A stretch of DNA of 64,000 nt from Megalobrama amblycephala (taxonomy: Eukaryota; Chordata; Actinopteri; Cypriniformes; Xenocyprididae). Positions 1 through 64,000 of this stretch are shown here, piece after piece. A program made the translations under genes and the position numbers. Location: NCBI RefSeq assembly GCF_018812025.1, contig NC_063061.1, positions 38,918,544 through 38,982,543 of the forward strand, read 5' to 3'. How positions within the stretch are numbered: the stretch's first letter is position 1; each line of letters starts with the position of its first letter. The notes beneath the pieces were generated by a model. It made no database searches. It had not been told where the DNA came from and saw only the letters and a program-made list of their open reading frames with translations.

Positions 1-140
1 AGATATAACTGTAGTACATTTATGAGAAGCATTATGTGAATGCTTGGCTAAAGAGGTGTGTCTTTATCAGGAAGGCTATTCCAGAGTTTAGCAGCCAAAT
101 GTGAAAAAGCTCTTTTAGGAGACTTGTCCATGATTATTGT
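1..140. repeat. Candidate dispersed repeat fragment
   Basis: This stretch resembles a sequence that recurs in introns and intergenic DNA of cyprinid genomes. The resemblance is from memory, not from a second copy in this window. No coding exon is visible before position 240. Confidence 0.3.
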
Positions 141-239
141 CCCTTTCTATAATGTATTTTTTTATAATGTGTTTTTAACTCTATAATTAGTTTGCTCACT
201 GCAATCTGACTCAGATCTTGACTTCTTCTCCTGTGTCAG

Positions 240-694
240 ACTATGGGAATGCCTGTTCGTGCCATGAAAAGAACCCAGATCAACATCCATCTTGACAGAG
301 TAACCGGCTTTCCGTGAGTAATGACTTCCTGTTTGGTCTATTTAATCTTGGCGTGCTGATAAACAGGCGTGTGTGTTTATATAGTTTAATAGATGAAGGT
401 CTTTTTTTCTGTTTCCTCAGTTTGACAAGGAATCTCAACAGCACGATCTTCCCCATTGTGTTCCTGAATGAGGTGAGAGTCAGTAGGATGATTTAATCGG
501 TCATTACAGTTGAATCTCCTATTGAATGATTTGTTTTGCAGTCGATGGTGATTGACGACGCTTCGGCCGCAAGGATTCACAAGCTGCTGCTGATCGTGAC
601 TCTAGTCTCTCATTTCCCTCTCATCCTCATCATTCTGGGATTCATCCTGCTCTCCATCACCATCATCCTCGCCTATTGCTTCTATAAAAACAAG
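240..694 (+). CDS. CD36/LIMP-2 family receptor, C-terminal exons (scarb2-like)
   Basis: Three exons are visible: 240-313, 421-472 and 542-694, each with AG/GT borders and consistent phase. They encode the end of the ectodomain, then about 25 hydrophobic residues (LIVTLVSHFPLILIILGFIL and onward) and a short basic end, CFYKNK. The segment FPIVFLNES followed by VIDD matches the juxtamembrane part of CD36-family proteins. It fits LIMP-2/SCARB2 (FP..YLNES..ID) better than CD36 or SR-B1. The family has two membrane passes and a large luminal ectodomain; LIMP-2 is a lysosomal membrane protein that carries glucocerebrosidase. The 5' part of the gene lies left of the window. The cytosolic tail is uncertain: the next exon may start near 4457, or translation may run past 694 without splicing. 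Assignment to scarb2 rather than another family member is an inference. Confidence 0.72.
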
Positions 695-3406
695 GTAATG
701 ACGTGTGAAAGCAGCAGAATCACTATCATTCCCCAGCTTGTTCTTCACTTTCCCCAAAACGTTTGCAATGAATCAGTAAAATGTGGCATTGGCCATCAGT
801 GCAGTTCTCACAAACTGAAGCTGTGTGTGATGAGATCCGCTTCTTCTTAGACGCTGGAACACACTGTCCCACCAACACTGGAACTGGATCCCTCTAGATC
901 CGTTTTACCACAATGATGATTGTAGAGGAGAGTGAGACAAACTTTCGCTTGGCTCCGAAGCGAAAGCTTAATGTCAGTATTCTGTAGGATCAAAATCAGC
1001 TCAAATTAAATAATTTATAGGGAATTATAAAGAGTCATTTAGTTTACAACCAAGCAACTGAATCTTCCAGCGTTCATCTGCTCGGACCGTAATAAGCTCT
1101 TGTAGCGGATATGAATATCCAACTATTGTGAAAACACTAATTAATAGCTCAGTAACAGGATCAACAGTTTAAGACATTCAATTTTACAAGCACATAATAC
1201 AAGACACTTTCTTTTAAAATTTACAGGAGACTTTATTAATTATTCTAACACAAACTAATCTAACACAAACACGCACACACACACAAACATTCATACATGT
1301 TGCAGAAAGAAAGGAAATGATAGAGAAAGAGTTTTAACAGAGAATGAAATGATGAGCATGATTTCTAGCAAAATAACAATGGTTAACCTTTGCGGAAAAA
1401 CTTAGAACATGAGACTCTTAATGGGAAGGAAAAATAAGTAAAAGAAACGAAAAGTGAGTAAAAGTTGGATTGCTTGAATGAGCTGCTTGTCTATCCTTTG
1501 TCAGCTTAGTCTTTTCTTTTTCTTCAATTTTTTTTTCTTCTGTCTTTGTTCTTTGTCCCACCTCTTTGAGGAGTTCTGGCCAATCAGGTATCGTCTTGTT
1601 TCAAAGGTGGCTTTACTCTGACCCAATCATAAAATAAGCGTTATCTCCAGTCTCTGGAATTGCCAGCTTTGGCAGAGAGTACCATTTAGACATGATTTCT
1701 ATTTAAATGGAATATGATACATTTTACACAGATTTCATTCAAGCCATGATTTAAAGGAGAAGAAGAGATTAAAATGCATATCAAATAAGAAATACTTTCA
1801 TTCAACCATTCAATAGTTACATGAGTTGCAGGTGTTCTAAAATATAACTGGTTACATGTAGCATGTGTGGACATGATATAAAATTTATGCAGTTGAAAGA
1901 TGTTTGATAAGTCCGTTTCAAATTGTTTGGAACAATTTGATGCAGTTTTAGTTGTAGAAACAGTCTCTGTGGGTTTTTCTGTAAAACAGGCCTGCATTGT
2001 CTCTCTGTCTCTTTTGATCTGGAGATCAAAGACTTCTGGTGGCTTAAATTGTGTTGTCTTTTTGACCATTTGGTTGCTACAAATGGCTTAAAGGTTTGCC
2101 ACATTTCCTTCAGTCAGGAAGCATGGGTGCCATAAAACTACCTAGCAGGTGTTCTGTAGATGGACTGGAGCTGAAAATTAGATTCTCTGAGCTTGGGTTT
2201 CTGGAATTATGTTTTGAAAGAATCATCTGAACGATTCATTTGTCTGGTTCGTCCACGGTTCTTACAATTCGCATGCTGCCCTTATATACCCTGAAGCAGG
2301 AGTGCAATTTGTGATGCAAATCTCACTAGCCAACATACATTGACTCGTTCTTTTACCACTTGAAGGTGATTGTTTGCACATGACGTCACAGCAGCAGCGC
2401 GAATGAATCTGGAGGGCAGGGAGGGAATTTTCTATAGGAATCCTAACAAAAGCTCAAAATTTGTATGTTTTGCGTTGTTTATGGTTGCTCAAATCGTTAA
2501 AATCGAGAACCCAAAAGGTGTTTATATCGTTTCCATAACTTATAGCCTACCGTTTTTTATAGCCTAACTTATTTAATTTTTTAAACTTTAAAAGTTGTCG
2601 CCTTTTATAGCGTTTTGCATCTGCTGATACTGAAATGAATATGGATACTGCTTACCTTTTGATTTTGACTTGGTTAAATATTCACATTCTTCATGCTATC
2701 GTTTGCAGGGAGGAGAAGATATTTTATCCTATTTAATTATAATTTGGTATTTTCACTTCAGTTTTGTAGTATTCAGTTCACAATGTTGATCTGGTTACCA
2801 TGAGAACAGTGTCACGCGCTGCTGCTTCAGCCGTCTTATGGTAGAAAATGTCCAAATAAAATAAATGTGCTCAACAAGCTGACATAAGTCGATGCATTTC
2901 TTTGTTGGAAGCGTGTAAATGTAACTAGTTTTAATGTTGCCTTTGTAAATATTCACTTTCCCATATGACCACGAAGGAGAATCGGAGGGTCACATTCAGG
3001 GGACAGACACCGACATGCTGTATTTTTTGTATTTATTTCAACAAATGACAACCAAAATCAAACCCATAGAAGCTCGTGAACAGTTTTGAAGTGGCTGTGT
3101 GCAAGTTATAATCATTCACAGCAAGTGAGTCATACTCGCAAACAATGTTAATTAATTATTACACAAAAAACAAATACAAAATTCAGATAAGTTTGTGATT
3201 ATTTTGAGTGAAAGGCAGTGGGTTTATTTAGTGACATTATTATTTGCTAGTCGTCCTCCCTCACCAAATCGAAAATTGTATTACACACCGTGTCCAGTCT
3301 TTTTCCCTGAATGATTGTGAGTTCCGATTACAATTCTCGATTCAGCATAAATGACCAACAATGGCGACATTTTTCACAATCATGACAGAAAATTAAAATA
3401 CTGGCT
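695..3406. other. Non-coding, repeat-rich stretch
   Basis: No convincing exon is present. The block at about 890-2300 is AT-rich with a CA-rich patch near 1265-1290 and could be a decayed solo LTR, but I found no repeat partner or target duplication. The rest (2300-3400) holds scattered AT-rich DNA. The open frames here are short and have no recognisable family. Confidence 0.4.
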
Positions 3407-3477
3407 TTATAACATCACTAGTAGAAAGGCAGCGCGATATAAACAAAAATGAACATGGCGAGACGGCAGCTTCACAT

Positions 3478-3697
3478 CCTCTAAATCTACCTTCTCGATG
3501 GCAATCAAGTCTTTCAATTCAGTGGAAAAGTCGCTTCTCTTCATAACATAAGGATCACGTCCAACATATGTTGTGATTTTCTGTTTATACCTTTCTAAAC
3601 CAGCACAGTACGGACTTTTCCCTATCTGTTCCATTCTAATTTTCACTGCTTGCCCTCCACCGGAATTTCGCGCGTCACCAGAACCACGTGATTGCAA
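3478..3697 (-). pseudogene. Orphan coding exon or remnant, function unknown
   Basis: On the minus strand an open frame encodes a basic, non-repetitive segment with GRDPYVMKRSDFSTELKDL near its middle. Reading stays open until a possible GT donor at about 3477, just after VDLED. The segment resembles the start of multi-exon fish proteins that accompany transposon-derived nuclease genes, but I cannot name the family with certainty. No second exon is identifiable at either side. It could be a first exon of a host gene whose other exons are too diverged to see, or a remnant of a mobile element. Confidence 0.3.
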
Positions 3698-6067
3698 ACA
3701 ACCTATTCATCACTGATCAAACTGCAAAGTATAACTTTGATTATATTACTTTTGAATGTTCTCTGAACAATCTGAAATAAGTAGTTTCATTAAACGACAT
3801 CCAAATTAAACATTTAAGGTTTTTTTTTGTTTTGTTTTGTTTTTGGGTTCTGTTTACTATTATTATAATGAATGATTATTATTATTATGTTTGTGAGTCA
3901 AACTAAACTTAGCTGGTTTTAATACAATTCACCAAAAATCATATTATGAAAATTGTAAATAGTAAACATAGCAAAGAGATCAAAACAGTATTATGGTATA
4001 ATGTAATTATTATTATGTAACAATAAACGTAAGAACATATAACTGTATTAGAACATTAAACTGTATTTAACAAATATTTTAAATGATAATAATTTTCAAA
4101 AACTGTGATACAACTAGTGCATCCCAAAGTGCTGTACAAAACAATTACAATGGCCAAATATGACAAAAATGAATCAAAATTAAAATAAAAACCAGGATTT
4201 TGTCCTCTCCTGGGTCAGTCTCAAAAGCCAGGGTATAAATATGTTCATGCATTATTAATGTAAATACTCAAATGTGTGAAACAGCCTTAACTTGAACTGA
4301 ATTACTAACACTCTGGTTAATCACATGATGCTTATGATGATAAAACATGCTCTACTCAAGTGTACTTGTAATATGTCAGCCAAGTGTTTGTGTTCTTGAC
4401 CTTGCATAAAGTTTGTTTCAAATATTTTCATATTTTCTTTTCTTTCTTCTTTTTAGTCATAAGCAAAGAAAGACACATCATCCCCTCCTGTGAGCAGCAA
4501 AGCCGACGATCACAATCAAGAGATAAATGATTTTTAATTTAGTGAGAGTGTGTGTGTGTGTGAGTACTTGTTTATCTATCTAACGGGACCACGGTGCCAT
4601 TACACATTTATACCAACAAAGCCAAGTTTTATGGGTTAAATCAAGCAGAAATATCTCTTTAAGGTAATGTCAAGAGAAATGGAGTGTTCTCTTCCAAACA
4701 ATTTGATAAAGATTTACATGATAAGAAAAGGGAAAATGTGCTTCAAAAGTGAATATAAAAATTGGGCTCTTAGAGCTCTTGAGTGTGTGTAGAAGATCTG
4801 TTGAATATAGAAAGAGTTTACAAGCAAGCAGCAAGCAGAAGCCAGCTCCAGACCACAACCCTCAGAACATCAAAGAACACACATGATTTTTTACAGAAGA
4901 ACATATATTGAGTAGAGAAGATGGTAAGCTTTAAAATATAATTGTTTATTCTGGCCCATGGAACTTCCAGCTTAGCTGCTATAGAGTGGTGTATCTAGCT
5001 TTTGCCTTTGCAAGAAATAATAAAATGAGAATGAGGACTGCCCTCAAACACTGATAGTATTGTCTACGTCTCTTTATTGTTGTAGAGTGAGAATCTTTTT
5101 GGAGTATAAGAAGTTGACTGTCTAAAAAAAGATAGATTTTGATAAAGATATCCCGACGGTCTTTACAAAGTCAAGGTTGCCAACCAGTCACAACAGAGTG
5201 GGCCGTGGGAGTGCAATAGCAGGCATAGCTGTCCTCTGAGGGCGAACTGTGGTGCACTGAATGGAAGGCTAACCCAGGTAGGCGTGGTTGATATCTGAAC
5301 CGTAGGCCTAAGAGGTACGGTAGTGATCAGAGTAGATCAGAAACACCACTTTAAACAGTGAAGAGTGATTTTATTAAAATTACTTTGGTTCATTGTTAGA
5401 TGGTAAAGTGCGAAACCTGTTTGGTTTCTTTGCCATTTCTTGCCATCACAAACATACTGTAAGGAATTTGTAGGTCAGATCTCAAAATTTATGTTGACAA
5501 TTGAAATATGTGAAGTAGGGAGGTTCATTTTGCATTTTTTTTTTCCTGACTGACAGCCGATGCTTTTTACCCAATCATTATCTGTTAACTGACAAGATTA
5601 GAAGGTTAAATTAGAATTAAATTAAATTAATTTTTTCTCCTAACCAACTTTCAGCTTGGCACAGTTAATTTCACTTTCAAAATGTACTAAAACTACCAAA
5701 ACACTTAATTCATGTCTCAAATCAACTCATTCTTCCAGAACACTAGCAGAGGTTTCACCCAACAAACACACTGTCACTCATAAAACAAAAACACAAACCA
5801 CAGGCAGCATTATACAATATTTTCTGCTCTTTTCTACTGTTTAGAATTCACTGCAGAATTCAATCCGTTTACATTACTGTACAAACTTATTTTTGTATAA
5901 ATGAAAGTGAAACTGAAAGACTAACCTGAAAAATGAAAACTGCATTAAATAATGTTATGAGATTCTCATAAATATTTTTGAATATACAAATAAGAAATGT
6001 TGGGAAAATTATACTTTTAAACATGAAACTGAACCACCAGGAGGTGGCGGCAAGTGACTGTAGTCAG
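3698..6067. other. Intergenic, AT-rich; possible last exon of the receptor gene
   Basis: At about 4440-4456 a pyrimidine-rich tract ending in AG is followed by sequence that could be the terminal exon of the CD36-family gene. Directly after that AG the frame stops after one serine. Other AGs within 15 bases would give tails of about 9 or 18 residues. Nothing else in this stretch looks coding. Confidence 0.3.
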
Positions 6068-6234
6068 TAGGCTTGTTCGAGACGCATCAGTGCTGCGCAG
6101 ACTGATCAGCGTATGACATCAAAGTACCACAAGAGGAGGTATAAGGAGTCGTATGATCTCCAAACACACTTGCGGTACTTTGATGTCATACGCCGATCGG
6201 TCTGTGCAGCGCAGATGCATCTCGGACAAGCCTA
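6068..6234. mobile_element. MITE with 61-bp terminal inverted repeats
   Basis: Positions 6068-6128 and 6174-6234 are near-perfect reverse complements with a 45-bp centre. The outer ends are TAGGCTTGT and ACAAGCCTA. The structure is that of a small non-autonomous DNA transposon able to fold into a hairpin. No transposase is encoded and the superfamily is undecided. Confidence 0.8.
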
Positions 6235-6462
6235 TTTGTTTAAATGGCTGATTCATTCAAAAATGAGGCAAGTGTTTTGGAATGGGCCATTGAATCATTG
6301 ACTCAACCAATTTGTTCAAAAATGTGAGAGTTATGCAGATGAAGAAGTCTCGAACTCCAGTCTGTTATTCACTACAGAAACTGAAAGTAAAAACTGACTG
6401 AGCTTTTGGTATCTGACGCTGCAATTACGGCACATATTCTCTTTGAGACAATTTGCCCATTT

Positions 6463-6990
6463 TTTTTTGTAATGAAGGCAGGATATTTAACAATTTATCA
6501 ATAAACTTTATTATCCATAATAAGCCTGGCATCAGTTCACTGAAAAGTAAACTTCACTTATTACAAATAACTTTACAACACAAATAGAACAATATATATA
6601 TAACTTGAATTAAGAAAATAAACAAGATAACTGTGTAGGGCAAGCAAGCTATTGCCAATCCAACAGGGGCAGGTTTATGCAGTCAATGGCTTCTTTTCTG
6701 GTAATCAAATGAACATGCAGAATATGAGGATCATATTTAAATGGTATTTTTGCAGTTTAATATTCACAGACACTAGTCTACATCACGATTACATAAGTGT
6801 TCTGACCTGTTTTTTATTTATTCATCAAAAATATGGCAAATTCCATGTTATACAGTAAAATCCATTTTATGACTGGATTCCGTGATTTCCTCCACGTTTT
6901 CTGCATCACAGAAATCCTACTAATGTAGCAAATGAGTATGATAAGCTCGTTGTATGAGAAAAAGATGGGGACATGTTTATTTTCTTTGCT
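6463..6990. repeat. Copy of the interior of the hAT element at 24540-27504
   Basis: Positions 6463-6590 and 6915-6985 match 24768-24890 and 25285-25360 closely, including the stretch around GTATGATAAGCTCGTTG. The copy at 24.8 kb sits inside a hAT element with clear ends. This copy lacks those ends and is probably truncated or nested in another repeat. Confidence 0.65.
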
Positions 6991-7409
6991 AAAGATAGGC
7001 GCCTCGCCTATTTTTGACGGATGCCGCGTCCAAGACGCGCAGTTCAAATACAAAATAAAGTCAAAATAATCACCCTGTGTAAACTCCTGCTCATATTTCA
7101 CATCAGTAGGAGACCAGAAACTGACGAACAAAGATTCGAAGTTGAAAAACTTGAAATTTCTTTGTTTTTGTTGTCCATAACTGGAATTTTATGTGTATTA
7201 ACTTCATCTGTATGGCTACAGCAAAATAAAGTAGCCTATGGCATAGCAATAAACACAATAAAACCGGATAAAATATAACAATTTAGCCATTAAAAACATG
7301 AAAAAATCACAGGCAAATCTCGTTGGTCTCGCGAATCCAGCCGCTTTGCTTCTGAAATGCTTCTGATGTGAGTTGACACCGCGCAGAGGACGGAACAAAA
7401 CCTTGCCGG

Positions 7410-7483
7410 AGCCGTAACGCGCCGCACACGCGTGCAGTGTAAACGAGGCTTCACACTGCACGCGCGTGCGGCGCGTTACGGCT
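7410..7483. repeat. GC-rich hairpin palindrome, 34-bp arms
   Basis: Arms 7410-7443 and 7450-7483 are reverse complements with two mismatches and a 6-base loop. The arms are rich in CG dinucleotides, unlike the AT-rich surroundings. This probably marks the abutting ends of two inverted copies of the same repeat terminus. Confidence 0.75.
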
Positions 7484-7523
7484 GCAACGCGGCCACCAGA
7501 GCTGATACGCGACCACTCTAGGC

Positions 7524-8013
7524 TGCGTTCCAGTTCGTTTTTTAAATGCCCTTCCCTCGCTAACTTCCCTCAGTCTCGTTGACTCGGATGTACATCATTG
7601 CTTACGTTGCACGAGTGCCCACTACTGGCGGAACCCTTGCAATGGGCTGAACTGGAACATCCTAAGCCCTTGATCACTTGGAATCCGCAATGGAGCTGAT
7701 TTATTATTTATTTTTTTCCCTTACAAATTTGTTTAATACATCATTCTATATGTATATATGTGTGTTTTAAATGTTAAATAAAATAATTAATATATCATAG
7801 AGTTGTTTGTGGTGGGGTAAATTAAACGCGATATGCTGTGACGTCATAATCGTGTTGCATTGTGGGTTATGGAGCTGCCTGAAGTACATGTGAAATAGAC
7901 TCGGTCAAAATCGAGGGAGCGAGGGTCTGTCCATGTAAACTTCCCTCGTCCACTTCAAGAAGTGCTTAGGGAAGTTCGCAAGTGCGTGTCTAAAACCGGA
8001 GTGGAACGCAGCC
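7524..8013. mobile_element. Non-autonomous DNA transposon (MITE), about 490 bp
   Basis: The outer ends are GGCTGCGTTCCA at 7524 and TGGAACGCAGCC at 8013. Further inverted similarity extends inwards (CCCTTCCCTCGC against GGGAGCGAGGG-type sequence). No coding capacity is visible. A hAT or piggyBac-like origin is possible, but the target duplication was not resolved. Confidence 0.6.
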
Positions 8014-8380
8014 CTGGTCAATGCTCGTGTTTACACCAGCTGCGCCGCGGTGCGTTTGAGAAGCGTCCCAGAAGCGACTCGACTCGCAGCTTGGCTAAAG
8101 ATAGGCACCTCGCCTATTTTTGACGGACGCCGCGTCCAAGAGGCGCAGTTCAAATACAAAATAAAGTCAAAATAATCACCCATGAGTAAACTCCCGCTCA
8201 CATTTCACATATTGACAGTTGACACCGCGTAGAGGACGGAACAAAACCTTGCCGTATCCCTAACGAGCCGCAGACGCGTGCAGTGTAAACAAGGCTTGAG
8301 CAGCAGTGAAGCGGGGGTTTCGGCACTGAGTCTATTTTTGCTGCGCTGCTGACGCTCAGTTAAAGTGAAAGCACACTTTT

Positions 8381-8714
8381 TGTAAATGCAGTTTCCTGCT
8401 AGTTTGTTTCTTTATCACTCCATGTTACGTGGTGTTTGCTACAACTGTGTGTGAGTTGAAGAATATTTTGTTTGACTGTGAAGATTGCTTCTGGGAAATG
8501 ACTCTGCCGTTGGTTGAGAAGCAGGCTAAAGTGGTCAGTATTTATCTGTATTCTTTATTAGCATTCGCTACAGTGCTAAGCCATGCTATTTATGTAATGA
8601 TTGCAATGTTTAATGTTGTCTTTTATTTTTCTATCTAAAATTTGTAGTTCTACGGTGTTAATAAATATCTGTAAATGGAACCGGAGTCTCGCATTCAATC
8701 AAATGGGCGGCATA
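8381..8714 (+). repeat. 5' LTR of the BEL/Pao element
   Basis: Starts TGTAAATGCAG and ends GGGCGGCATA. An AATAAA polyadenylation signal lies at about 8660. Compared with the 3' LTR it lacks about 142 bp after the first 11 bases and carries an extra 114-bp segment (8534-8647) with GT and AG borders. Confidence 0.85.
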
Positions 8715-9305
8715 GTAGAACACTACTGCATCGACGAAGACGGACCAGTTGCAGGCCACGTGCGGTAAAGGAGAGGCCTTCATGTGAACTGTTCGTGTGA
8801 ATCCAAAGGGCGACGGACAAGGCTACACAAGCAAGCATGTGAGAGTGTCTTGAAAGTAGCGCAAGTACTGCCATTATAACACACGGACATTTCATTTGTG
8901 TTTTTTCCTTAAAGCAGCAGTGGACATTCTCTTTTCCTGCAATTGATTATCTAGCAAGAAACTAAGTAAATAAGTAAATTAAGCATTCTCCCAGTTGAAT
9001 ATAAGATGTTGTAAGTTAATATAAAAGTATTGTTCATACAAGTGAGTTTTTATATTTAGACTGTTCCAAGAGTTTTCACACTTTGTTAATTGCCCTTTTT
9101 ATTGCTTATACATTGAAGTGTGTTATTATGACACTGTAGTGTTTGGTGTACAGTATTCAAAGGTTAAGCTAAGGTATTCAAAGAGATTTATATTTACATT
9201 TCATTTCATTTTCAAACATTTCATGTTATTTCATATTTGCACACATTAGAGAACAGAATACATTTTATTCAAATTTCAATACATTTAAACCTCTGTACAT
9301 TTAAT
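8715..9305 (+). other. Retrotransposon 5' leader
   Basis: Untranslated leader between the 5' LTR and the gag-like start at 9306. The primer-binding site should begin just after 8714, but I could not match it to a specific tRNA. Confidence 0.55.
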
Positions 9306-10157
9306 ATGTCACACTCAAAGGAAAGCACTTTTCCAACTGAAGAGGTCACTCTTGGAGACCATCAAAAGGATAGTGACGCAGAGCAGACTACCCTATCACA
9401 GCAAGGTGATGCTGACGAGCAAGTTGAAGACACAGCGCAGGAAACACAATCTCAGGTTGGTGCGAATGACACACAAATGCCTCCTGGAATTAGGAAATCT
9501 GGACGCACACGAAAGCTCACTGAAAAAGGAAAAGCTTTGTTAGATGACAAATGGAAGGATCTAAATGTGAGTTTTGTAAGGATGTACAGAAGATGGAAGT
9601 ATCACATCAATGGCTTAAAACGGTCCATTAAGAATAATGATGCTGATGATCTGATTGATGAGATTGTAAATGCAATCAACACCATTCAAGTTGAAATGGA
9701 CAATACTTACCTCAAAATAAGAGCCATTTCAAGTCCTGAACCTGACATTCGGAGAATGAATGATACATGCCAGGCATTCACTAGGATTGCAAATACAAAT
9801 GTTCAACGTTTCCGCAATGGTGATGATTCAGAAATCATATCTTGGCCTGATGCTAAGTCAGTGTTTGACAGCACAGTTTCTAGTGTTTCCTCAGCTCAAA
9901 CCGCTAAGTCAAAAGCTTCTTCTAAAGTATCCAGACATTCTTCTATCCTGTCCCTTAATGCAAAACAAGCGGCAGCTGAAGTTGCGGCTACGCAGGAGGT
10001 GATGAAGATAATAAATGCACAACATCAGCAGAAGGAAGAAATTCAAAGACTTGAGGTGGAAGATCAAATCTTGAAGGCTGAAAGAGAAGCTAAAGAAAGG
10101 GAAATTGAAGCAGAGAGTGCTAAAAAAAAGAGTTCAGTTCATAGCAGAAAGTGCTGA
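9306..10157 (+). CDS. BEL/Pao gag-like N-terminal frame
   Basis: The ATG at 9306 is preferred over upstream codons because the protein becomes charged and family-like from there. The product is acidic at first, then has the conserved segment RKSGRTRKLTEKGK seen near the start of fish Pao polyproteins, and then a long Lys/Glu-rich coiled-coil. The frame ends at 10157 just after a run of eight A residues (10122-10129). Past that run the coiled-coil continues in the next frame, so the two were once one reading frame, or are joined by ribosomal slippage on the A run. A simple one-base length change of the homopolymer, in the genome or in sequencing, is the plainest explanation. Confidence 0.8.
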   Translation: MSHSKESTFPTEEVTLGDHQKDSDAEQTTLSQQGDADEQVEDTAQETQSQVGANDTQMPPGIRKSGRTRKLTEKGKALLDDKWKDLNVSFVRMYRRWKYHINGLKRSIKNNDADDLIDEIVNAINTIQVEMDNTYLKIRAISSPEPDIRRMNDTCQAFTRIANTNVQRFRNGDDSEIISWPDAKSVFDSTVSSVSSAQTAKSKASSKVSRHSSILSLNAKQAAAEVAATQEVMKIINAQHQQKEEIQRLEVEDQILKAEREAKEREIEAESAKKKSSVHSRKC

Positions 10158-13100
10158 TAGAAAAATGGAGGAAATGAAGTTGGAAGGGAAAAGAAGAGAA
10201 GTAGAACGGCTAGAAGAACTTAAAGGGCATGTTGCAGCTCAAGCAAGACTGCAGGTTTATTCAGAATCTGTCGATTCACCACTTACACTTAACCCTTTAA
10301 AGGATCCATTTTTTCCCTCCTATCAAGCATCAGTCTCCCAAGCTCGTCCTGCACAACAAGCCAAGCCCAGTCAAGTCCATCACTTACATGAGGTCGCAGC
10401 TACTAAAAACCCTCTCCCATATCCCTACATGTACACCTCATGTTCTGGTCCACAGCCAGCCACATTTTCTCAAGTCCCTGTAAGTCAAGTCATCACCCCA
10501 ACTGCACTTCCACTCATGCAACAAGTCCCAACCACTCAAGAACCAGCCACTCAAGCCCTTTTAAACTCTCATGAAGCTTCCAATGACCTTGTGAGAACTC
10601 TTGCTGAAGCAATCACAGCTAATCGAGTTCCAATCCCAGAACCTGAAGTTTTTAAAGGAGATCCTCTCAAGTATAATGATTGGAAGCTTTCCTTCTTTAC
10701 TCTGATTGATCGCAAGAACCTGCTGACTCAAGAAAAGCTTTTCTTTCTCCGTAAGTATGTTGGTGGCTCAGCCAAGAGAGCTATTGAAGGCCATTTCCTT
10801 GTAGGAACAGAAACAGCTTATCGTGCTGCCTGGGACATACTTGAAGACAGATTTGGTAATCCATTCATAGTTGCCAAATCATACCGTGACAAGATACATA
10901 CATGGCATAAAATTGGCCCCAAGGACAGCGAAAATCTTCGTGAGTTTGTTGATTTCCTGAGCAGTGTGGAATCAGCTATGCCATATGTTCAAGGTCTACA
11001 AACTCTCAACGACTGTGTGGAAAACCAAAAGATTGCTGTTAAGCTTCCGGATTGGTTGAGCTCACGCTGGAACAGAGAAGCCACGATTTATCAAGATGAA
11101 CACAAAATGTTCCCTGACTTCAGATACTTTGTCAGATTTCTCAGCGTGGAAGCTCGAATTGCATGCAACCCCATTACATCATTATATGCAGTGAAACAAA
11201 TTGACCAAGAAAGAATAAAGCCAGCAGAACGAGAACAGTCTAAGTATCAACGAAATCAAAACATCAGTGCTAAGACTTTCACTACTAATACAAGTGAGAA
11301 GATAAGCATCACATGCATGTTTTGCAAGAAGAAAGGCCATACTCTCCATAGGTGTCTCAAGATCATGGAAAGACCAGTTGAAGAGAGAGTTAAGTTTGTG
11401 CAACTGGAGAAATTATGTTTTGGTTGTCTTAGGTTTGGCCATAACTCTAGAGCTTGTACATCCAGGAGTGTGTGTAACTTATGTGGAAAACGCCACCCCA
11501 CTTGCCTACATCAAGATCGTGGGAAGAAAGACCAGGAACAAGGAGTAAGAATAAAACAAGAAAGATCAAAAGAAAACAAAGGAGACAAGAACCAACAGTC
11601 TGAATCAGTTGAAATACAGCAAGCTACCTCTAACAGAGTTGTTCAAGAGAAGAGCAGTACGCATACTTCATCTATTGTTCCAGTCTATGTCTCCACGACA
11701 ACGGAACCAGACAAGGAAGTTTTAGTGTATGCTTTACTTGATAGTCAGAGCGACACAACCTTCATCCTGAAGGATGCAGCTGTAACATTGGGTGCCAAGA
11801 AAGTGCCAGTAAAACTTAAAGTGTCCACGATAACATCAAAAACAAAAATGGTGAATAGCCAAAAGGTGCAAGGACTACAGGTAAGAGGCATTAGCTCTGA
11901 CACAAAAATCAAACTCCCAACAACCTATACCAGAGATTTCATACCAGCAAACAGATCCCATATACCCACAAGCATAACCGCAAAGTCATGGCCTCACTTG
12001 GAACATTTGGCAGATGAAATGTCTCCAGAGCTCGACTGTGAAGTGGGATTGTTGATTGGGTATAACTGTCCACAAGCTTTACTTCCCAGAGATGTCATCA
12101 CGGGCAATGAAAACCAGCCTTATGCACAAAAGTCTGTGTTGGGTTGGAGCATTATCGGCTACAGCAGCACTGAAGTTGATTATGGTCATGAGGATGAAAT
12201 CGGTGTGAGCCACCGTATCATCATAAAGAAAGTTCAGCCAGCTACCAAGCCCTCTACAGAGCTCAAGTCTGAGGTCCATTTTGTTTATAGAACTCAAGTC
12301 AAGGAAATGATCACTCCGTCAGATATACTTAAGGTCTTCGAGTCAGATTTTACTGAGAAGTTTAGTGAAGAAGTTCTAATGTCGCAAGAAGATATTAAGT
12401 TCTTGGTGAAACTGAAAGAAGGAATCAAGCAAAAGCCAAATGGGCATTACGAAATGCCATTGCCTTTCAAGGAAGAGAGGCCAAGTCTGCCAAACAACAA
12501 AGTGTGTGCAGAACATAGACTCAGATGTCTGGAAAAACGTCTTAAGAAAGATAATCAATATCACAAGGATTATGTGGCTTTTATGGAGGACATGATTGCA
12601 AGAGGTGATGCTGAAAAGGTTCCAGAGCCTGAGGTAACCAATCAGACCACGTGGTATATCCCTCACCATGGAGTTTACCACCCTCAAAAGCCAGGAAAGA
12701 TTCGTGTGGTATTTGATTGCTCAGCTAAGTTTCAGAATACATCATTGAATGAACATCTACTCACCGGGCCAGACCTTACAAATACCCTTGTAGGGGTCTT
12801 GTGCCGTTTCCGCAAAGGACAAGTAGCCATCATGTGTGATGTAAAGCAGATGTTCCATCAATTTCATGTTGCACCAAGGGACCAAGACTACCTCAGATTT
12901 CTGTGGTGGGAAAGAGGCAATATGGAAGCTCCACCGTCAGTGTTCCGTATGAAGGTTCACTTGTTTGGTGCCGCATCGTCACCTGGATGCGCAAACTTTG
13001 GGCTCAAACACCTGGCTGCAGAAGGAGAAGGCAAGTTTAGTGAAGCTACAGTGAGATTTATACAGCGCAACTTTTATGTTGATGATGGATTAACAAGTTT

Positions 13101-15210
13101 GGACAGTGAAGAGGAAGCTATCAAGCTTGTTAGAGAGGCAAGAGACCTCTGCAACACCGGTAAACTCCGCTTACACAAATTCATTACCAACAACAAGAAG
13201 GTTCTTTCCACAATCCCAAAGCAAGATATTGCTGAAGTTTCAGCTGACCTGGACATGGCCTTGGGCGAGCAAAGGATGGAACGGGCTCTTGGGGTCCAGT
13301 GGTGCATTAGCTCAGATAAATTCCAGTTCAGAGTGAGGGTAAAGGAGCATCCTTTTACCAGAAGAGGAGTACTGTCAACAGTGGCCTCAATTTTTGATCC
13401 TCTTGGATTTGTGGCACCTATCATTTTGAAAGGTAAACAGATTCTACAAAGGATGTGCCAAGACAAGGTAGGATGGGATGAGCCACTTCCTGACGACCTC
13501 AGGCCGCGTTGGGAAGCATGGCTCCAAGACCTTCATAATCTATCTGCGGTAGAGATACCACGGCACTACATACCATTGGCAGCCAAGGAAGTTCTACAGT
13601 GTGAACTTCACCATTTTTCTGATGCTAGTGTTTCTGGCTATGGAATGTGTTCTTACCTTAGGGTTGTTTCGAAGTCTGGAGAAGTCCATTGTGCTCTTGT
13701 TATGGGGAAGGCAAGGGTTGCTCCGACGAAGGTAACAACAATCCCAAGGCTGGAACTCTCAGCTGCTGTCGTGGCCACAAGGACAGGTGCTCTGCTAAAG
13801 AGAGAAATGGAGATCGAAGATCTGCAAGAATACTTTTGGACCGACTCCAAGGTCGTGCTTGGTTACATTAACAATGATGAAAAGCGATTTCATGTATTCG
13901 TAGCCAATCGGATCCAGCAGATCAAATCGAGCACAGAACCAAGTCAGTGGCAATATGTTGCCTCAGAAAATAACCCGGCTGACCATGCCTCTCGCGGACT
14001 CATGGCAAAGGAGATTGTAGAGTCTAACTGGTTCACGGGACCTAGTTTCTTGTGGCAAAAGGAGCTCCCTAACAAAGAAAAGATTAAGGCGCAAGACCTC
14101 AATGAGGACGACCCAGAAATTAAAAGAGCACAAGTTCACACAACGAAAGCAAATGAGGTAAGGTCCCTATCAGATCGACTTCAGAAGTTTTCTGATTGGA
14201 AAAGAGTCGTAAGAGCCATAGCAAGACTTAAGCGTTTTGCAAAAGAGGTGAAAGGTCTTAAAACAAGATCCAATGAAGCTACGACACTTGACGAAAGAAT
14301 GGATACTGAACAATTCATAATCCATGCAGTTCAAGAAGAGGCGTTCAGTGATGAAATCAAGGCTCTTAAACAAAAGAAAGAGGTACAAAAGAGCAAGTCA
14401 AACGAGCTGCACAAGTTGAACCCTTTCGTGGATAGTCAAGATATCCTGAGGGTGGGAGGTAGATTGACACAAGCAACACTCCACCCTCATGTCAAGCACC
14501 CAGCTATCCTCCCCAAAGGACATCATGTATCTCGATTGTTAATAAAGCACTATCATGAGAAGGTGAAGCATCAGGGTCGTGGAATGACCATCAATGAACT
14601 ACGTTCCAGTGGGATTTGGATCATAGGGTGTAGTAGTGAAGTGTCATCACTCATTTTCAAGTGCATTAAATGCAGAAAGCTCAGAAGGTGTAATCAAGAA
14701 CAAAAAATGGCCGATCTTCCACCAGAGAGGATAGAAGCTACCCCTCCATTTACCTATAGTGGTATGGACTGCTTCGGACCATTTTATGTTAAAGATGGAA
14801 GGAAAGAGCTGAAGAGATATGGGCTTCTATTCACCTGCATGTGTTCACGTGCCATCCACATTGAGGTATTGGATGACCTTTCCACTGATGCCTTCTTAAA
14901 TGCGTTGCGCTGTTTTATTGCCATAAGAGGCAATGTAAGTCATCTACAAAGTGATCAAGGCACAAACTTTGTGGGAGCACGCAATGAATTTCAAGTATTG
15001 ATGAAAGGAATGGAGCAAGAACGTGTGAAAGAGCTAGGATGCAACTTTGTCATGAACCCACCTGCTTCCAGTCACATGGGCGGCGTCTGGGAGAGGCAGA
15101 TACGGACCGTGAGAAGTGTCCTCACATCCATCCTAGACCAGTCTGCTGGAAGATTAGACAGTTCTTCATTAAGAACATTCCTGTACGAAGTTGATGGCTA
15201 TAGTGAATAG
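10105..15210 (+). pseudogene. BEL/Pao gag-pol frame (capsid region, protease, RT, RNase H, integrase)
   Basis: This long frame has no internal stop. In order it shows: coiled-coil; DUF1759 capsid-like domain (about 10640-11170); zinc knuckles (CMFCKKKGHTLHRC near 11316, then CFGCLRFGHNSRAC and CNLCGKRHPTC); DUF1758 aspartic peptidase with the active-site segment LLDSQSD near 11735; Pao reverse transcriptase with the catalytic YVDDG near 13076; RNase H starting near 13610 (FSDAS); integrase H2C2 zinc finger (about 14500-14680); and integrase core with D near 14768, D in SDQGTNF near 14955 and E in GGVWE near 15085. All key residues seen are present. The frame breaks at about 15195, where a one-base length change shifts the end of the integrase region into another frame, so this copy is scored as broken. 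Confidence 0.9.
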
Positions 15211-15682
15211 TCGACCATTGACCACGGAACATCTCAATGATCCATTAGGACCTGAACCCCTAACTCCAAACCACATATTGACAATGAAATCGTCAATAAT
15301 CGCACCACCACCTGGTGAATTTGTAAGGGAAGATCTCTACCTTCAGAAGAGATGGAAGAGAGTACAGTTCTTGTCCAATGAATTCTGGACCAGGTGGAGA
15401 AAGGAGTATTTGCTGAATCTACAGCAGAGGAGCAAATGGAACAAGGACAGGAGAAATGCTAAAGTGAATGACATTGTCCTGTTACAAGATGATGGCACAC
15501 CAAGAAATCAATGGAAGCTGGCGAAAGTAGTTGAAGTCTTCCAAGGAGCTGACGGAAGAGTCAGAAAACTCAAACTGTTACTTAGTGACACAACACTAGA
15601 CCGTAAAGGCACATGCTCAAATAAGCCACTTTACTTAGAAAGGTCAGTACACAAAACAGTACTTTTGCTTGAGGCTGAATAA
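15191..15682 (+). pseudogene. BEL/Pao C-terminal domain (DUF5641), frame-shifted
   Basis: This frame carries the end of the polyprotein. NSRPLT is the usual end of the Pao integrase core. The following segment, including LYLQKRWKRVQFLSNEFW, is the DUF5641 domain that closes BEL/Pao polyproteins. It overlaps the pol frame by about 20 bases in a different frame. The ATG at 15191 is unlikely to be a real start; the piece should be continuous with the upstream frame in an intact element. Confidence 0.85.
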
Positions 15683-15816
15683 GTAGGTTAGCTATTCAAT
15701 GCCATTGTTTTGTTTATATTTGAAGGTTTATTTGTGTATTTACATCAATGTTTTCTAAGGTTCTGTTAACAATGTAATTTATTTATTGTAAATCACACAG
15801 TGTGTGATGGTGGGAG

Positions 15817-16179
15817 TGTAAATGCAGCCGTTTTTTGAATTTATTTTGAAAATACGTACTTTTATTTTGACATGGTTAAAACCGGAAGTAGCGTCTGTAA
15901 ACTCCGTAAGCCACTCACGGTGATCAAAGCGCACATGCAGCGGTGATCAAAGCGCACATGTAGCGGTGATGTTTCCTGCTAGTTTGTTTCTTTATGTGGT
16001 GTTTGCACGTGGTGTTTGCTACAACTGTGTGTGAGTTGAAGAATATTTTGTTTGACTGTGAAGATTGCTTCTGGGAAATGACTCTGCCGTTGGTTGAGAA
16101 GCAGGCTAAAGTGTTCTACGGTGTTAATAAATATCTGTAAATGGAACCGGAGTCTCGCATTCAATCAATGGGCGGCATA
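15817..16179 (+). repeat. 3' LTR of the BEL/Pao element
   Basis: Preceded by a purine-rich run (GGTGGGAG), the likely plus-strand primer. Starts TGTAAATGCAG and ends GGGCGGCATA. It contains about 142 bp absent from the 5' LTR, including two direct copies of a 22-base unit with GGTGATCAAAGCGCACATG (15919-15966). It lacks the 114-bp segment of the 5' LTR. AATAAA lies near 16126. Confidence 0.87.
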
Positions 16180-16184
16180 CTTTT

Positions 16185-17400
16185 GATAAAATAAATATAA
16201 TTTCACACACAAAGTGTTCAAAATGCACAAAATACGCACGTCTAATGTGTTTTAACAAGAATTTGAGTATGACAGAAAAGAAAATTAAAAACCAAAAATA
16301 ATTAGAAGACTTATGGTTCTAAAAATGTGAATTGTTGTTCATCACGATTCTAAAATAAAAGTTTAAACCCTTACACTGAGTTTGCATGTTTTGATGTCCA
16401 CATATTCTTGTTCAAGAAATTACAGTGGCTGTAGCATTTCTACTATAAAGAAGTGGCCAAATATTAAAGATTAAAAAACATTTGATCTGCTGTAAAGTGT
16501 GACAAAAGGCATTTGTTATAATACATTTATTGGTGATTATAGGTTGATGGATTGTTTGGTGTAAAATGTAAAAACTTGGTTGGTTTTTAAAATGAATGTA
16601 TATTTGTTATCTTGCTATGAATATATAATATATATCAAAATATATCGAGCGCAGCGTTAGTTGTTTCGGATCTCTAAGGCTTTCCAGTCCCGGCTGGCAT
16701 GGACCTCACTGCCGAGAGACACTCATCCTCATAACCAAGCTACAGTATAGACGTCCAACTGCCATATAGATATATGTAGATCTACATGATACCATGTTCG
16801 CTTTAAAGACATTACTAAGTGTCTTAATTGTCTATGTATTTCCAAGCTGATGGTTCCGGGCCCGGGGGTTAATGTTAAAGCTCTTGTATGTTCAGTTAAT
16901 TTTGGAGCAAGAACCCCCCCATAAGGAACCATACCGCCAAAGATAATTATGTTCAATAAACTCAAGTAACTTGCCAAAGTGGTCCTGTCTGAAATATATA
17001 ATATATACTGTAGCTATTTAGAGTTGTGTAAGGGGTGGGAAAAAATAACAAGCTTTTGCTTCATCCCGCTCCTTTTTGGACAATTGATTATTACACTTAG
17101 ATATTGTTTTTTCCTTCTGTATGTTGTAAGATGTAACACACTTATTATATTTTTATATTTTATTGTGTTTAGTTTTTTGTTCAAAATAAAATAAATAAAG
17201 AAAGAATACATAATGTATATCCATATAACCATATGATAAGGCTACTTGTTTTTGATACTTTATTTGAACCAAATATTATTGCCTCATTTTAAAGGCTTTG
17301 GTCTTTACTTAGGTCTATTTTTATCCATAAAAATCTGTTTACACGATTAATCATCAAATTAACTTTATCCAATTACCAAAATAATCGTTAGTGATAGCCC
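16185..17400 (-). mobile_element. Diverged hAT-type element, one end visible
   Basis: Read on the minus strand, 17400 downwards matches 29200 upwards: it starts TAGGGCTATCACTAACGA, passes through AT-rich sequence, and includes the segment around GGCAATAATATTTGGTTC. The two copies also share sequence at 16340-16500 and 29580-29720. The terminal motif around ACTAACGATTA recurs at 18119, 24118 and 29203. The BEL/Pao element inserted near its other end. About 16560-17215 has no counterpart in the other copy. No transposase is recognisable. Confidence 0.55.
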
Positions 17401-17902
17401 TATTTTTGATAATGAGTTCACGAAAAAAAAAACAAAAAAAATTATTGTAAAGTCTGAAGTTCTTATGCTTTGATGCTCAACTTGTTTTAGAGAAAGAAAA
17501 GTTACTGGAAATAGGCCCGTTTTTCACAAAGCATTTATTAATTCTTTGATTAGTCAGATATGTCCAAACATATGTGGAGAAATGACATGAAGAACACATG
17601 AGAGGTGATTCTTTAATTCAATTCAAATCAAAATTTATTTTTTGGTAAGTTGCTGTGTAATAAGCGGGATAATAGCCTATGTTATCCCTATTACAAAACT
17701 GTTGTACAACACAGTTCATCATAGTATGGTGATCAATTATTTTGATCTTCTCGCTGTCCTTGTGGTTATCCTCTTACATCTGAACGAAAAAACAAACCCA
17801 GCTTAGCAGCACCTCCAACAAAGAAAGAAATAGTGTAATATGTGAAGCTGCTCTGCAGTTTGAGTGTTTTTGTTATGTTTTTTTTTTTGCGATCACATCA
17901 CC

Positions 17903-20241
17903 TTATTCACAGCATTCCATTTGCACGTCATTGAGAGCGGTGTCATCTTTCCATCCCTGTGGCACTTCTACCCGTGTCACGATACTACAGATTCCTCTTC
18001 CCTCACACATGTAACTCCAGTCACCCCAACTGCCCCAGGATGTACCGTCACCCTCCAGATAAGAACCGTCACTACATTTGAATCTGGAGAAAATTCAGAT
18101 AGGACAATATTATAAATAGGGCTGTCACTAACGATTATTTTGGTAATCGAGTAATTGGTTAATTACTTTGACAATTAATCCAAACTGCAACCTTTTTTTG
18201 GCTGGGCAGTGTATATATGACAATTGTCTGAATTGTTTGAATTTTTCAAAAAAAACTACAACATTGCTATAACATCTACAAAACTGTTCTGTGTAAAATT
18301 TTAATAGTAGGTCAATATGCAAATTCACTCTTTGCCCGTGTGTGGCACTTGTGAAAGAGCAGAATTATATATAATTTATAGTTGAAGCCAAAATGAGTCC
18401 ACACTTCAGTTCTGTATACCGCACCTTCCAGTTGAGTTTACGTTCTGAGATAACACTGCCATCTAGCGGTTGGGTTTTATACAGTCTGTGGTTTAAATCA
18501 AACATAAAGACATGAATCTTGGATGCAAATAAATAAATATCGATAGTGTTTTTGAGAATCGATACAATATCGCCAAACATAATATTGCGATATTCACGTG
18601 TATCAATATTTTCTTATACCTCTACCCTCTTTTGCACCTCACTTTTAAATCACTAATTAGAAAGCAAAAGTAAAATGCCATGGCCGCACGGACATTCATA
18701 ACAGTGCAGAGCAGAGCAAGCATTTTCAGTTAATGAAGTGAAAACTCTCGATGCAAGTAGACTATGAATGCGCGTGCAGATTTGACTTTCGCTTTCAAAT
18801 TAGTGCCAATTCGGGGGAGAGGAAATTGCTTGAATGCTGTGTTATTGTTCTTAAAGAAAAACACAACAACATGAAAAACAATTATCCTTTGCAGGTTCCT
18901 TATTAGCACTTTGTTTGAAAAATCGTCGCAATCATCTTGTCAGTTAGCTCCTCACTCTCGTGATAAATTAAATCTGTTTTGCATAACGTGCCACGCTTGC
19001 TGTGTTCCCGCATTTACACACTATTGTGCCACGCCCTTCCGCTCTGCTGTTTTGCACGTGTAGAAGTAATGATTACGAGAAAGTTTCTAATTTTTACGAG
19101 AAATTAAGTCATTATTATGAGAAGGTTTCTCATTGTTAGGACTTGTAGAATCATATTTTTTCCCGCTTTGATCAGACAGGTCATTGGCCTGTTTGGGTTG
19201 AAAGAGAGGGGCGATGCAAATACCTGGGCTGTTCAGGCATTGTAAAAGTTCAGTGCTCAAAATGTGCTAGCTACCTTTGTTTTTCTGGAATTGCAGTTAT
19301 AAGCAGGAAAAACATCACAAGTAATGTCTTCCTCTTTGATATCATATTGCGTACTATAGAGGGTTAAACAGCAAAAAAACAATACGAATTTAGTACCACC
19401 CACTTACCTGATGTTGTTTGCGGCTGTATCGTCATCAACTCCTTGGGAAGGTTCTACTCTCAGCCGGAACGCTTTTAAAAATCCAGAAGGACACCATTTG
19501 ATGTTTGTCCACCGACCCCAGCTGTGGAAAAACACAGTTTTATTGATCAAATCTATTATTTTTAAGAAAATAATTTGCAATGCATAGCTTATGATCTGTG
19601 CCCATTACCTTCCTACATCTGACTGAACGGAGTAGTAGTGCTCATGTGGGTTCAATGAGCTTGATTCATTGGAGACACAGTGAAGACGAATCCCATTGAG
19701 TGCTGTGTTATCCTTCCACATACCACTCGATAAATATTCCACCTTAAAAAATGGTAAAAAAACAACAACAAAAATCTTCTATTTGAAAGAAAACCACAAG
19801 CAACCTTTTAGAGTTAACTCTAGGCCAACTTGTAACATTCATCTTCATGTTCTTTAGTATTAAGCTGAATCTTAACCAGGTGTAGTTCCCTGATATTAAA
19901 TGACTAATGGCATCTCCACAGTTTATTCTCTCTGGGGTTTGAACCTTCAACACTCAGTCAGCAGTTCACATGTTTAACCACTAAGAAACCCCCATATTAC
20001 TGCAACTTACCTTCAGACTAAACCCTGCGGCGTACGTTCTAGATGGACACTTTTCCGTAAACCCCCAGTAACCCCAATCCATTCCATTAGACACAGTCAT
20101 GCAGTTTGGAAAGCATGGCAGCAGGGTTGATCTGGGATATCTATTGATGCTCCGCTCAAAACGTCTTCCGGGGGACTGAACACTCACATGCATCCCAATA
20201 ATGGCTAGCAGTGAAAACGCAATGGAAATGAAGTGATGCAT
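17903..20241 (-). CDS. vmo1: Vitelline membrane outer layer protein 1 homologue (vmo1)
   Basis: Four minus-strand exons: 20241-20011, 19742-19609, 19521-19408 and 18083-17903, all with AG/GT borders and matching phases. They give 660 bases, 219 residues plus stop; human VMO1 is about 202. The protein begins with a signal peptide (MHHFISIAFSLLAIIGMHVS). It then shows the three-fold VMO-I pattern: NGMDWGYWGFTEKCPS with DNTALNGIRLHC, then SWGRWTNIKWCPSGF with DDDTAANNIR, then SWGSWGDWS with DDTALNDVQMECC at the end. VMO-I proteins are secreted beta-prism proteins first known from the egg vitelline membrane; their role in fish is not settled. Intron 1 holds a tRNA-derived SINE and intron 3 a hAT end. 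The last exon is duplicated at 28986-29166. Confidence 0.9.
18118..18180. mobile_element. hAT terminal fragment in vmo1 intron 3
   Basis: Sequence from TAGGGCTGTCACTAACGA matches the hAT end at 29202. Both sit just beyond a vmo1 last exon at the same distance, so this insertion predates the exon duplication. Confidence 0.6.
18181..19407. other. vmo1 intron 3, remaining sequence
   Basis: AT-rich intron sequence with no recognised exon on either strand. No clear tandem repeat. Confidence 0.5.
19800..19985 (-). mobile_element. tRNA-derived SINE in vmo1 intron 1
   Basis: On the minus strand the left part has an A-box-like TAGTGGTTAA and a B-box-like GGTTCAAACCCC at tRNA spacing, followed by an unrelated body. 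This is the layout of a tRNA-derived SINE head. It lies wholly inside intron 1 of vmo1. Confidence 0.6.
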
Positions 20242-20664
20242 TATCACAGCACTGACCTGGTGGATTAAAAAACAAACTTACTAGTTCTGAAATTTGTTCT
20301 GATGGTTTCTACAACAAAAACCGAGCAGTTATTGAGCCATTCAAAACAAAATATTTATATGGTTTATCAATATTCCAGGCCAGCCAATCAGCAGCCAGGG
20401 ATACTGAGCACACGTCAATGACCTGTGAATACACAGAAATACAAACATCTCTATGTTTAACCATTAGATTCTTATCAAATGTTTTTTGTGGAAAATGCAT
20501 ATTAAAGGAGATTTAGAATCTGTTGATATTTTTGATATACTGTGTCTTAATTTGGTGACCTGGATATTGATCTTTTGTTATTTATTTTTCTTTAAACAGT
20601 ATAGATGATTACTTTGTGGTAATGCACCTGTTTCACATATTCCTGTTTATGAATATGAAATCCA

Positions 20665-20751
20665 CAAAAACTTTGCATGAGCTCATTGTCCTCATGCCAC
20701 CCTATAAATAATTTTCTAGATCCGCCCTTGCATAAACACACTTTTGACAAA
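20665..20751. repeat. Inverted copy of the 21120-21215 segment
   Basis: This 85-bp stretch is the reverse complement of 21125-21215 (and of 21958-22050). Shared words include TTTATGCAAGGGCGGAT. It lies directly before the first 833-bp tandem unit. Confidence 0.75.
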
Positions 20752-22403
20752 CAGCTCATACTCTTTGATCCCTATCACTGTCATTATAAAGCGCTGATGC
20801 GTCAGGATATTTATTAATATTTCTTTGATTATGTTCATCAGGAACAAGAAAGTCATATACACCTAGGATGACTTGAGGGTGAGAAAAGCTTGGGCTAATT
20901 TTCATTTGAAAGTGAACTAATCCTTTAAGGCTTTGAGTAAGAACATCATTTTAAAATGCTTATAATTTAGGTCAGACTCGACCTACTTTACCTAACCTGA
21001 GAATATAAATAATAAGGTCAAAAGTGTTATGATCAAAGAGCACACCGCAAAACAAAGATTAAAAAAATATATATACATAAACTATCAAGCAAAGGGCACA
21101 TGCTTTTACTGGAAATCTGCTCAGTGTTTGTCAAAAGTGTGTTTATGCAAGGGCGGATTTAGAAAATTATTTATAGGGTGGCATGAGGACAATGTGCTCA
21201 TGCAAATTTTTTGTGAATTTATGGCCTGACATACATATTCATGTGTAAAAAAAAATATCCATATTTAAACAAGTTATGAAGTCAAGTATCGAGCTTCCGT
21301 ACCGTGTTCTGTATTCAATGTACGCAGAAAGTGTAAACCTCTTTCCTTTCACAAAGCTTACGCTACGTCATGCGCCTTCCCCATTAAACTTACAGAAAAA
21401 GTGTAACTGACGCGATGCATATTTACACTTTCACGGTCTGGCGGAAGCTTGATATTGGACATCATGACTTGTTTTAATATGGATATTTTTTTCCACAAAT
21501 GCATCGCTTTGTTTCAGAAGGCCTTTATTAACCCCCCAGGAACCATGTGGAGCTCAGATTCATGATGGATGAAAGCTTTTTCGTCAGCTCATACTCTTTG
21601 ATCCCTATCACTGTCATTATAAAGCTTGGATGCGTCAGGATATTTATTAATATTTCTTTGATTATGTTCATCAGGAACAAGAAAGTCATATACACCTAGG
21701 ATGACTTGAGGGTGAGAAAAGCTTGGGCTAATTTTCATTTGAAAGTGAACTAATCCTTTAAGGCTTTGAGTAAGAACATCATTTTAAAATGCTTATAATT
21801 TAGGTCAGACTCGACCTACTTTACCTAACCTGAGAATATAAATAATAAGGTCAAAAGTGTTATGATCAAAGAGCACACCGCAAAACAAAGATTAAAAAAA
21901 TATATATACATAAACTATCAAGCAAAGGGCACATGCTTTTACTGGAAATCTGCTCAGTGTTTGTCAAAAGTGTGTTTATGCAAGGGCGGATTTAGAAAAT
22001 TATTTATAGGGTGGCATGAGGACAATGAGCTCATGCAAAGTTTTTGTGAATTTATGGCCTGACATACATATTCATGTGTAAAAAAAATATCCATATTTAA
22101 ACAAGTTATGAAGTCAAGTATCGAGCTTCCGTACCGTGTTCTGTATTCAATGTACGCAGAAAGTGTAAACCTCTTTCCTTTCACAAAGCTTACGCTACGT
22201 CATGTGCCTTCCCCATTAAACTTACAGAAAAAGTGTAACTGACGCGATGCATATTTACACTTTCACGGTCTGGCGGAAGCTTGATATTGGACATCATGAC
22301 TTGTTTTAATATGGATATTTTTTTCCACAAATGCATAGCTTTGCTTCAGAAGGCCTTTATTAACCCCCCAGGAACCATGTGGAGCTCAGATTCATGATGG
22401 ATG
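20752..22403. repeat. Tandem duplication, 833-bp unit, two full copies
   Basis: Copy 1 covers 20752-21584 and copy 2 covers 21585-22403. Both start CAGCTCATACTCTTTGATCC. The copies differ at only a handful of bases, so the duplication is recent. The unit is non-coding; the 66-residue open frame in each copy has no recognisable family. Confidence 0.9.
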
Positions 22404-23068
22404 CACTGTAAAAAATGAATGTGATTTTAACGGTAAAATATTGTAAAAAACGCTACGGGAAAAAATTGTAAATAGGTTAACAGTAAGTTCCCATATTATA
22501 TACAGGGAAAAACTTTAAAAGCTCTTACCAGACATTTATGCAATTTTCACAGTAAAATGCTGTAAATTTTACAGTTTTTATAAGTAAAAAATACAAAATC
22601 AATGTATAATTTACAGTCAAAATCTGTAAACTGATATTCCCACAATTCCCTGTTTGACACTCCACATTTGAAAGTATTTTGTTTAAATATGTTTCTTAAT
22701 AGTTTTTGTTATCAGTTATGTACATTAGGGTTTTATGTTACATCTTCTGTTGTTTAATGAATGTTTATTGCATTATATAAGTGTTGTGTGTTTTGCGTTT
22801 GTGTGAATGACTCTTGTACACCTCTTTATATAAGTATATACTTCAGCTCGTGGAAAAGCTACTTGTGATGAGCTCTGATTCTTCATGTGACTTTCTCTTT
22901 TACCACCTACATAAGGTGGTTGTATATGTTAAAGGTACAAAACAGATTGTAGTAGTAGTGTGCATTGTTGAATTTATTGGTTTACATTCAAATTTTGTTT
23001 GTGTTTACAAAATACAACCACAGCTGCCAAAATTATTTTGTAAAAACTACAGAATTTTTTTTACAGTG
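22404..23068. mobile_element. DNA transposon with CACTGTAAAAAA ends
   Basis: Starts CACTGTAAAAAA and ends TTTTTTTTACAGTG, about 665 bp, with many internal TTTACAGT/ACTGTAAA words. It interrupts the tandem array between copy 2 and the partial copy 3. It carries no transposase, so it is non-autonomous. Superfamily not determined. Confidence 0.65.
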
Positions 23069-23084
23069 TATTTGTGGAAGAAAG

Positions 23085-23272
23085 TTTTTTCGTCAGCTCA
23101 TACTCATTGATCCCTATCACTGTCATTATAAAGCTCTGATGCGTCAGGATATGTATTAATATTTCTTCGATCATGTTCATCAGGAACAAGAAAGTCATAT
23201 ACACCTAGTATGACTTTGAGGGTGAGAAAAGCTTGGGCTAATTTTCATTTGAAAGTGAACTAATCTTTTAAA
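23085..23272. repeat. Partial third copy of the 833-bp unit
   Basis: Matches the first ~185 bases of the 833-bp unit, starting at the same CAGCTCATACTC word, with more mismatches than copies 1 and 2 show to each other. It is therefore an older copy. Confidence 0.8.
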
Positions 23273-23409
23273 ACACTAAATATCTCAAAGCCTTGGTTGG
23301 CAGTTTTTGTAATCAATTAAAATTCTTTTTATTGGTTACTTTTCTTTTTATAATAAACAAAAATGTAAAGGCAAATAAAACTTTATTAAAGTATAAAATA
23401 CAATAATCT

Positions 23410-23605
23410 CGCTTTGAATTAGCACTGGCCGGGTTTGGTGCTCAATGTCATGTTCTAGTGTCGTGGTGAGACAAATCATTGACTGGCGGTCAAACCGATA
23501 TTCTCTCAATAACTGTATATCATTCATCGTCGCCAAGGGATTATTGCGATCATTAAAAACACGCCTTGGTATTTCCTCCTCTTCAATTAACACTAAATCA
23601 GCCAT
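23410..23605 (-). pseudogene. PIF/Harbinger transposase fragment
   Basis: A minus-strand frame starting at 23605 encodes a segment with LLREYRFDRQSMICL and a following Thr-Arg-Pro. This resembles the N-terminal region of HARBI1-like transposases (R-F-D/P-R-Q then RPT). Similarity fades after about 55 residues and the catalytic DDE region is absent. The next 250 bases are rich in CCCTTAAG words, consistent with the terminus of a Harbinger-type element. This is a decayed remnant; the assignment rests on a short match. Confidence 0.4.
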
Positions 23606-23870
23606 CGTATTTTGAGTGTCAGTTCATTTAAGGGAGCTGTTTTGGTCCCTTAAATTTATTAAGGTGAAATGGTCGCTAAGGACTTTGTAGCAACGCTTAA
23701 GGAAACGCTTAGATAATTAAGGGGAAAAAATTAATAACAGCCTTAAGTTCCTTAAGAAAACCCTTAGGGTTTTTTTCTTGCAACCCACGTTTCACTAAGG
23801 CTACCCTTAACCTTATATTTAAGGGATTTCTTAGCTTAAGGAGTTTCATGCAACTGGGCACTGGTGTCTC
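23606..23870. repeat. CCCTTAAG-rich element terminus
   Basis: Repeated CTTAAG/CCCTTAA words on both strands form a partly self-complementary stretch beside the Harbinger-like fragment. Probably part of the same or a related non-autonomous element. Confidence 0.4.
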
Positions 23871-23874
23871 CAGA

Positions 23875-24005
23875 ATGTGTCTGTGAAGTTTCAGCTCAAA
23901 ATCCCCCACAGATCATTTATTATAGCTTGTCAAATTTGCCCCTATTTGGGTGTGAGCAAAAACACACAGTTTTTGTGTGTGTCCCTTTAAATGCAAATGA
24001 GCTGC
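23875..24005. repeat. Dispersed repeat, second copy at 57290-57460
   Basis: Reverse complement of this block matches 57325-57460, including the words GGTGTGAGCAAAAACAC and CTATTTGGGTGTGAGC in opposite orientation. It is an interspersed family in this genome. Confidence 0.7.
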
Positions 24006-24059
24006 AGGAAATATGTTAGTGGCATTTTTAACGTTGGTTTAATATTCTCTAAATTATTA

Positions 24060-24345
24060 ATATTACTCGATTAATCGTCAAAATAACTTTACTCGATTAC
24101 CAAAATAATCGTTAGTGACAGCTCTATGGCAGCTCTATTTTTTATGTTTAATGAGTTCACAGAAATAAATTAAATATTTATTGTAAAGTCTCTTCTTATG
24201 GTTTGATGCTCTACTTGTTTTAGACAAATGAAAGTTGCTATAATTGGCCTATTTTTCACAAAGCATTTATTCATTCTTTGATTAGTCAGTTATGTCCAAA
24301 CATATGTGGAGAAGTGACATGACGAACAAATGAATGAGAAGCAAA
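24060..24345. repeat. hAT end plus flank shared with the vmo1 downstream region
   Basis: The hAT terminal motif (24085-24125) and the 220 bases after it match 17365-17610, including words such as GTCCAAACATATGTGGAGAA. Element and flank were duplicated together, as at 28.8-29.4 kb. Confidence 0.65.
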
Positions 24346-25363
24346 TGTGCATTTAAATGTTAAGGATTTCAATCAGGTTAGTGAGGAAAGGAAAAATCTA
24401 ATATAAGAACATATTTCTGTCCTTCAAAGATGCTGCTGTAAGGCCCGCCCAAATGGCCCAACAATGGTTTCCAATAGGGCGGATGAAGGTCTCCTGCACA
24501 TTCTGTCTTTTCAGCGTGGCAAAGTAGTTTAATTCCAATTAGAACCTGACCGATATTAGGAAGTAAAAAAAGTCTGATATTGATATATCGGTCGATATTT
24601 TTTTATGTATATTATAGTTTAGTACCAGTCAAAAGTCAAAGACACACTTCCCATTTGTACTGTATATTGAATACCATACATAAACAGAATATGTATATAC
24701 ATAAACATTTTTTGTAATGATCACTCAAATGTGGTGATCAAACACTTATACTGACGTGATAAAGATATGTAATGAAGGCAGGGTATTTAACAATTTAACA
24801 ATAAACTTTATTATCCATAATAAGCCTGGCATCAGTGCACTGAACAGTAAACTTCACTTATTATAAATAACTTTACAACACAAATAGTAGGGATGAATAG
24901 TAGTGTTTTCTCAGAATGATTGACCGATTTCGATTTTTAAAAACTTTACTACAATATGATTTAAGTAACATTCTCTTTATTAACAATCTGGTTTAAAAAA
25001 GTTCCATTCCAAGTGCACCACACATGAAGTGATCAACATGGTTGCAGAAATATGCCTGAAATATGAAGGCAAATGTTGTACAAACTTATCTTAAACACAT
25101 CCTATATACTCAGAAATAATATAAAATAAGAAAATGCTAAATATTTCTTAGCCAAAAAGTAATAGCAATAAGTAACACCAGTAATAGGCTATTATTAACA
25201 GCACATGCTTAGTAAAAACGGAAAACAATGGCAGCTTTCAGCCTGTCACCATCATGCAAACACTACTACTAATGTAGCAAACATAAAAATCCTACTAATG
25301 TAGCAAACGAGTATGATAAGCTCGTTGTAAGAGTAAAAGATGGGAACATGTTTATTTATTTTA

Positions 25364-26943
25364 CAGGTGCTGGTCATATAATTAGAATATCATCAAAAAG
25401 TTGATTTATTTCACTAATTCCATTCAAAAAGTGAAACTTGTATATTATATTCATTCATTACACACAGACTGATATATTTCAAATGTTTATTTCTTTTAAT
25501 TTTGATGATTATAACTGACAACTAAGGAATATTGTGAAAAGGTTCAATATTGAAGACACCTGGTGCCACACTCTAATCAGCTAATTAACTCAAAACACCT
25601 TCAAAGGCCTTTAAATGGTCTCTCAGTCTAGTTCTGTAGGCTACACAATCATGGGGAAGACTGCTGACTTGACAGTTGTCCAAAAGACGACCATTGACAC
25701 CTTGCACAAGGAGGGCAAGACACAAAAGGTCGTTGCAAAAGAGGCTGGCTGTTCACAGAGCTCTGTGTCCAAGCACATTAATAGAGAGGCGAAGGGAAGG
25801 AAAAGATGTGGTAGAAAAAAGTGTACAAGCAATAGGGATAACCGCACCCTGGAGAGGATTGTGAAACAAAACCCATTCAAAAATGTGGGGGAGATTCACA
25901 AAGAGTGGACTGCAGCTGGAGTCAGTGCTTCAAGAACCACTACGCACAGATTTACGCAAGACATGGGTTTCAGCTGTCGCATTCCTTGTGTCAAGCCACT
26001 CTTGCACAACAGACAGCGTCAGAAGCGTCTCACATGGGCTAAAGACAAAAAGGACTGGACTGCTGCTGAGTGGTCCAAAGTTATGTTCTCTGATGAAAGT
26101 AAATTTTGCATTTCCTTCGGAAATCAGGGTCCCAGAGTCTGGAGGAAGAGAGGAGAGGCACACAGTCCACGTTGCTTGAGGTCCAGTGTAAAGTTTCCAC
26201 AGTCAGTGATGGTTTGGGGTGCCATGTCATCTGCTGGTGTTGGTCCACTGTGTTTTCTGAGGTCCAAGGTCAACGCAGCCGTATACCAGGAAGTTTTAGA
26301 GCACTTCATGCTTCCTGCTGCTGACTAACTTTATGGAGATGCAGATTTCATTTTCCAACAGGACTTGGCACCTGCACACAGTGCCAAAGCTACCAGTACC
26401 TGGTTTAAGGACCATGGTATCCCTGTTCTTAATTGGCCAGCAAACTCGCCTGACCTTAACCCCATAGAAAATCTATGGGGTATAGTGAAGAGGAAGATGC
26501 GATATGCCAGACCCAACAATGCAGAAGAGCTGAAGGCCACTATCAGAGCAACCTGGGCTCTCATAACACCTGAGCAGTGCCACAGACTGATCGACTCCAT
26601 GCCACGCCGCATTGCTGCAGTAATTCAGGCAAAAGGAGCCCCAACTAAGTATTGAGTGCTGTACATGCTCATACTTTTCATGTTCATACTTTTCAGTAGG
26701 CCAAGATTTCTAAAAATCCTTTCTTTGTATTGGTCTTAAGTAATATTCTCATTTTCTGAGATACTGAATTTGGGATTTTCCTTAGTTGTCAGTTATAATC
26801 ATTAAAATTAAAACAAATAAACATTTGAAATATATCAGTCTGTGTGTAATGAATGAATATAATATACAAGTTTCACTTTTTGAATGGAATTAATGAAATA
26901 AATCAACTTTTTGATGATATTCTAATTATATGACCAGCACCTG
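25364..26943 (+). mobile_element. Tc1/mariner element with intact ends
   Basis: 1,580 bp bounded by CAGGTGCTGGTCATATAATT and its reverse complement, flanked by TA on each side (25362-25363 and 26944-26945). Inverted repeats are about 165 bp long (25364-25530 and 26777-26943). It encodes one transposase frame with a premature stop. Confidence 0.95.
25651..26655 (+). pseudogene. Tc1-like DD34E transposase, one premature stop
   Basis: The frame starts MGKTADLTVVQ at 25651 and would run 334 codons. It shows the helix-turn-helix DNA-binding region (AGCSQSSVSKHINRE), then the DDE catalytic core. The first Asp is in FSDESKF (about 26090), the second in IFQQDLAPAH (about 26362) and the Glu in PIENLWG (about 26465). 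A single in-frame TAA at 26326-26328, between the first and second catalytic Asp, cuts it after 225 residues. The remainder stays in frame to 26655. One base change is enough to explain the stop. The protein normally cuts and pastes the element at TA sites. This copy encodes no complete enzyme but its ends could still be mobilised by a functional relative. Confidence 0.93.
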
Positions 26944-27512
26944 TATAGCAGCGCGTTTCAACAGACTCAAGCCACCACCACACCACGGTCTATTGGACTG
27001 CAGAAAGATACTAACTTTTCAATCTGCTACGTTAACTAATTGTACTGACAAACTATGCTAATTTAGGATATGTGATGTGAACGATGTGATATGCACGAGT
27101 GGCATGGCTGTTTTAAGGGACGGGGCTAATGTTATTTGGGATATTGAAAAAGGAAAGTTATGGGGGGGTCATTGTTTATTAACTTTACAGTAAGTTACAG
27201 TACCGTTAAGACAACGCTTTGACTCCCGTGAAGACACCAATTGACTGCTTGCTGCTGCCCGAACAAGAGACCTCTTTACTGAAATGAAAGGGTTGGCTGG
27301 TGCCAGTAGCGAACAATGGAGTGCGCTCTGCTGGACAAACTACGTAATCACACCATTTACAACCATTTTATTTGCCTTATATGTTCTGTAAAAATAAATG
27401 TTCATGTCGGTGCATATCGGCGCCATATACACTGATGCAGATGTATCGCAACAGGCTCATATCGGCTGATAAAATCGGCAAAACGATATATCGGTCGGGC
27501 TCTAATTCCAAT

Positions 27513-28300
27513 TAAACTGTTATCTGACTCTATTTTGTTATGACTTCGAGTTTAGGTTAAAATGCCAATTCATTATTGATAATTTATATGATCATTTAGA
27601 CATGATTATTATATTTTACTCTTAGTGTTCTCATTCATTCAGTTCTCAGAGTCGCGCAGTGTCCTCAAAACGGCCGTTCATTTATTATGCGGGCCCATAA
27701 TCACAAACTCGCCAGTTTTGGTCATAGACGGAGGTAATTGACTATAATGTTTAGAGGGTTGCTCCTATATGCTCACTCACTCTACGAGTATTTTATTTAG
27801 TCCCTATAGATCCGTGTACACTTGAATTAAAGCAACATTATCTCTGGTCAGAGGTCATGACCACTACTCCAAGATATAAGCTGACCAATACTTTCTCTAA
27901 TAGTAGTTTTGGTTTGGTCATGCTATGGATTCCCATGTACACTTAGCTAGAGTAACATTACATTAAATAGAAGTAAGACTGTTTAAGTTGGCATGCCCCA
28001 ATACTGGACTTTAGTCCGTTACTAACCTGACGCAGATTTGTGGTAACAATGAATGCAACGAAATCTACTAGAGTCAATTTCAGAGTAAGTCAGAATAAAA
28101 TCAAATATAACAGTTTATTATTGTCAGGTAAATGTATCATGCCAATTACATAATCAATTTGAAGATAATAGATACAAAACATCAAATAAAAGATGCATAC
28201 CTGATATTAGAAAGATAATGCTGTGTGTCTGAAGGACAGGATGAAAAGAAGCTTTCCCACAACTTCACTCTGTGGGGTGTGAAGACAAATGGCTGTATGT
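27513..28300. other. Intergenic, nothing recognised
   Basis: AT-rich sequence without a supported exon, tandem repeat or transposon end. Confidence 0.5.
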
Positions 28301-28499
28301 GTTTGTACTGTCCATATCTCAGGAGATCAAAGTATCTGAGGTTCTGTTTATCTTACAATGCTCATTTCTAGACACTGGTGTCCTGCTCAACCATATATTT
28401 AAATTTTTACATCCACATTCTGTCATTATTAACATTTTTGTAAGATTATAAGGTAAGGTAACAGGGTTGGCAGTTGTACAGTTTAATGTAGTATTCCTG

Positions 28500-28625
28500 T
28501 ATACCTGTAGCTCAAACAGTAGAGTATGCATTTCATGGATTTGACCCCCAGGAAGTGCATTAACTGATAAGATGATTACTTTGAATGCAATGTAAGTCAC
28601 TTGTATAAAAGCATCTACCAAATGC
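28500..28625 (+). mobile_element. tRNA-derived SINE with LINE-like tail
   Basis: The head CTGTAGCTCAAACAGTAGAG resembles a tRNA A-box, followed by a degenerate B-box (GGATTTGACCCCCAGG). The tail (28588-28622) matches the 3' end of the L2-type LINE at 40541-40575, as expected when a SINE uses LINE machinery. Confidence 0.65.
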
Positions 28626-28769
28626 ACCAACATAATGAAACATTTAATGTAAAGTGTTGTGCTAAAGAACATGAAATGACAAGGTGCTTCTTTAATGCTG
28701 GGAACAGGCGCCAGATCAGGAGTCTCCATCTAAAGCAGGAAAATGAAAACATCACTAATCTACAAGACA

Positions 28770-28985
28770 AGTAGCTTTGTAATAAGTGGAATGATGTGCA
28801 CATTATCCCAATTACAAAACTGTTGTACGACATTTAGCTCATGTTAGCTCATCATAGTATGATAATCAATTAGCTTCTTGCTGTTCTTGTGGTCATCCTC
28901 TTACACCTAAAAGAAAAACAAACTCAGCTCAACTGCACCTCCAACGACCAAACAGTGTTTTATGTGAAGCTGCGATCACTTCACC
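28770..28985. repeat. Duplicated vmo1 3' flank
   Basis: Matches 17640-17902 downstream of the complete vmo1 gene, including words such as ATTACAAAACTGTTGTAC. It lies beside the orphan vmo1 exon, showing that gene end and flank were duplicated as one block. Confidence 0.7.
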
Positions 28986-29166
28986 TTAATCACAGCAGTA
29001 CATTTGCACGTCATTGAGAGCAGTGTCATCTCCTATTCCCTGTGGCTCTTCTACCCGTGTCTTGATACCGCAGATTCCTCTTCCCTCACACACTCGACTC
29101 CAGTCTCCCAACGTGCCCCAGAATGCACCGCCACCCTCCAGAAGAGAACCTTCACTGCATTTGAAT
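28986..29166 (-). pseudogene. Orphan vmo1 last exon (partial tandem duplicate)
   Basis: On the minus strand this 181-base exon has the same length and borders as the last exon of vmo1 at 17903-18083: a CTCCAG acceptor at its start and a TAA stop. It encodes LGDWSRVCEGRGICGIKTRV and ends DDTALNDVQMYCCD, so the third VMO-I repeat is open and conserved, including the cysteines. Differences from the complete copy include a glycine and lysine in ICGIKTRV. Exons 1-3 are not visible: they would lie to the right, where a hAT element and then the 1,000-base gap begin. It is either a true second gene broken by the gap or an isolated exon; scored as partial. Confidence 0.75.
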
Positions 29167-29201
29167 CTGGAGAAATTTCAGATAGGACAATATTATAATT
29201 A

Positions 29202-29749
29202 GGGCTGTCACTAACGATTATTTTGGTAATAGAGTAATCGGACGATTATTTTGATGATTAATCAGGAAATCAGATTTTTTTTTTTGTGAGGTATTAAAAA
29301 AAGCCCTAAGCAAACAATACCCTTTAAAATGATGTATAATAACACTGAGGCAATAATATTTGGTTCAAATAAAGTTCCAAAAGCAAGTAATCATATGGTT
29401 TTATAGAACAACACTGTTAAAATACATAATATAATATAGACAATCCACTTATGTACATTATGTATTATAACTAATTCCTGCAGTGAGCGCCAGCAGCCTG
29501 GTGATTGTTACACTTTACAGCAGATCAAATCCTTGTTTAATATTGGCCGAATGATATTTAATTTAAATGTGCACTTAATCTTTAACATTTGGCCACTTCT
29601 TTATGATAGACATGTTACAGCCACTGTAATTTCGTGAACAAGAACACGTGGACATCAAAAAATGCAAACTCAGAGCAAGGGTTTAAAACTTTTATTTTGA
29701 AAGAGCGATGAACAACAATTTGCATATTTAGAAATATATTGATGTATTC
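29202..29749 (+). mobile_element. hAT-type element running into the assembly gap
   Basis: Starts TAGGGCTGTCACTAACGA and matches the reverse complement of 16340-17400 over several blocks. The right end is lost in the gap. Confidence 0.6.
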
Positions 29750-30749
29750 NNNNNNNNNNNNNNNNNNNNNNNNNNNNNNNNNNNNNNNNNNNNNNNNNNN
29801 NNNNNNNNNNNNNNNNNNNNNNNNNNNNNNNNNNNNNNNNNNNNNNNNNNNNNNNNNNNNNNNNNNNNNNNNNNNNNNNNNNNNNNNNNNNNNNNNNNNN
29901 NNNNNNNNNNNNNNNNNNNNNNNNNNNNNNNNNNNNNNNNNNNNNNNNNNNNNNNNNNNNNNNNNNNNNNNNNNNNNNNNNNNNNNNNNNNNNNNNNNNN
30001 NNNNNNNNNNNNNNNNNNNNNNNNNNNNNNNNNNNNNNNNNNNNNNNNNNNNNNNNNNNNNNNNNNNNNNNNNNNNNNNNNNNNNNNNNNNNNNNNNNNN
30101 NNNNNNNNNNNNNNNNNNNNNNNNNNNNNNNNNNNNNNNNNNNNNNNNNNNNNNNNNNNNNNNNNNNNNNNNNNNNNNNNNNNNNNNNNNNNNNNNNNNN
30201 NNNNNNNNNNNNNNNNNNNNNNNNNNNNNNNNNNNNNNNNNNNNNNNNNNNNNNNNNNNNNNNNNNNNNNNNNNNNNNNNNNNNNNNNNNNNNNNNNNNN
30301 NNNNNNNNNNNNNNNNNNNNNNNNNNNNNNNNNNNNNNNNNNNNNNNNNNNNNNNNNNNNNNNNNNNNNNNNNNNNNNNNNNNNNNNNNNNNNNNNNNNN
30401 NNNNNNNNNNNNNNNNNNNNNNNNNNNNNNNNNNNNNNNNNNNNNNNNNNNNNNNNNNNNNNNNNNNNNNNNNNNNNNNNNNNNNNNNNNNNNNNNNNNN
30501 NNNNNNNNNNNNNNNNNNNNNNNNNNNNNNNNNNNNNNNNNNNNNNNNNNNNNNNNNNNNNNNNNNNNNNNNNNNNNNNNNNNNNNNNNNNNNNNNNNNN
30601 NNNNNNNNNNNNNNNNNNNNNNNNNNNNNNNNNNNNNNNNNNNNNNNNNNNNNNNNNNNNNNNNNNNNNNNNNNNNNNNNNNNNNNNNNNNNNNNNNNNN
30701 NNNNNNNNNNNNNNNNNNNNNNNNNNNNNNNNNNNNNNNNNNNNNNNNN
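29750..30749. other. Assembly gap (1,000 N)
   Basis: Exactly 1,000 undetermined bases, a round size that suggests a placeholder of unknown true length. It abuts a minisatellite, the probable cause. Confidence 0.98.
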
Positions 30750-31214
30750 CTACCCTTCTACCCCTTCTACCCTTCTACCCTTCTACCCCTTCTACCCCTT
30801 CTACCCCTTCTACCCTTCTACCCCTTCTACCCCTTCTACCCCTTCTACCCCTTCTACCCCTTCTACCCCTTCTACCCCTTCTACCCTTCTACCCTTCTAC
30901 CCCTTCTACCCCTTCTACCCCTTCTACCCCTTCTACCCCTTCTACCCCTTCTACCCCTTCTACCCCTTCTACCCCTTCTACCCCTTCTACCCCTTCTACC
31001 CCTTCTACCCTACCCCTTCTACCCCTTCTACCCTTCTACCCCTTCTACCCCTTCTACCCCTTCTACCCCTTCTACCCCTTCTACCCCTTCTACCCCTTCT
31101 ACCCCTTCTACCCCTTCTACCCCTTCTACCCCTTCTACCCCTTCTACCCTACCCCTTCTACCCCTTCTACCCTTCTACCCCTTCTACCCCTCATTCTACC
31201 CTTCTAACCCTTCT
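30750..31214. repeat. Minisatellite, CTACCCCTT unit
   Basis: About 52 units of a 9-base CTACCCCTT motif mixed with 8-base CTACCCTT variants. The strand is strongly C/T-biased. The open frame through it, rich in Leu-Pro-Leu, Tyr-Pro and Thr-Pro, is a by-product and not a gene. The array may extend into the gap. Confidence 0.97.
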
Positions 31215-33474
31215 ACCCCTCATAAAATGTATAAATGACAACATTTACAAATGATTACATTTAAAGAGGGAAGAAAACAAAGTGCAATTACATCACAAAG
31301 ACACTAGATTAGATTACATAAGAACCCAAAAAACCATGTATGGGCTTTCTGACAGAGGATGTGGAGCTGCAAACAATGGCTGATGGATTATCTCTGGTGT
31401 TTTTCACTAAGCATGATTCAGGGAGAAAAGGACAGGAAAAGATCACCAGGATGCAGACCCTCAATGGATTTGGAGGATGGACAAGTGAACAAGTTGTAGG
31501 TGACGACCCAGGCTGAGCCAATGACCCAGGATGACAGGATGAATTTGCAACCCAAGATGGAGGGAGAAAGGACAACAATAGAGCCAAAGGGGTGGACAGA
31601 CAAGGCAAGGACAAGGAAGGCAAAGCCATAGGACAGGAAGTCCGTGTCACAACCAGGGAGATGGTTAGGTGCTCGAGTCAAAGCCAGGGGACTGACACAC
31701 CGAGGCACAATTGGCATACAGGAAGCCCAATCTAGTTGCAGCAGTAAAACTTGAATAAATCAAAAGTGACAAATACTCAGGGAAAGAACAAAATTAATCA
31801 GATGGAAAAACAGACAAGGAAATAAATGGAGTACATATATACAGACACAGAGTCAACATAAAACAGGTGGATACAATAGGTTGCCATGTTAACATACAAG
31901 AAACTTATCGAGAACAGACACTAAGACAGGAAATTTACAGGAACTGGGACCAAAATAAAATAAAAACCTGACAATTACTTAATTTTACATAAGTCATTTT
32001 GAACATTTGAATTATGTAAAATTACAAATAATACAAAGGAGCCTATGGGCACAAGAATAAAGGTAAATAAATTAAGATGTTAGGTGGAAAAAAAGAAAAA
32101 AGGTTAACAGACTTTAAAAATTAACACTGCAACAGGACAGGGAACCTTAAAAGATACTTCAAAATGAAAGCATAAATACAAAACAAGGCCTAACAAAATA
32201 TATACAAGTCAGTTTACAAATAGCCACTCTCATAGAAAGCTTTACAATATAGGAAAGAGCATACACAGCAGACAAAGACACAAATGAAGGGTATATTTAA
32301 AAAAATAAAAAAACAGGAGCATAAAGCAATCATTTTATTTTTTTTGCTGGCCTTGTTAACAAAGACAATGCAAGGCATTAACCCCAAAAAGGAGGAAAAA
32401 AAAAAAAAAGAAAAAAAAAGAGAAAATAAAAAGAAATTGGATTTATTTATAATAACTTATAATATACCTAACAGGCTAAATGAAATTACATCAGACACAA
32501 ATACAAATGTGCACAGAGGTCATAAAGAATCACAAAATCTAAATAAAAAGGGCTTAGTAAGACAATCATTACTGCTAATATACAGAAGGCAGAGAATGAA
32601 AACAAGTGCATAAATATACAAAAGACAATAACAGTAAAGACAAGATGATTTATACAGTACACTTTAAAAAAAAAAAAAATGCAACAGTTAAAAATAGAAA
32701 AGGGCATAAGTCAAGTCAATGGGTACAGGGCCATAAAACATAATGGCCAATAATACAAAGAGCATAAATGAAAGTATAAAAAAATAGGCTTGGAAAAAAA
32801 AAAAGTTACAAACAAGAGCAGGGATAAATACAAAAAGGTTACTGTGACAAAGGACATACAAGTCTTAAACTGGAATACAAGAAGGTGAAGGCATAAATAA
32901 AAAATTAAAAAAACAGCAAATAAGGTGTTATACAAAGCAAATTATTTGCATACCTCCAGAAAGTAACAAAAATAGGCATTGAGGTAGTGAACATCTGCTG
33001 TGATTGCATTACGGAGGAGGAACATGGCACACTTTTACAAGTAAAATGCTCCTTCTCTGCAGTAACATTTCTTGAACAAGTGTTTTGAGGTAGGGGTGTG
33101 ATTTCAGTGGCAGTCCTTAAAGCCAGTGTAAAAGCCTTAAATTTGATTGTTTAAAATGACACAACCTGATCTCATTCTGGCTCAGTTATAAAGGTGTGAC
33201 TTTGGCATATTGTAGAACAGATGGGCCTCTATATTTAAGGATCATCCTCCGTGTCTTAGTTGCACAAAACTTAAACTGCATAGATTTAATGGAGTGGAAT
33301 AAGGGCACGGGTGCATGAATAAGAGGGACAAAAATGAAAATGGGTACAAGTAAATTCACAATACAAATGGGACAAAAGGATTCAAACAAACCCAAAATGG
33401 CATAATACAAATGGCTCAATAGGAATAAAAAAAAGGCAATTAAATGGGCAAAAAAAAAATCATAAAAAGGAACA

Positions 33475-33477
33475 AAA

Positions 33478-33552
<75 letters not shown>

Positions 33553-33554
33553 AT
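33475..33554. repeat. (AAAT)n microsatellite
   Basis: About 20 uninterrupted copies of AAAT. Confidence 0.97.
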
Positions 33555-34289
33555 ACTAGAACAATTGACATACAGGAATACAAGAGGCAAAAGGTAATAC
33601 AAAAGTATGAATTTCATATAAAAGCTCAAATAGAAAGGGCCAGAAGAAAAAAAGAAATACGCATAAAATTTTCATAAATACAAAAAGCGAATGAAGGAAT
33701 ACAAAAAAGGGGCATAAAAAGTAAAAAAAAATATATATATATCATAAGCTTAAAAAGGTGCATACAGGAGGGGATAAATACAAAAATGGGTCAAATGCAA
33801 AACAGAACAAAGGCTAAAATAAAGGGAAATAAAGCCACATTGAAACTATTGTAAGAAGCACTATACAACTACAACTACTATACAATTTACTGCAGAACAA
33901 ATAGGACAAATACAAATAGTATACGGGGAAAAGGGGGAACAAAGGTATGGAAGCATTATGTTCAATAAACCCAGATTAACACAATCAAGAATGTGGAGGC
34001 AAACTTAAATTACAAGAGCTTACACCCATATTAACAGAAACTTCTCTAAAGACAGAAACAACAAATGTGGACAGCCTGACACTAATAACTTAACATTGCT
34101 TCATTAGATGAACACCAATGAGCAACTTTCCCTAAAACTTTTGCATACAGATGGCTAAATACAACTCTGTTGCCTAATTTGCTAAAACCATGTTTGGGGT
34201 GGCCCTATCTGATACCTGAGCTTGGATTAGGGTTAGGGCTTGGATTTTTGGATATGAACATGGATTAACCCCATTAAAAGCTCAGTATT

Positions 34290-34290
<1 letters not shown>

Positions 34291-34320
<30 letters not shown>
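34291..34320. repeat. Poly-A run, 30 bases
   Basis: Uninterrupted A run inside the A-rich tract. Confidence 0.9.
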
Positions 34321-34322
<2 letters not shown>

Positions 34323-35177
34323 TTCAATCAGTTTACTAAAGAAAGTTCTCCACATATATAGCAAATGAGTAGAAGACTTAAATTATGGAGGCTTACCTAG
34401 GTTAGTTCTGAAGTGACACCAAGGAACAGGACAACAACTTGAAAAACACCAAAAAGTTGCACCGCTCACCTGAAAGACATGGTAAATTAAGTTGGTTAAC
34501 TGCCGGAAACTCAAAAAGGAAATGTTGCATAAAACACTATTACCAAGTATTTGAGAAGGACACCTGCTTCATCTCTCCCAGTTTTTGGTGTCAGTGTTCT
34601 CTGGTCAAATCGTGGTCTCATTCAGGTCAAAGAAAAGTGGAGTGTAGCTACATGGGAACTCTGGAATAAGTCAGCTGTAAATATAAAATGAAAGGTTTGG
34701 GTGAGATGCAGGGAAAATAAGAAAAAAAAAATAATGGGACTACAGAATTAGTGTAGATGTTATTTGTTTACTTTAAAAATTAGGTGTCTGGTCTGCCTGC
34801 CTTGATCTCCTTAGAATATCATTATCTTTACCTCAAAAATGTACTTCAAGTTTTCAGTTCATATACTATTACACTGGAACCTAAATATAACATAGTACAA
34901 ATTTGTAATCCCACACCTTCAACTTATTAGGAACATTTTAGGCCTATTTTTCGACTCTAAGACCTCATTCGATTTACAGTAGTTATACGTCGTTTAATCA
35001 TTCCAAGATGCCTAGCAGGCCACATTCTCCAGTCTTGACCTTTGATCTTTAGGTCACTTAGAGTGGAATTCTCCAGCTGGATTTGGTTCATAGTATTTTA
35101 TTAGCATCCTATTAAATGCAATAACTACCACAAGTCACACAACAAACAAACAAACGGATTTAGATGGTCAATAACTC

Positions 35178-35484
35178 AGAATAAAACCTCGCTATAGGCC
35201 TCGCCAATCACGCAATAGAACAAAGCCAATCCGGGCAGTAACTAAAAACAACGTTTTAAGCTAATTTTTTGCTACCAAATAAACAAACCGGCGATGAATT
35301 AAACAACCCGACTCCATTAGTCAAAGCAAAGCCTCACCATAGGCCACGTCCAACCCTAATTCGACATTTGCTCAATAGAACAAAGCAAATCTGGTGCCTT
35401 ACTAAAAACAAATCGTTTTAAGATAATCTTTGGCAACCAAACTAACAAGCAGATTACGGCGATGAAGTAAACAACCTGACTCTA
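35178..35484. repeat. Two-copy tandem repeat, about 150 bp
   Basis: 35178-35313 and 35329-35484 share an ordered series of words (CAATAGAACAAAGC, then ACTAAAAACAA, then GGCGATGAA, then AACAACC.GACTC). The copies are clearly diverged. Confidence 0.7.
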
Positions 35485-38400
35485 GGGACAGACTTAACAC
35501 AAGTGTAGTGGATCTTGACGATATTACAGTTATTTAATCAATTTATGGGTGAAATATATGAATATAATAAATCATAAAGCCTTATGATTAATTATGATAC
35601 ATATATCGACCCAAGAGGGAATTATGCACATATATGTGGATCAATTACAACAAATTTTAATCAATTACGTATATGATCAGTTCTAGCTTAATAGTTGTTT
35701 AGAGAAACTATCCAAGTTTATCCAGCAAACTTAGTTTTCACAGACTATTATAAAAGGAAGGTTATTCTCTGGCCATGAAAATAAACCTCCTGTTACAGCA
35801 TCAAAGTGTAAAGCAATGGTGCTGGATCGAAAAAAAAAAACGTTCAAGTGACCTGGGTTTTATGAATGAGCAGCAGAACAATCGAGCATGAATATAATGC
35901 ATTTAATATACGAAATTGATAATACAAAGGTTATACGGCTAAAAATACACAGAGAATATACATATATACAGAAGCGAAAGTAAAGGCAGGAAAAGAGAGA
36001 AGACAAGTAGCAAAACTTACTAACAGTCCTTGAGAGCCAGCAGAGAAATCAGTTTCATTAAATCGTATTACATGTATCGCACCACTAATGACAGAGAAAC
36101 GGTCCGTGCATTAGTTTGCGCAGAGTTTCAAAAGATACAGGTGATGATTCAGTGCTTCTGCAGTTTCGTTGGCTTCTTCCGTTTCTGCGGGAAGATTTGA
36201 ACTGAGGACTTGAAAGTTTGTTTTGCTGGAGATGGTGGTCCCGATGCAGAATAGCGCGTGATGGAAGCGCGGTCGCCTGAGACGTCCGCACGAGAGGGCG
36301 ATGAATGATTCAAGGACAACCGAGAGACAAAGCACAACTGTTTGTGCTTATCTTTTATGGACAAACAAGCCAACACGGCTCCTTGGTTGAAACAACCAAT
36401 GGTAAGGGTGCAATGTTTGGCGGGCAAAACTTTCTTTGTCTCGTCTTGCAGCTCGATTTGCATAATTTATGATGTGTTAGATCAGGGTACATTTTTCTTC
36501 ACAGTACCATTAAATATAGAACAATGCATTTTACAGTTATGTGACATACATTGTCGAATGAGGCGTAAGGAGAGCTCTGGTTACTTTCTGACAGAGTAAC
36601 AAAAGTGCCAAAGTGTCCGTTTTTCCTGGACCGGCCGGAGCCGATTTAGTGATTTACATGTATAGTTCAGGAGGCTAAAAGCAGCTGTTCCAATCATCCA
36701 AGTAGTATGTGCTCTCCTGTCACCTCCACTAACCATTCATAGTCTTTCCCTTTTGCCAGGTAAATTGGGATGAGAGACTGTTACTAATTATCCAGTAATC
36801 ATTAATTCTGAATTAGCCATTACCCGTTTCATTAGAGCAATCCATCCGTTCAATAAATTCCTGTTTGGGTTTGACGATAAAACTCTCTGAGTCTGGTATT
36901 CAGTTACATTACAATACAAATTACAACAAAAATTAGAAAGGGCCATAAAATTAGAGTCTATGGGGACATGGCCATAAATCATATTACAAATGAAAGGTGT
37001 ATAAATGCAAGAGACAAACCATAAAAACAAACAGGAAAAGTTAAGGCTGAAATGGAAAAACAACAAAAAACAAAAGGGACAGTCAAACAAAAATGTGCAT
37101 AAAGAAACCAATGCATAAATGTAAATGGACATTAAGACAGACACAAACAAGTCTTGAAGGGGAACAAGAGGTGAAGGCATAAAAACAAAAGCAGCAAAAA
37201 GACAAATTAATTTCATGAGTATGGTGTTAAAGCAAATTACTTATACAGCATTTAAGTACAAATAAAAATGGCATTAAGGTCGTCAAGATTTGCAGTTGTC
37301 AAAACAACAGAAGAGGATAACATGATAATGCAAAAGACAGTTTTTATAAGCAGTTCAAGACAGCTGAGATACAAGCAGGTGAGTGGGTAATTCATATAAT
37401 AACATACTTAACTGAAGGAGCAAGAGTCTTTATGTTTTGCAGGTTCTGGCTGGCGTGACTGAAGGACAGGCTGACAACAGGCATAACACAGGTAAGAATC
37501 CAAGGTGAGTAGATGGGCAAGTCCTTCTGTGTGAAACAACGTAGGTAAGCAGTTCTTGGGCAAAGAATATATAACAGTCCCAGTGGTGATGAGACCAGAC
37601 AATGAAGGAGTGTTTGGCACTTGCTTAAATAGGGAAACTGATGAGGTTGATGGCAAACAGGTGTGAAGATTGAGTTGAGTGTGCAGGTGATGGGCAGGGA
37701 GGATTATGGGAAATGTAGTGTGTTGTGGTGACAGGCATGGTGAATGGACATTGTGACAGTAGTGACTTCATTGCAGAGAAGGAATGTAGCACACTTGTAC
37801 AAGTACATGCTCCCTCTGTTACATCTGAACAACTGTACTGAGATAGAGGGTGCTGTTCCAGTGGCTGTCCTGAAAGCCAGTGTCAAAGCTTTTAAATTTA
37901 ATCACTGAGCCAGTGGAATAGGAACAAGAGGTGACAGGTTGAGTTGTTACTTTAGCTGATTGAGCGTGATCACATCTGTTTTCCAATGTCTCAGTTACAC
38001 TGGCTGGAAGGCCAGTCAAAAAAACAAACAAAAAAAAAGCAAGCAAACAAACCATTAACTGCTTGTTAAGATTGGTTTAATAGATAAACACACAAGTGAT
38101 CAACCTTCCCTCAAACTTAGTGTGCGTGTTGTAAAATACATCTTTGCTGCCAAATTTTGGGTAACTCCTCTGATATCTGAGCTTGTGGTTTTGGATATGC
38201 ACCTGCAGGCGATTGAATCTACACCGTTCTTCTCCTCACCACGTAATATCCCTGACATGGGTTGATAAGAGGCTGCATTGCAGAATAGCCATATTCTCCA
38301 AAGGTGTTGAGTAACATGGCTCAACCCAATAAAGAGATAAATAGGAACAAATGGATACCTGGAGTCAATTTCAAAAGGTTTACCAAAAACTCCACATTCC

Positions 38401-39836
38401 CAAAGCTCAAAAAGCAAATGAGGGCAGAAGAGCTTAATTCTGGAGGCTTATAGATGAGTGCTGAAGTTGTAAATGACTACAAGTGAGGCCATCAAAGAAC
38501 AGGACAAAAGCAATACGTCCAACTGGTCAAAGAAGCTGACCAACGTGGTACATGTGAAGTTGATGACATTCAAGGAGATGTTGCGTAGAATATATTTACA
38601 GGTATTTTAGAAGGAAACCTGTTCAATCTCCCTTCCCAGTTTATGGTGAGGGGCTGCGAGAAACTGAACTTCTACTAGGGGTCAGTTTGTCCTGTGGTCA
38701 AATCCTGCAGTCTTGGTCTGTGTAGTTGTCCTTGTTCGGAGAGCTAACTTGTGAAGACCCCAGAGTCTACCAGCACATCACAACAGACTAGACTAGACCA
38801 CATAAAAGACTTCAAACAAGTAAATAAAGTAAAAAAAAAAAAAAAAAAAGTATAAATGCAGCTAATATAAAGTGTCAACACTGCAACCAAAAACTACAAC
38901 AAGGAAACTATCTTGCATCAGTGTAGACAGACAGTGGTTCAAACAATAGAGACATCTGGAAAAAGGAGTAAATACAAAAGGTGCATAAAGCCAGAAGTAG
39001 CCAAGTTAACAACACTAATAAAGTTATACACTGAAGTTATACAAGTTATACATTAATAATTTGCTTCAAAAGGACACATGTACAAGATCGAGGGTCATAA
39101 ATGAAAGAGACAGTGACAAATGAGAGGAGCAAAAAAGCATCAGTATAAGAATCAAATAGATATGGCAAAGACATAAAAAGGAACAAAATGAAAGACATAA
39201 GAGCAAAAGTCATTAAATGAAAGCATAAATTCACAAAAGCTTACATACAAATGATCATATAGGTCTTATATAGAGCAAAAGCATAAATACAACAAGGAAT
39301 TCATAGAGGAATAAAGAAATGTTGAAATATAAAGAGGCATTAAAAAGCCTATAAAAATGTACATAAATACAAAGAAGCACAAAAGGCTTAAATGCAAAGT
39401 GTCACAAAAGAAAAAGCACTCTAGTATATAATGGACAAAGCTGCTTTGAAATGATTGTGAAAAACGATGTTCCAATAAATTTGACTGACAAATACAAATG
39501 GGGTAAAAGGCATGAATAAGCAATATGAAGTAAAATAAATAGAGCTATGAGAGTATTAAAACAACATGAATAAACGCAAAAGGGGAATATAACTAATGTA
39601 ATGTTGTCACTAGGCTCCCCCCGTTAAGCCTTCACAGCAATCTCACTCACCTGAATCACCTGCACCCATTTCCAACCAGTCCCTGCTATCAGCTCAGTGT
39701 GTACAAAAAGATAAATAAAAATCATGTTTATAGACGACCCTATTCTACTCACCTCACCAAGATCCTTGTGATAATCTGTGATTCTCCCTGTGCGCTTCAA
39801 AGATCTCATGAATCCTTTCTGACAATCCCTGTGTAA

Positions 39837-40376
39837 GACATCAGGAACATCAGGAAAATCAGGCCCTTTCTAACAGAACATGCAACACAACTTCTGGTCC
39901 AGGCCCTGGTCATTTCTAGGCTTGATTACTGCAATGCTCTTCTGGCTGGACTGCCATCATGCACAATCAAGCCTCTACAAATGATTCAGAACGCAGCAGC
40001 ACGTCTCGTCTTCAACGAGCCCAAAAGAGCCCACGTCACGCCTCTCTTCATCTCTCTTCACTGGCTACCACTTGCTGCTTGCATCAAATTCAAGGCGCTG
40101 ACGCTTGCTTACAGATCCACCACAGGCTCAGCACCCTCCTACTTCCACTCACTCTTACGAGTCTACACTCCTACCAGAAACCTGCGCTCATTAAAGGAGC
40201 GAAGGCTTGTGGTACCATCACAGAGAGGCACAAAATCACTTTCCAGAACGTTCTCGTTCACTGTTCCTTGCTGGTGGAACGACCTTCCTGCCTCCATCCG
40301 GAATGCGGAATCCCTGGCAATATTCAAAAGACAGCTGAAAACCCATCTCTTTCGTGAGCACTTAACCTCATCTTAA
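39837..40376 (+). pseudogene. L2-type reverse transcriptase, C-terminal fragment
   Basis: The open frame encodes SRLDYCNALLAGLP, then IQNAAARLVFNEPKRAHVTP, then LHWLPLAACIKFKALTLAYR and WNDLPASIRNAESLAIFKRQ. These are the conserved thumb and post-thumb motifs of CR1/L2-clade LINE proteins. About 179 codons are open up to a TAA in the poly-A junction. The catalytic YXDD core and the endonuclease lie upstream in a full element and are missing here. An in-frame stop precedes 39837, so this is a dead 5'-truncated copy with an unusually well kept 3' end. Confidence 0.88.
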
Positions 40377-40590
40377 AAAAAAAAAAAAAAAAAAAAACTT
40401 CTTATTCCTATCCTTTCACTTCCTCTAATCCCTCTCTATTGTATTTTAGGATAATCTGAGCACTGCCTATAACTTGTATTATGAGCACTTCTTGTCTATT
40501 TGCCTCGTCATGACGACTCGCTTGTTGTATTCCTCACTTGTAAGTCGCTTTGGATAAAAGCGTCTGCCAAATGAATAAATGTAAATGTAA
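39837..40590 (+). mobile_element. 5'-truncated L2-type LINE, 3' end
   Basis: The last part of a non-LTR retrotransposon. It contains the end of the reverse transcriptase frame (39837-40376), a poly-A run, and a 3' tail ending in AAGTCGCTTTGGATAAAAGC followed by short ATGTAA repeats. The tail is shared with the SINE at 28500-28625. Confidence 0.88.
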
Positions 40591-41226
40591 ATGTAAGACT
40601 TCCTTGGAAATCTCTTGTGTCCGTCTACCAACCTGGAATACTCACTTGTAATGGACAATGATGTGTATGCTCCACTGCTCTGTTTCCAACACCATCTCTA
40701 ACCTGATAAATAACAAGAGATTAAAGTTGTTCAAAGATCCATCTCCTGCAAACTAAATAGTCTGCATTACTTGTAATATCTGTGTCCACTTCACAAACCA
40801 GTCAAATCTGCTGTAATTCACTAACAAAACCTGTCTTTGAGTCAGGTATCCCTGGACAGTAACAAATGATGACTAACAAAATTTAACACTTTAACACTAA
40901 TTTTTACACTGCAGAAATGTGGAGACCCTTTGTAAACACTAGAACAGCTTCAATGGTAATTAAATAAAACATGATTTCACTGATCGCCAGTGTTTATCAG
41001 CAGGTTTGGGCCCATCTGATATCTGTGCCTCTGGTTGTGGATATGCACCTGCAGGTGACTGACTCTACCCTGTTCTAAGTAATATTAAAAATGATTGAGT
41101 CCTTCAATAAGACACAATATTAACATTAACATGAAAGACTACTGGTGTTGGTGGATCCAAATGGTCAATATTAATATTCATGCATTTTATTAATATTTAT
41201 GTTAATCATTTATGGCTTATTATTAG

Positions 41227-42302
41227 GGTTTCAAAGGGGCGGAAAGTTTCCGGTAAATTTCCACGGGAACTTAACCGGGGAATTTTGGAAATATTCCAAT
41301 TTGGAAACTTAACAAGAATTTACGGGAATTTATGGGAATTATTTATGGGAATTAATTGGATATTTTGGGAAATGTATATAAATGTATAATATTTATATTA
41401 TATAAAATGTATCATATACAAACATAAATATAAACATTTTATTTGGTCATAACATGAAATTTCTTTTTCGCATTCAATTAATCCTAATTTAGTAAATATG
41501 TAAAATAAATATTTTTATTGCAGCAGTTGTTATGTGTTATTTATTTCAGTGTCACATGATCCTTCAGAAATCAGTCTAATATGCTGATTTGATACTCAGT
41601 TACTGTCAATGTTGGAAACAGTTGCGCTGCTTAATATTTTTTGGGACCTTTAATACTTTTTTTTTTTTTTTTTAGGATTCATTGATGAATAAAAAGTTAA
41701 AAAGAACAGCATTTTCACAAAATTTTGACTGGTAGTGTATATTGTTACAAAATATTTCTATTTTAAATAAATGCTGTTCTTTACATTTTTATTCATCAAA
41801 GAATCCTGAAAAAAGTATCACAGGTTATAAAAAATATTAAGCAGCGCAACTGTTTCCAACATTGATAACTGAGCATCAAATCATCATATCAGAATGATTT
41901 CTGAAGGATCATGTGACACTGAAGACTGGAGAAATGATGCTGAAAATTCAGCTTTGCATCACAGAAATAAATTATATTTTAATGTACATTAAAATAGAAA
42001 ACCATTATTTTAAATTGTAGTTATATTTCACAATATTACTGTTTTTTTCTGTATTTTTAATAGCCCTGCAGTAAGTGTCAGGTTAAAAATTCAACTGAAA
42101 TTGCATGAAATCTGGTTGTTTTAACTAAAATTATGCTGCAAGATGTTTTTTTCAACTACAGTTAAGTACCCTGTTATAGGCTAACCTGCAATTTTGCAAA
42201 TTCCCTGTTTATTTCCATTAATTCCCGTTAATTCCCATATATTCCTGTTAATTCCCATGGAAAGTTTCCAGCTTTGAAAATTCCCAGAATTTTGCAACCC
42301 TA
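41227..42302. mobile_element. DNA element with GGGAATT-rich inverted ends
   Basis: The left end (AGGGTTTCAAAGGGGCGGAA onward) and right end (to ATTTTGCAACCCT) are imperfect inverted repeats. They are filled with TTCCCATTAATTCCC-type words and their complements over about 150 bp on each side. No transposase is present. Confidence 0.6.
41540..41935. mobile_element. Nested palindromic MITE
   Basis: Two long arms are reverse complements: the words GTGTCACATGATCCTTCAGA (41550) and TCTGAAGGATCATGTGACAC (41901) mark the outer ends, and GTTGCGCTGC pairs with GCAGCGCAAC further in. The element belongs to a family common in fish. It lies inside the element at 41227-42302. Confidence 0.8.
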
Positions 42303-43100
42303 CTTTATGATTTATCAAATTTACTTTTGATTTCATATATTCATGTACTCCTACTTTATATATAAATTCTCATCATATTTTCAAGTATTTACACCCTTAT
42401 GGTCATTATTCTTTGATACTTAAGAGTATGTATGCTTGTTATGTTCAATTGTTCTTCAAAGAGTTCCAGTGTGACAGGTCAGGTCGACACGATTGCGGTC
42501 AGATATTGGACGCCTGCCAAGTACTGCAGAAGTGATGTTTTCAGAATCAGCTGCTCATTTTGAATCTGATCAAAACATGTCTGTTATTAATTCTGCTGAC
42601 ATTTGATAGTGTAAGATTTGCAAAATTTTCTAAGGGGGGGTCAAAACAAGCCTTATATCTATTTTTGGCATATGACCAGTTAAGATATAATGGGTAAAAC
42701 CATTTAAGCTTTTAGAACAAAAATATAAGTTTGAGTGGGTTGGGAATTTCCCTATATACCCAGATTTATAATATGGACTGAGTTGTTGATAGTTTAGTGT
42801 TTTTTTCCTTCCTTGGCTCTCCTTGGCTTCTGTTTCTGCAAATGTCTTAATTATTCTTTTTGATGTTATTTTACCTTTTGGTTTTATTAAATATTTTCAT
42901 TATCGATTAAAGCTTGCGTGTGAGTCTAAATTTAATTGTAATTTTTAATTGAAAATTATTTTTTCTTCGTCATCTACTGCCTGGATCCCTTTTCCCAAGT
43001 TTCTGCATCAACTACCAATTTCATTGTGGAAGAAGCAACCCAAAGGTGCCAGAATACCGTGTTTGGAGGAGCAAGGCTGAATGTCCAGAGGACAGAAACC
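42303..43100. other. Intergenic before klhl8, nothing recognised
   Basis: AT-rich in the left part. The right part (42900-43100) is more mixed but shows no supported exon. Confidence 0.45.
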
Positions 43101-43115
43101 ATGCTCGGCTGTGTT

Positions 43116-43260
43116 TTTGATTCTGTCACGTGACAGAATCAAAGCAGCGTCTCCTTTGGACTACGATTCCCAGCGTTCATAGCGCATCAGAACACGGAAG
43201 CGCCGCTGTGGTTGATCGTGAAAGAGCTGCTGCTGTTGAAAATGTGGTAAAACATCTACA
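43116..43260 (+). promoter_or_regulatory. Probable klhl8 core promoter and first non-coding exon
   Basis: The block rises in GC and CpG content against AT-rich flanks. It contains a 28-base perfect palindrome (43116-43143) centred on GTCACGTGAC, and an ACTACGATTCCCAGCGTTC motif (43161-43179) that fits the ZNF143/THAP11 consensus ACTACAATTCCCAGCATGC. A CGGAAG ETS-type site follows at about 43195. A 5' untranslated exon may end near 43244 (ATGTG followed by GTAAAA). No TATA box is apparent. The position about 650 bases before the coding exon and the motif mix fit a housekeeping-type promoter. Confidence 0.55.
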
Positions 43261-43765
43261 AAAACATTACAATTTACACATCTAATCTAAATTTCTTTTT
43301 TTTTAATGTCGACCCGTCTCATCTCTGTCATTTCCTGTACTTGAGTCCGTCTCGTTTGTTTTGTTGACATGTTAGCTCGTGCTGTCGCGTTAGGGTTTAT
43401 TATTGTACAGAAAACAAACACTTAAAATGAATAACTTGGGTCTTTAATACGGAATATTCACTGATATTACTCATACAATAAAAACTGCGTAAAATGGCTT
43501 ATTGATTGACAACACGCAGTGTCTTTGACGATGAGCTCGTTAAATATGTATATCTGTTTATAGTGTTATTTCTTGAAGGGATAAAGTGTAATTGTCATAT
43601 CTGATCAAATCCCAGCTTTCAAAAGGCAGCATTAATTCTTTATTGTGCTTAAACGTTTCTAACAGTAATTTTCATGAGCAGTGATCGTCATCTGAAAATG
43701 TTTATGATCTTTTTGAGTGTTTCTCAGTATAAAGAATAACTGCTCTGTGACTGGGGAATAAAAAT

Positions 43766-43766
43766 G

Positions 43767-43820
<54 letters not shown>
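43766..43820. repeat. (GT)n microsatellite
   Basis: About 27 GT units, 70 bases upstream of the first coding exon of klhl8. Confidence 0.97.
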
Positions 43821-43822
<2 letters not shown>

Positions 43823-43910
43823 ACAAAGACTCCATTATGAAGAGTTCTGCCCATTCACAGACAGTAAACGCATGTCTGTATGTACAGGTGTTGGCGTGTG
43901 TGAGAAAGAC

Positions 43911-46900
43911 ATGGTGCCTGAACATGGGAAGCAGCAGAAACGCTCGTCGCAGCCGTCTAATCCTGAGGGCGACGTGGACGGATCGTTCGTGTTTGAAGCC
44001 CAAGAGGCCTGGAAGGACTTCCACAACTCGCTCCGACAGTTTTACGAGAACGGAGAACTGTGTGACGTCACTCTGAAGGTGTCTGAACAGCGCTGTGCTC
44101 CGTGTCTGCAGTGATGTCAGAATGATCTCATCCTAAATTTCTCTCTTTTCTTTTTCACTGAAGGTTGGAAACAGACTCATACCATGTCACAAGCTAGTTC
44201 TGGCCTGCGTCGTTCCTTATTTCCGTGCCATGTTCCTCTCAGACATGGCCGAGGCCAAACAGGACCTGATTGAGATACGCGATTTCGACGCTGACGCCAT
44301 CCAGGACCTGGTGGGTTTCGCCTACTCCTCTCGACTGACTCTGACGGTGGATAACGTCCAGCCGTTGCTGTACGCGGCGTGTATCCTGCAGGTGGAGCTG
44401 ATCGCCCGTGCCTGCTGCGAGTACATGAAGGCTCATTTCCACCCCTCCAACTGTCTGGCCGTCCGCACGTTCGCGGAGAGTCACAACAGGGTGGACCTGA
44501 TGGACATGGCCGACCGTTACGCCTGTGAGCATTTCAGCGAAGTGGTGGAGTGTGAGGACTTCATCTGCGTTTCACCACAGCACCTGAAAACCCTGCTGGC
44601 CTCCAGTGACCTCAACATTCAGTCTGAGTCTCAAGTGTACAACGCTGCAGTCAAATGGCTGAAAGCAAATCTGAAACACCACGACGTCTGGCTGGATCAG
44701 ATCATGTCTCAGGTTAGCCGCTCAGAGCTGTGATAGATTTAGTTGGTTGGTTGGTTGGGGATAGACTTGTGACGATAATGCGATATATCGCGATAATGAA
44801 TATGCATGATATTATTATCGTGGGCATTTCAAAATACCGTAAATAATAATTTATTACCAATTATTAAAATTTTTATAATGCATTTAAGAATACTTTCCCC
44901 ATCAACCGTATAAAATGCACACACCGCTGTATTCTGTAAACAAGCCCAGCATGCACGAGAAGCACATGGCGGAAAGGAGACGCGCTGAATGAAAGTGCAC
45001 GATCACTCTCTGACAGCAGAGGGCGCTGATGGAACAGCAGAAATGCAGCGGTTACCCCGGAAACCCCGCAAACAAAGCAGCTGCGCTAGTGAAGTTTTTA
45101 AAATGCCTCAAACAGCCATTCATTTTTTTGTAATCTCAGTGTTGTTCATCACAGCACCAAATACTTAAAGACTTAATAGGCTATTTATTTTAAAACTTAA
45201 ACATTTTTATATTTTAATCTGAACTACAACATGCCCTAATGATTAGAAATGTTCTGATTATTTGTTATTGTTCAGTAAAACTTTGAGACATACGGCTTCA
45301 TTAGTTAACATGTTAATTTATTATTACCAAACTGACCATGAAAAATACTTATAAAGCATTAATTATTCTTAGTTAATGTTAATTTCTTAGTTACTGTTTA
45401 ATAACATTACTAAAATCAAAAGAACTTATTTAATGGACCTGAGATAAAACTAACAATGATCAGTTGTATTTCTTAACACTAACAAAAAATAATACTTTCT
45501 GTAACAAATGTAGCTGTTGCTCAATCTTAGTTAATGCATTAATGAGATCTTATTGTAAAGTGTTTCCTGTTGTTCTTTATAGCCTAATTCTTTTGCACTT
45601 TAATCTGTTTGAAAATTTTACTTTATATATTTTTTGTGTATTGAATTATTGTATTTAAACATTTGTTATAAGAAAAAGAGTTCTTCAACCTGTTATACCA
45701 TGACAAATTTTTTTTTTTTTTTTTTGCAGCTTATTTCAATATCGTGATAATACCGTACATCGTGATAAAAGCTTCAGTGATTAATCGCAATATGAAAATT
45801 TGATACCGTCACATGCCTAGTTAGGTTAGGGATCATGTTTTACAAGGTCTTTTCAATAAATAAGGTAACTTGATCTCTAACGTGAGGACGTTTACCTGCT
45901 GAAGGTCCTGCTTCCATGCAAAACCACCAGATCCCAAAAACACATTGGCCATGAAGTCCAACAAAAGTGCCAGTACGGCTGGATCCGTGGAAACATGCCG
46001 TGTGATCCGGTTACCTTGTGTCGTATTTCAGAAACTGATTTGTTCTTAGCCTGATGGAAGCGTTCTGATGGGCTTTTCTCTCACAGGTGCGTCTTCCTCT
46101 GCTGCCGGTGGACTTCCTCACAGCCACTGTTGCCAAAGAGGAAATAATCAAGGCCAATCTGAACTGCAGAGATCTTTTGGATGAGGCTCGCAACTATCAT
46201 TTGCACCTTAGTAACAAGAGCGTTCCTGACTTTGAGTATTCTGTCCGCACGACACCCCGCAAACACACCGCTGGTCAGGACATTCAGCCCTTTTCACACT
46301 TGTGCAGTTACTCTTTTCTGTCTTTTAACATTTTAACCTCCCAGATCCTGCTGTACGCATTCTTTAACTGAGACTTTTCCGCTTGAACTTTGACAGGTGT
46401 GTTGTTCTGTGTTGGGGGACGGGGCGGTTCCGGTGACCCGTTCCGCAGTATCGAGTGTTACTCCATCAGTAAAAACAGCTGGTTCTTCGGGCCTGAAATG
46501 AACAGCAGACGGAGACACGTGGGAGTGATCTCAGTGACGGGTGAGAAAGAGAGATGAGAAGCAGTGATTTAAAAACTTTGAAAATGACTCAAAGATGAAA
46601 ATATTCTATTTATTGTTAAGAGACACTTTCACTTAAAATGTCCTTTTTCAGGTTGCCTTTAGATTTGAAGGTTTAGACATCAGCGTAGAGGCAATATGAA
46701 CTAGGGCTGTGCAATTGCAATATCTTAATCGTTATTGAGTATGTTGCAAACGCATCAGCGTAACAGTGAAAATGGCATGCTTCGCAGCATGTACAGCAGA
46801 GGTCCTAGTACTGAGCCTTGTGGTTCTCCACACTGAACTTGTGATCAACTGCTTACAACAAATGACACAAACCTATGAAGAAAACTCCACATTCATCCAT

Positions 46901-49710
46901 TTACAGGGAAAGTTTATGCTGTTGGCGGCCATGACGGCAATGAGCACCTCGGGAACATGGAGATGTTTGATCCACACACCAACAAGTGGATGATGAAAGC
47001 GTCCATGAACACAAAACGGTATGACAAACTGACCTAACGTTCTGCTCTAATACTATTCATCAGATGTATAGTTTTAATTCTCATGGTGTTAATCTGTACA
47101 TATGCGTTATCCACCCGACCAGCAAAAGAAAGATATTGTAAGTATTGAAACAGCTGACAGAACGACGAACGAGAGAAAATGCTGTTTTGTCTTTGGTCAG
47201 GAGGGGGATTGCGCTGGCCGCTCTCGGCGGTCCCATCTACGCCATCGGCGGTCTGGATGATAACTCCTGCTTCAGTGATGTGGAGCGCTATGACATCGAG
47301 TCGGACCGCTGGAGCGCCGTCGCCCCCATGAACACGCCCCGAGGAGGCGTCGGGTCTGTGGCGCTCGGGGTACGAAGGCCACAACAAGAGAAGTTCATTA
47401 TGAGTTATGATTGTACAGAGGTGTTAAAATGTCCAAAAACCACTAGAACAGTGGTGTATATGTTGTTGACTTGTGTACGTACATGATCCTAAATGTTTCT
47501 AACAATGTTTAAATCCAGAGAAATCAGCAATTTTAACTCGTGTCAATGCGTCGCATGTCAGTGATGTCATATCTGCGTCACCCCTGATTTCTTTGTCGAA
47601 AACATGGGAACACCAAATCCGCTTTAAAGTATTATGAGTTTTACTAGGACCTGTTTCCACCTGGTATTAAGATGCGTCTTGGTCGATCGGATCACAAGTG
47701 GATGACATTAAATCCAGGTGTAAACGGCGTGTAGACGTTCATGTGGTCCGATGCGTTAGAATAGCCACTAACTCTCCAAATACTGGCCTAACGTGTAAAC
47801 ATTATGGGAAGCGCTCTAGCCATACTGGACTTTAAACTTTGTCAGCTGAAGACCCAAGTTTGGTTTTGGAGACAAAAAAAAGTACCAAGCACAATGTTCC
47901 ATCGTCTCCGGGTTGCGTTCATATTGTAAAGTGCACAAGCTTCTTTTGTCCATTACATCAAAACATCTGAAAAAACCCACACATTTACCCACCTATAGAC
48001 CCTCCCCTGGAAGAAATCAGGACAGGAGTGGTTAAAAGTGGACAAAAAACACCAGGTGGAAACAGGAATGTCTCCCCTCGTGTGATCCGATCGGCCAAAA
48101 TGCATCTTCTCCACCATACAATATATTTTAAAATGAACTGCATGCCATTTAGCAACATAAGACATCCAGCTTTTATTAATGACAATCTCATTTCGATCAA
48201 TGCAGTGTTCAACAAGTGTCTCATAGCGCAGCCGTCGAACTACCGCACAGAGTAACGTTAGAACTTTCAACACACTCAAATGTATTAATATGAGTGTTTT
48301 AACCAAGTAAAACAGCGTTGTTACCCCACAGTCACATGACTTATGACTGCGGCACATAAGCATAATAAAAGCTGCCGCACTCTCGATGCGACTCCAGGCC
48401 GGTGTTTTGAGCAGGTGTCTCTCACTCTCAGACGCTCCCACAGCTCTCGCCCCGCCCTGCTTCAAACTACAGTAGCATTAATAAATCTTCCATGAACATC
48501 CATGAACAAGATTTCTGCCCGAGTCCCATAACATTGCTTTCCATCGGCTGTGGAGGAGACAATTCCCATGATTCCATTCACGCATCATTAAAGTATATGC
48601 CTTTGTTTTGAATAAGCGACCTCTAGTGGTGAAACTTACATACTGTGCCTTTTAAAGGGTTAGTTCGCCCAAAAATTAAATTTCTGTCATTAATTACATG
48701 TCGATTCACAACCGTAAGACCTTCGTTTTTTTTTCATCTTTAAATTAAGATAATTTTGATGAAATCTGAGAGGTTTCTGATCTCCCTGTACACAGCAATG
48801 TCATAACAAATTTCAAGGCACAGAAAGGTACTAAAGACATCATTAAAACAGTCATGTGACTGCAGTGGTTCAACTTGATGTTATGAATTATATTAAAAAT
48901 AACGATTTTATTCAAAATTTTCTTCTCTGACGCTGTTGACGTAGGAAAAACAGTGCAGCGCTTCCAGGTTCTACGTCAGAGCGGCGGCTCAGTATTGGTC
49001 AGTGATGCTGACGCAGGAGTTGCAGGTTTGAACCCACTGATGTGTCATTTGTTGATTCGATCAGGGTTATGTGTACGCGGTCGGGGGAAATGACGGCGTC
49101 GCATCGCTGTCCAGCGTGGAGCGGTTCGACCCTCATCTAAACAAATGGACAGATGTGCGAGAAATGGGGCAGCGGCGCGCTGGAAACGGTGTCAGTGAGC
49201 TCAACGGATGCCTCTACGTTGTTGGTAAAGATCAGAATCTGTATTTGACCTTCTCAATTTAGACCTGAACAGATTTCTGACGGATCGTCGTGTTTGTCTG
49301 AAGGTGGTTTTGACGATAATTCTCCGCTGAGCTCAGTCGAGCGCTTCGACCCCAGGATGAACCGCTGGGAGTATGTGGCAGAGCTGACCACACCGAGGGG
49401 CGGAGTCGGCGTTGCCACGGTGATGGGGCGTGTCTTTGCGGTAGGAGGGCACAATGGAAACATCTACCTGAACACGGTGGAGGCCTTCGAGCCCCGGATG
49501 AACCGGTGAGATATATAAAGATTCTGCAGAAGATGGTTGTGATTTGAGTCAGGTGGGATCAGCTGTTTGTGTGTGTTTTTGCTCAGGTGGGAGCTGGTCG
49601 GCTCCGTGTCTCACTGTCGGGCCGGTGCGGGAGTCGCAGTCTGTTCCACTCACATCAGTCAGATTCGGGACGTCGGCCAGGGCTCCAGTAACGTCGCCGA
49701 CTGCATGTAG
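43911..49710 (+). CDS. klhl8: Kelch-like protein 8
   Basis: Nine coding exons: 43911-44078, 44164-44712, 46087-46273, 46397-46540, 46907-47018, 47201-47369, 49065-49224, 49304-49505 and 49587-49710. They give 1,815 bases, 604 residues plus TAG; all borders are AG/GT and phases agree. The ATG at 43911 follows an acceptor at 43887. Domains: BTB (about residues 30-145, containing ENGELCDVTLK and HKLVLACVVPYFRAMFLSDM), BACK (about 150-260, HFHPSNCLAVRTFAESHNR), then six Kelch blades (about 305-590, each with a Gly-Gly pair) ending at NVADCM. The sequence follows human KLHL8 (620 residues) nearly end to end, with a shorter N-terminus. BTB-BACK-Kelch proteins bring substrates to Cullin-3 ubiquitin ligases; mammalian KLHL8 is linked to rapsyn turnover. 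Introns 2 and 6 hold transposons. Confidence 0.97.
44762..45820. mobile_element. hAT-type element in klhl8 intron 2
   Basis: Begins TAGACTTGTGACGATAATGC and ends with the imperfect inverse (TACCGTCACATGCCTA). Both ends carry clustered ATCGCGATA/ATCGTGATA words, a pattern of a known hAT family. No transposase frame. Confidence 0.65.
46541..46906. other. klhl8 intron 4
   Basis: Ordinary intron; the last part (46690-46830) looks repeat-derived. No extra exon. Confidence 0.5.
47645..48110. mobile_element. MITE-like inverted repeat in klhl8 intron 6
   Basis: CCTGTTTCCACCTGGTATTA (47650) pairs with CACCAGGTGGAAACAGGAAT (48050). GGTCGATCGGATCAC pairs with GTGATCCGATCGGCC near the right end. It is a non-coding DNA-transposon derivative. 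Confidence 0.65.
48650..48985. repeat. Dispersed cyprinid repeat in klhl8 intron 6
   Basis: Begins GGGTTAGTTCGCCCAAAAAT and continues through CAACCGTAAGACCTTCG. This sequence is very abundant in cyprinid genomes (recalled, not searched). It is probably a non-autonomous DNA transposon. Confidence 0.6.
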
Positions 49711-51600
49711 CCACACCCTCATAGTGTGACACACTCCAAACGCCCTCGTTCAGCTTTACCGTTCTGGTTTCATGACAAGAGACGTCGTGTTTTTGCTTTG
49801 ATTTAGTGTCGTCAGTGGAAAGTGTTTTTCCTTCTTTTCTCCAGCGCTGAGATCATGTGATCACTGTATCTGATGTTTGTGCTGATTTCTGCTGCAGTAT
49901 TTTCTCTCTTCTTAGACATTAAGAAATCTTCAGTAAACTAGACGACAGTGTTCAGACATCAGAACTGAGGTTCAGTCCTCTGAATATCCGTGACGTGAAT
50001 TCAGCGAACGGCAGTTTTGCGCTTCCTCGTGTGTTTGAAAGGCAGAATGACATCAGATGCTTGTAAATGCACAAGTTTAAAAGTCTCTTTTGTGACTTCA
50101 GGACCCAAAGAACGATCAAAAAGAGATTGTTCTGTAGCGCGTGCGTACAATCACAGACACGATCAGGACGAAATGAGAGATCCGTGACGCTCGTCTGAAC
50201 CCTGAATAAGATCCAGACCGGGCTCAGGTTTAGGTTTGTGTCAAACAGTTATTCGCGATAAAGACTTGAGCTTTTCACTGCCAAACGTGAAGCTGGACGG
50301 AAAGCCGAGAAGCTCAGAGATGCGTTTATATGTTACCGTTGTGTATTACAAATGTAAAGCTTTTTTCTGGCTCGCCGTTATACATGATTTAGTTCGGCGT
50401 GAAAGCAATGTTTGCATTTGAAGCAGATCAGTTATACAGTGAAGACACACGTTGAGGTTTTTATATATGTAGAAATGTTTTGTTTTTGTGACGAGTCTTA
50501 TTTGAAAATGATTTATAAATGAAATATGAAATATTTATTTTGTCTAATGCACCCCCCACCCCTTAGATTTGAGATTTGAGTTCATGTTTTCTTTCAGGAC
50601 TTGTTGTTTGGACGCTGATGTGTCCAGTGGCATAAACATCTGATTATATTTAAGAACTGCTGTTAGAATGTTGATATTGTTGAAATGTTTTACATTATAC
50701 TGGTGTCACAGATGTTTAACATGTGTAACTGTAACAAATATAATATTCATACAGTGGTGTATGTAACATCTGTGCAGCTCCACAGGACAGAAGAACAGCG
50801 TTTCTGTACCTGCTGATTAAATGCAGTGTATTTGATTGATATTTATCTGTCTGAAGCATGACACTTTATAGCATATTCACCCATGATATCGTTTTGCTCA
50901 ATATCATTTATTTATTTCATTCAGTTTTCCCTTTGTGACTTTCTTTTGTTTTTGTAACAATGAAGTAAAACAGAAAACCAAAGTCTCCTTTTCTGTTTTC
51001 TCTGTTTTGTCAAAAGTGGATTCGTATCAAAGTTTCATGAGATTTCTGTTTTGTTTGAATGTGAATATAATACACTGAAGTGTTTATGTCACTCTAACAC
51101 TTTAGCAACACTAAACAGATTATCTAACATCAAAAACAATGTGCGCAGTTTAATGGACAGTGTTGAGTAATTTGCATTTTAGTTTTGTATTTGCTGCTCT
51201 TTATTGTTTTCTGACAATTTCACAGCTATAAAAAGGTTAAAGAGTAACAAAAAGGTAAAAGATTTTATTCAATGTATATTGTCCTAAAATATGTGCTGTT
51301 GTAAGGGTTATGAAAGAACCTCTTTGGACTTTGTCTTCTTTTAAAAATAATCAAATTTCAAAGGAACAGAATTAACCAATGTGCGCAGCTTCATCAAAAC
51401 TTAGTTGTGGTACTGATGTAACCATATTAAGAGACTTTAGTTTGTTTTTCTACATCTGGATCCAGTTCTGTCATTAGAATGATCATTTATCCATTGGGAT
51501 CTGAATTTAAGGTTCAAACATCAGTGCAGTAATTCCTGACCAAAACGTCAGTCTTTTCCTCCATTGGTGCTTGTAAAAACAATAAACTGCAAATAACAAT
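49711..51600 (+). other. klhl8 3' UTR and following intergenic DNA
   Basis: No exon after the TAG at 49708-49710. The sequence remains low in repeats, as expected for a 3' UTR. An AATAAA lies at 51581-51586, but earlier weak signals (around 50515) could also serve. The true end is not decidable from sequence. Confidence 0.45.
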
Positions 51601-52384
51601 TTAAACAATTTAACGGTTTTGTTGAGATGTTTCTCCAGGTCCAGCTGAGGATGATGGTCAGTCCTATAGAGGTTAGATTCTCAGACACTAGATTTCACCA
51701 ATTCTGACATGGACAATAGGTCTCCTTTGGGTTCCAGTTCCTCTCCTCTTATTTCAATGGAGTGTCTGTGTTAAAACAAATATCTGATATCACAACCATG
51801 TTGATGCTCAGTTCCAGCTGCATCATGTGATGCTCTCAGACCATCCGTTTACCGACCAGAGCCATCGAGACGGAAAGCCAGAGATTTTATGATAAAGTTA
51901 AATCTCCTTCTCTCTCTAAATGACCACTTTTGACCTCAAAAATAAATCTTTTTAAATACATTGATATAAGACGTACAGACTGAAATGTTTTTGGTAGAAA
52001 TTCACTATGTTTTATTCTAAACATGCTTTTGTAAATGGAAAATTAAATCCTCTTCACTTTTGCCCAGTAAATTTATTCAGCTGTTTAGTGTTAAAGGAAG
52101 ACAGGTTTAAGTGCGTCGATTCAGTTTGGGGGTCATATAGAAGATAACGACATGTCATGTGTTTTTGAGTTTGATGTCAAATTAATATGTTGGACTTTAA
52201 CATGCGGCATCAGATGACCATGTATGTTTTACAGTTTAATCTTTGGACTCTGATGAAGGTGAAAAGAACCTTCAGTGTGTGATGATGTGCAGACGTCCAG
52301 AGAACAGGCGTGTGGACGTACAGAGAGAATGAGAGGAAAATTATACTGTTTCAACTTACAGGTTTAAACAGATTCCTAACTAGA
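51601..52384. other. Upstream region of the lectin gene
   Basis: No exon and no clear repeat. The transcription start of the lectin gene probably lies in the last 150 bases, because the signal-peptide exon starts at 52385. Confidence 0.4.
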
Positions 52385-52427
52385 ATGTTTTTGTTTGTCT
52401 TCATCCTCGTTGGACTCATCCATTCTG
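52385..52427 (+). other. Signal-peptide exon of the mosaic lectin
   Basis: Encodes MFLFVFILVGLIHS and ends in phase 1 with a GTAAG donor. It is the only good ATG-plus-hydrophobic segment upstream of CTLD1 and joins it in frame as HSGFSQCEEGW. Confidence 0.85.
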
Positions 52428-52760
52428 GTAAGTAGTAAATTTAATACAATAACCAATTTGTGGGATGGCAAAAGCTTCATTCTTTGTTAATCATGACTGA
52501 GAATCAACTGCTCTGTAATTCAGTGTTCAGAAGATGTAAGAACATCTGCAAAATATTTCCACTAGTTCTTCAGAAACACAATCTGAAATCGTGTTTAACA
52601 TTATGGCTAAACCCTATAACGAAACAAACAAGTAATTAACATGAGATGAATCTGCATGCGGCTCTTTCCATGAATAGGCTTCAAAATATGGTCTGAAAAA
52701 AATTCACAAAATTCAGTTTTCAGTAAAAGGTAAGTTGAAACAGGTGCTTAAACTTCTGAC

Positions 52761-52842
<82 letters not shown>

Positions 52843-55800
52843 TTTATTATGTCTTTTAATTCAAGCATATTTAATACAATTATACCAATAAACATCTGCT
52901 TTAAAGACGTATTTTTTACCATTAGTTATTCCTCATTTTTCATTCTACTTTCTCTTCCTTTCACTTTTTATTTTTCTTTCATGATAATACCCATCACCAA
53001 CACAAAAAAATAAAATAAAATAAATAATAATTAGAGACATAGCCAATACATACATAATTAAGCACTTTTACATATAGAAAAAAAACAAGAAATACACACA
53101 CACACAAATAAAAAATTAGACATTCACATAACCATTTCTAAATCTTATAATGACACCTAATTCCTAATAAGTAATTCAAATAGTATTATATAAACATAAG
53201 TTAATAATAATATTAAATAAGTAAATAAAAAAAAGAAATAATAATAATAACATTAATAGTAATAAGTAAGTTAAAAGGGAGGCAGAATTATACAAGAATG
53301 TAATTAAAACATGCATTCCTTTATTTTTTATGATATATAATTAATTTTAAAGGTGTCTAAATCTTTTCAAAAAGTATACTTTTGCTCTTAATTTCATATG
53401 TCATCCAACTTCTGACAAACATCAAACCAAATATTTTAGATGTTTTAGCCTCACTTTTTAAAACCTATGTAACATTTACCAATAAATTTTAAATAATAAT
53501 TTAACAAAATAAAGTAGCATGAAATAATGCTGGTAGTGCCCCATATTTGTGCTCCATGTCTTTACTGCTGTTTTTTTTTTTTTTTTCTCCTCAGGGTCAT
53601 CTGACTTTGTACAATTCACAGTACAATAAATTATGACTCTTTTCTACAGTTGATTTGAATCATGTGATTATGACACTTACATATTGACCATTTCAGTAAA
53701 ACATTAGCAGTGACACTCATGTTTTAACATCTTAGTCATGGGACTTTTTATGATGGAAAATTTGACCATTATAATTTTCAAGCAGAAATTTAACCCTAAC
53801 CCTGACAATTTGCCTTAGAGGAACTGTTCGATGAAGTTATTACCCAAGTTCAGTCTCTTTTACATGACTGTCCTCATGATGTTTCTGATTAACACATTGT
53901 TTTCTCCAAGGCTTCAGTCAGTGTGAGGAGGGCTGGCGGCCATACGAGGAGAAATGTTACTTCTTCTCCTCGGACATGAAGACGTGGCACGACGCGCTGG
54001 AGGACTGTGTCAGCAAGGGAAGTAATCTGATGAGCATCAAGGACATCCACGAGCGGGTGAGACACACACAGCAGTAACAATGAGAAACAGATGACATTAA
54101 CAAATGCATTCGAGACGTCACCCTTCTGTTCTGTTCAGACGTGGGTCCGGACGCAGATCGGAACCTCCATCTTCTGGATCGGACTGAATGACGTGGCGTC
54201 AGAGGGAAACTGGGAATGGAGTGATGGGAGTGTTTTCTACCCCTACCTGTCGTAAGTCAGACATTCACTCTCACAACCGATTTCTTCATTGTGTAGCTCT
54301 GCATTGTGAAAATGAAAAGCTGCTGCTGTTGACAGTTTTCAGAGTTTTTGCAGGAACGCATGGTTTCTATTTTGAGAAACAGATGCAGAAGTTTCCCACA
54401 CTGATCACTAAAATGATCCCTCAAATATCTTTACAGTAACAGGCCTATCTATAGTGTATTATCTGAAGTTCTGTGTAAGGAGTTTGGGATTGAAGAATTC
54501 CCATCCCCATGACAGAAAAACACTTGTGTGAATTGCAGGTATTGGAAGGAGGGTCAGCCGGACAACTGGGGAGATAATGAGGATTGTGGGCAGGTTCAGG
54601 GCGCCAGTGACGGCAGATGGAATGATGAAACCTGCACAGCCAGACGCCAGTATATCTGTAAACGACTAAACCGTACGTATGATGCATCACACATAAGGTT
54701 AGAGAGTCAGACTGGTAACCCGAAGGTTGCAGGTTCGATTCTCAATACTGGCAGGAAATGACTGAGGTGCCCTAGAGCAAGACACCAAACCTGGGTGTGT
54801 TCACTATTCATTACTACTCCAAGTGCAGAGGAAGTGCATGGGTTACCATACTTGGCCTTCACATGTCACTTTAACATACAGAGAGAGTTTATATGTCTGT
54901 GTCTTTCTCCAGCTAACCCTACTCCGCTCTGTGACACGGAGAACGGCTGGCAGCCCTACGGCTCAAACTGCTACAAACGAAGGGCGGGCGCTCGGAAGAG
55001 CTGGGCGGCGGCTCGCAGCGACTGTGTCAGAGAGGGCGGAGACTTGGTGTCCATCACATCTTCTGAGGAGGAGCAGTACGTCACCAGCCGTCTGGACGCG
55101 TCCGCCTTTGACCTCTGGATCGGGTTTTCCACAATGGTGAGAATCATCAGTTAGATCTTCACTGGACCGCTCAAGCATGATGAAATTTGTTGTATAATTG
55201 GTTGATAAACAACAAACTTTATTTTTTATTTAGTTTTTATCTCTTAAAACAAGACTGCCAGGGCAATCACCTCCCTTCTTTTCACAGAAATGCACAACTT
55301 TATCCTGTCAAATTCAACCAAATGCCACGACTTTTACCTGGTCTGATGCAAGTACTTCCACATACGTAAACTGGCCGGAGGGACAACCTGATCTCACGTA
55401 AGACAACTGTTAAACTAGTTAGTTTTATCAGTGTGTTTCTCACCGTCTGAAGAGTCTATAATGAAATAAAGTGTTTCAGTGTCGACCTGTGTGATGATAA
55501 CTGAAACTGTCACTGTTGGATCTAGTGACAAAGCCAACGGCGTGTGCACTGCTATGATAAAAGAAGCAACAGAGGATTATGGGAAATGGAGAACACACGT
55601 CTGCCGTCATGAGCGACCTTACATGTGCAAGAGAGCTTTGAATAGTAAGATCCAGAGTTGTTTTGTCCCTCTGTGTTTGTGCGCTGAGATAAAGTATTTC
55701 GCATGATTCTGTCATTGATGTTACAAATGAATTTAGTCATTATAAATGTGCCTCAAACTCTTTTGGGATCAGAGATATGCTCTTATGTTTCTGTCACTCC

Positions 55801-58800
55801 AGCCATTTGTCCTTCCGGATGGTTGAGTTTCTCAGGAAGCTGTTACTGGTTGGTCAGTAACCAGAATCTCTTGACCAGCTGGTATCTGGCTCAGACCAAG
55901 TGCTTTGACATGGGCGCAAACCTCCTGACCATCAAAAAGTGAGAATACTGACTGAAGTTTAAGGGAGATTCGTTTGGATTGTAAAGGCTCACATACATTG
56001 TTTGTTTTCATCTCTAGTGAAGCGGAGCAGTTCTTCATTAACGCACAGTTGCCTGATTTTCACCAGGTGGATATTCCTGATCTGTGGATTGGCATTTCAG
56101 GTGAGTGATTCATACAATAGAGGATTTTACCCTAAACACTATCAGCTCCCACTGGAGAAAGACTTCAGTTCAAGTTTTTACTGTCCCTCCTGGGGTTTCA
56201 GAATGAGTTTTAGCCAAACATCTGTCCTTGAAGACAATAAAGATGGTCTCTGATCAGAAAGTACTATGATCTGCATCAGTTATCTGTACGTGAACAATCT
56301 TGGTGCTGTCTTTCTGATTCATAACACCATCAGATAAGGACCAAGATGGGACGTTTAGGTGGGTGGACAAAACTGCAGTTGAGTTTTCAAACTGGAGCCC
56401 AAATTTCCCTCAGAATACAGCAAACCAGTGGGACTGTGGCCAGATTTACACCGGTAAGATTATTGGTTGTCGGGAAGACACTCAATGTCACAATATTAGC
56501 TTCAAAAGATTTTGAGCTGAATCTGTTTTTATTTCTGGTATTAGGAAATTATGCTGGAAAGTGGGAAAGTACCAACTGCTTTAAAAATCTTGGATACATC
56601 TGCAAGATGCCAGGAGGACAGAATGTGAAGCCCACGTCAGCTCCAGGTGAAGTCCCACACTGAATGTACCGGCTGGTGTTTGGCTTTATGGTCAGGGGTG
56701 CAAAACACAGTTCCTGGAGGGCCTGCAGAGTTAGTTCCAGCCCTGCTCCAACACACAGACCTGTAGTTTTCAAATAACACACACTAGAAGATTTTCAAAA
56801 CTCAACCGATTTGAAAACTGTGGGAGACCACAGACACAATGACAGTTTCAACCAATTTCAACCAAAAACACACTAGATGATTCGACCAGACTGTGAGACC
56901 ACACACCTGTTTATTGCAGGAACGATTTCACACTGAGACAAGATCTCACAGAGACTCACGAGATCAAACGTGACGTCTTTTTCAAACATAGTCCTTAAAA
57001 AAAGATTTTTTGCCATGCCGTCGTTTTACGCCGGACTGCTTCACAAACGAGGCTCAATTCAACACAAAAGATGAACATGACGGCACATGCTAGTGGATGA
57101 GTTGAATCAACTCCACAGCAACTACATAAATTTATCCACTAACCATTCAGAAATGTCCAGTTTCATTCTAAAAGTTGTAACTTCTTCCTGAGTCTCTCCA
57201 TCAGTGTCGACTCCGGTTTGAACAATGTAAGGCTGAACACCGTTACTGACAATCCTCATTTTGGCTGCGTGAGATTCTCCAGCTTTGTTGTTGTTGAGCT
57301 GTTAAAGCTCCGCCCTCTTCTGGAAAGCGGAGCTCATTTGCATTTAAAGGGACACACACAAAAACGGCGTGTTTTTGCTCACACCCAAATAGGGGCAAAT
57401 TTGACAAGCTATAATAAATGATCTATGGGGTATTTTGAGCTCAAACTTCACACACACATTCTGGGGACACCAGAGACTTATATTACATCTTGTGAAAGGG
57501 CATAGTAGGTCCCCTTTAAATAATAATAATAATAATAATTTGTTACATTTATATAGTGCTTTTCTGGGTACTCAAAACGCTTTTACATATAGTAGGGGGA
57601 ATCTCCTCAACCACCACCAATGTGCAGCATCCACCTGGATGATGCAACGGCAGCCATATTGCGCCAGAACGCCCACCACACACCAGCTTATTGGTGGAGA
57701 GGAGTGATGAAGCCAATCAGTGTAATGAGATGATTATGAGGCCATGGTGGACAAAGGCCAATGGGCAAATCTGGCCAGGATGTCGGGGTTACACCCCTAC
57801 TCTTTTCGAAGGACATCCTGGGATTTTTAACGACCACAGAGAGTCAGGACCTCGGTTTAACGTCTCATCCGAAGGACGGTGCTTTTTGACAGTATAGTGT
57901 CCCCATCACTATACTGGGGTGTTAGGACCCACACAGACCACAGGGTGAGCGCCCCCTGCTGGCCTCACTAACACCTCTTCCAGCAGCAACCTAGTTTTCC
58001 CAGGAGGTCTCCCATCCATTGTACTAACCAGGCTCAGCCCTGCTTAGCTTCAGTGGGCAACTAATCTTGGGCTACAGGGTGATATGACTGCTGGCAATAA
58101 TAATCGTAATGACACCACACAATAAAGCAGTGGTTCCCAAACCTGTCCCCTGCACATTTTGTATGTCTCCCTCATCTATCACACCTGATTCAATTCATGT
58201 GCTCATTAATAGCGACAGCAAGACCTGAAATAGGTGTGTCAGATGAGGGCGACATACAGTACAATGTGTGCAGGGCTGGGGGTTGTCCAGGACAGGTTTG
58301 GGAACCACTGCAATAGAGGATTTTTTGGACAAAAAATGGTTTGTGACAAGCCTCGAATCAGGCTGCATCCGCAACCCCACGTAACTATCGTTCACCCCTG
58401 GATTTGGAGATTTTGCATTTTCAGACTGCCTGCTTTTTCTTTCTTTTTTTTTTTTTTTTTTGCATTGAATGTGAAAGCAGTTCAATAAACATAACAGTTG
58501 AGTTAGTGTCAGTGTTGTGTTTTTACTTTGATACATGTGAAGCTGGAGGTTCAATGAATGTTTTTCTGCAGATTCACACTGTGATGAAGGATATCTGCTC
58601 TTCGGTGAACACTGCTATCACTTTGAGTCCGAATCAGTCAAGACCTGGCAGGATGCAGAAAGCTACTGTGTGGCTCAAAATGGACACCTGGTCAGCATCC
58701 ACAACCAGGAGACAATCAGTTTTCTGACAGGTGCGACGGCAGACAGAATGACTTCTATCCTAGAGATTCTCCAACAAAGAGTTTTACTCCTGGATCATTT

Positions 58801-61800
58801 TGCTCACAAAAGCTCACCGTAATGACGTTTTGTTTCTCACAGCTCACATGAGCAGATCTTCCTGGGTGGGTCTCAATGACATCGACAGAGAGGGAACATT
58901 TGTGTGGACAGACGGAACTCAAGCTGTAAGTTATCAGACCTTAAACTTCATCAAATGAACCGATACATCTGACTGCACAAAGTGAGAAAGCTTCTGGTGC
59001 ATACGCATACCTGAGAAATGCTGAGAAACTATTTCGAGTTCAATCCTCACCCTGTAGAAAGAGCAATGATTCTGGATCAGCTTTATTTTGAGTGTATGTG
59101 TTTCTCTGAAGGACTTCCTGCCGTGGGAGACGAACCAGCCTGATAACTGGCAGAATAATGAAGACTGTGTTCACATCCGAGGGACTGAGCACCAAGATAC
59201 AGGGAAAATCAACGACCTGCCCTGCACAGCCACTTACCCTTTCATTTGCCAGAAAGGTGGGAACTTTTCCTGTTTGATTTTATTGTTTACACATATATTG
59301 TTCAATGCATTGTTTTAGTGAGTTACACTAGCCTTTCGTTAATCTACTTTATACCTATCATGTTCTTCAAATCCATTCAGTTCCATGAAGTTGTGATTCT
59401 GAAATATTGATTTATTTTATTATTAATTATTTTTCAGCAAAAGGTCAAGGGCCACCCGCTCCCCCAACAACTGGTCCAGGTACAGATTATACATACATAT
59501 ATACACATCCTGAAAATGTTAACCCCTTAGTATATGCGTATTCATCTTTATGATTTTAGAAATCCAGAAAAATGTAAATCTAATAACAACAGGAAAAATT
59601 AATCAAAAATCATGTGTACAGACAGTAAGATTTCCTTCTTCCATTGAAGCTCAAAATGCTCTTTAGATGATGTCTGATCCCGCTGGAGAACATGATCCTC
59701 AGTTTAAGTTCATGTTGCTCCAGATGCACAGCAAACACTGAGACATTCTTACATTCATGTTTGTTTCAGATTTACTTATGGTACATTTCTGTCTCTTCGC
59801 ATTCGACTGTAAAGGGTACGTTTATACTGAAAATGGAAAACTTTTTCCTTTGCATTTTTCACGTAAGGACAATCGCCATTATCAAATTGATCCTCATTCA
59901 CATGGATCCACGAAAACAAATAAAAGTGCTGTATTCTGCTGCCAGGCCAGTAGATGGCAATGTCACTTTGTAAAGAAAAACCATGCGCCTGCAGACTGAA
60001 CACGTATACTCATGTGCGCGACATTACCGTTTTCACAAATGTGCGTTTGTGTAGTTTACACAGAGACGACAACAGTAAACTTCACTTGGAAACCCGTTTT
60101 TAAAAGTTTGTGCTTTCAGGCCCCCAGAACGCCATTATTGTGTAAATGAAAGGCCAAAACGCATAAAAAGTTTCACGTTTTTAGTTGAAAATGGAGTCAA
60201 GTAAATGACCCCTTAGTGTCCAATTATTCCACTCTTGAACTTCTTATTTCCTTTACTGCTTCTGTCAGGCTGGAATGAGAAGTGCGGCTCCTGGGTCGCC
60301 GACCCGTTCAATGATTACTGTTACCTGTTTACGACTCTGTCCATGAGAAAGTGGGCTGATGCCCGTGCAGATTGTGTGAATCAGGGTGGAGATCTGATCA
60401 GCATCACCGAGCCGTTTGAACAGGGCTTCATCCAAGGTTAGTTTTGAACACAGACATGCCAGTTACATTTGGAGTTTCTGAATGGACTTTTCCAGATCCT
60501 TTTACACTCATTTCTGACATTCACTCATCTTCAGCTCAGATCCAGGCGGTTCCCACAGGAGTTTCCCTGTGGATGGGGGCTCATGACTCCATCACCGAGG
60601 GCGGCTGGACGTGGACAGATGGTTCTCCCTTCCGCTACATAAACTGGGCTGCAGGTGATGCTTTACGATGAGATGATGAAGCATCTTTTAAACTTTTTTT
60701 TCTTCATTTATCCAATTTCAAGTTAAATGGAGAAGATAATCTGCACGTTTAATTGACTGTTAAAGGAAACCCTGATGATTATTACGGTGAAGACTGCCTG
60801 TCCATTCTGATCAACTCTGGAGCGTGGAATGACGATAACTGTGAGAATAACAGAGGATATATCTGCAAGCGTCGTGGTGCGTTCTGCTGCCCCATTCATA
60901 CCTACAGAAATGAGATGTAATGAAGTATTGATAGAGTTTAGAAAACATGTCTTCTCTCTTTTCAGGGAATACACCCGAGCCTCCTCCGCCACATGATGGT
61001 ATGTTTGGCTTCTGTTTATTATGTAACGTGCAACTCTAGAGCCTTTCTGAGTTTCTGCTTGTCTTCTTCTCTAGGTTTCTACACCACATACGCCTGTCAG
61101 GACTCCAGCTTGGTCCTTCACTGCCCCCAGAACAGCGTCATCAACATCCAGTCGGCTTTTTACGGACGCCGCAGTGACAAGATCTGCCCATATGGAGACG
61201 GAGCCTCTGGTAACTCACAGCACTAAGAGTGTAAATGAGTAGGTTTCAATTGTTCGTACAGGATTTCTGACGTACTGGTGATCTTTCAGGTGTGTGCACT
61301 GTTGAGGGAACGCTGGCTTTGGCCAGGAAAAACTGTGATAACAGAGAGTTCTGTTTCCTGTTCGCACACGCTGAGACTGACCCCTGCCCGACCGTCTCCA
61401 AATACCTGGAGGTGGTTTTCAGCTGTGAGCAGAACGGTGAGAGAGGACCTGAATATGAATGAAAGAAATGTTGTAAATGCTTGAAGTCACTGTCTGAACA
61501 TCATCCCAATTAAAAAGAGGTTTAGATGAAGAAGGAGAAAAAAACTTGAAAAAACTTCTAATGCAGTAGTAAATGTTGCAGTAGATGATCTTGATGATTC
61601 TGTGTTTCCAGTGTGTTTGAGAGGCTTGGGTGTGGAGGATGGAAATGTCACTAATTCAATGCTCTCGGCATCATCATCTCTCAGTGGAAATGGGCCGGAT
61701 AAAGGTCGCCTGAATGGGAACTCATGCTGGATGCCCTCTGCTTCCGGTCAGTCTCCTGAATCACCCATAGTAAGGTTTTAGATATAAGTCCTTCACATCT

Positions 61801-63584
61801 CCTCCCTGACGTTCCAACTCACACTGTGTGTTTCAGCAAACTCCTGGATTCAGGTGAATGTGGGACAGCTGAAGAAGATCACCGGGGTGGTCATTCAGGG
61901 CTGCCCGTCAACAGAGCACTGGGTTACTATGTTTAAGATCCAGACCAGCACAGATGGCCTGAACTGGAATGACTACAGCAGTGACGGAGGGGTAAAAACA
62001 CACATGCTCATAGTTGTTCTGAGGAGCATCTATGCATCTATCTGAAAAGATCAGACATGATGAGTTCATGCGATGCTGATGGTGATTCTGTCACAGGAGT
62101 ATCCGGGTTCTGTGGACAAGACGACTCCAGAGACACGCTTGTTGGGGACGCCGATCTCCGCACAGTACGTCCGGGTTCTGCCGCTGCAGTGGAATGGTCA
62201 AGTGGGATTGCGTCTGGACATTCTGGGCTGCGTACCGGACTGTGAGTTCAACAGAAGCGATGAATTTGTTGTTGTGGCTCTTTTAAACTGAAATAGAACT
62301 ATAATTCAGTGTGTATTAAAACAGTCTTTTCCCTCTTTTTTGGGTTGTTGCCGTTTCTTCAGATGCTGTTTCTTGCAGTGCAAAACCCAACCTGGACCAC
62401 TCCATAGACAGAATGACGTAATTATTCAGTCTTTGAATGTCTGAAACACTGCACATCTGGTGTCTCCATTACTGAACACACCTGATTTAAATAATCAGCA
62501 TAACGCTGGACATACAGTGCTGTGGAGTCGCAACCAATCATCTAAATCCTTTATAGTGCATGATGTAGAACAACTGTTATAGATTTACGTTTTACTTTGA
62601 ATCACATTTAAACAGTGTTGGAGAAAGTTAATGCTCACATTTAGTCAAGAACTACAGTAACCATCATGTTCACACACAACGCCTCTACACTTAAGATTCT
62701 CTCAACATGGAGCTCCTGTCAGTCAATACATGGGAAAACAAAGTAACTTGTGTTACTTATTTGAAAAAGTAACTCAGATATTTTGTTGCAAATTTAAAAG
62801 TAATGCGTTACTTTACAAGTTACTTGAAATAAGTCATCTGATTATATAACTCAAGTTACCTGTAATGCGTTACCTCCAACACTGCATTCAAAAGCATTTC
62901 TCTTTGTGTTCTTGTTGGTTTCAGGGTTCACTGCCCTGCGGGTTGTGCCAGGGAGGCGTATTCTGTGTACGGGACAGATATGTATCGCGGGGTATGAGTA
63001 TGATAAATTATATCCTGACCCCCCGATTCTAGTGTAAGTGAACCAAACGCTTCAGTTGAGCATTTTTCTCATGATTCAGGACTCTAATATCTGTGCGGCT
63101 GCGATCCACGCCGGAGTGGTTTTGAATGACATCGGAGGAGACTGTACTCTGCTCAAAGCTGACGGTCAGAACTTCTACAGTGGATCCACCAGGAACGGCA
63201 TCGTCTCCAGACAGTAAGTGTCTTCAGTCTTCTCTGGAATACCTGCGGACGAGTCAGATATAGAGTGAAATGTGCTGTGTATTTGTGTCTCAGGTTCGAT
63301 GGGCTCTACTCTGTGTCCTACCAATTTACTGATGGAGGTGAGACAAAGTCTTCTAACTAACCACAACATTATTCACTATTGCAAAGCTCTGAATGGTGTG
63401 TCTCTTTCAGAGTTGAGGTGTTCTGGTCCAGACTGGTACGAGTTTGGAGAGTTCTGCTACAAGCCATTCGAAGAGAAGACAACGTGGCATAATGCGCGGA
63501 CGGCCTGCAGGAAGCTGGGAGCAGATCTGGCGTCGATCATGTCCATGACGGAGCAGAGCTGGCTGGAAAGCTACCTGTACCTGG
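52385..63584 (+). CDS. Mosaic multi-lectin receptor: CTLD x6, SUEL, F5/8C, LCCL (3' end not seen)
   Basis: Exons: 52385-52427, 53911-54056, 54139-54251, 54539-54672, 54913-55136, 55288-55397, 55472-55644, 55803-55938, 56018-56100, 56334-56453, 56545-56646, 58572-58730, 58843-58925, 59112-59256, 59438-59479, 60269-60436, 60535-60654, 60766-60876, 60966-60998, 61075-61209, 61290-61436, 61612-61746, 61837-61991, 62097-62241, 62363-62417, 62925-62991, 63080-63213, 63294-63337 and 63411-63584. They sum to 3,436 bases with one unbroken frame (about 1,145 residues). Order: signal peptide MFLFVFILVGLIHS; CTLD1-5; Pro-rich linker; SUEL lectin; discoidin; LCCL; CTLD6, which is unfinished. CTLD strings recall macrophage mannose receptor relatives, but the expected ricin-like and fibronectin II domains are absent and the last three domain types do not belong to that family. 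A membrane anchor would lie beyond the window. Role inferred: carbohydrate recognition at the surface or outside the cell. Confidence 0.85.
52768..52841. repeat. (TA)n microsatellite
   Basis: About 37 TA units in the first intron of the lectin gene. Confidence 0.97.
52842..53910. other. First intron of the lectin gene
   Basis: Very AT-rich, low-complexity intron with a poly-T run near 53571. No exon. Confidence 0.6.
53911..54672 (+). other. CTLD1 (residues about 19-145)
   Basis: Three exons. Begins CEEGWRPYEEKCYFF, contains the WIGLNDVASEGNWEWSDG core, and has QPDNW with a following NEDC, then WNDETC and YICK. QPD plus WND is the full calcium-site pair found in galactose-type C-type lectins. 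This is the most canonical domain in the gene. Confidence 0.9.
54696..54880 (+). mobile_element. tRNA-derived SINE in a lectin-gene intron
   Basis: Head with A-box-like GTTAGAGAGTCAGACTGG and B-box GGTTCGATTCTC at tRNA spacing. The body (GAGGTGCCCTAGAGCAAGACA and onward) matches a common fish SINE. Confidence 0.8.
54913..55644 (+). other. CTLD2 (residues about 146-314)
   Basis: Three exons. Begins CDTENGWQPYGSNCYKR and ends PYMCKRALN. It keeps QPD but has WRTHVC where WND is expected, so calcium-dependent sugar binding is doubtful. The third exon needs the acceptor at 55470-55471 to stay in frame. Confidence 0.8.
55803..56646 (+). other. CTLD3 (residues about 315-461)
   Basis: Four exons. 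Contains CPSGWLSFSGSCYWL, LWIGISDKDQDGTFRWVD and GYICKMPGG. It lacks EPN/QPD (NFPQNTANQWDC) and has WESTNC in place of WND. It is probably structural rather than sugar-binding. Confidence 0.85.
56690..56800. repeat. Dispersed repeat fragment
   Basis: CAGTTCCTGGAGGGCCTGCA followed by GCCCTGCTCCAACACAC is a sequence recurrent in fish DNA transposons. Only one end is visible. Confidence 0.5.
57290..57520. repeat. Dispersed repeat, inverse copy at 23875-24005
   Basis: Shares the block around CAAATTTGACAAGCTATAAT with 23.9 kb in opposite orientation. Ends near TAGGTCCCCTTTAA. Confidence 0.65.
57524..58100 (-). mobile_element. SINE3-type retroposon with 5S rRNA-derived head
   Basis: On the minus strand the head at about 57995-58060 reads GAAGCTAAGCAGGGCTGAGC and then TGGATGGGAGACCTCCTGGG. 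These are the A-box and C-box regions of 5S rRNA. The body follows and an (ATT)n tail lies at 57524-57538. This matches the 5S-headed SINE3 class of zebrafish and relatives. It is not a functional 5S gene because the 5S part is cut off and diverged. Confidence 0.9.
58128..58310. mobile_element. hAT MITE, 183 bp
   Basis: Ends CAGTGGTTCCCAAACCTGTC and its exact inverse, flanked by near-identical 8-bp repeats CAATAAAG (58120-58127) and CAATAGAG (58311-58318). It is a non-autonomous hAT element inside a lectin-gene intron. Confidence 0.9.
58572..59256 (+). other. CTLD4 (residues about 462-590)
   Basis: Three exons. Begins CDEGYLLFGEHCYHF, contains WVGLNDIDREGTFVWTDG, QPDNW plus NEDC, then INDLPC (Ile for Trp in the WND motif) and PFICQK. 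The calcium site is nearly complete, galactose-type by motif. Confidence 0.88.
59438..59479 (+). other. Pro/Gly linker exon
   Basis: A 42-base symmetrical phase-1 exon encoding a short linker (KGQGPPAPPTTGP) between CTLD4 and CTLD5. Confidence 0.7.
59480..60268. other. Intron between linker and CTLD5
   Basis: No exon recognised. The part at 59800-60190 is self-complementary in places and may be a MITE. Confidence 0.4.
60269..60876 (+). other. CTLD5 (residues about 605-737)
   Basis: Three exons. Contains CGSWVADPFNDYCYLF, LWMGAHDSITEGGWTWTDG, NPDDYYGEDC and WNDDNCENNRGYICKRR. It keeps WND but has NPD in place of EPN/QPD, so sugar preference cannot be read from the motif. Confidence 0.88.
60966..60998 (+). 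other. Pro-rich linker exon
   Basis: A 33-base phase-1 exon (NTPEPPPPHD) separating the CTLD array from the SUEL domain. Confidence 0.7.
61075..61436 (+). other. SUEL / galactose-binding lectin domain
   Basis: Two exons. Encodes YACQDSSLVLHCPQNSVI, INIQSAFYGRRS, CPYGD then VCTVEGT, with cysteine spacing and ending CPTVSKYLEVVFSCE. This is the rhamnose/galactose-binding SUEL fold seen in latrophilins and fish egg lectins. Start and end both lie on phase-1 introns. Confidence 0.9.
61612..62241 (+). other. F5/8 type C (discoidin) domain
   Basis: Three exons. Shows LGVEDGNVTNSMLSASSS, NSWIQVNVGQLKKITGVVIQ, FKIQTSTDGLNWNDY and AQYVRVLPLQWNG, ending LRLDILGC. This is the full discoidin pattern, which binds phospholipid, collagen or glycans depending on the protein. 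Confidence 0.93.
62363..63337 (+). other. LCCL domain
   Basis: Four exons. A short lead-in with SCSAKP is followed by VHCPAGCAREAYSVYGTDMY, CAAAIHAGVVLNDIGGDC and NGIVSRQFDGLYSVSYQF. The HCP.GC start, the AAIHAG core and a late NGI are typical of LCCL domains (Limulus factor C, cochlin, CRISPLD, DCBLD). Confidence 0.92.
63411..63584 (+). other. CTLD6, first exon
   Basis: Begins CSGPDWYEFGEFCYKPF and includes TWHNARTACRKLGADLASI. It ends in phase 1 at a GTATG donor. The rest of this domain lies beyond the mapped exons. Confidence 0.88.
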
Positions 63585-64000
63585 GTATGTGTATTTATTA
63601 GGGTACAAATAAACACACCGATTATGACTGAAATCACAGCTAGACCCTCTTTAGCTTCAGTATTAGTAAAGAGACGCTGCCAGGTAGAATAAATTCACAC
63701 ACAATCACTCTCTCACTTATGCATTCATATAAATGTAATCTTTACTGTGCTACTTCATCTGTATCTGATTTAGAATGAGCAGAATTATGTGAGAATTATA
63801 ACGTCCCAAAGACAAAAGAACTGATAAAAATTAGATGTTATGTGGGACAATAGCCTAGTGAGCAGCACTGTCGTATGTCAGAGCTGTGCACAAAACAACC
63901 TGTGTTCGAGTTTCAGCTCGAGGTTCAGGCTTATTTGTTCATTAATCAGTAACTAGTCGATGGCGACTCGACTTTCATCACATAATAGACTTTCAACCCC
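63585..64000. other. Intron of the lectin gene, with a SINE head
   Basis: No further exon before the window ends. Positions 63848-63940 (TAGCCTAGTGAGCAGCACTG, then a B-box-like TGTTCGAGTTTCAG) look like a tRNA-derived SINE head on the plus strand. Confidence 0.55.

Follow-up and report, generated by a model that had tools for sequence, protein, structure and literature searches.

What does the chain of 29 exons at 52385-63584 of a 64,000-nucleotide stretch of Megalobrama amblycephala DNA (the window) encode: one protein or two, a receptor already known by name or a different one, and with what function? The exons were rebuilt and their joined frame remains open for 1127 codons, with GT-AG ends at all 28 introns, as the sequence-only reading of 29 exons in one frame had proposed. 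Phase 1 introns account for 11 of 11 at domain boundaries and 7 of 17 within domains (Fisher P 0.0016). The exon chain is not a product of chance. For exon 7 the more obvious acceptor AG, before 55480, gave a frameshift and stops and was rejected; the true start is 55526. The window would hold the 5' half of the gene, 29 of an estimated total of roughly 55 exons. Coordinates are given in Table 1.

Table 1. Features of the rebuilt gene (positions of the window)
Feature	Exons	Position	Strand	Remarks
Start codon and signal peptide	1	52385..52427	+	same start as P0083; hydrophobic
CTLD1	2-4	53911..54672 (53911-54056, 54139-54251, 54539-54672)	+	QPD and WND motifs
CTLD2	5-7	54913..55644 (54913-55136, 55288-55397, 55526-55644)	+	WND motif lost
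CTLD3	8-11	55803..56646 (55803-55938, 56018-56100, 56334-56453, 56545-56646)	+	sugar motifs lost
CTLD4	12-14	58572..59256 (58572-58730, 58843-58925, 59112-59256)	+	QPD and IND
Proline-rich linker	15	59438..59479	+	
CTLD5	16-18	60269..60876 (60269-60436, 60535-60654, 60766-60876)	+	NPD and WND; best match CTLD1 of mannose-receptor-type proteins
Proline-rich linker	19	60966..60998	+	
SUEL (rhamnose-binding lectin) domain	20-21	61075..61436 (61075-61209, 61290-61436)	+	8 Cys, YGR and DPC motifs
F5/8C (discoidin) domain	22-24	61612..62241 (61612-61746, 61837-61991, 62097-62241)	+	
LCCL domain	25-28	62363..63337 (62363-62417, 62925-62991, 63080-63213, 63294-63337)	+	
First part of CTLD6	29	63411..63584	+	gene continues beyond 64000

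The 1127-residue translation runs from a signal peptide through five CTLDs, SUEL, F5/8C and LCCL to the start of CTLD6. Pfam matched Lectin_C (E 2.8e-108, 5 stretches), F5_F8_type_C (2.5e-28), LCCL (2.8e-21) and SUEL_Lectin (9.9e-16), each score exceeding its curated cut-off, in agreement with the earlier claim of four binding-domain families in one protein, in the order CTLD, SUEL, F5/8C, LCCL; the exon-29 piece by itself also exceeded the Lectin_C cut-off (9.8e-06). Eight families were listed in all. The other four overlap these domains with weaker matches, of which F5_F8_type_C_2 and two virus C-type-lectin-like models pass the cut-off and Rxt3 does not. No Pfam match to a CysR/ricin-type, fibronectin type II (FNII) or CUB domain was found in the 1127 residues, CTLD1 following directly on the signal peptide.

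The modules recall several other groups of proteins. PKD1L2-type proteins (CTLD and SUEL, group X) are defined by REJ, PLAT and channel domains, which were found neither in the window protein nor in the Pfam list of P0083, a predicted Chanodichthys protein of 2163 aa. F5/8C is joined to LCCL as in DCBLD1/2 (DCBLD2 row P0060), and the F5/8C domain is closest to the b domains of neuropilins; unlike these proteins, the present one has many CTLDs and a SUEL domain and no CUB, so that the DCBLD signature of CUB, LCCL and F5/8C is incomplete. The SUEL domain shares its 8 Cys, YGR and DPC with rhamnose-binding lectins and latrophilins (motifs as given in section 8 of PMC3269628), but is a single module inside a giant receptor. 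When P0006 (Electrophorus, 978 aa) was modelled from a 35-row alignment, single domains were fair (mean pLDDT 79.9), but the pTM of 0.32 means that module packing cannot be read from the model; Foldseek searches with it only repeated known relations, to the mannose receptor, neuropilins and factor VIII.

The translation is identical to P0083 at 1106 of 1127 residues (98.1%), with no gap. From there P0083 completes CTLD6 and goes on through CTLD7-12 to a transmembrane helix and a short tail; the membrane segment sought past the window is thus present in orthologues. Among 50 full-length vertebrate proteins, hand-picked from the best 120 of 137 matches listed, 48 have exactly 12 CTLDs, 49 have a hydrophobic run of helix strength and 48 carry the tail motif FxNPx[FY]. 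The proteins without the tail motif (P0076, P0078) or the helix (P0075) are taken to be mispredicted or divergent. The tail motif reads FENPHY in lamprey and FENPQY in Styela P0180, and is altered to FDNALY in amphioxus and FDNPLS in Styela P0048. Sugar-site motifs are kept in about eight CTLDs, the mannose-type EPN in CTLD6, 8, 9, 10 and 12 and QPD/NPD in CTLD1, 4 and 5; they are lost in CTLD2 and CTLD3. Across the 48 twelve-CTLD proteins, CTLD8, 9 and 10 always have EPN, and CTLD8, 10, 11 and 12 always have WND. The SUEL motif YGR is kept in 33 of the 50 vertebrate proteins and missing in 17, and the residue after the first Cys of SUEL is Gln in 35 of them.

The locus probably encodes, as a single gene, a type I membrane receptor that is the orthologue of DEC-205-FUSE, most likely an endocytic scavenger or pattern-recognition receptor. 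Its predicted layout is signal peptide, CTLD1-5, SUEL, F5/8C, LCCL, CTLD6-12, one transmembrane helix and a short FxNPxF tail. The putative Ca-dependent CTLD sites (EPN; QPD/NPD), with SUEL and F5/8C, would bind multivalent glycoconjugates, which may be carried by microbes, by dead cells or by secreted proteins, and loading of the receptor into coated pits would be the role of the FxNPx[FY] motif. Calcium and sugar binding, uptake, ligands and cell type are all predicted from sequence.

An unlikely alternative is a membrane-anchored protein of adhesion, matrix or egg coat, with lectin modules that would attach cells to matrix or gametes and a tail motif that would serve signalling or anchoring rather than uptake. 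Motifs such as FxNPx[FY] are found in signalling or adhesion receptors too, and both fish egg lectins and latrophilins contain SUEL, as neuropilins contain F5/8C. In pipefish, expression of C-type lectin paralogues changes in the brood-pouch tissue (PMC3853555), and numerous derived copies of the present receptor occur in Syngnathus; to equate the two sets of genes is a guess. Against adhesion, the closest relatives of CTLD5-12 belong to the endocytic mannose-receptor family, and the tail motif is conserved, which favours an endocytic receptor. The sequence-only reading had suggested pathogen recognition, egg-surface binding or matrix contact as possible roles.

Database records often label this gene 'macrophage mannose receptor 1', and also MRC2, PLA2R1 or LY75. 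Like the members of the mannose-receptor family (MRC1, MRC2/Endo180, PLA2R1/FcRY, LY75/DEC-205), the predicted protein would, to judge from its orthologues, be a type I membrane protein with a short tail, and its CTLDs are homologous to theirs. The family has an N-terminal CysR and FNII followed by 8 or 10 contiguous CTLDs (PMC7948739), whereas the present protein lacks CysR and FNII, has CTLD1-4 in addition, and carries 12 CTLDs interrupted after the fifth by SUEL-F5/8C-LCCL. CTLD1-8 of two mannose-receptor-type proteins match CTLD5-12 in order, a shift of 4 being best (permutation P 5e-5 and 3.5e-4), and the alignment of P0083 CTLD6-12 begins at CTLD2 of PLA2R, FcRY, LY75, MRC1 and MRC2. Among solved structures, the closest in sequence are four endocytic receptors, FcRY, PLA2R, LY75 and MRC1. 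When the window protein, with CTLD1-6 only, was compared with PDB sequences, the top-scoring stretches placed runs of its first CTLDs (CTLD2/3-5) in other, higher-scoring registers (residues 298-728 on FcRY 955-1386; 154-719 on PLA2R 358-920; 296-717 on LY75 1241-1660; 414-718 on MRC1 304-606), and only shorter fragments set CTLD5 on CTLD1 (MRC2 5e4k, 5ao5, 5ao6; MRC1 5xtw). These registers are read as an artefact of a query without CTLD7-12, because the P0083 CTLD6-12 search and the position profiles agree on shift 4; the proposed correspondence of CTLD5 to CTLD1 comes mainly from the profiles. A separate protein of ricin, FNII and 8 CTLDs exists in a fish (P0062, Brienomyrus), and in one tree, which included only two mannose-receptor-type proteins, these and the mosaics formed separate clades. 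Membership of MRC1, MRC2, PLA2R1 or LY75 by record name was rejected on CysR, FNII and CTLD number; that the gene is simply one of these is hardly credible, and a paralogue of the mannose-receptor family is the best reading.

Two adjacent genes (CTLD1-5; SUEL onward) misread as one, the objection that the sequence-only reading itself had raised, are very unlikely. Nothing was found in favour of this model, and it was rejected on intron structure and transcript-sized contigs: CTLD5 is tied to SUEL by one small exon between introns of 89 and 76 bases, phase 1 at both; in four orthologues a complete ORF (6498-6519 nt) that encodes all 15 domains lies on a contig of 6835, 8566, 6969 or 6844 nt; and lamprey, amphioxus and Styela each have all modules in a single predicted protein. 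Since contigs of 6.8-8.6 kb are too short for so intron-rich a gene, one mRNA would carry all modules. The earlier claim of one gene and one protein is borne out by these data and by the identity to P0083.

The sequence-only reading also knew of no well-described vertebrate protein with this mix, though it allowed for an unnamed predicted gene in databases; as a claim of novelty this does not hold. Apart from SUEL, Zelensky and Gready had in 2004 already predicted this architecture in Fugu rubripes, under the name DEC-205-FUSE (BMC Genomics 5:51, PMC514892), with five N-terminal CTLDs, central F5/8C and LCCL, then 7 (assembly v3) to 10 CTLDs, in about 2000 residues and without a human orthologue; its authors termed the gene structure tentative, and the accessible text reports no cDNA and mentions no SUEL, the domain found in the present gene. 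A 2011 review (PMC3269628, section 8) lists CTLD, F5/8C and LCCL among the domains in a figure of rhamnose-lectin-domain proteins, and dozens of fish records exist under other names. The window and, for the rest, P0083 repeat the order of five CTLDs, F5/8C and LCCL, and about 7 CTLDs; from this architecture and the presence of the same gene across ray-finned fish, we infer that the gene is the cyprinid orthologue of Fugu DEC-205-FUSE. Twelve CTLDs in nearly all vertebrate proteins, the helix, the tail and the transcript-sized contigs go beyond that description. New here are the lamprey, amphioxus and tunicate orthologues, the sugar-site conservation, the FxNPx[FY] tail and the CTLD register against the mannose receptor.

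With orthologues in lamprey, amphioxus and tunicate beyond ray-finned fish, the gene is real and older than fish. Sharks and tetrapods gave no orthologue among the best 120 of 137 matches, the tetrapod rows being only coagulation factor VIII, an absence that is not proven because the search relies on shared words; the amphioxus query had no fish mosaic among its 69 matches. The octocorals Xenia (P0153) and Dendronephthya (P0156) have an amphioxus-like order of three CTLDs, F5/8C, two CTLDs, SUEL, six CTLDs and F5/8C. Their register was examined in 20 tests (5 mappings, 2 profile sets, 2 species; P uncorrected). No register was seen with a straight CTLD mapping (P 0.32-0.63) or with only the first five CTLDs (P 0.17-0.64); for mapping 1-5,7-12 the values were P 0.0065 and 0.00045 in Dendronephthya and 0.068 and 0.029 in Xenia, among these 20 uncorrected tests. 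The weak register is no more than suggestive of an octocoral origin of the mosaic. In a tree of CTLD5-12 (LG+G4+F) with an octocoral outgroup, whose root rests on this uncertain mapping, the two mannose-receptor-type proteins fell outside all chordate mosaics (support 91) and were not sister to the vertebrate mosaics; both they and the octocoral stem sit on long branches, so attraction is possible. Tentatively, the mannose-receptor family may be a stripped-down relative of the mosaic. An ancestor predating the amphioxus-vertebrate split, perhaps the cnidarian split, would have carried CTLD1-5, SUEL, (F5/8C, LCCL) and some seven further CTLDs. In the mannose-receptor branch, CTLD1-4 would then have disappeared, as would the SUEL-F5/8C-LCCL block, which falls between CTLD1 and CTLD2 of that branch, while CysR-FNII was added; the full receptor would have been kept in ray-finned fish and lampreys and lost in tetrapods.

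The gene, present across ray-finned fish and wrongly named, is apparently an old and conserved receptor with many lectin modules and a predicted role in uptake; the mannose receptor presumably has fewer predicted intact sugar sites. Correct naming matters because fish immunology studies using the label 'macrophage mannose receptor 1' may measure this mosaic gene, and the comparison puts the history of the mannose-receptor family into a concrete form that can be tested.

The window holds the exons for roughly the first half of the receptor. The claim of the sequence-only reading that its 29 exons share one frame is borne out: the joined frame is open over 1127 codons, and all 28 introns are GT-AG. 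An acceptor AG for exon 7 before 55480 was rejected because it breaks the frame; exon 7 starts at 55526. A Pfam search of the spliced translation returned the proposed domains in the proposed order. Introns are in phase 1 at 11 of 11 domain boundaries versus 7 of 17 positions within domains, and phase 1 at every boundary is the signature of a gene built from symmetrical modules. Intron 1 carries a TA microsatellite (52769-52842).

Features of the window, with nucleotide or residue positions
Feature	Position	Strand	Evidence or remark
Receptor gene, 29 exons	52385-63584	+	
CTLD1-5	N-terminal to SUEL	+	Pfam
SUEL	residues 745-821	+	Pfam
F5/8C	residues 843-961	+	Pfam
LCCL	residues 983-1056	+	Pfam
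CTLD6, first third	exon 29, final exon of the window	+	Pfam
BTB-BACK-Kelch gene pieces	44137-47480	+	BTB E 6e-23, BACK 2e-23, Kelch_1 1e-13
Retrotransposon-like long ORFs (1711 aa and others)	9168-15679	+	last piece DUF5641, E 1.5e-27
Tc1/mariner-like transposase, two frames	25615-26652	+	DDE_3 E 2e-12 (only 26329-26649 scanned)
Assembly gap, 1000 N	29750-30749		low-complexity repeats after gap
Open frame, reverse-transcriptase fragment-like by eye	39837-40370	+	no Pfam match

The BTB-BACK-Kelch gene lies upstream of the receptor gene and resembles KLHL8; human mannose-receptor genes are not known to lie near KLHL8. We take the retrotransposon-like ORFs to be of BEL/Pao type; residues 1-242 of the long one gave no match.

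CTLD1-5 and the SUEL domain onward belong to a single gene, and the concern that two adjacent genes had been joined is not upheld. The predicted Chanodichthys protein P0083 is 2163 aa long and stands for a cluster with 116 members (P-numbers denote protein records from database searches). Without gaps, it is identical to the window translation in 1106 of the 1127 positions, which places the window almost certainly among the cyprinids. P0089, P0091, P0117 and P0128, each encoding CTLDx5-SUEL-F5/8C-LCCL-CTLDx7-tail at 63-76% identity to the six fish orthologues compared, have complete ORFs (6498-6519 nt) on contigs of 6835, 8566, 6969 and 6844 nt. Judged by length, each contig is most likely a spliced transcript, because half of the protein alone takes 11.2 kb and 29 exons in the window. 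The introns between CTLD5 and SUEL, of only 89 and 76 bases, leave little space for the start of a second gene.

In orthologues a membrane segment does follow the part covered by the window, as had been asked: P0083 goes on to complete CTLD6 and then has CTLD7-12, a transmembrane helix and a tail with DVPAFTNPNFPGESET at its end. Orthologues were sampled as 50 full-length vertebrate proteins, hand-picked among 120 listed of 137 matches; outside the sample are partial rows, Syngnathus rows, rows without a species name (the four transcript-sized records among them) and a few long proteins (e.g. P0090, P0092, P0099, P0100, P0125, P0132, P0133, P0148). Exactly 12 CTLDs were scored in 48 of the 50 and 13 in two, with a helix-strength hydrophobic run in 49 and an FxNPx[FY] tail motif in 48. 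FxNPxY is a known type of endocytosis signal. The motif reads FENPHY in lamprey and FENPQY in Styela P0180, with variants in amphioxus (FDNALY) and Styela P0048 (FDNPLS).

Under the textbook rule, EPN indicates mannose-type and QPD galactose-type sugar. Among the 48 vertebrate proteins with twelve CTLDs, both EPN and WND are present throughout in CTLD8 and CTLD10; their counts are 48/48 and 46/48 in CTLD9, 46/48 and 48/48 in CTLD12, and 41/48 and 45/48 in CTLD6. CTLD11 has EPS (31/48) or EPT (15/48) with WND (48/48), CTLD1 has QPD (46/48) with WND (43/48), CTLD5 has NPD (42/48) with WND (46/48), and CTLD4 has QPD (47/48) with LND, FND or IND (42/48). CTLD7 has QPD (41/48) and WDD (39/48), P0083 being an exception with EPN and WNN; the WND-type motif is lost from CTLD2 and CTLD3. 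The SUEL domain keeps eight cysteines in 50/50 vertebrate proteins and DPC in 46/50; its predicted sugar binding is less certain, because YGR is found in only 33/50 and the residue after the first cysteine is Gln in 35/50. The F5/8C domain is closest to neuropilin b domains, then to factor VIII C domains, and the LCCL domain to cochlin, its sole PDB match.

The mosaic gene is real and conserved. Database searches trace it through the ray-finned fish, with gar, sturgeon, osteoglossomorphs and eels all represented. Beyond them it was found in lamprey (47% across the central block), amphioxus (40%) and the tunicate Styela (35%, across 60% of the query), and a separate search added more records from amphioxus and Styela. 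The 120 matches listed out of 137 include no orthologue from sharks, lobe-fins or tetrapods; their tetrapod entries are all factor VIII. The CTLDs of the amphioxus and tunicate proteins fall on the same diagonal as the 12 CTLD position profiles of the mosaic (permutation P 5e-5 each in P0137, P0178 and P0180). An extra F5/8C lies between CTLD3 and CTLD4 in amphioxus and between CTLD4 and CTLD5 in Styela P0178 and P0180. Styela P0048 has added FN2, kringle and trefoil domains, with an FN2-like stretch within CTLD7 by eye. Syngnathus and Vanacampus pipefish have at least 34 clusters of derived copies, isoforms counted (within P0023-P0046 and P0136-P0151). In P0023 and P0141 a CTLD2-4-5 triplet is repeated three and five times before SUEL-F5/8C-LCCL-CTLD6, and a galectin domain (PF00337) occurs in at least seven pipefish clusters; seahorse P0110 and Nerophis P0130 are of the usual kind with 12 CTLDs.

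Three FNII-bearing proteins of mannose-receptor type were among the matches listed: the Brienomyrus isoforms P0062 and P0063, which both have a ricin-type domain, and P0064, which lacks PF00652. Position profiles were compared for P0062 and P0064 only. Their eight CTLDs correspond one after another to mosaic positions 5-12: the scores are 140 and 170 at shift 4 and 24 and 22 at the next shift (P 5e-5 and 3.5e-4), with weak matches for CTLD5 and CTLD8 of P0064. Against the PDB, CTLD6-12 of P0083 form a single run beginning at CTLD2 of PLA2R, FcRY and LY75, and MRC1 and MRC2 fragments also align from CTLD2; single MRC1 domains, which we take to be CTLD4, align on CTLD8. Mosaic CTLD5 falls on CTLD1 of MRC2 and of a single MRC1 fragment, but the longer chains prefer runs in other registers against the window protein. 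If shift 4 is the right register, the SUEL-F5/8C-LCCL block would lie between mannose-receptor CTLD1 and CTLD2.

Whether the mosaic gained this block or the mannose-receptor family lost it turns on the root of the tree. In one tree with an octocoral outgroup, the mannose-receptor type falls outside the group of chordate mosaics, with a support of 91 and on long branches. The giant octocoral proteins P0153 (Xenia) and P0156 (Dendronephthya), CTLDx3-F5/8C-CTLD-CTLD-SUEL-CTLDx6-F5/8C, are close to amphioxus in module order, with weakly supported CTLD register, and this similar order makes loss in the mannose-receptor family plausible.

The view that the architecture was new is not upheld. Fugu DEC-205-FUSE was predicted in 2004 as a form of this gene with F5/8C and LCCL; that account reports no human orthologue and no cDNA, and the words SUEL and rhamnose are absent from it (Zelensky and Gready 2004, PMC514892). 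In a 2011 review, CTLD, F5/8C and LCCL appear in the list of domains given for rhamnose-lectin-domain proteins (PMC3269628). No paper on the full architecture, the lamprey or amphioxus orthologues or the mannose-receptor register is among the matches listed in the open-licence literature (subscription journals lie mostly outside it). The gene, often wrongly labelled in databases, is uncharacterised within the literature searched, yet predicted since 2004. Its product is most likely a multi-ligand endocytic receptor and an ancient paralogue of the mannose-receptor family.
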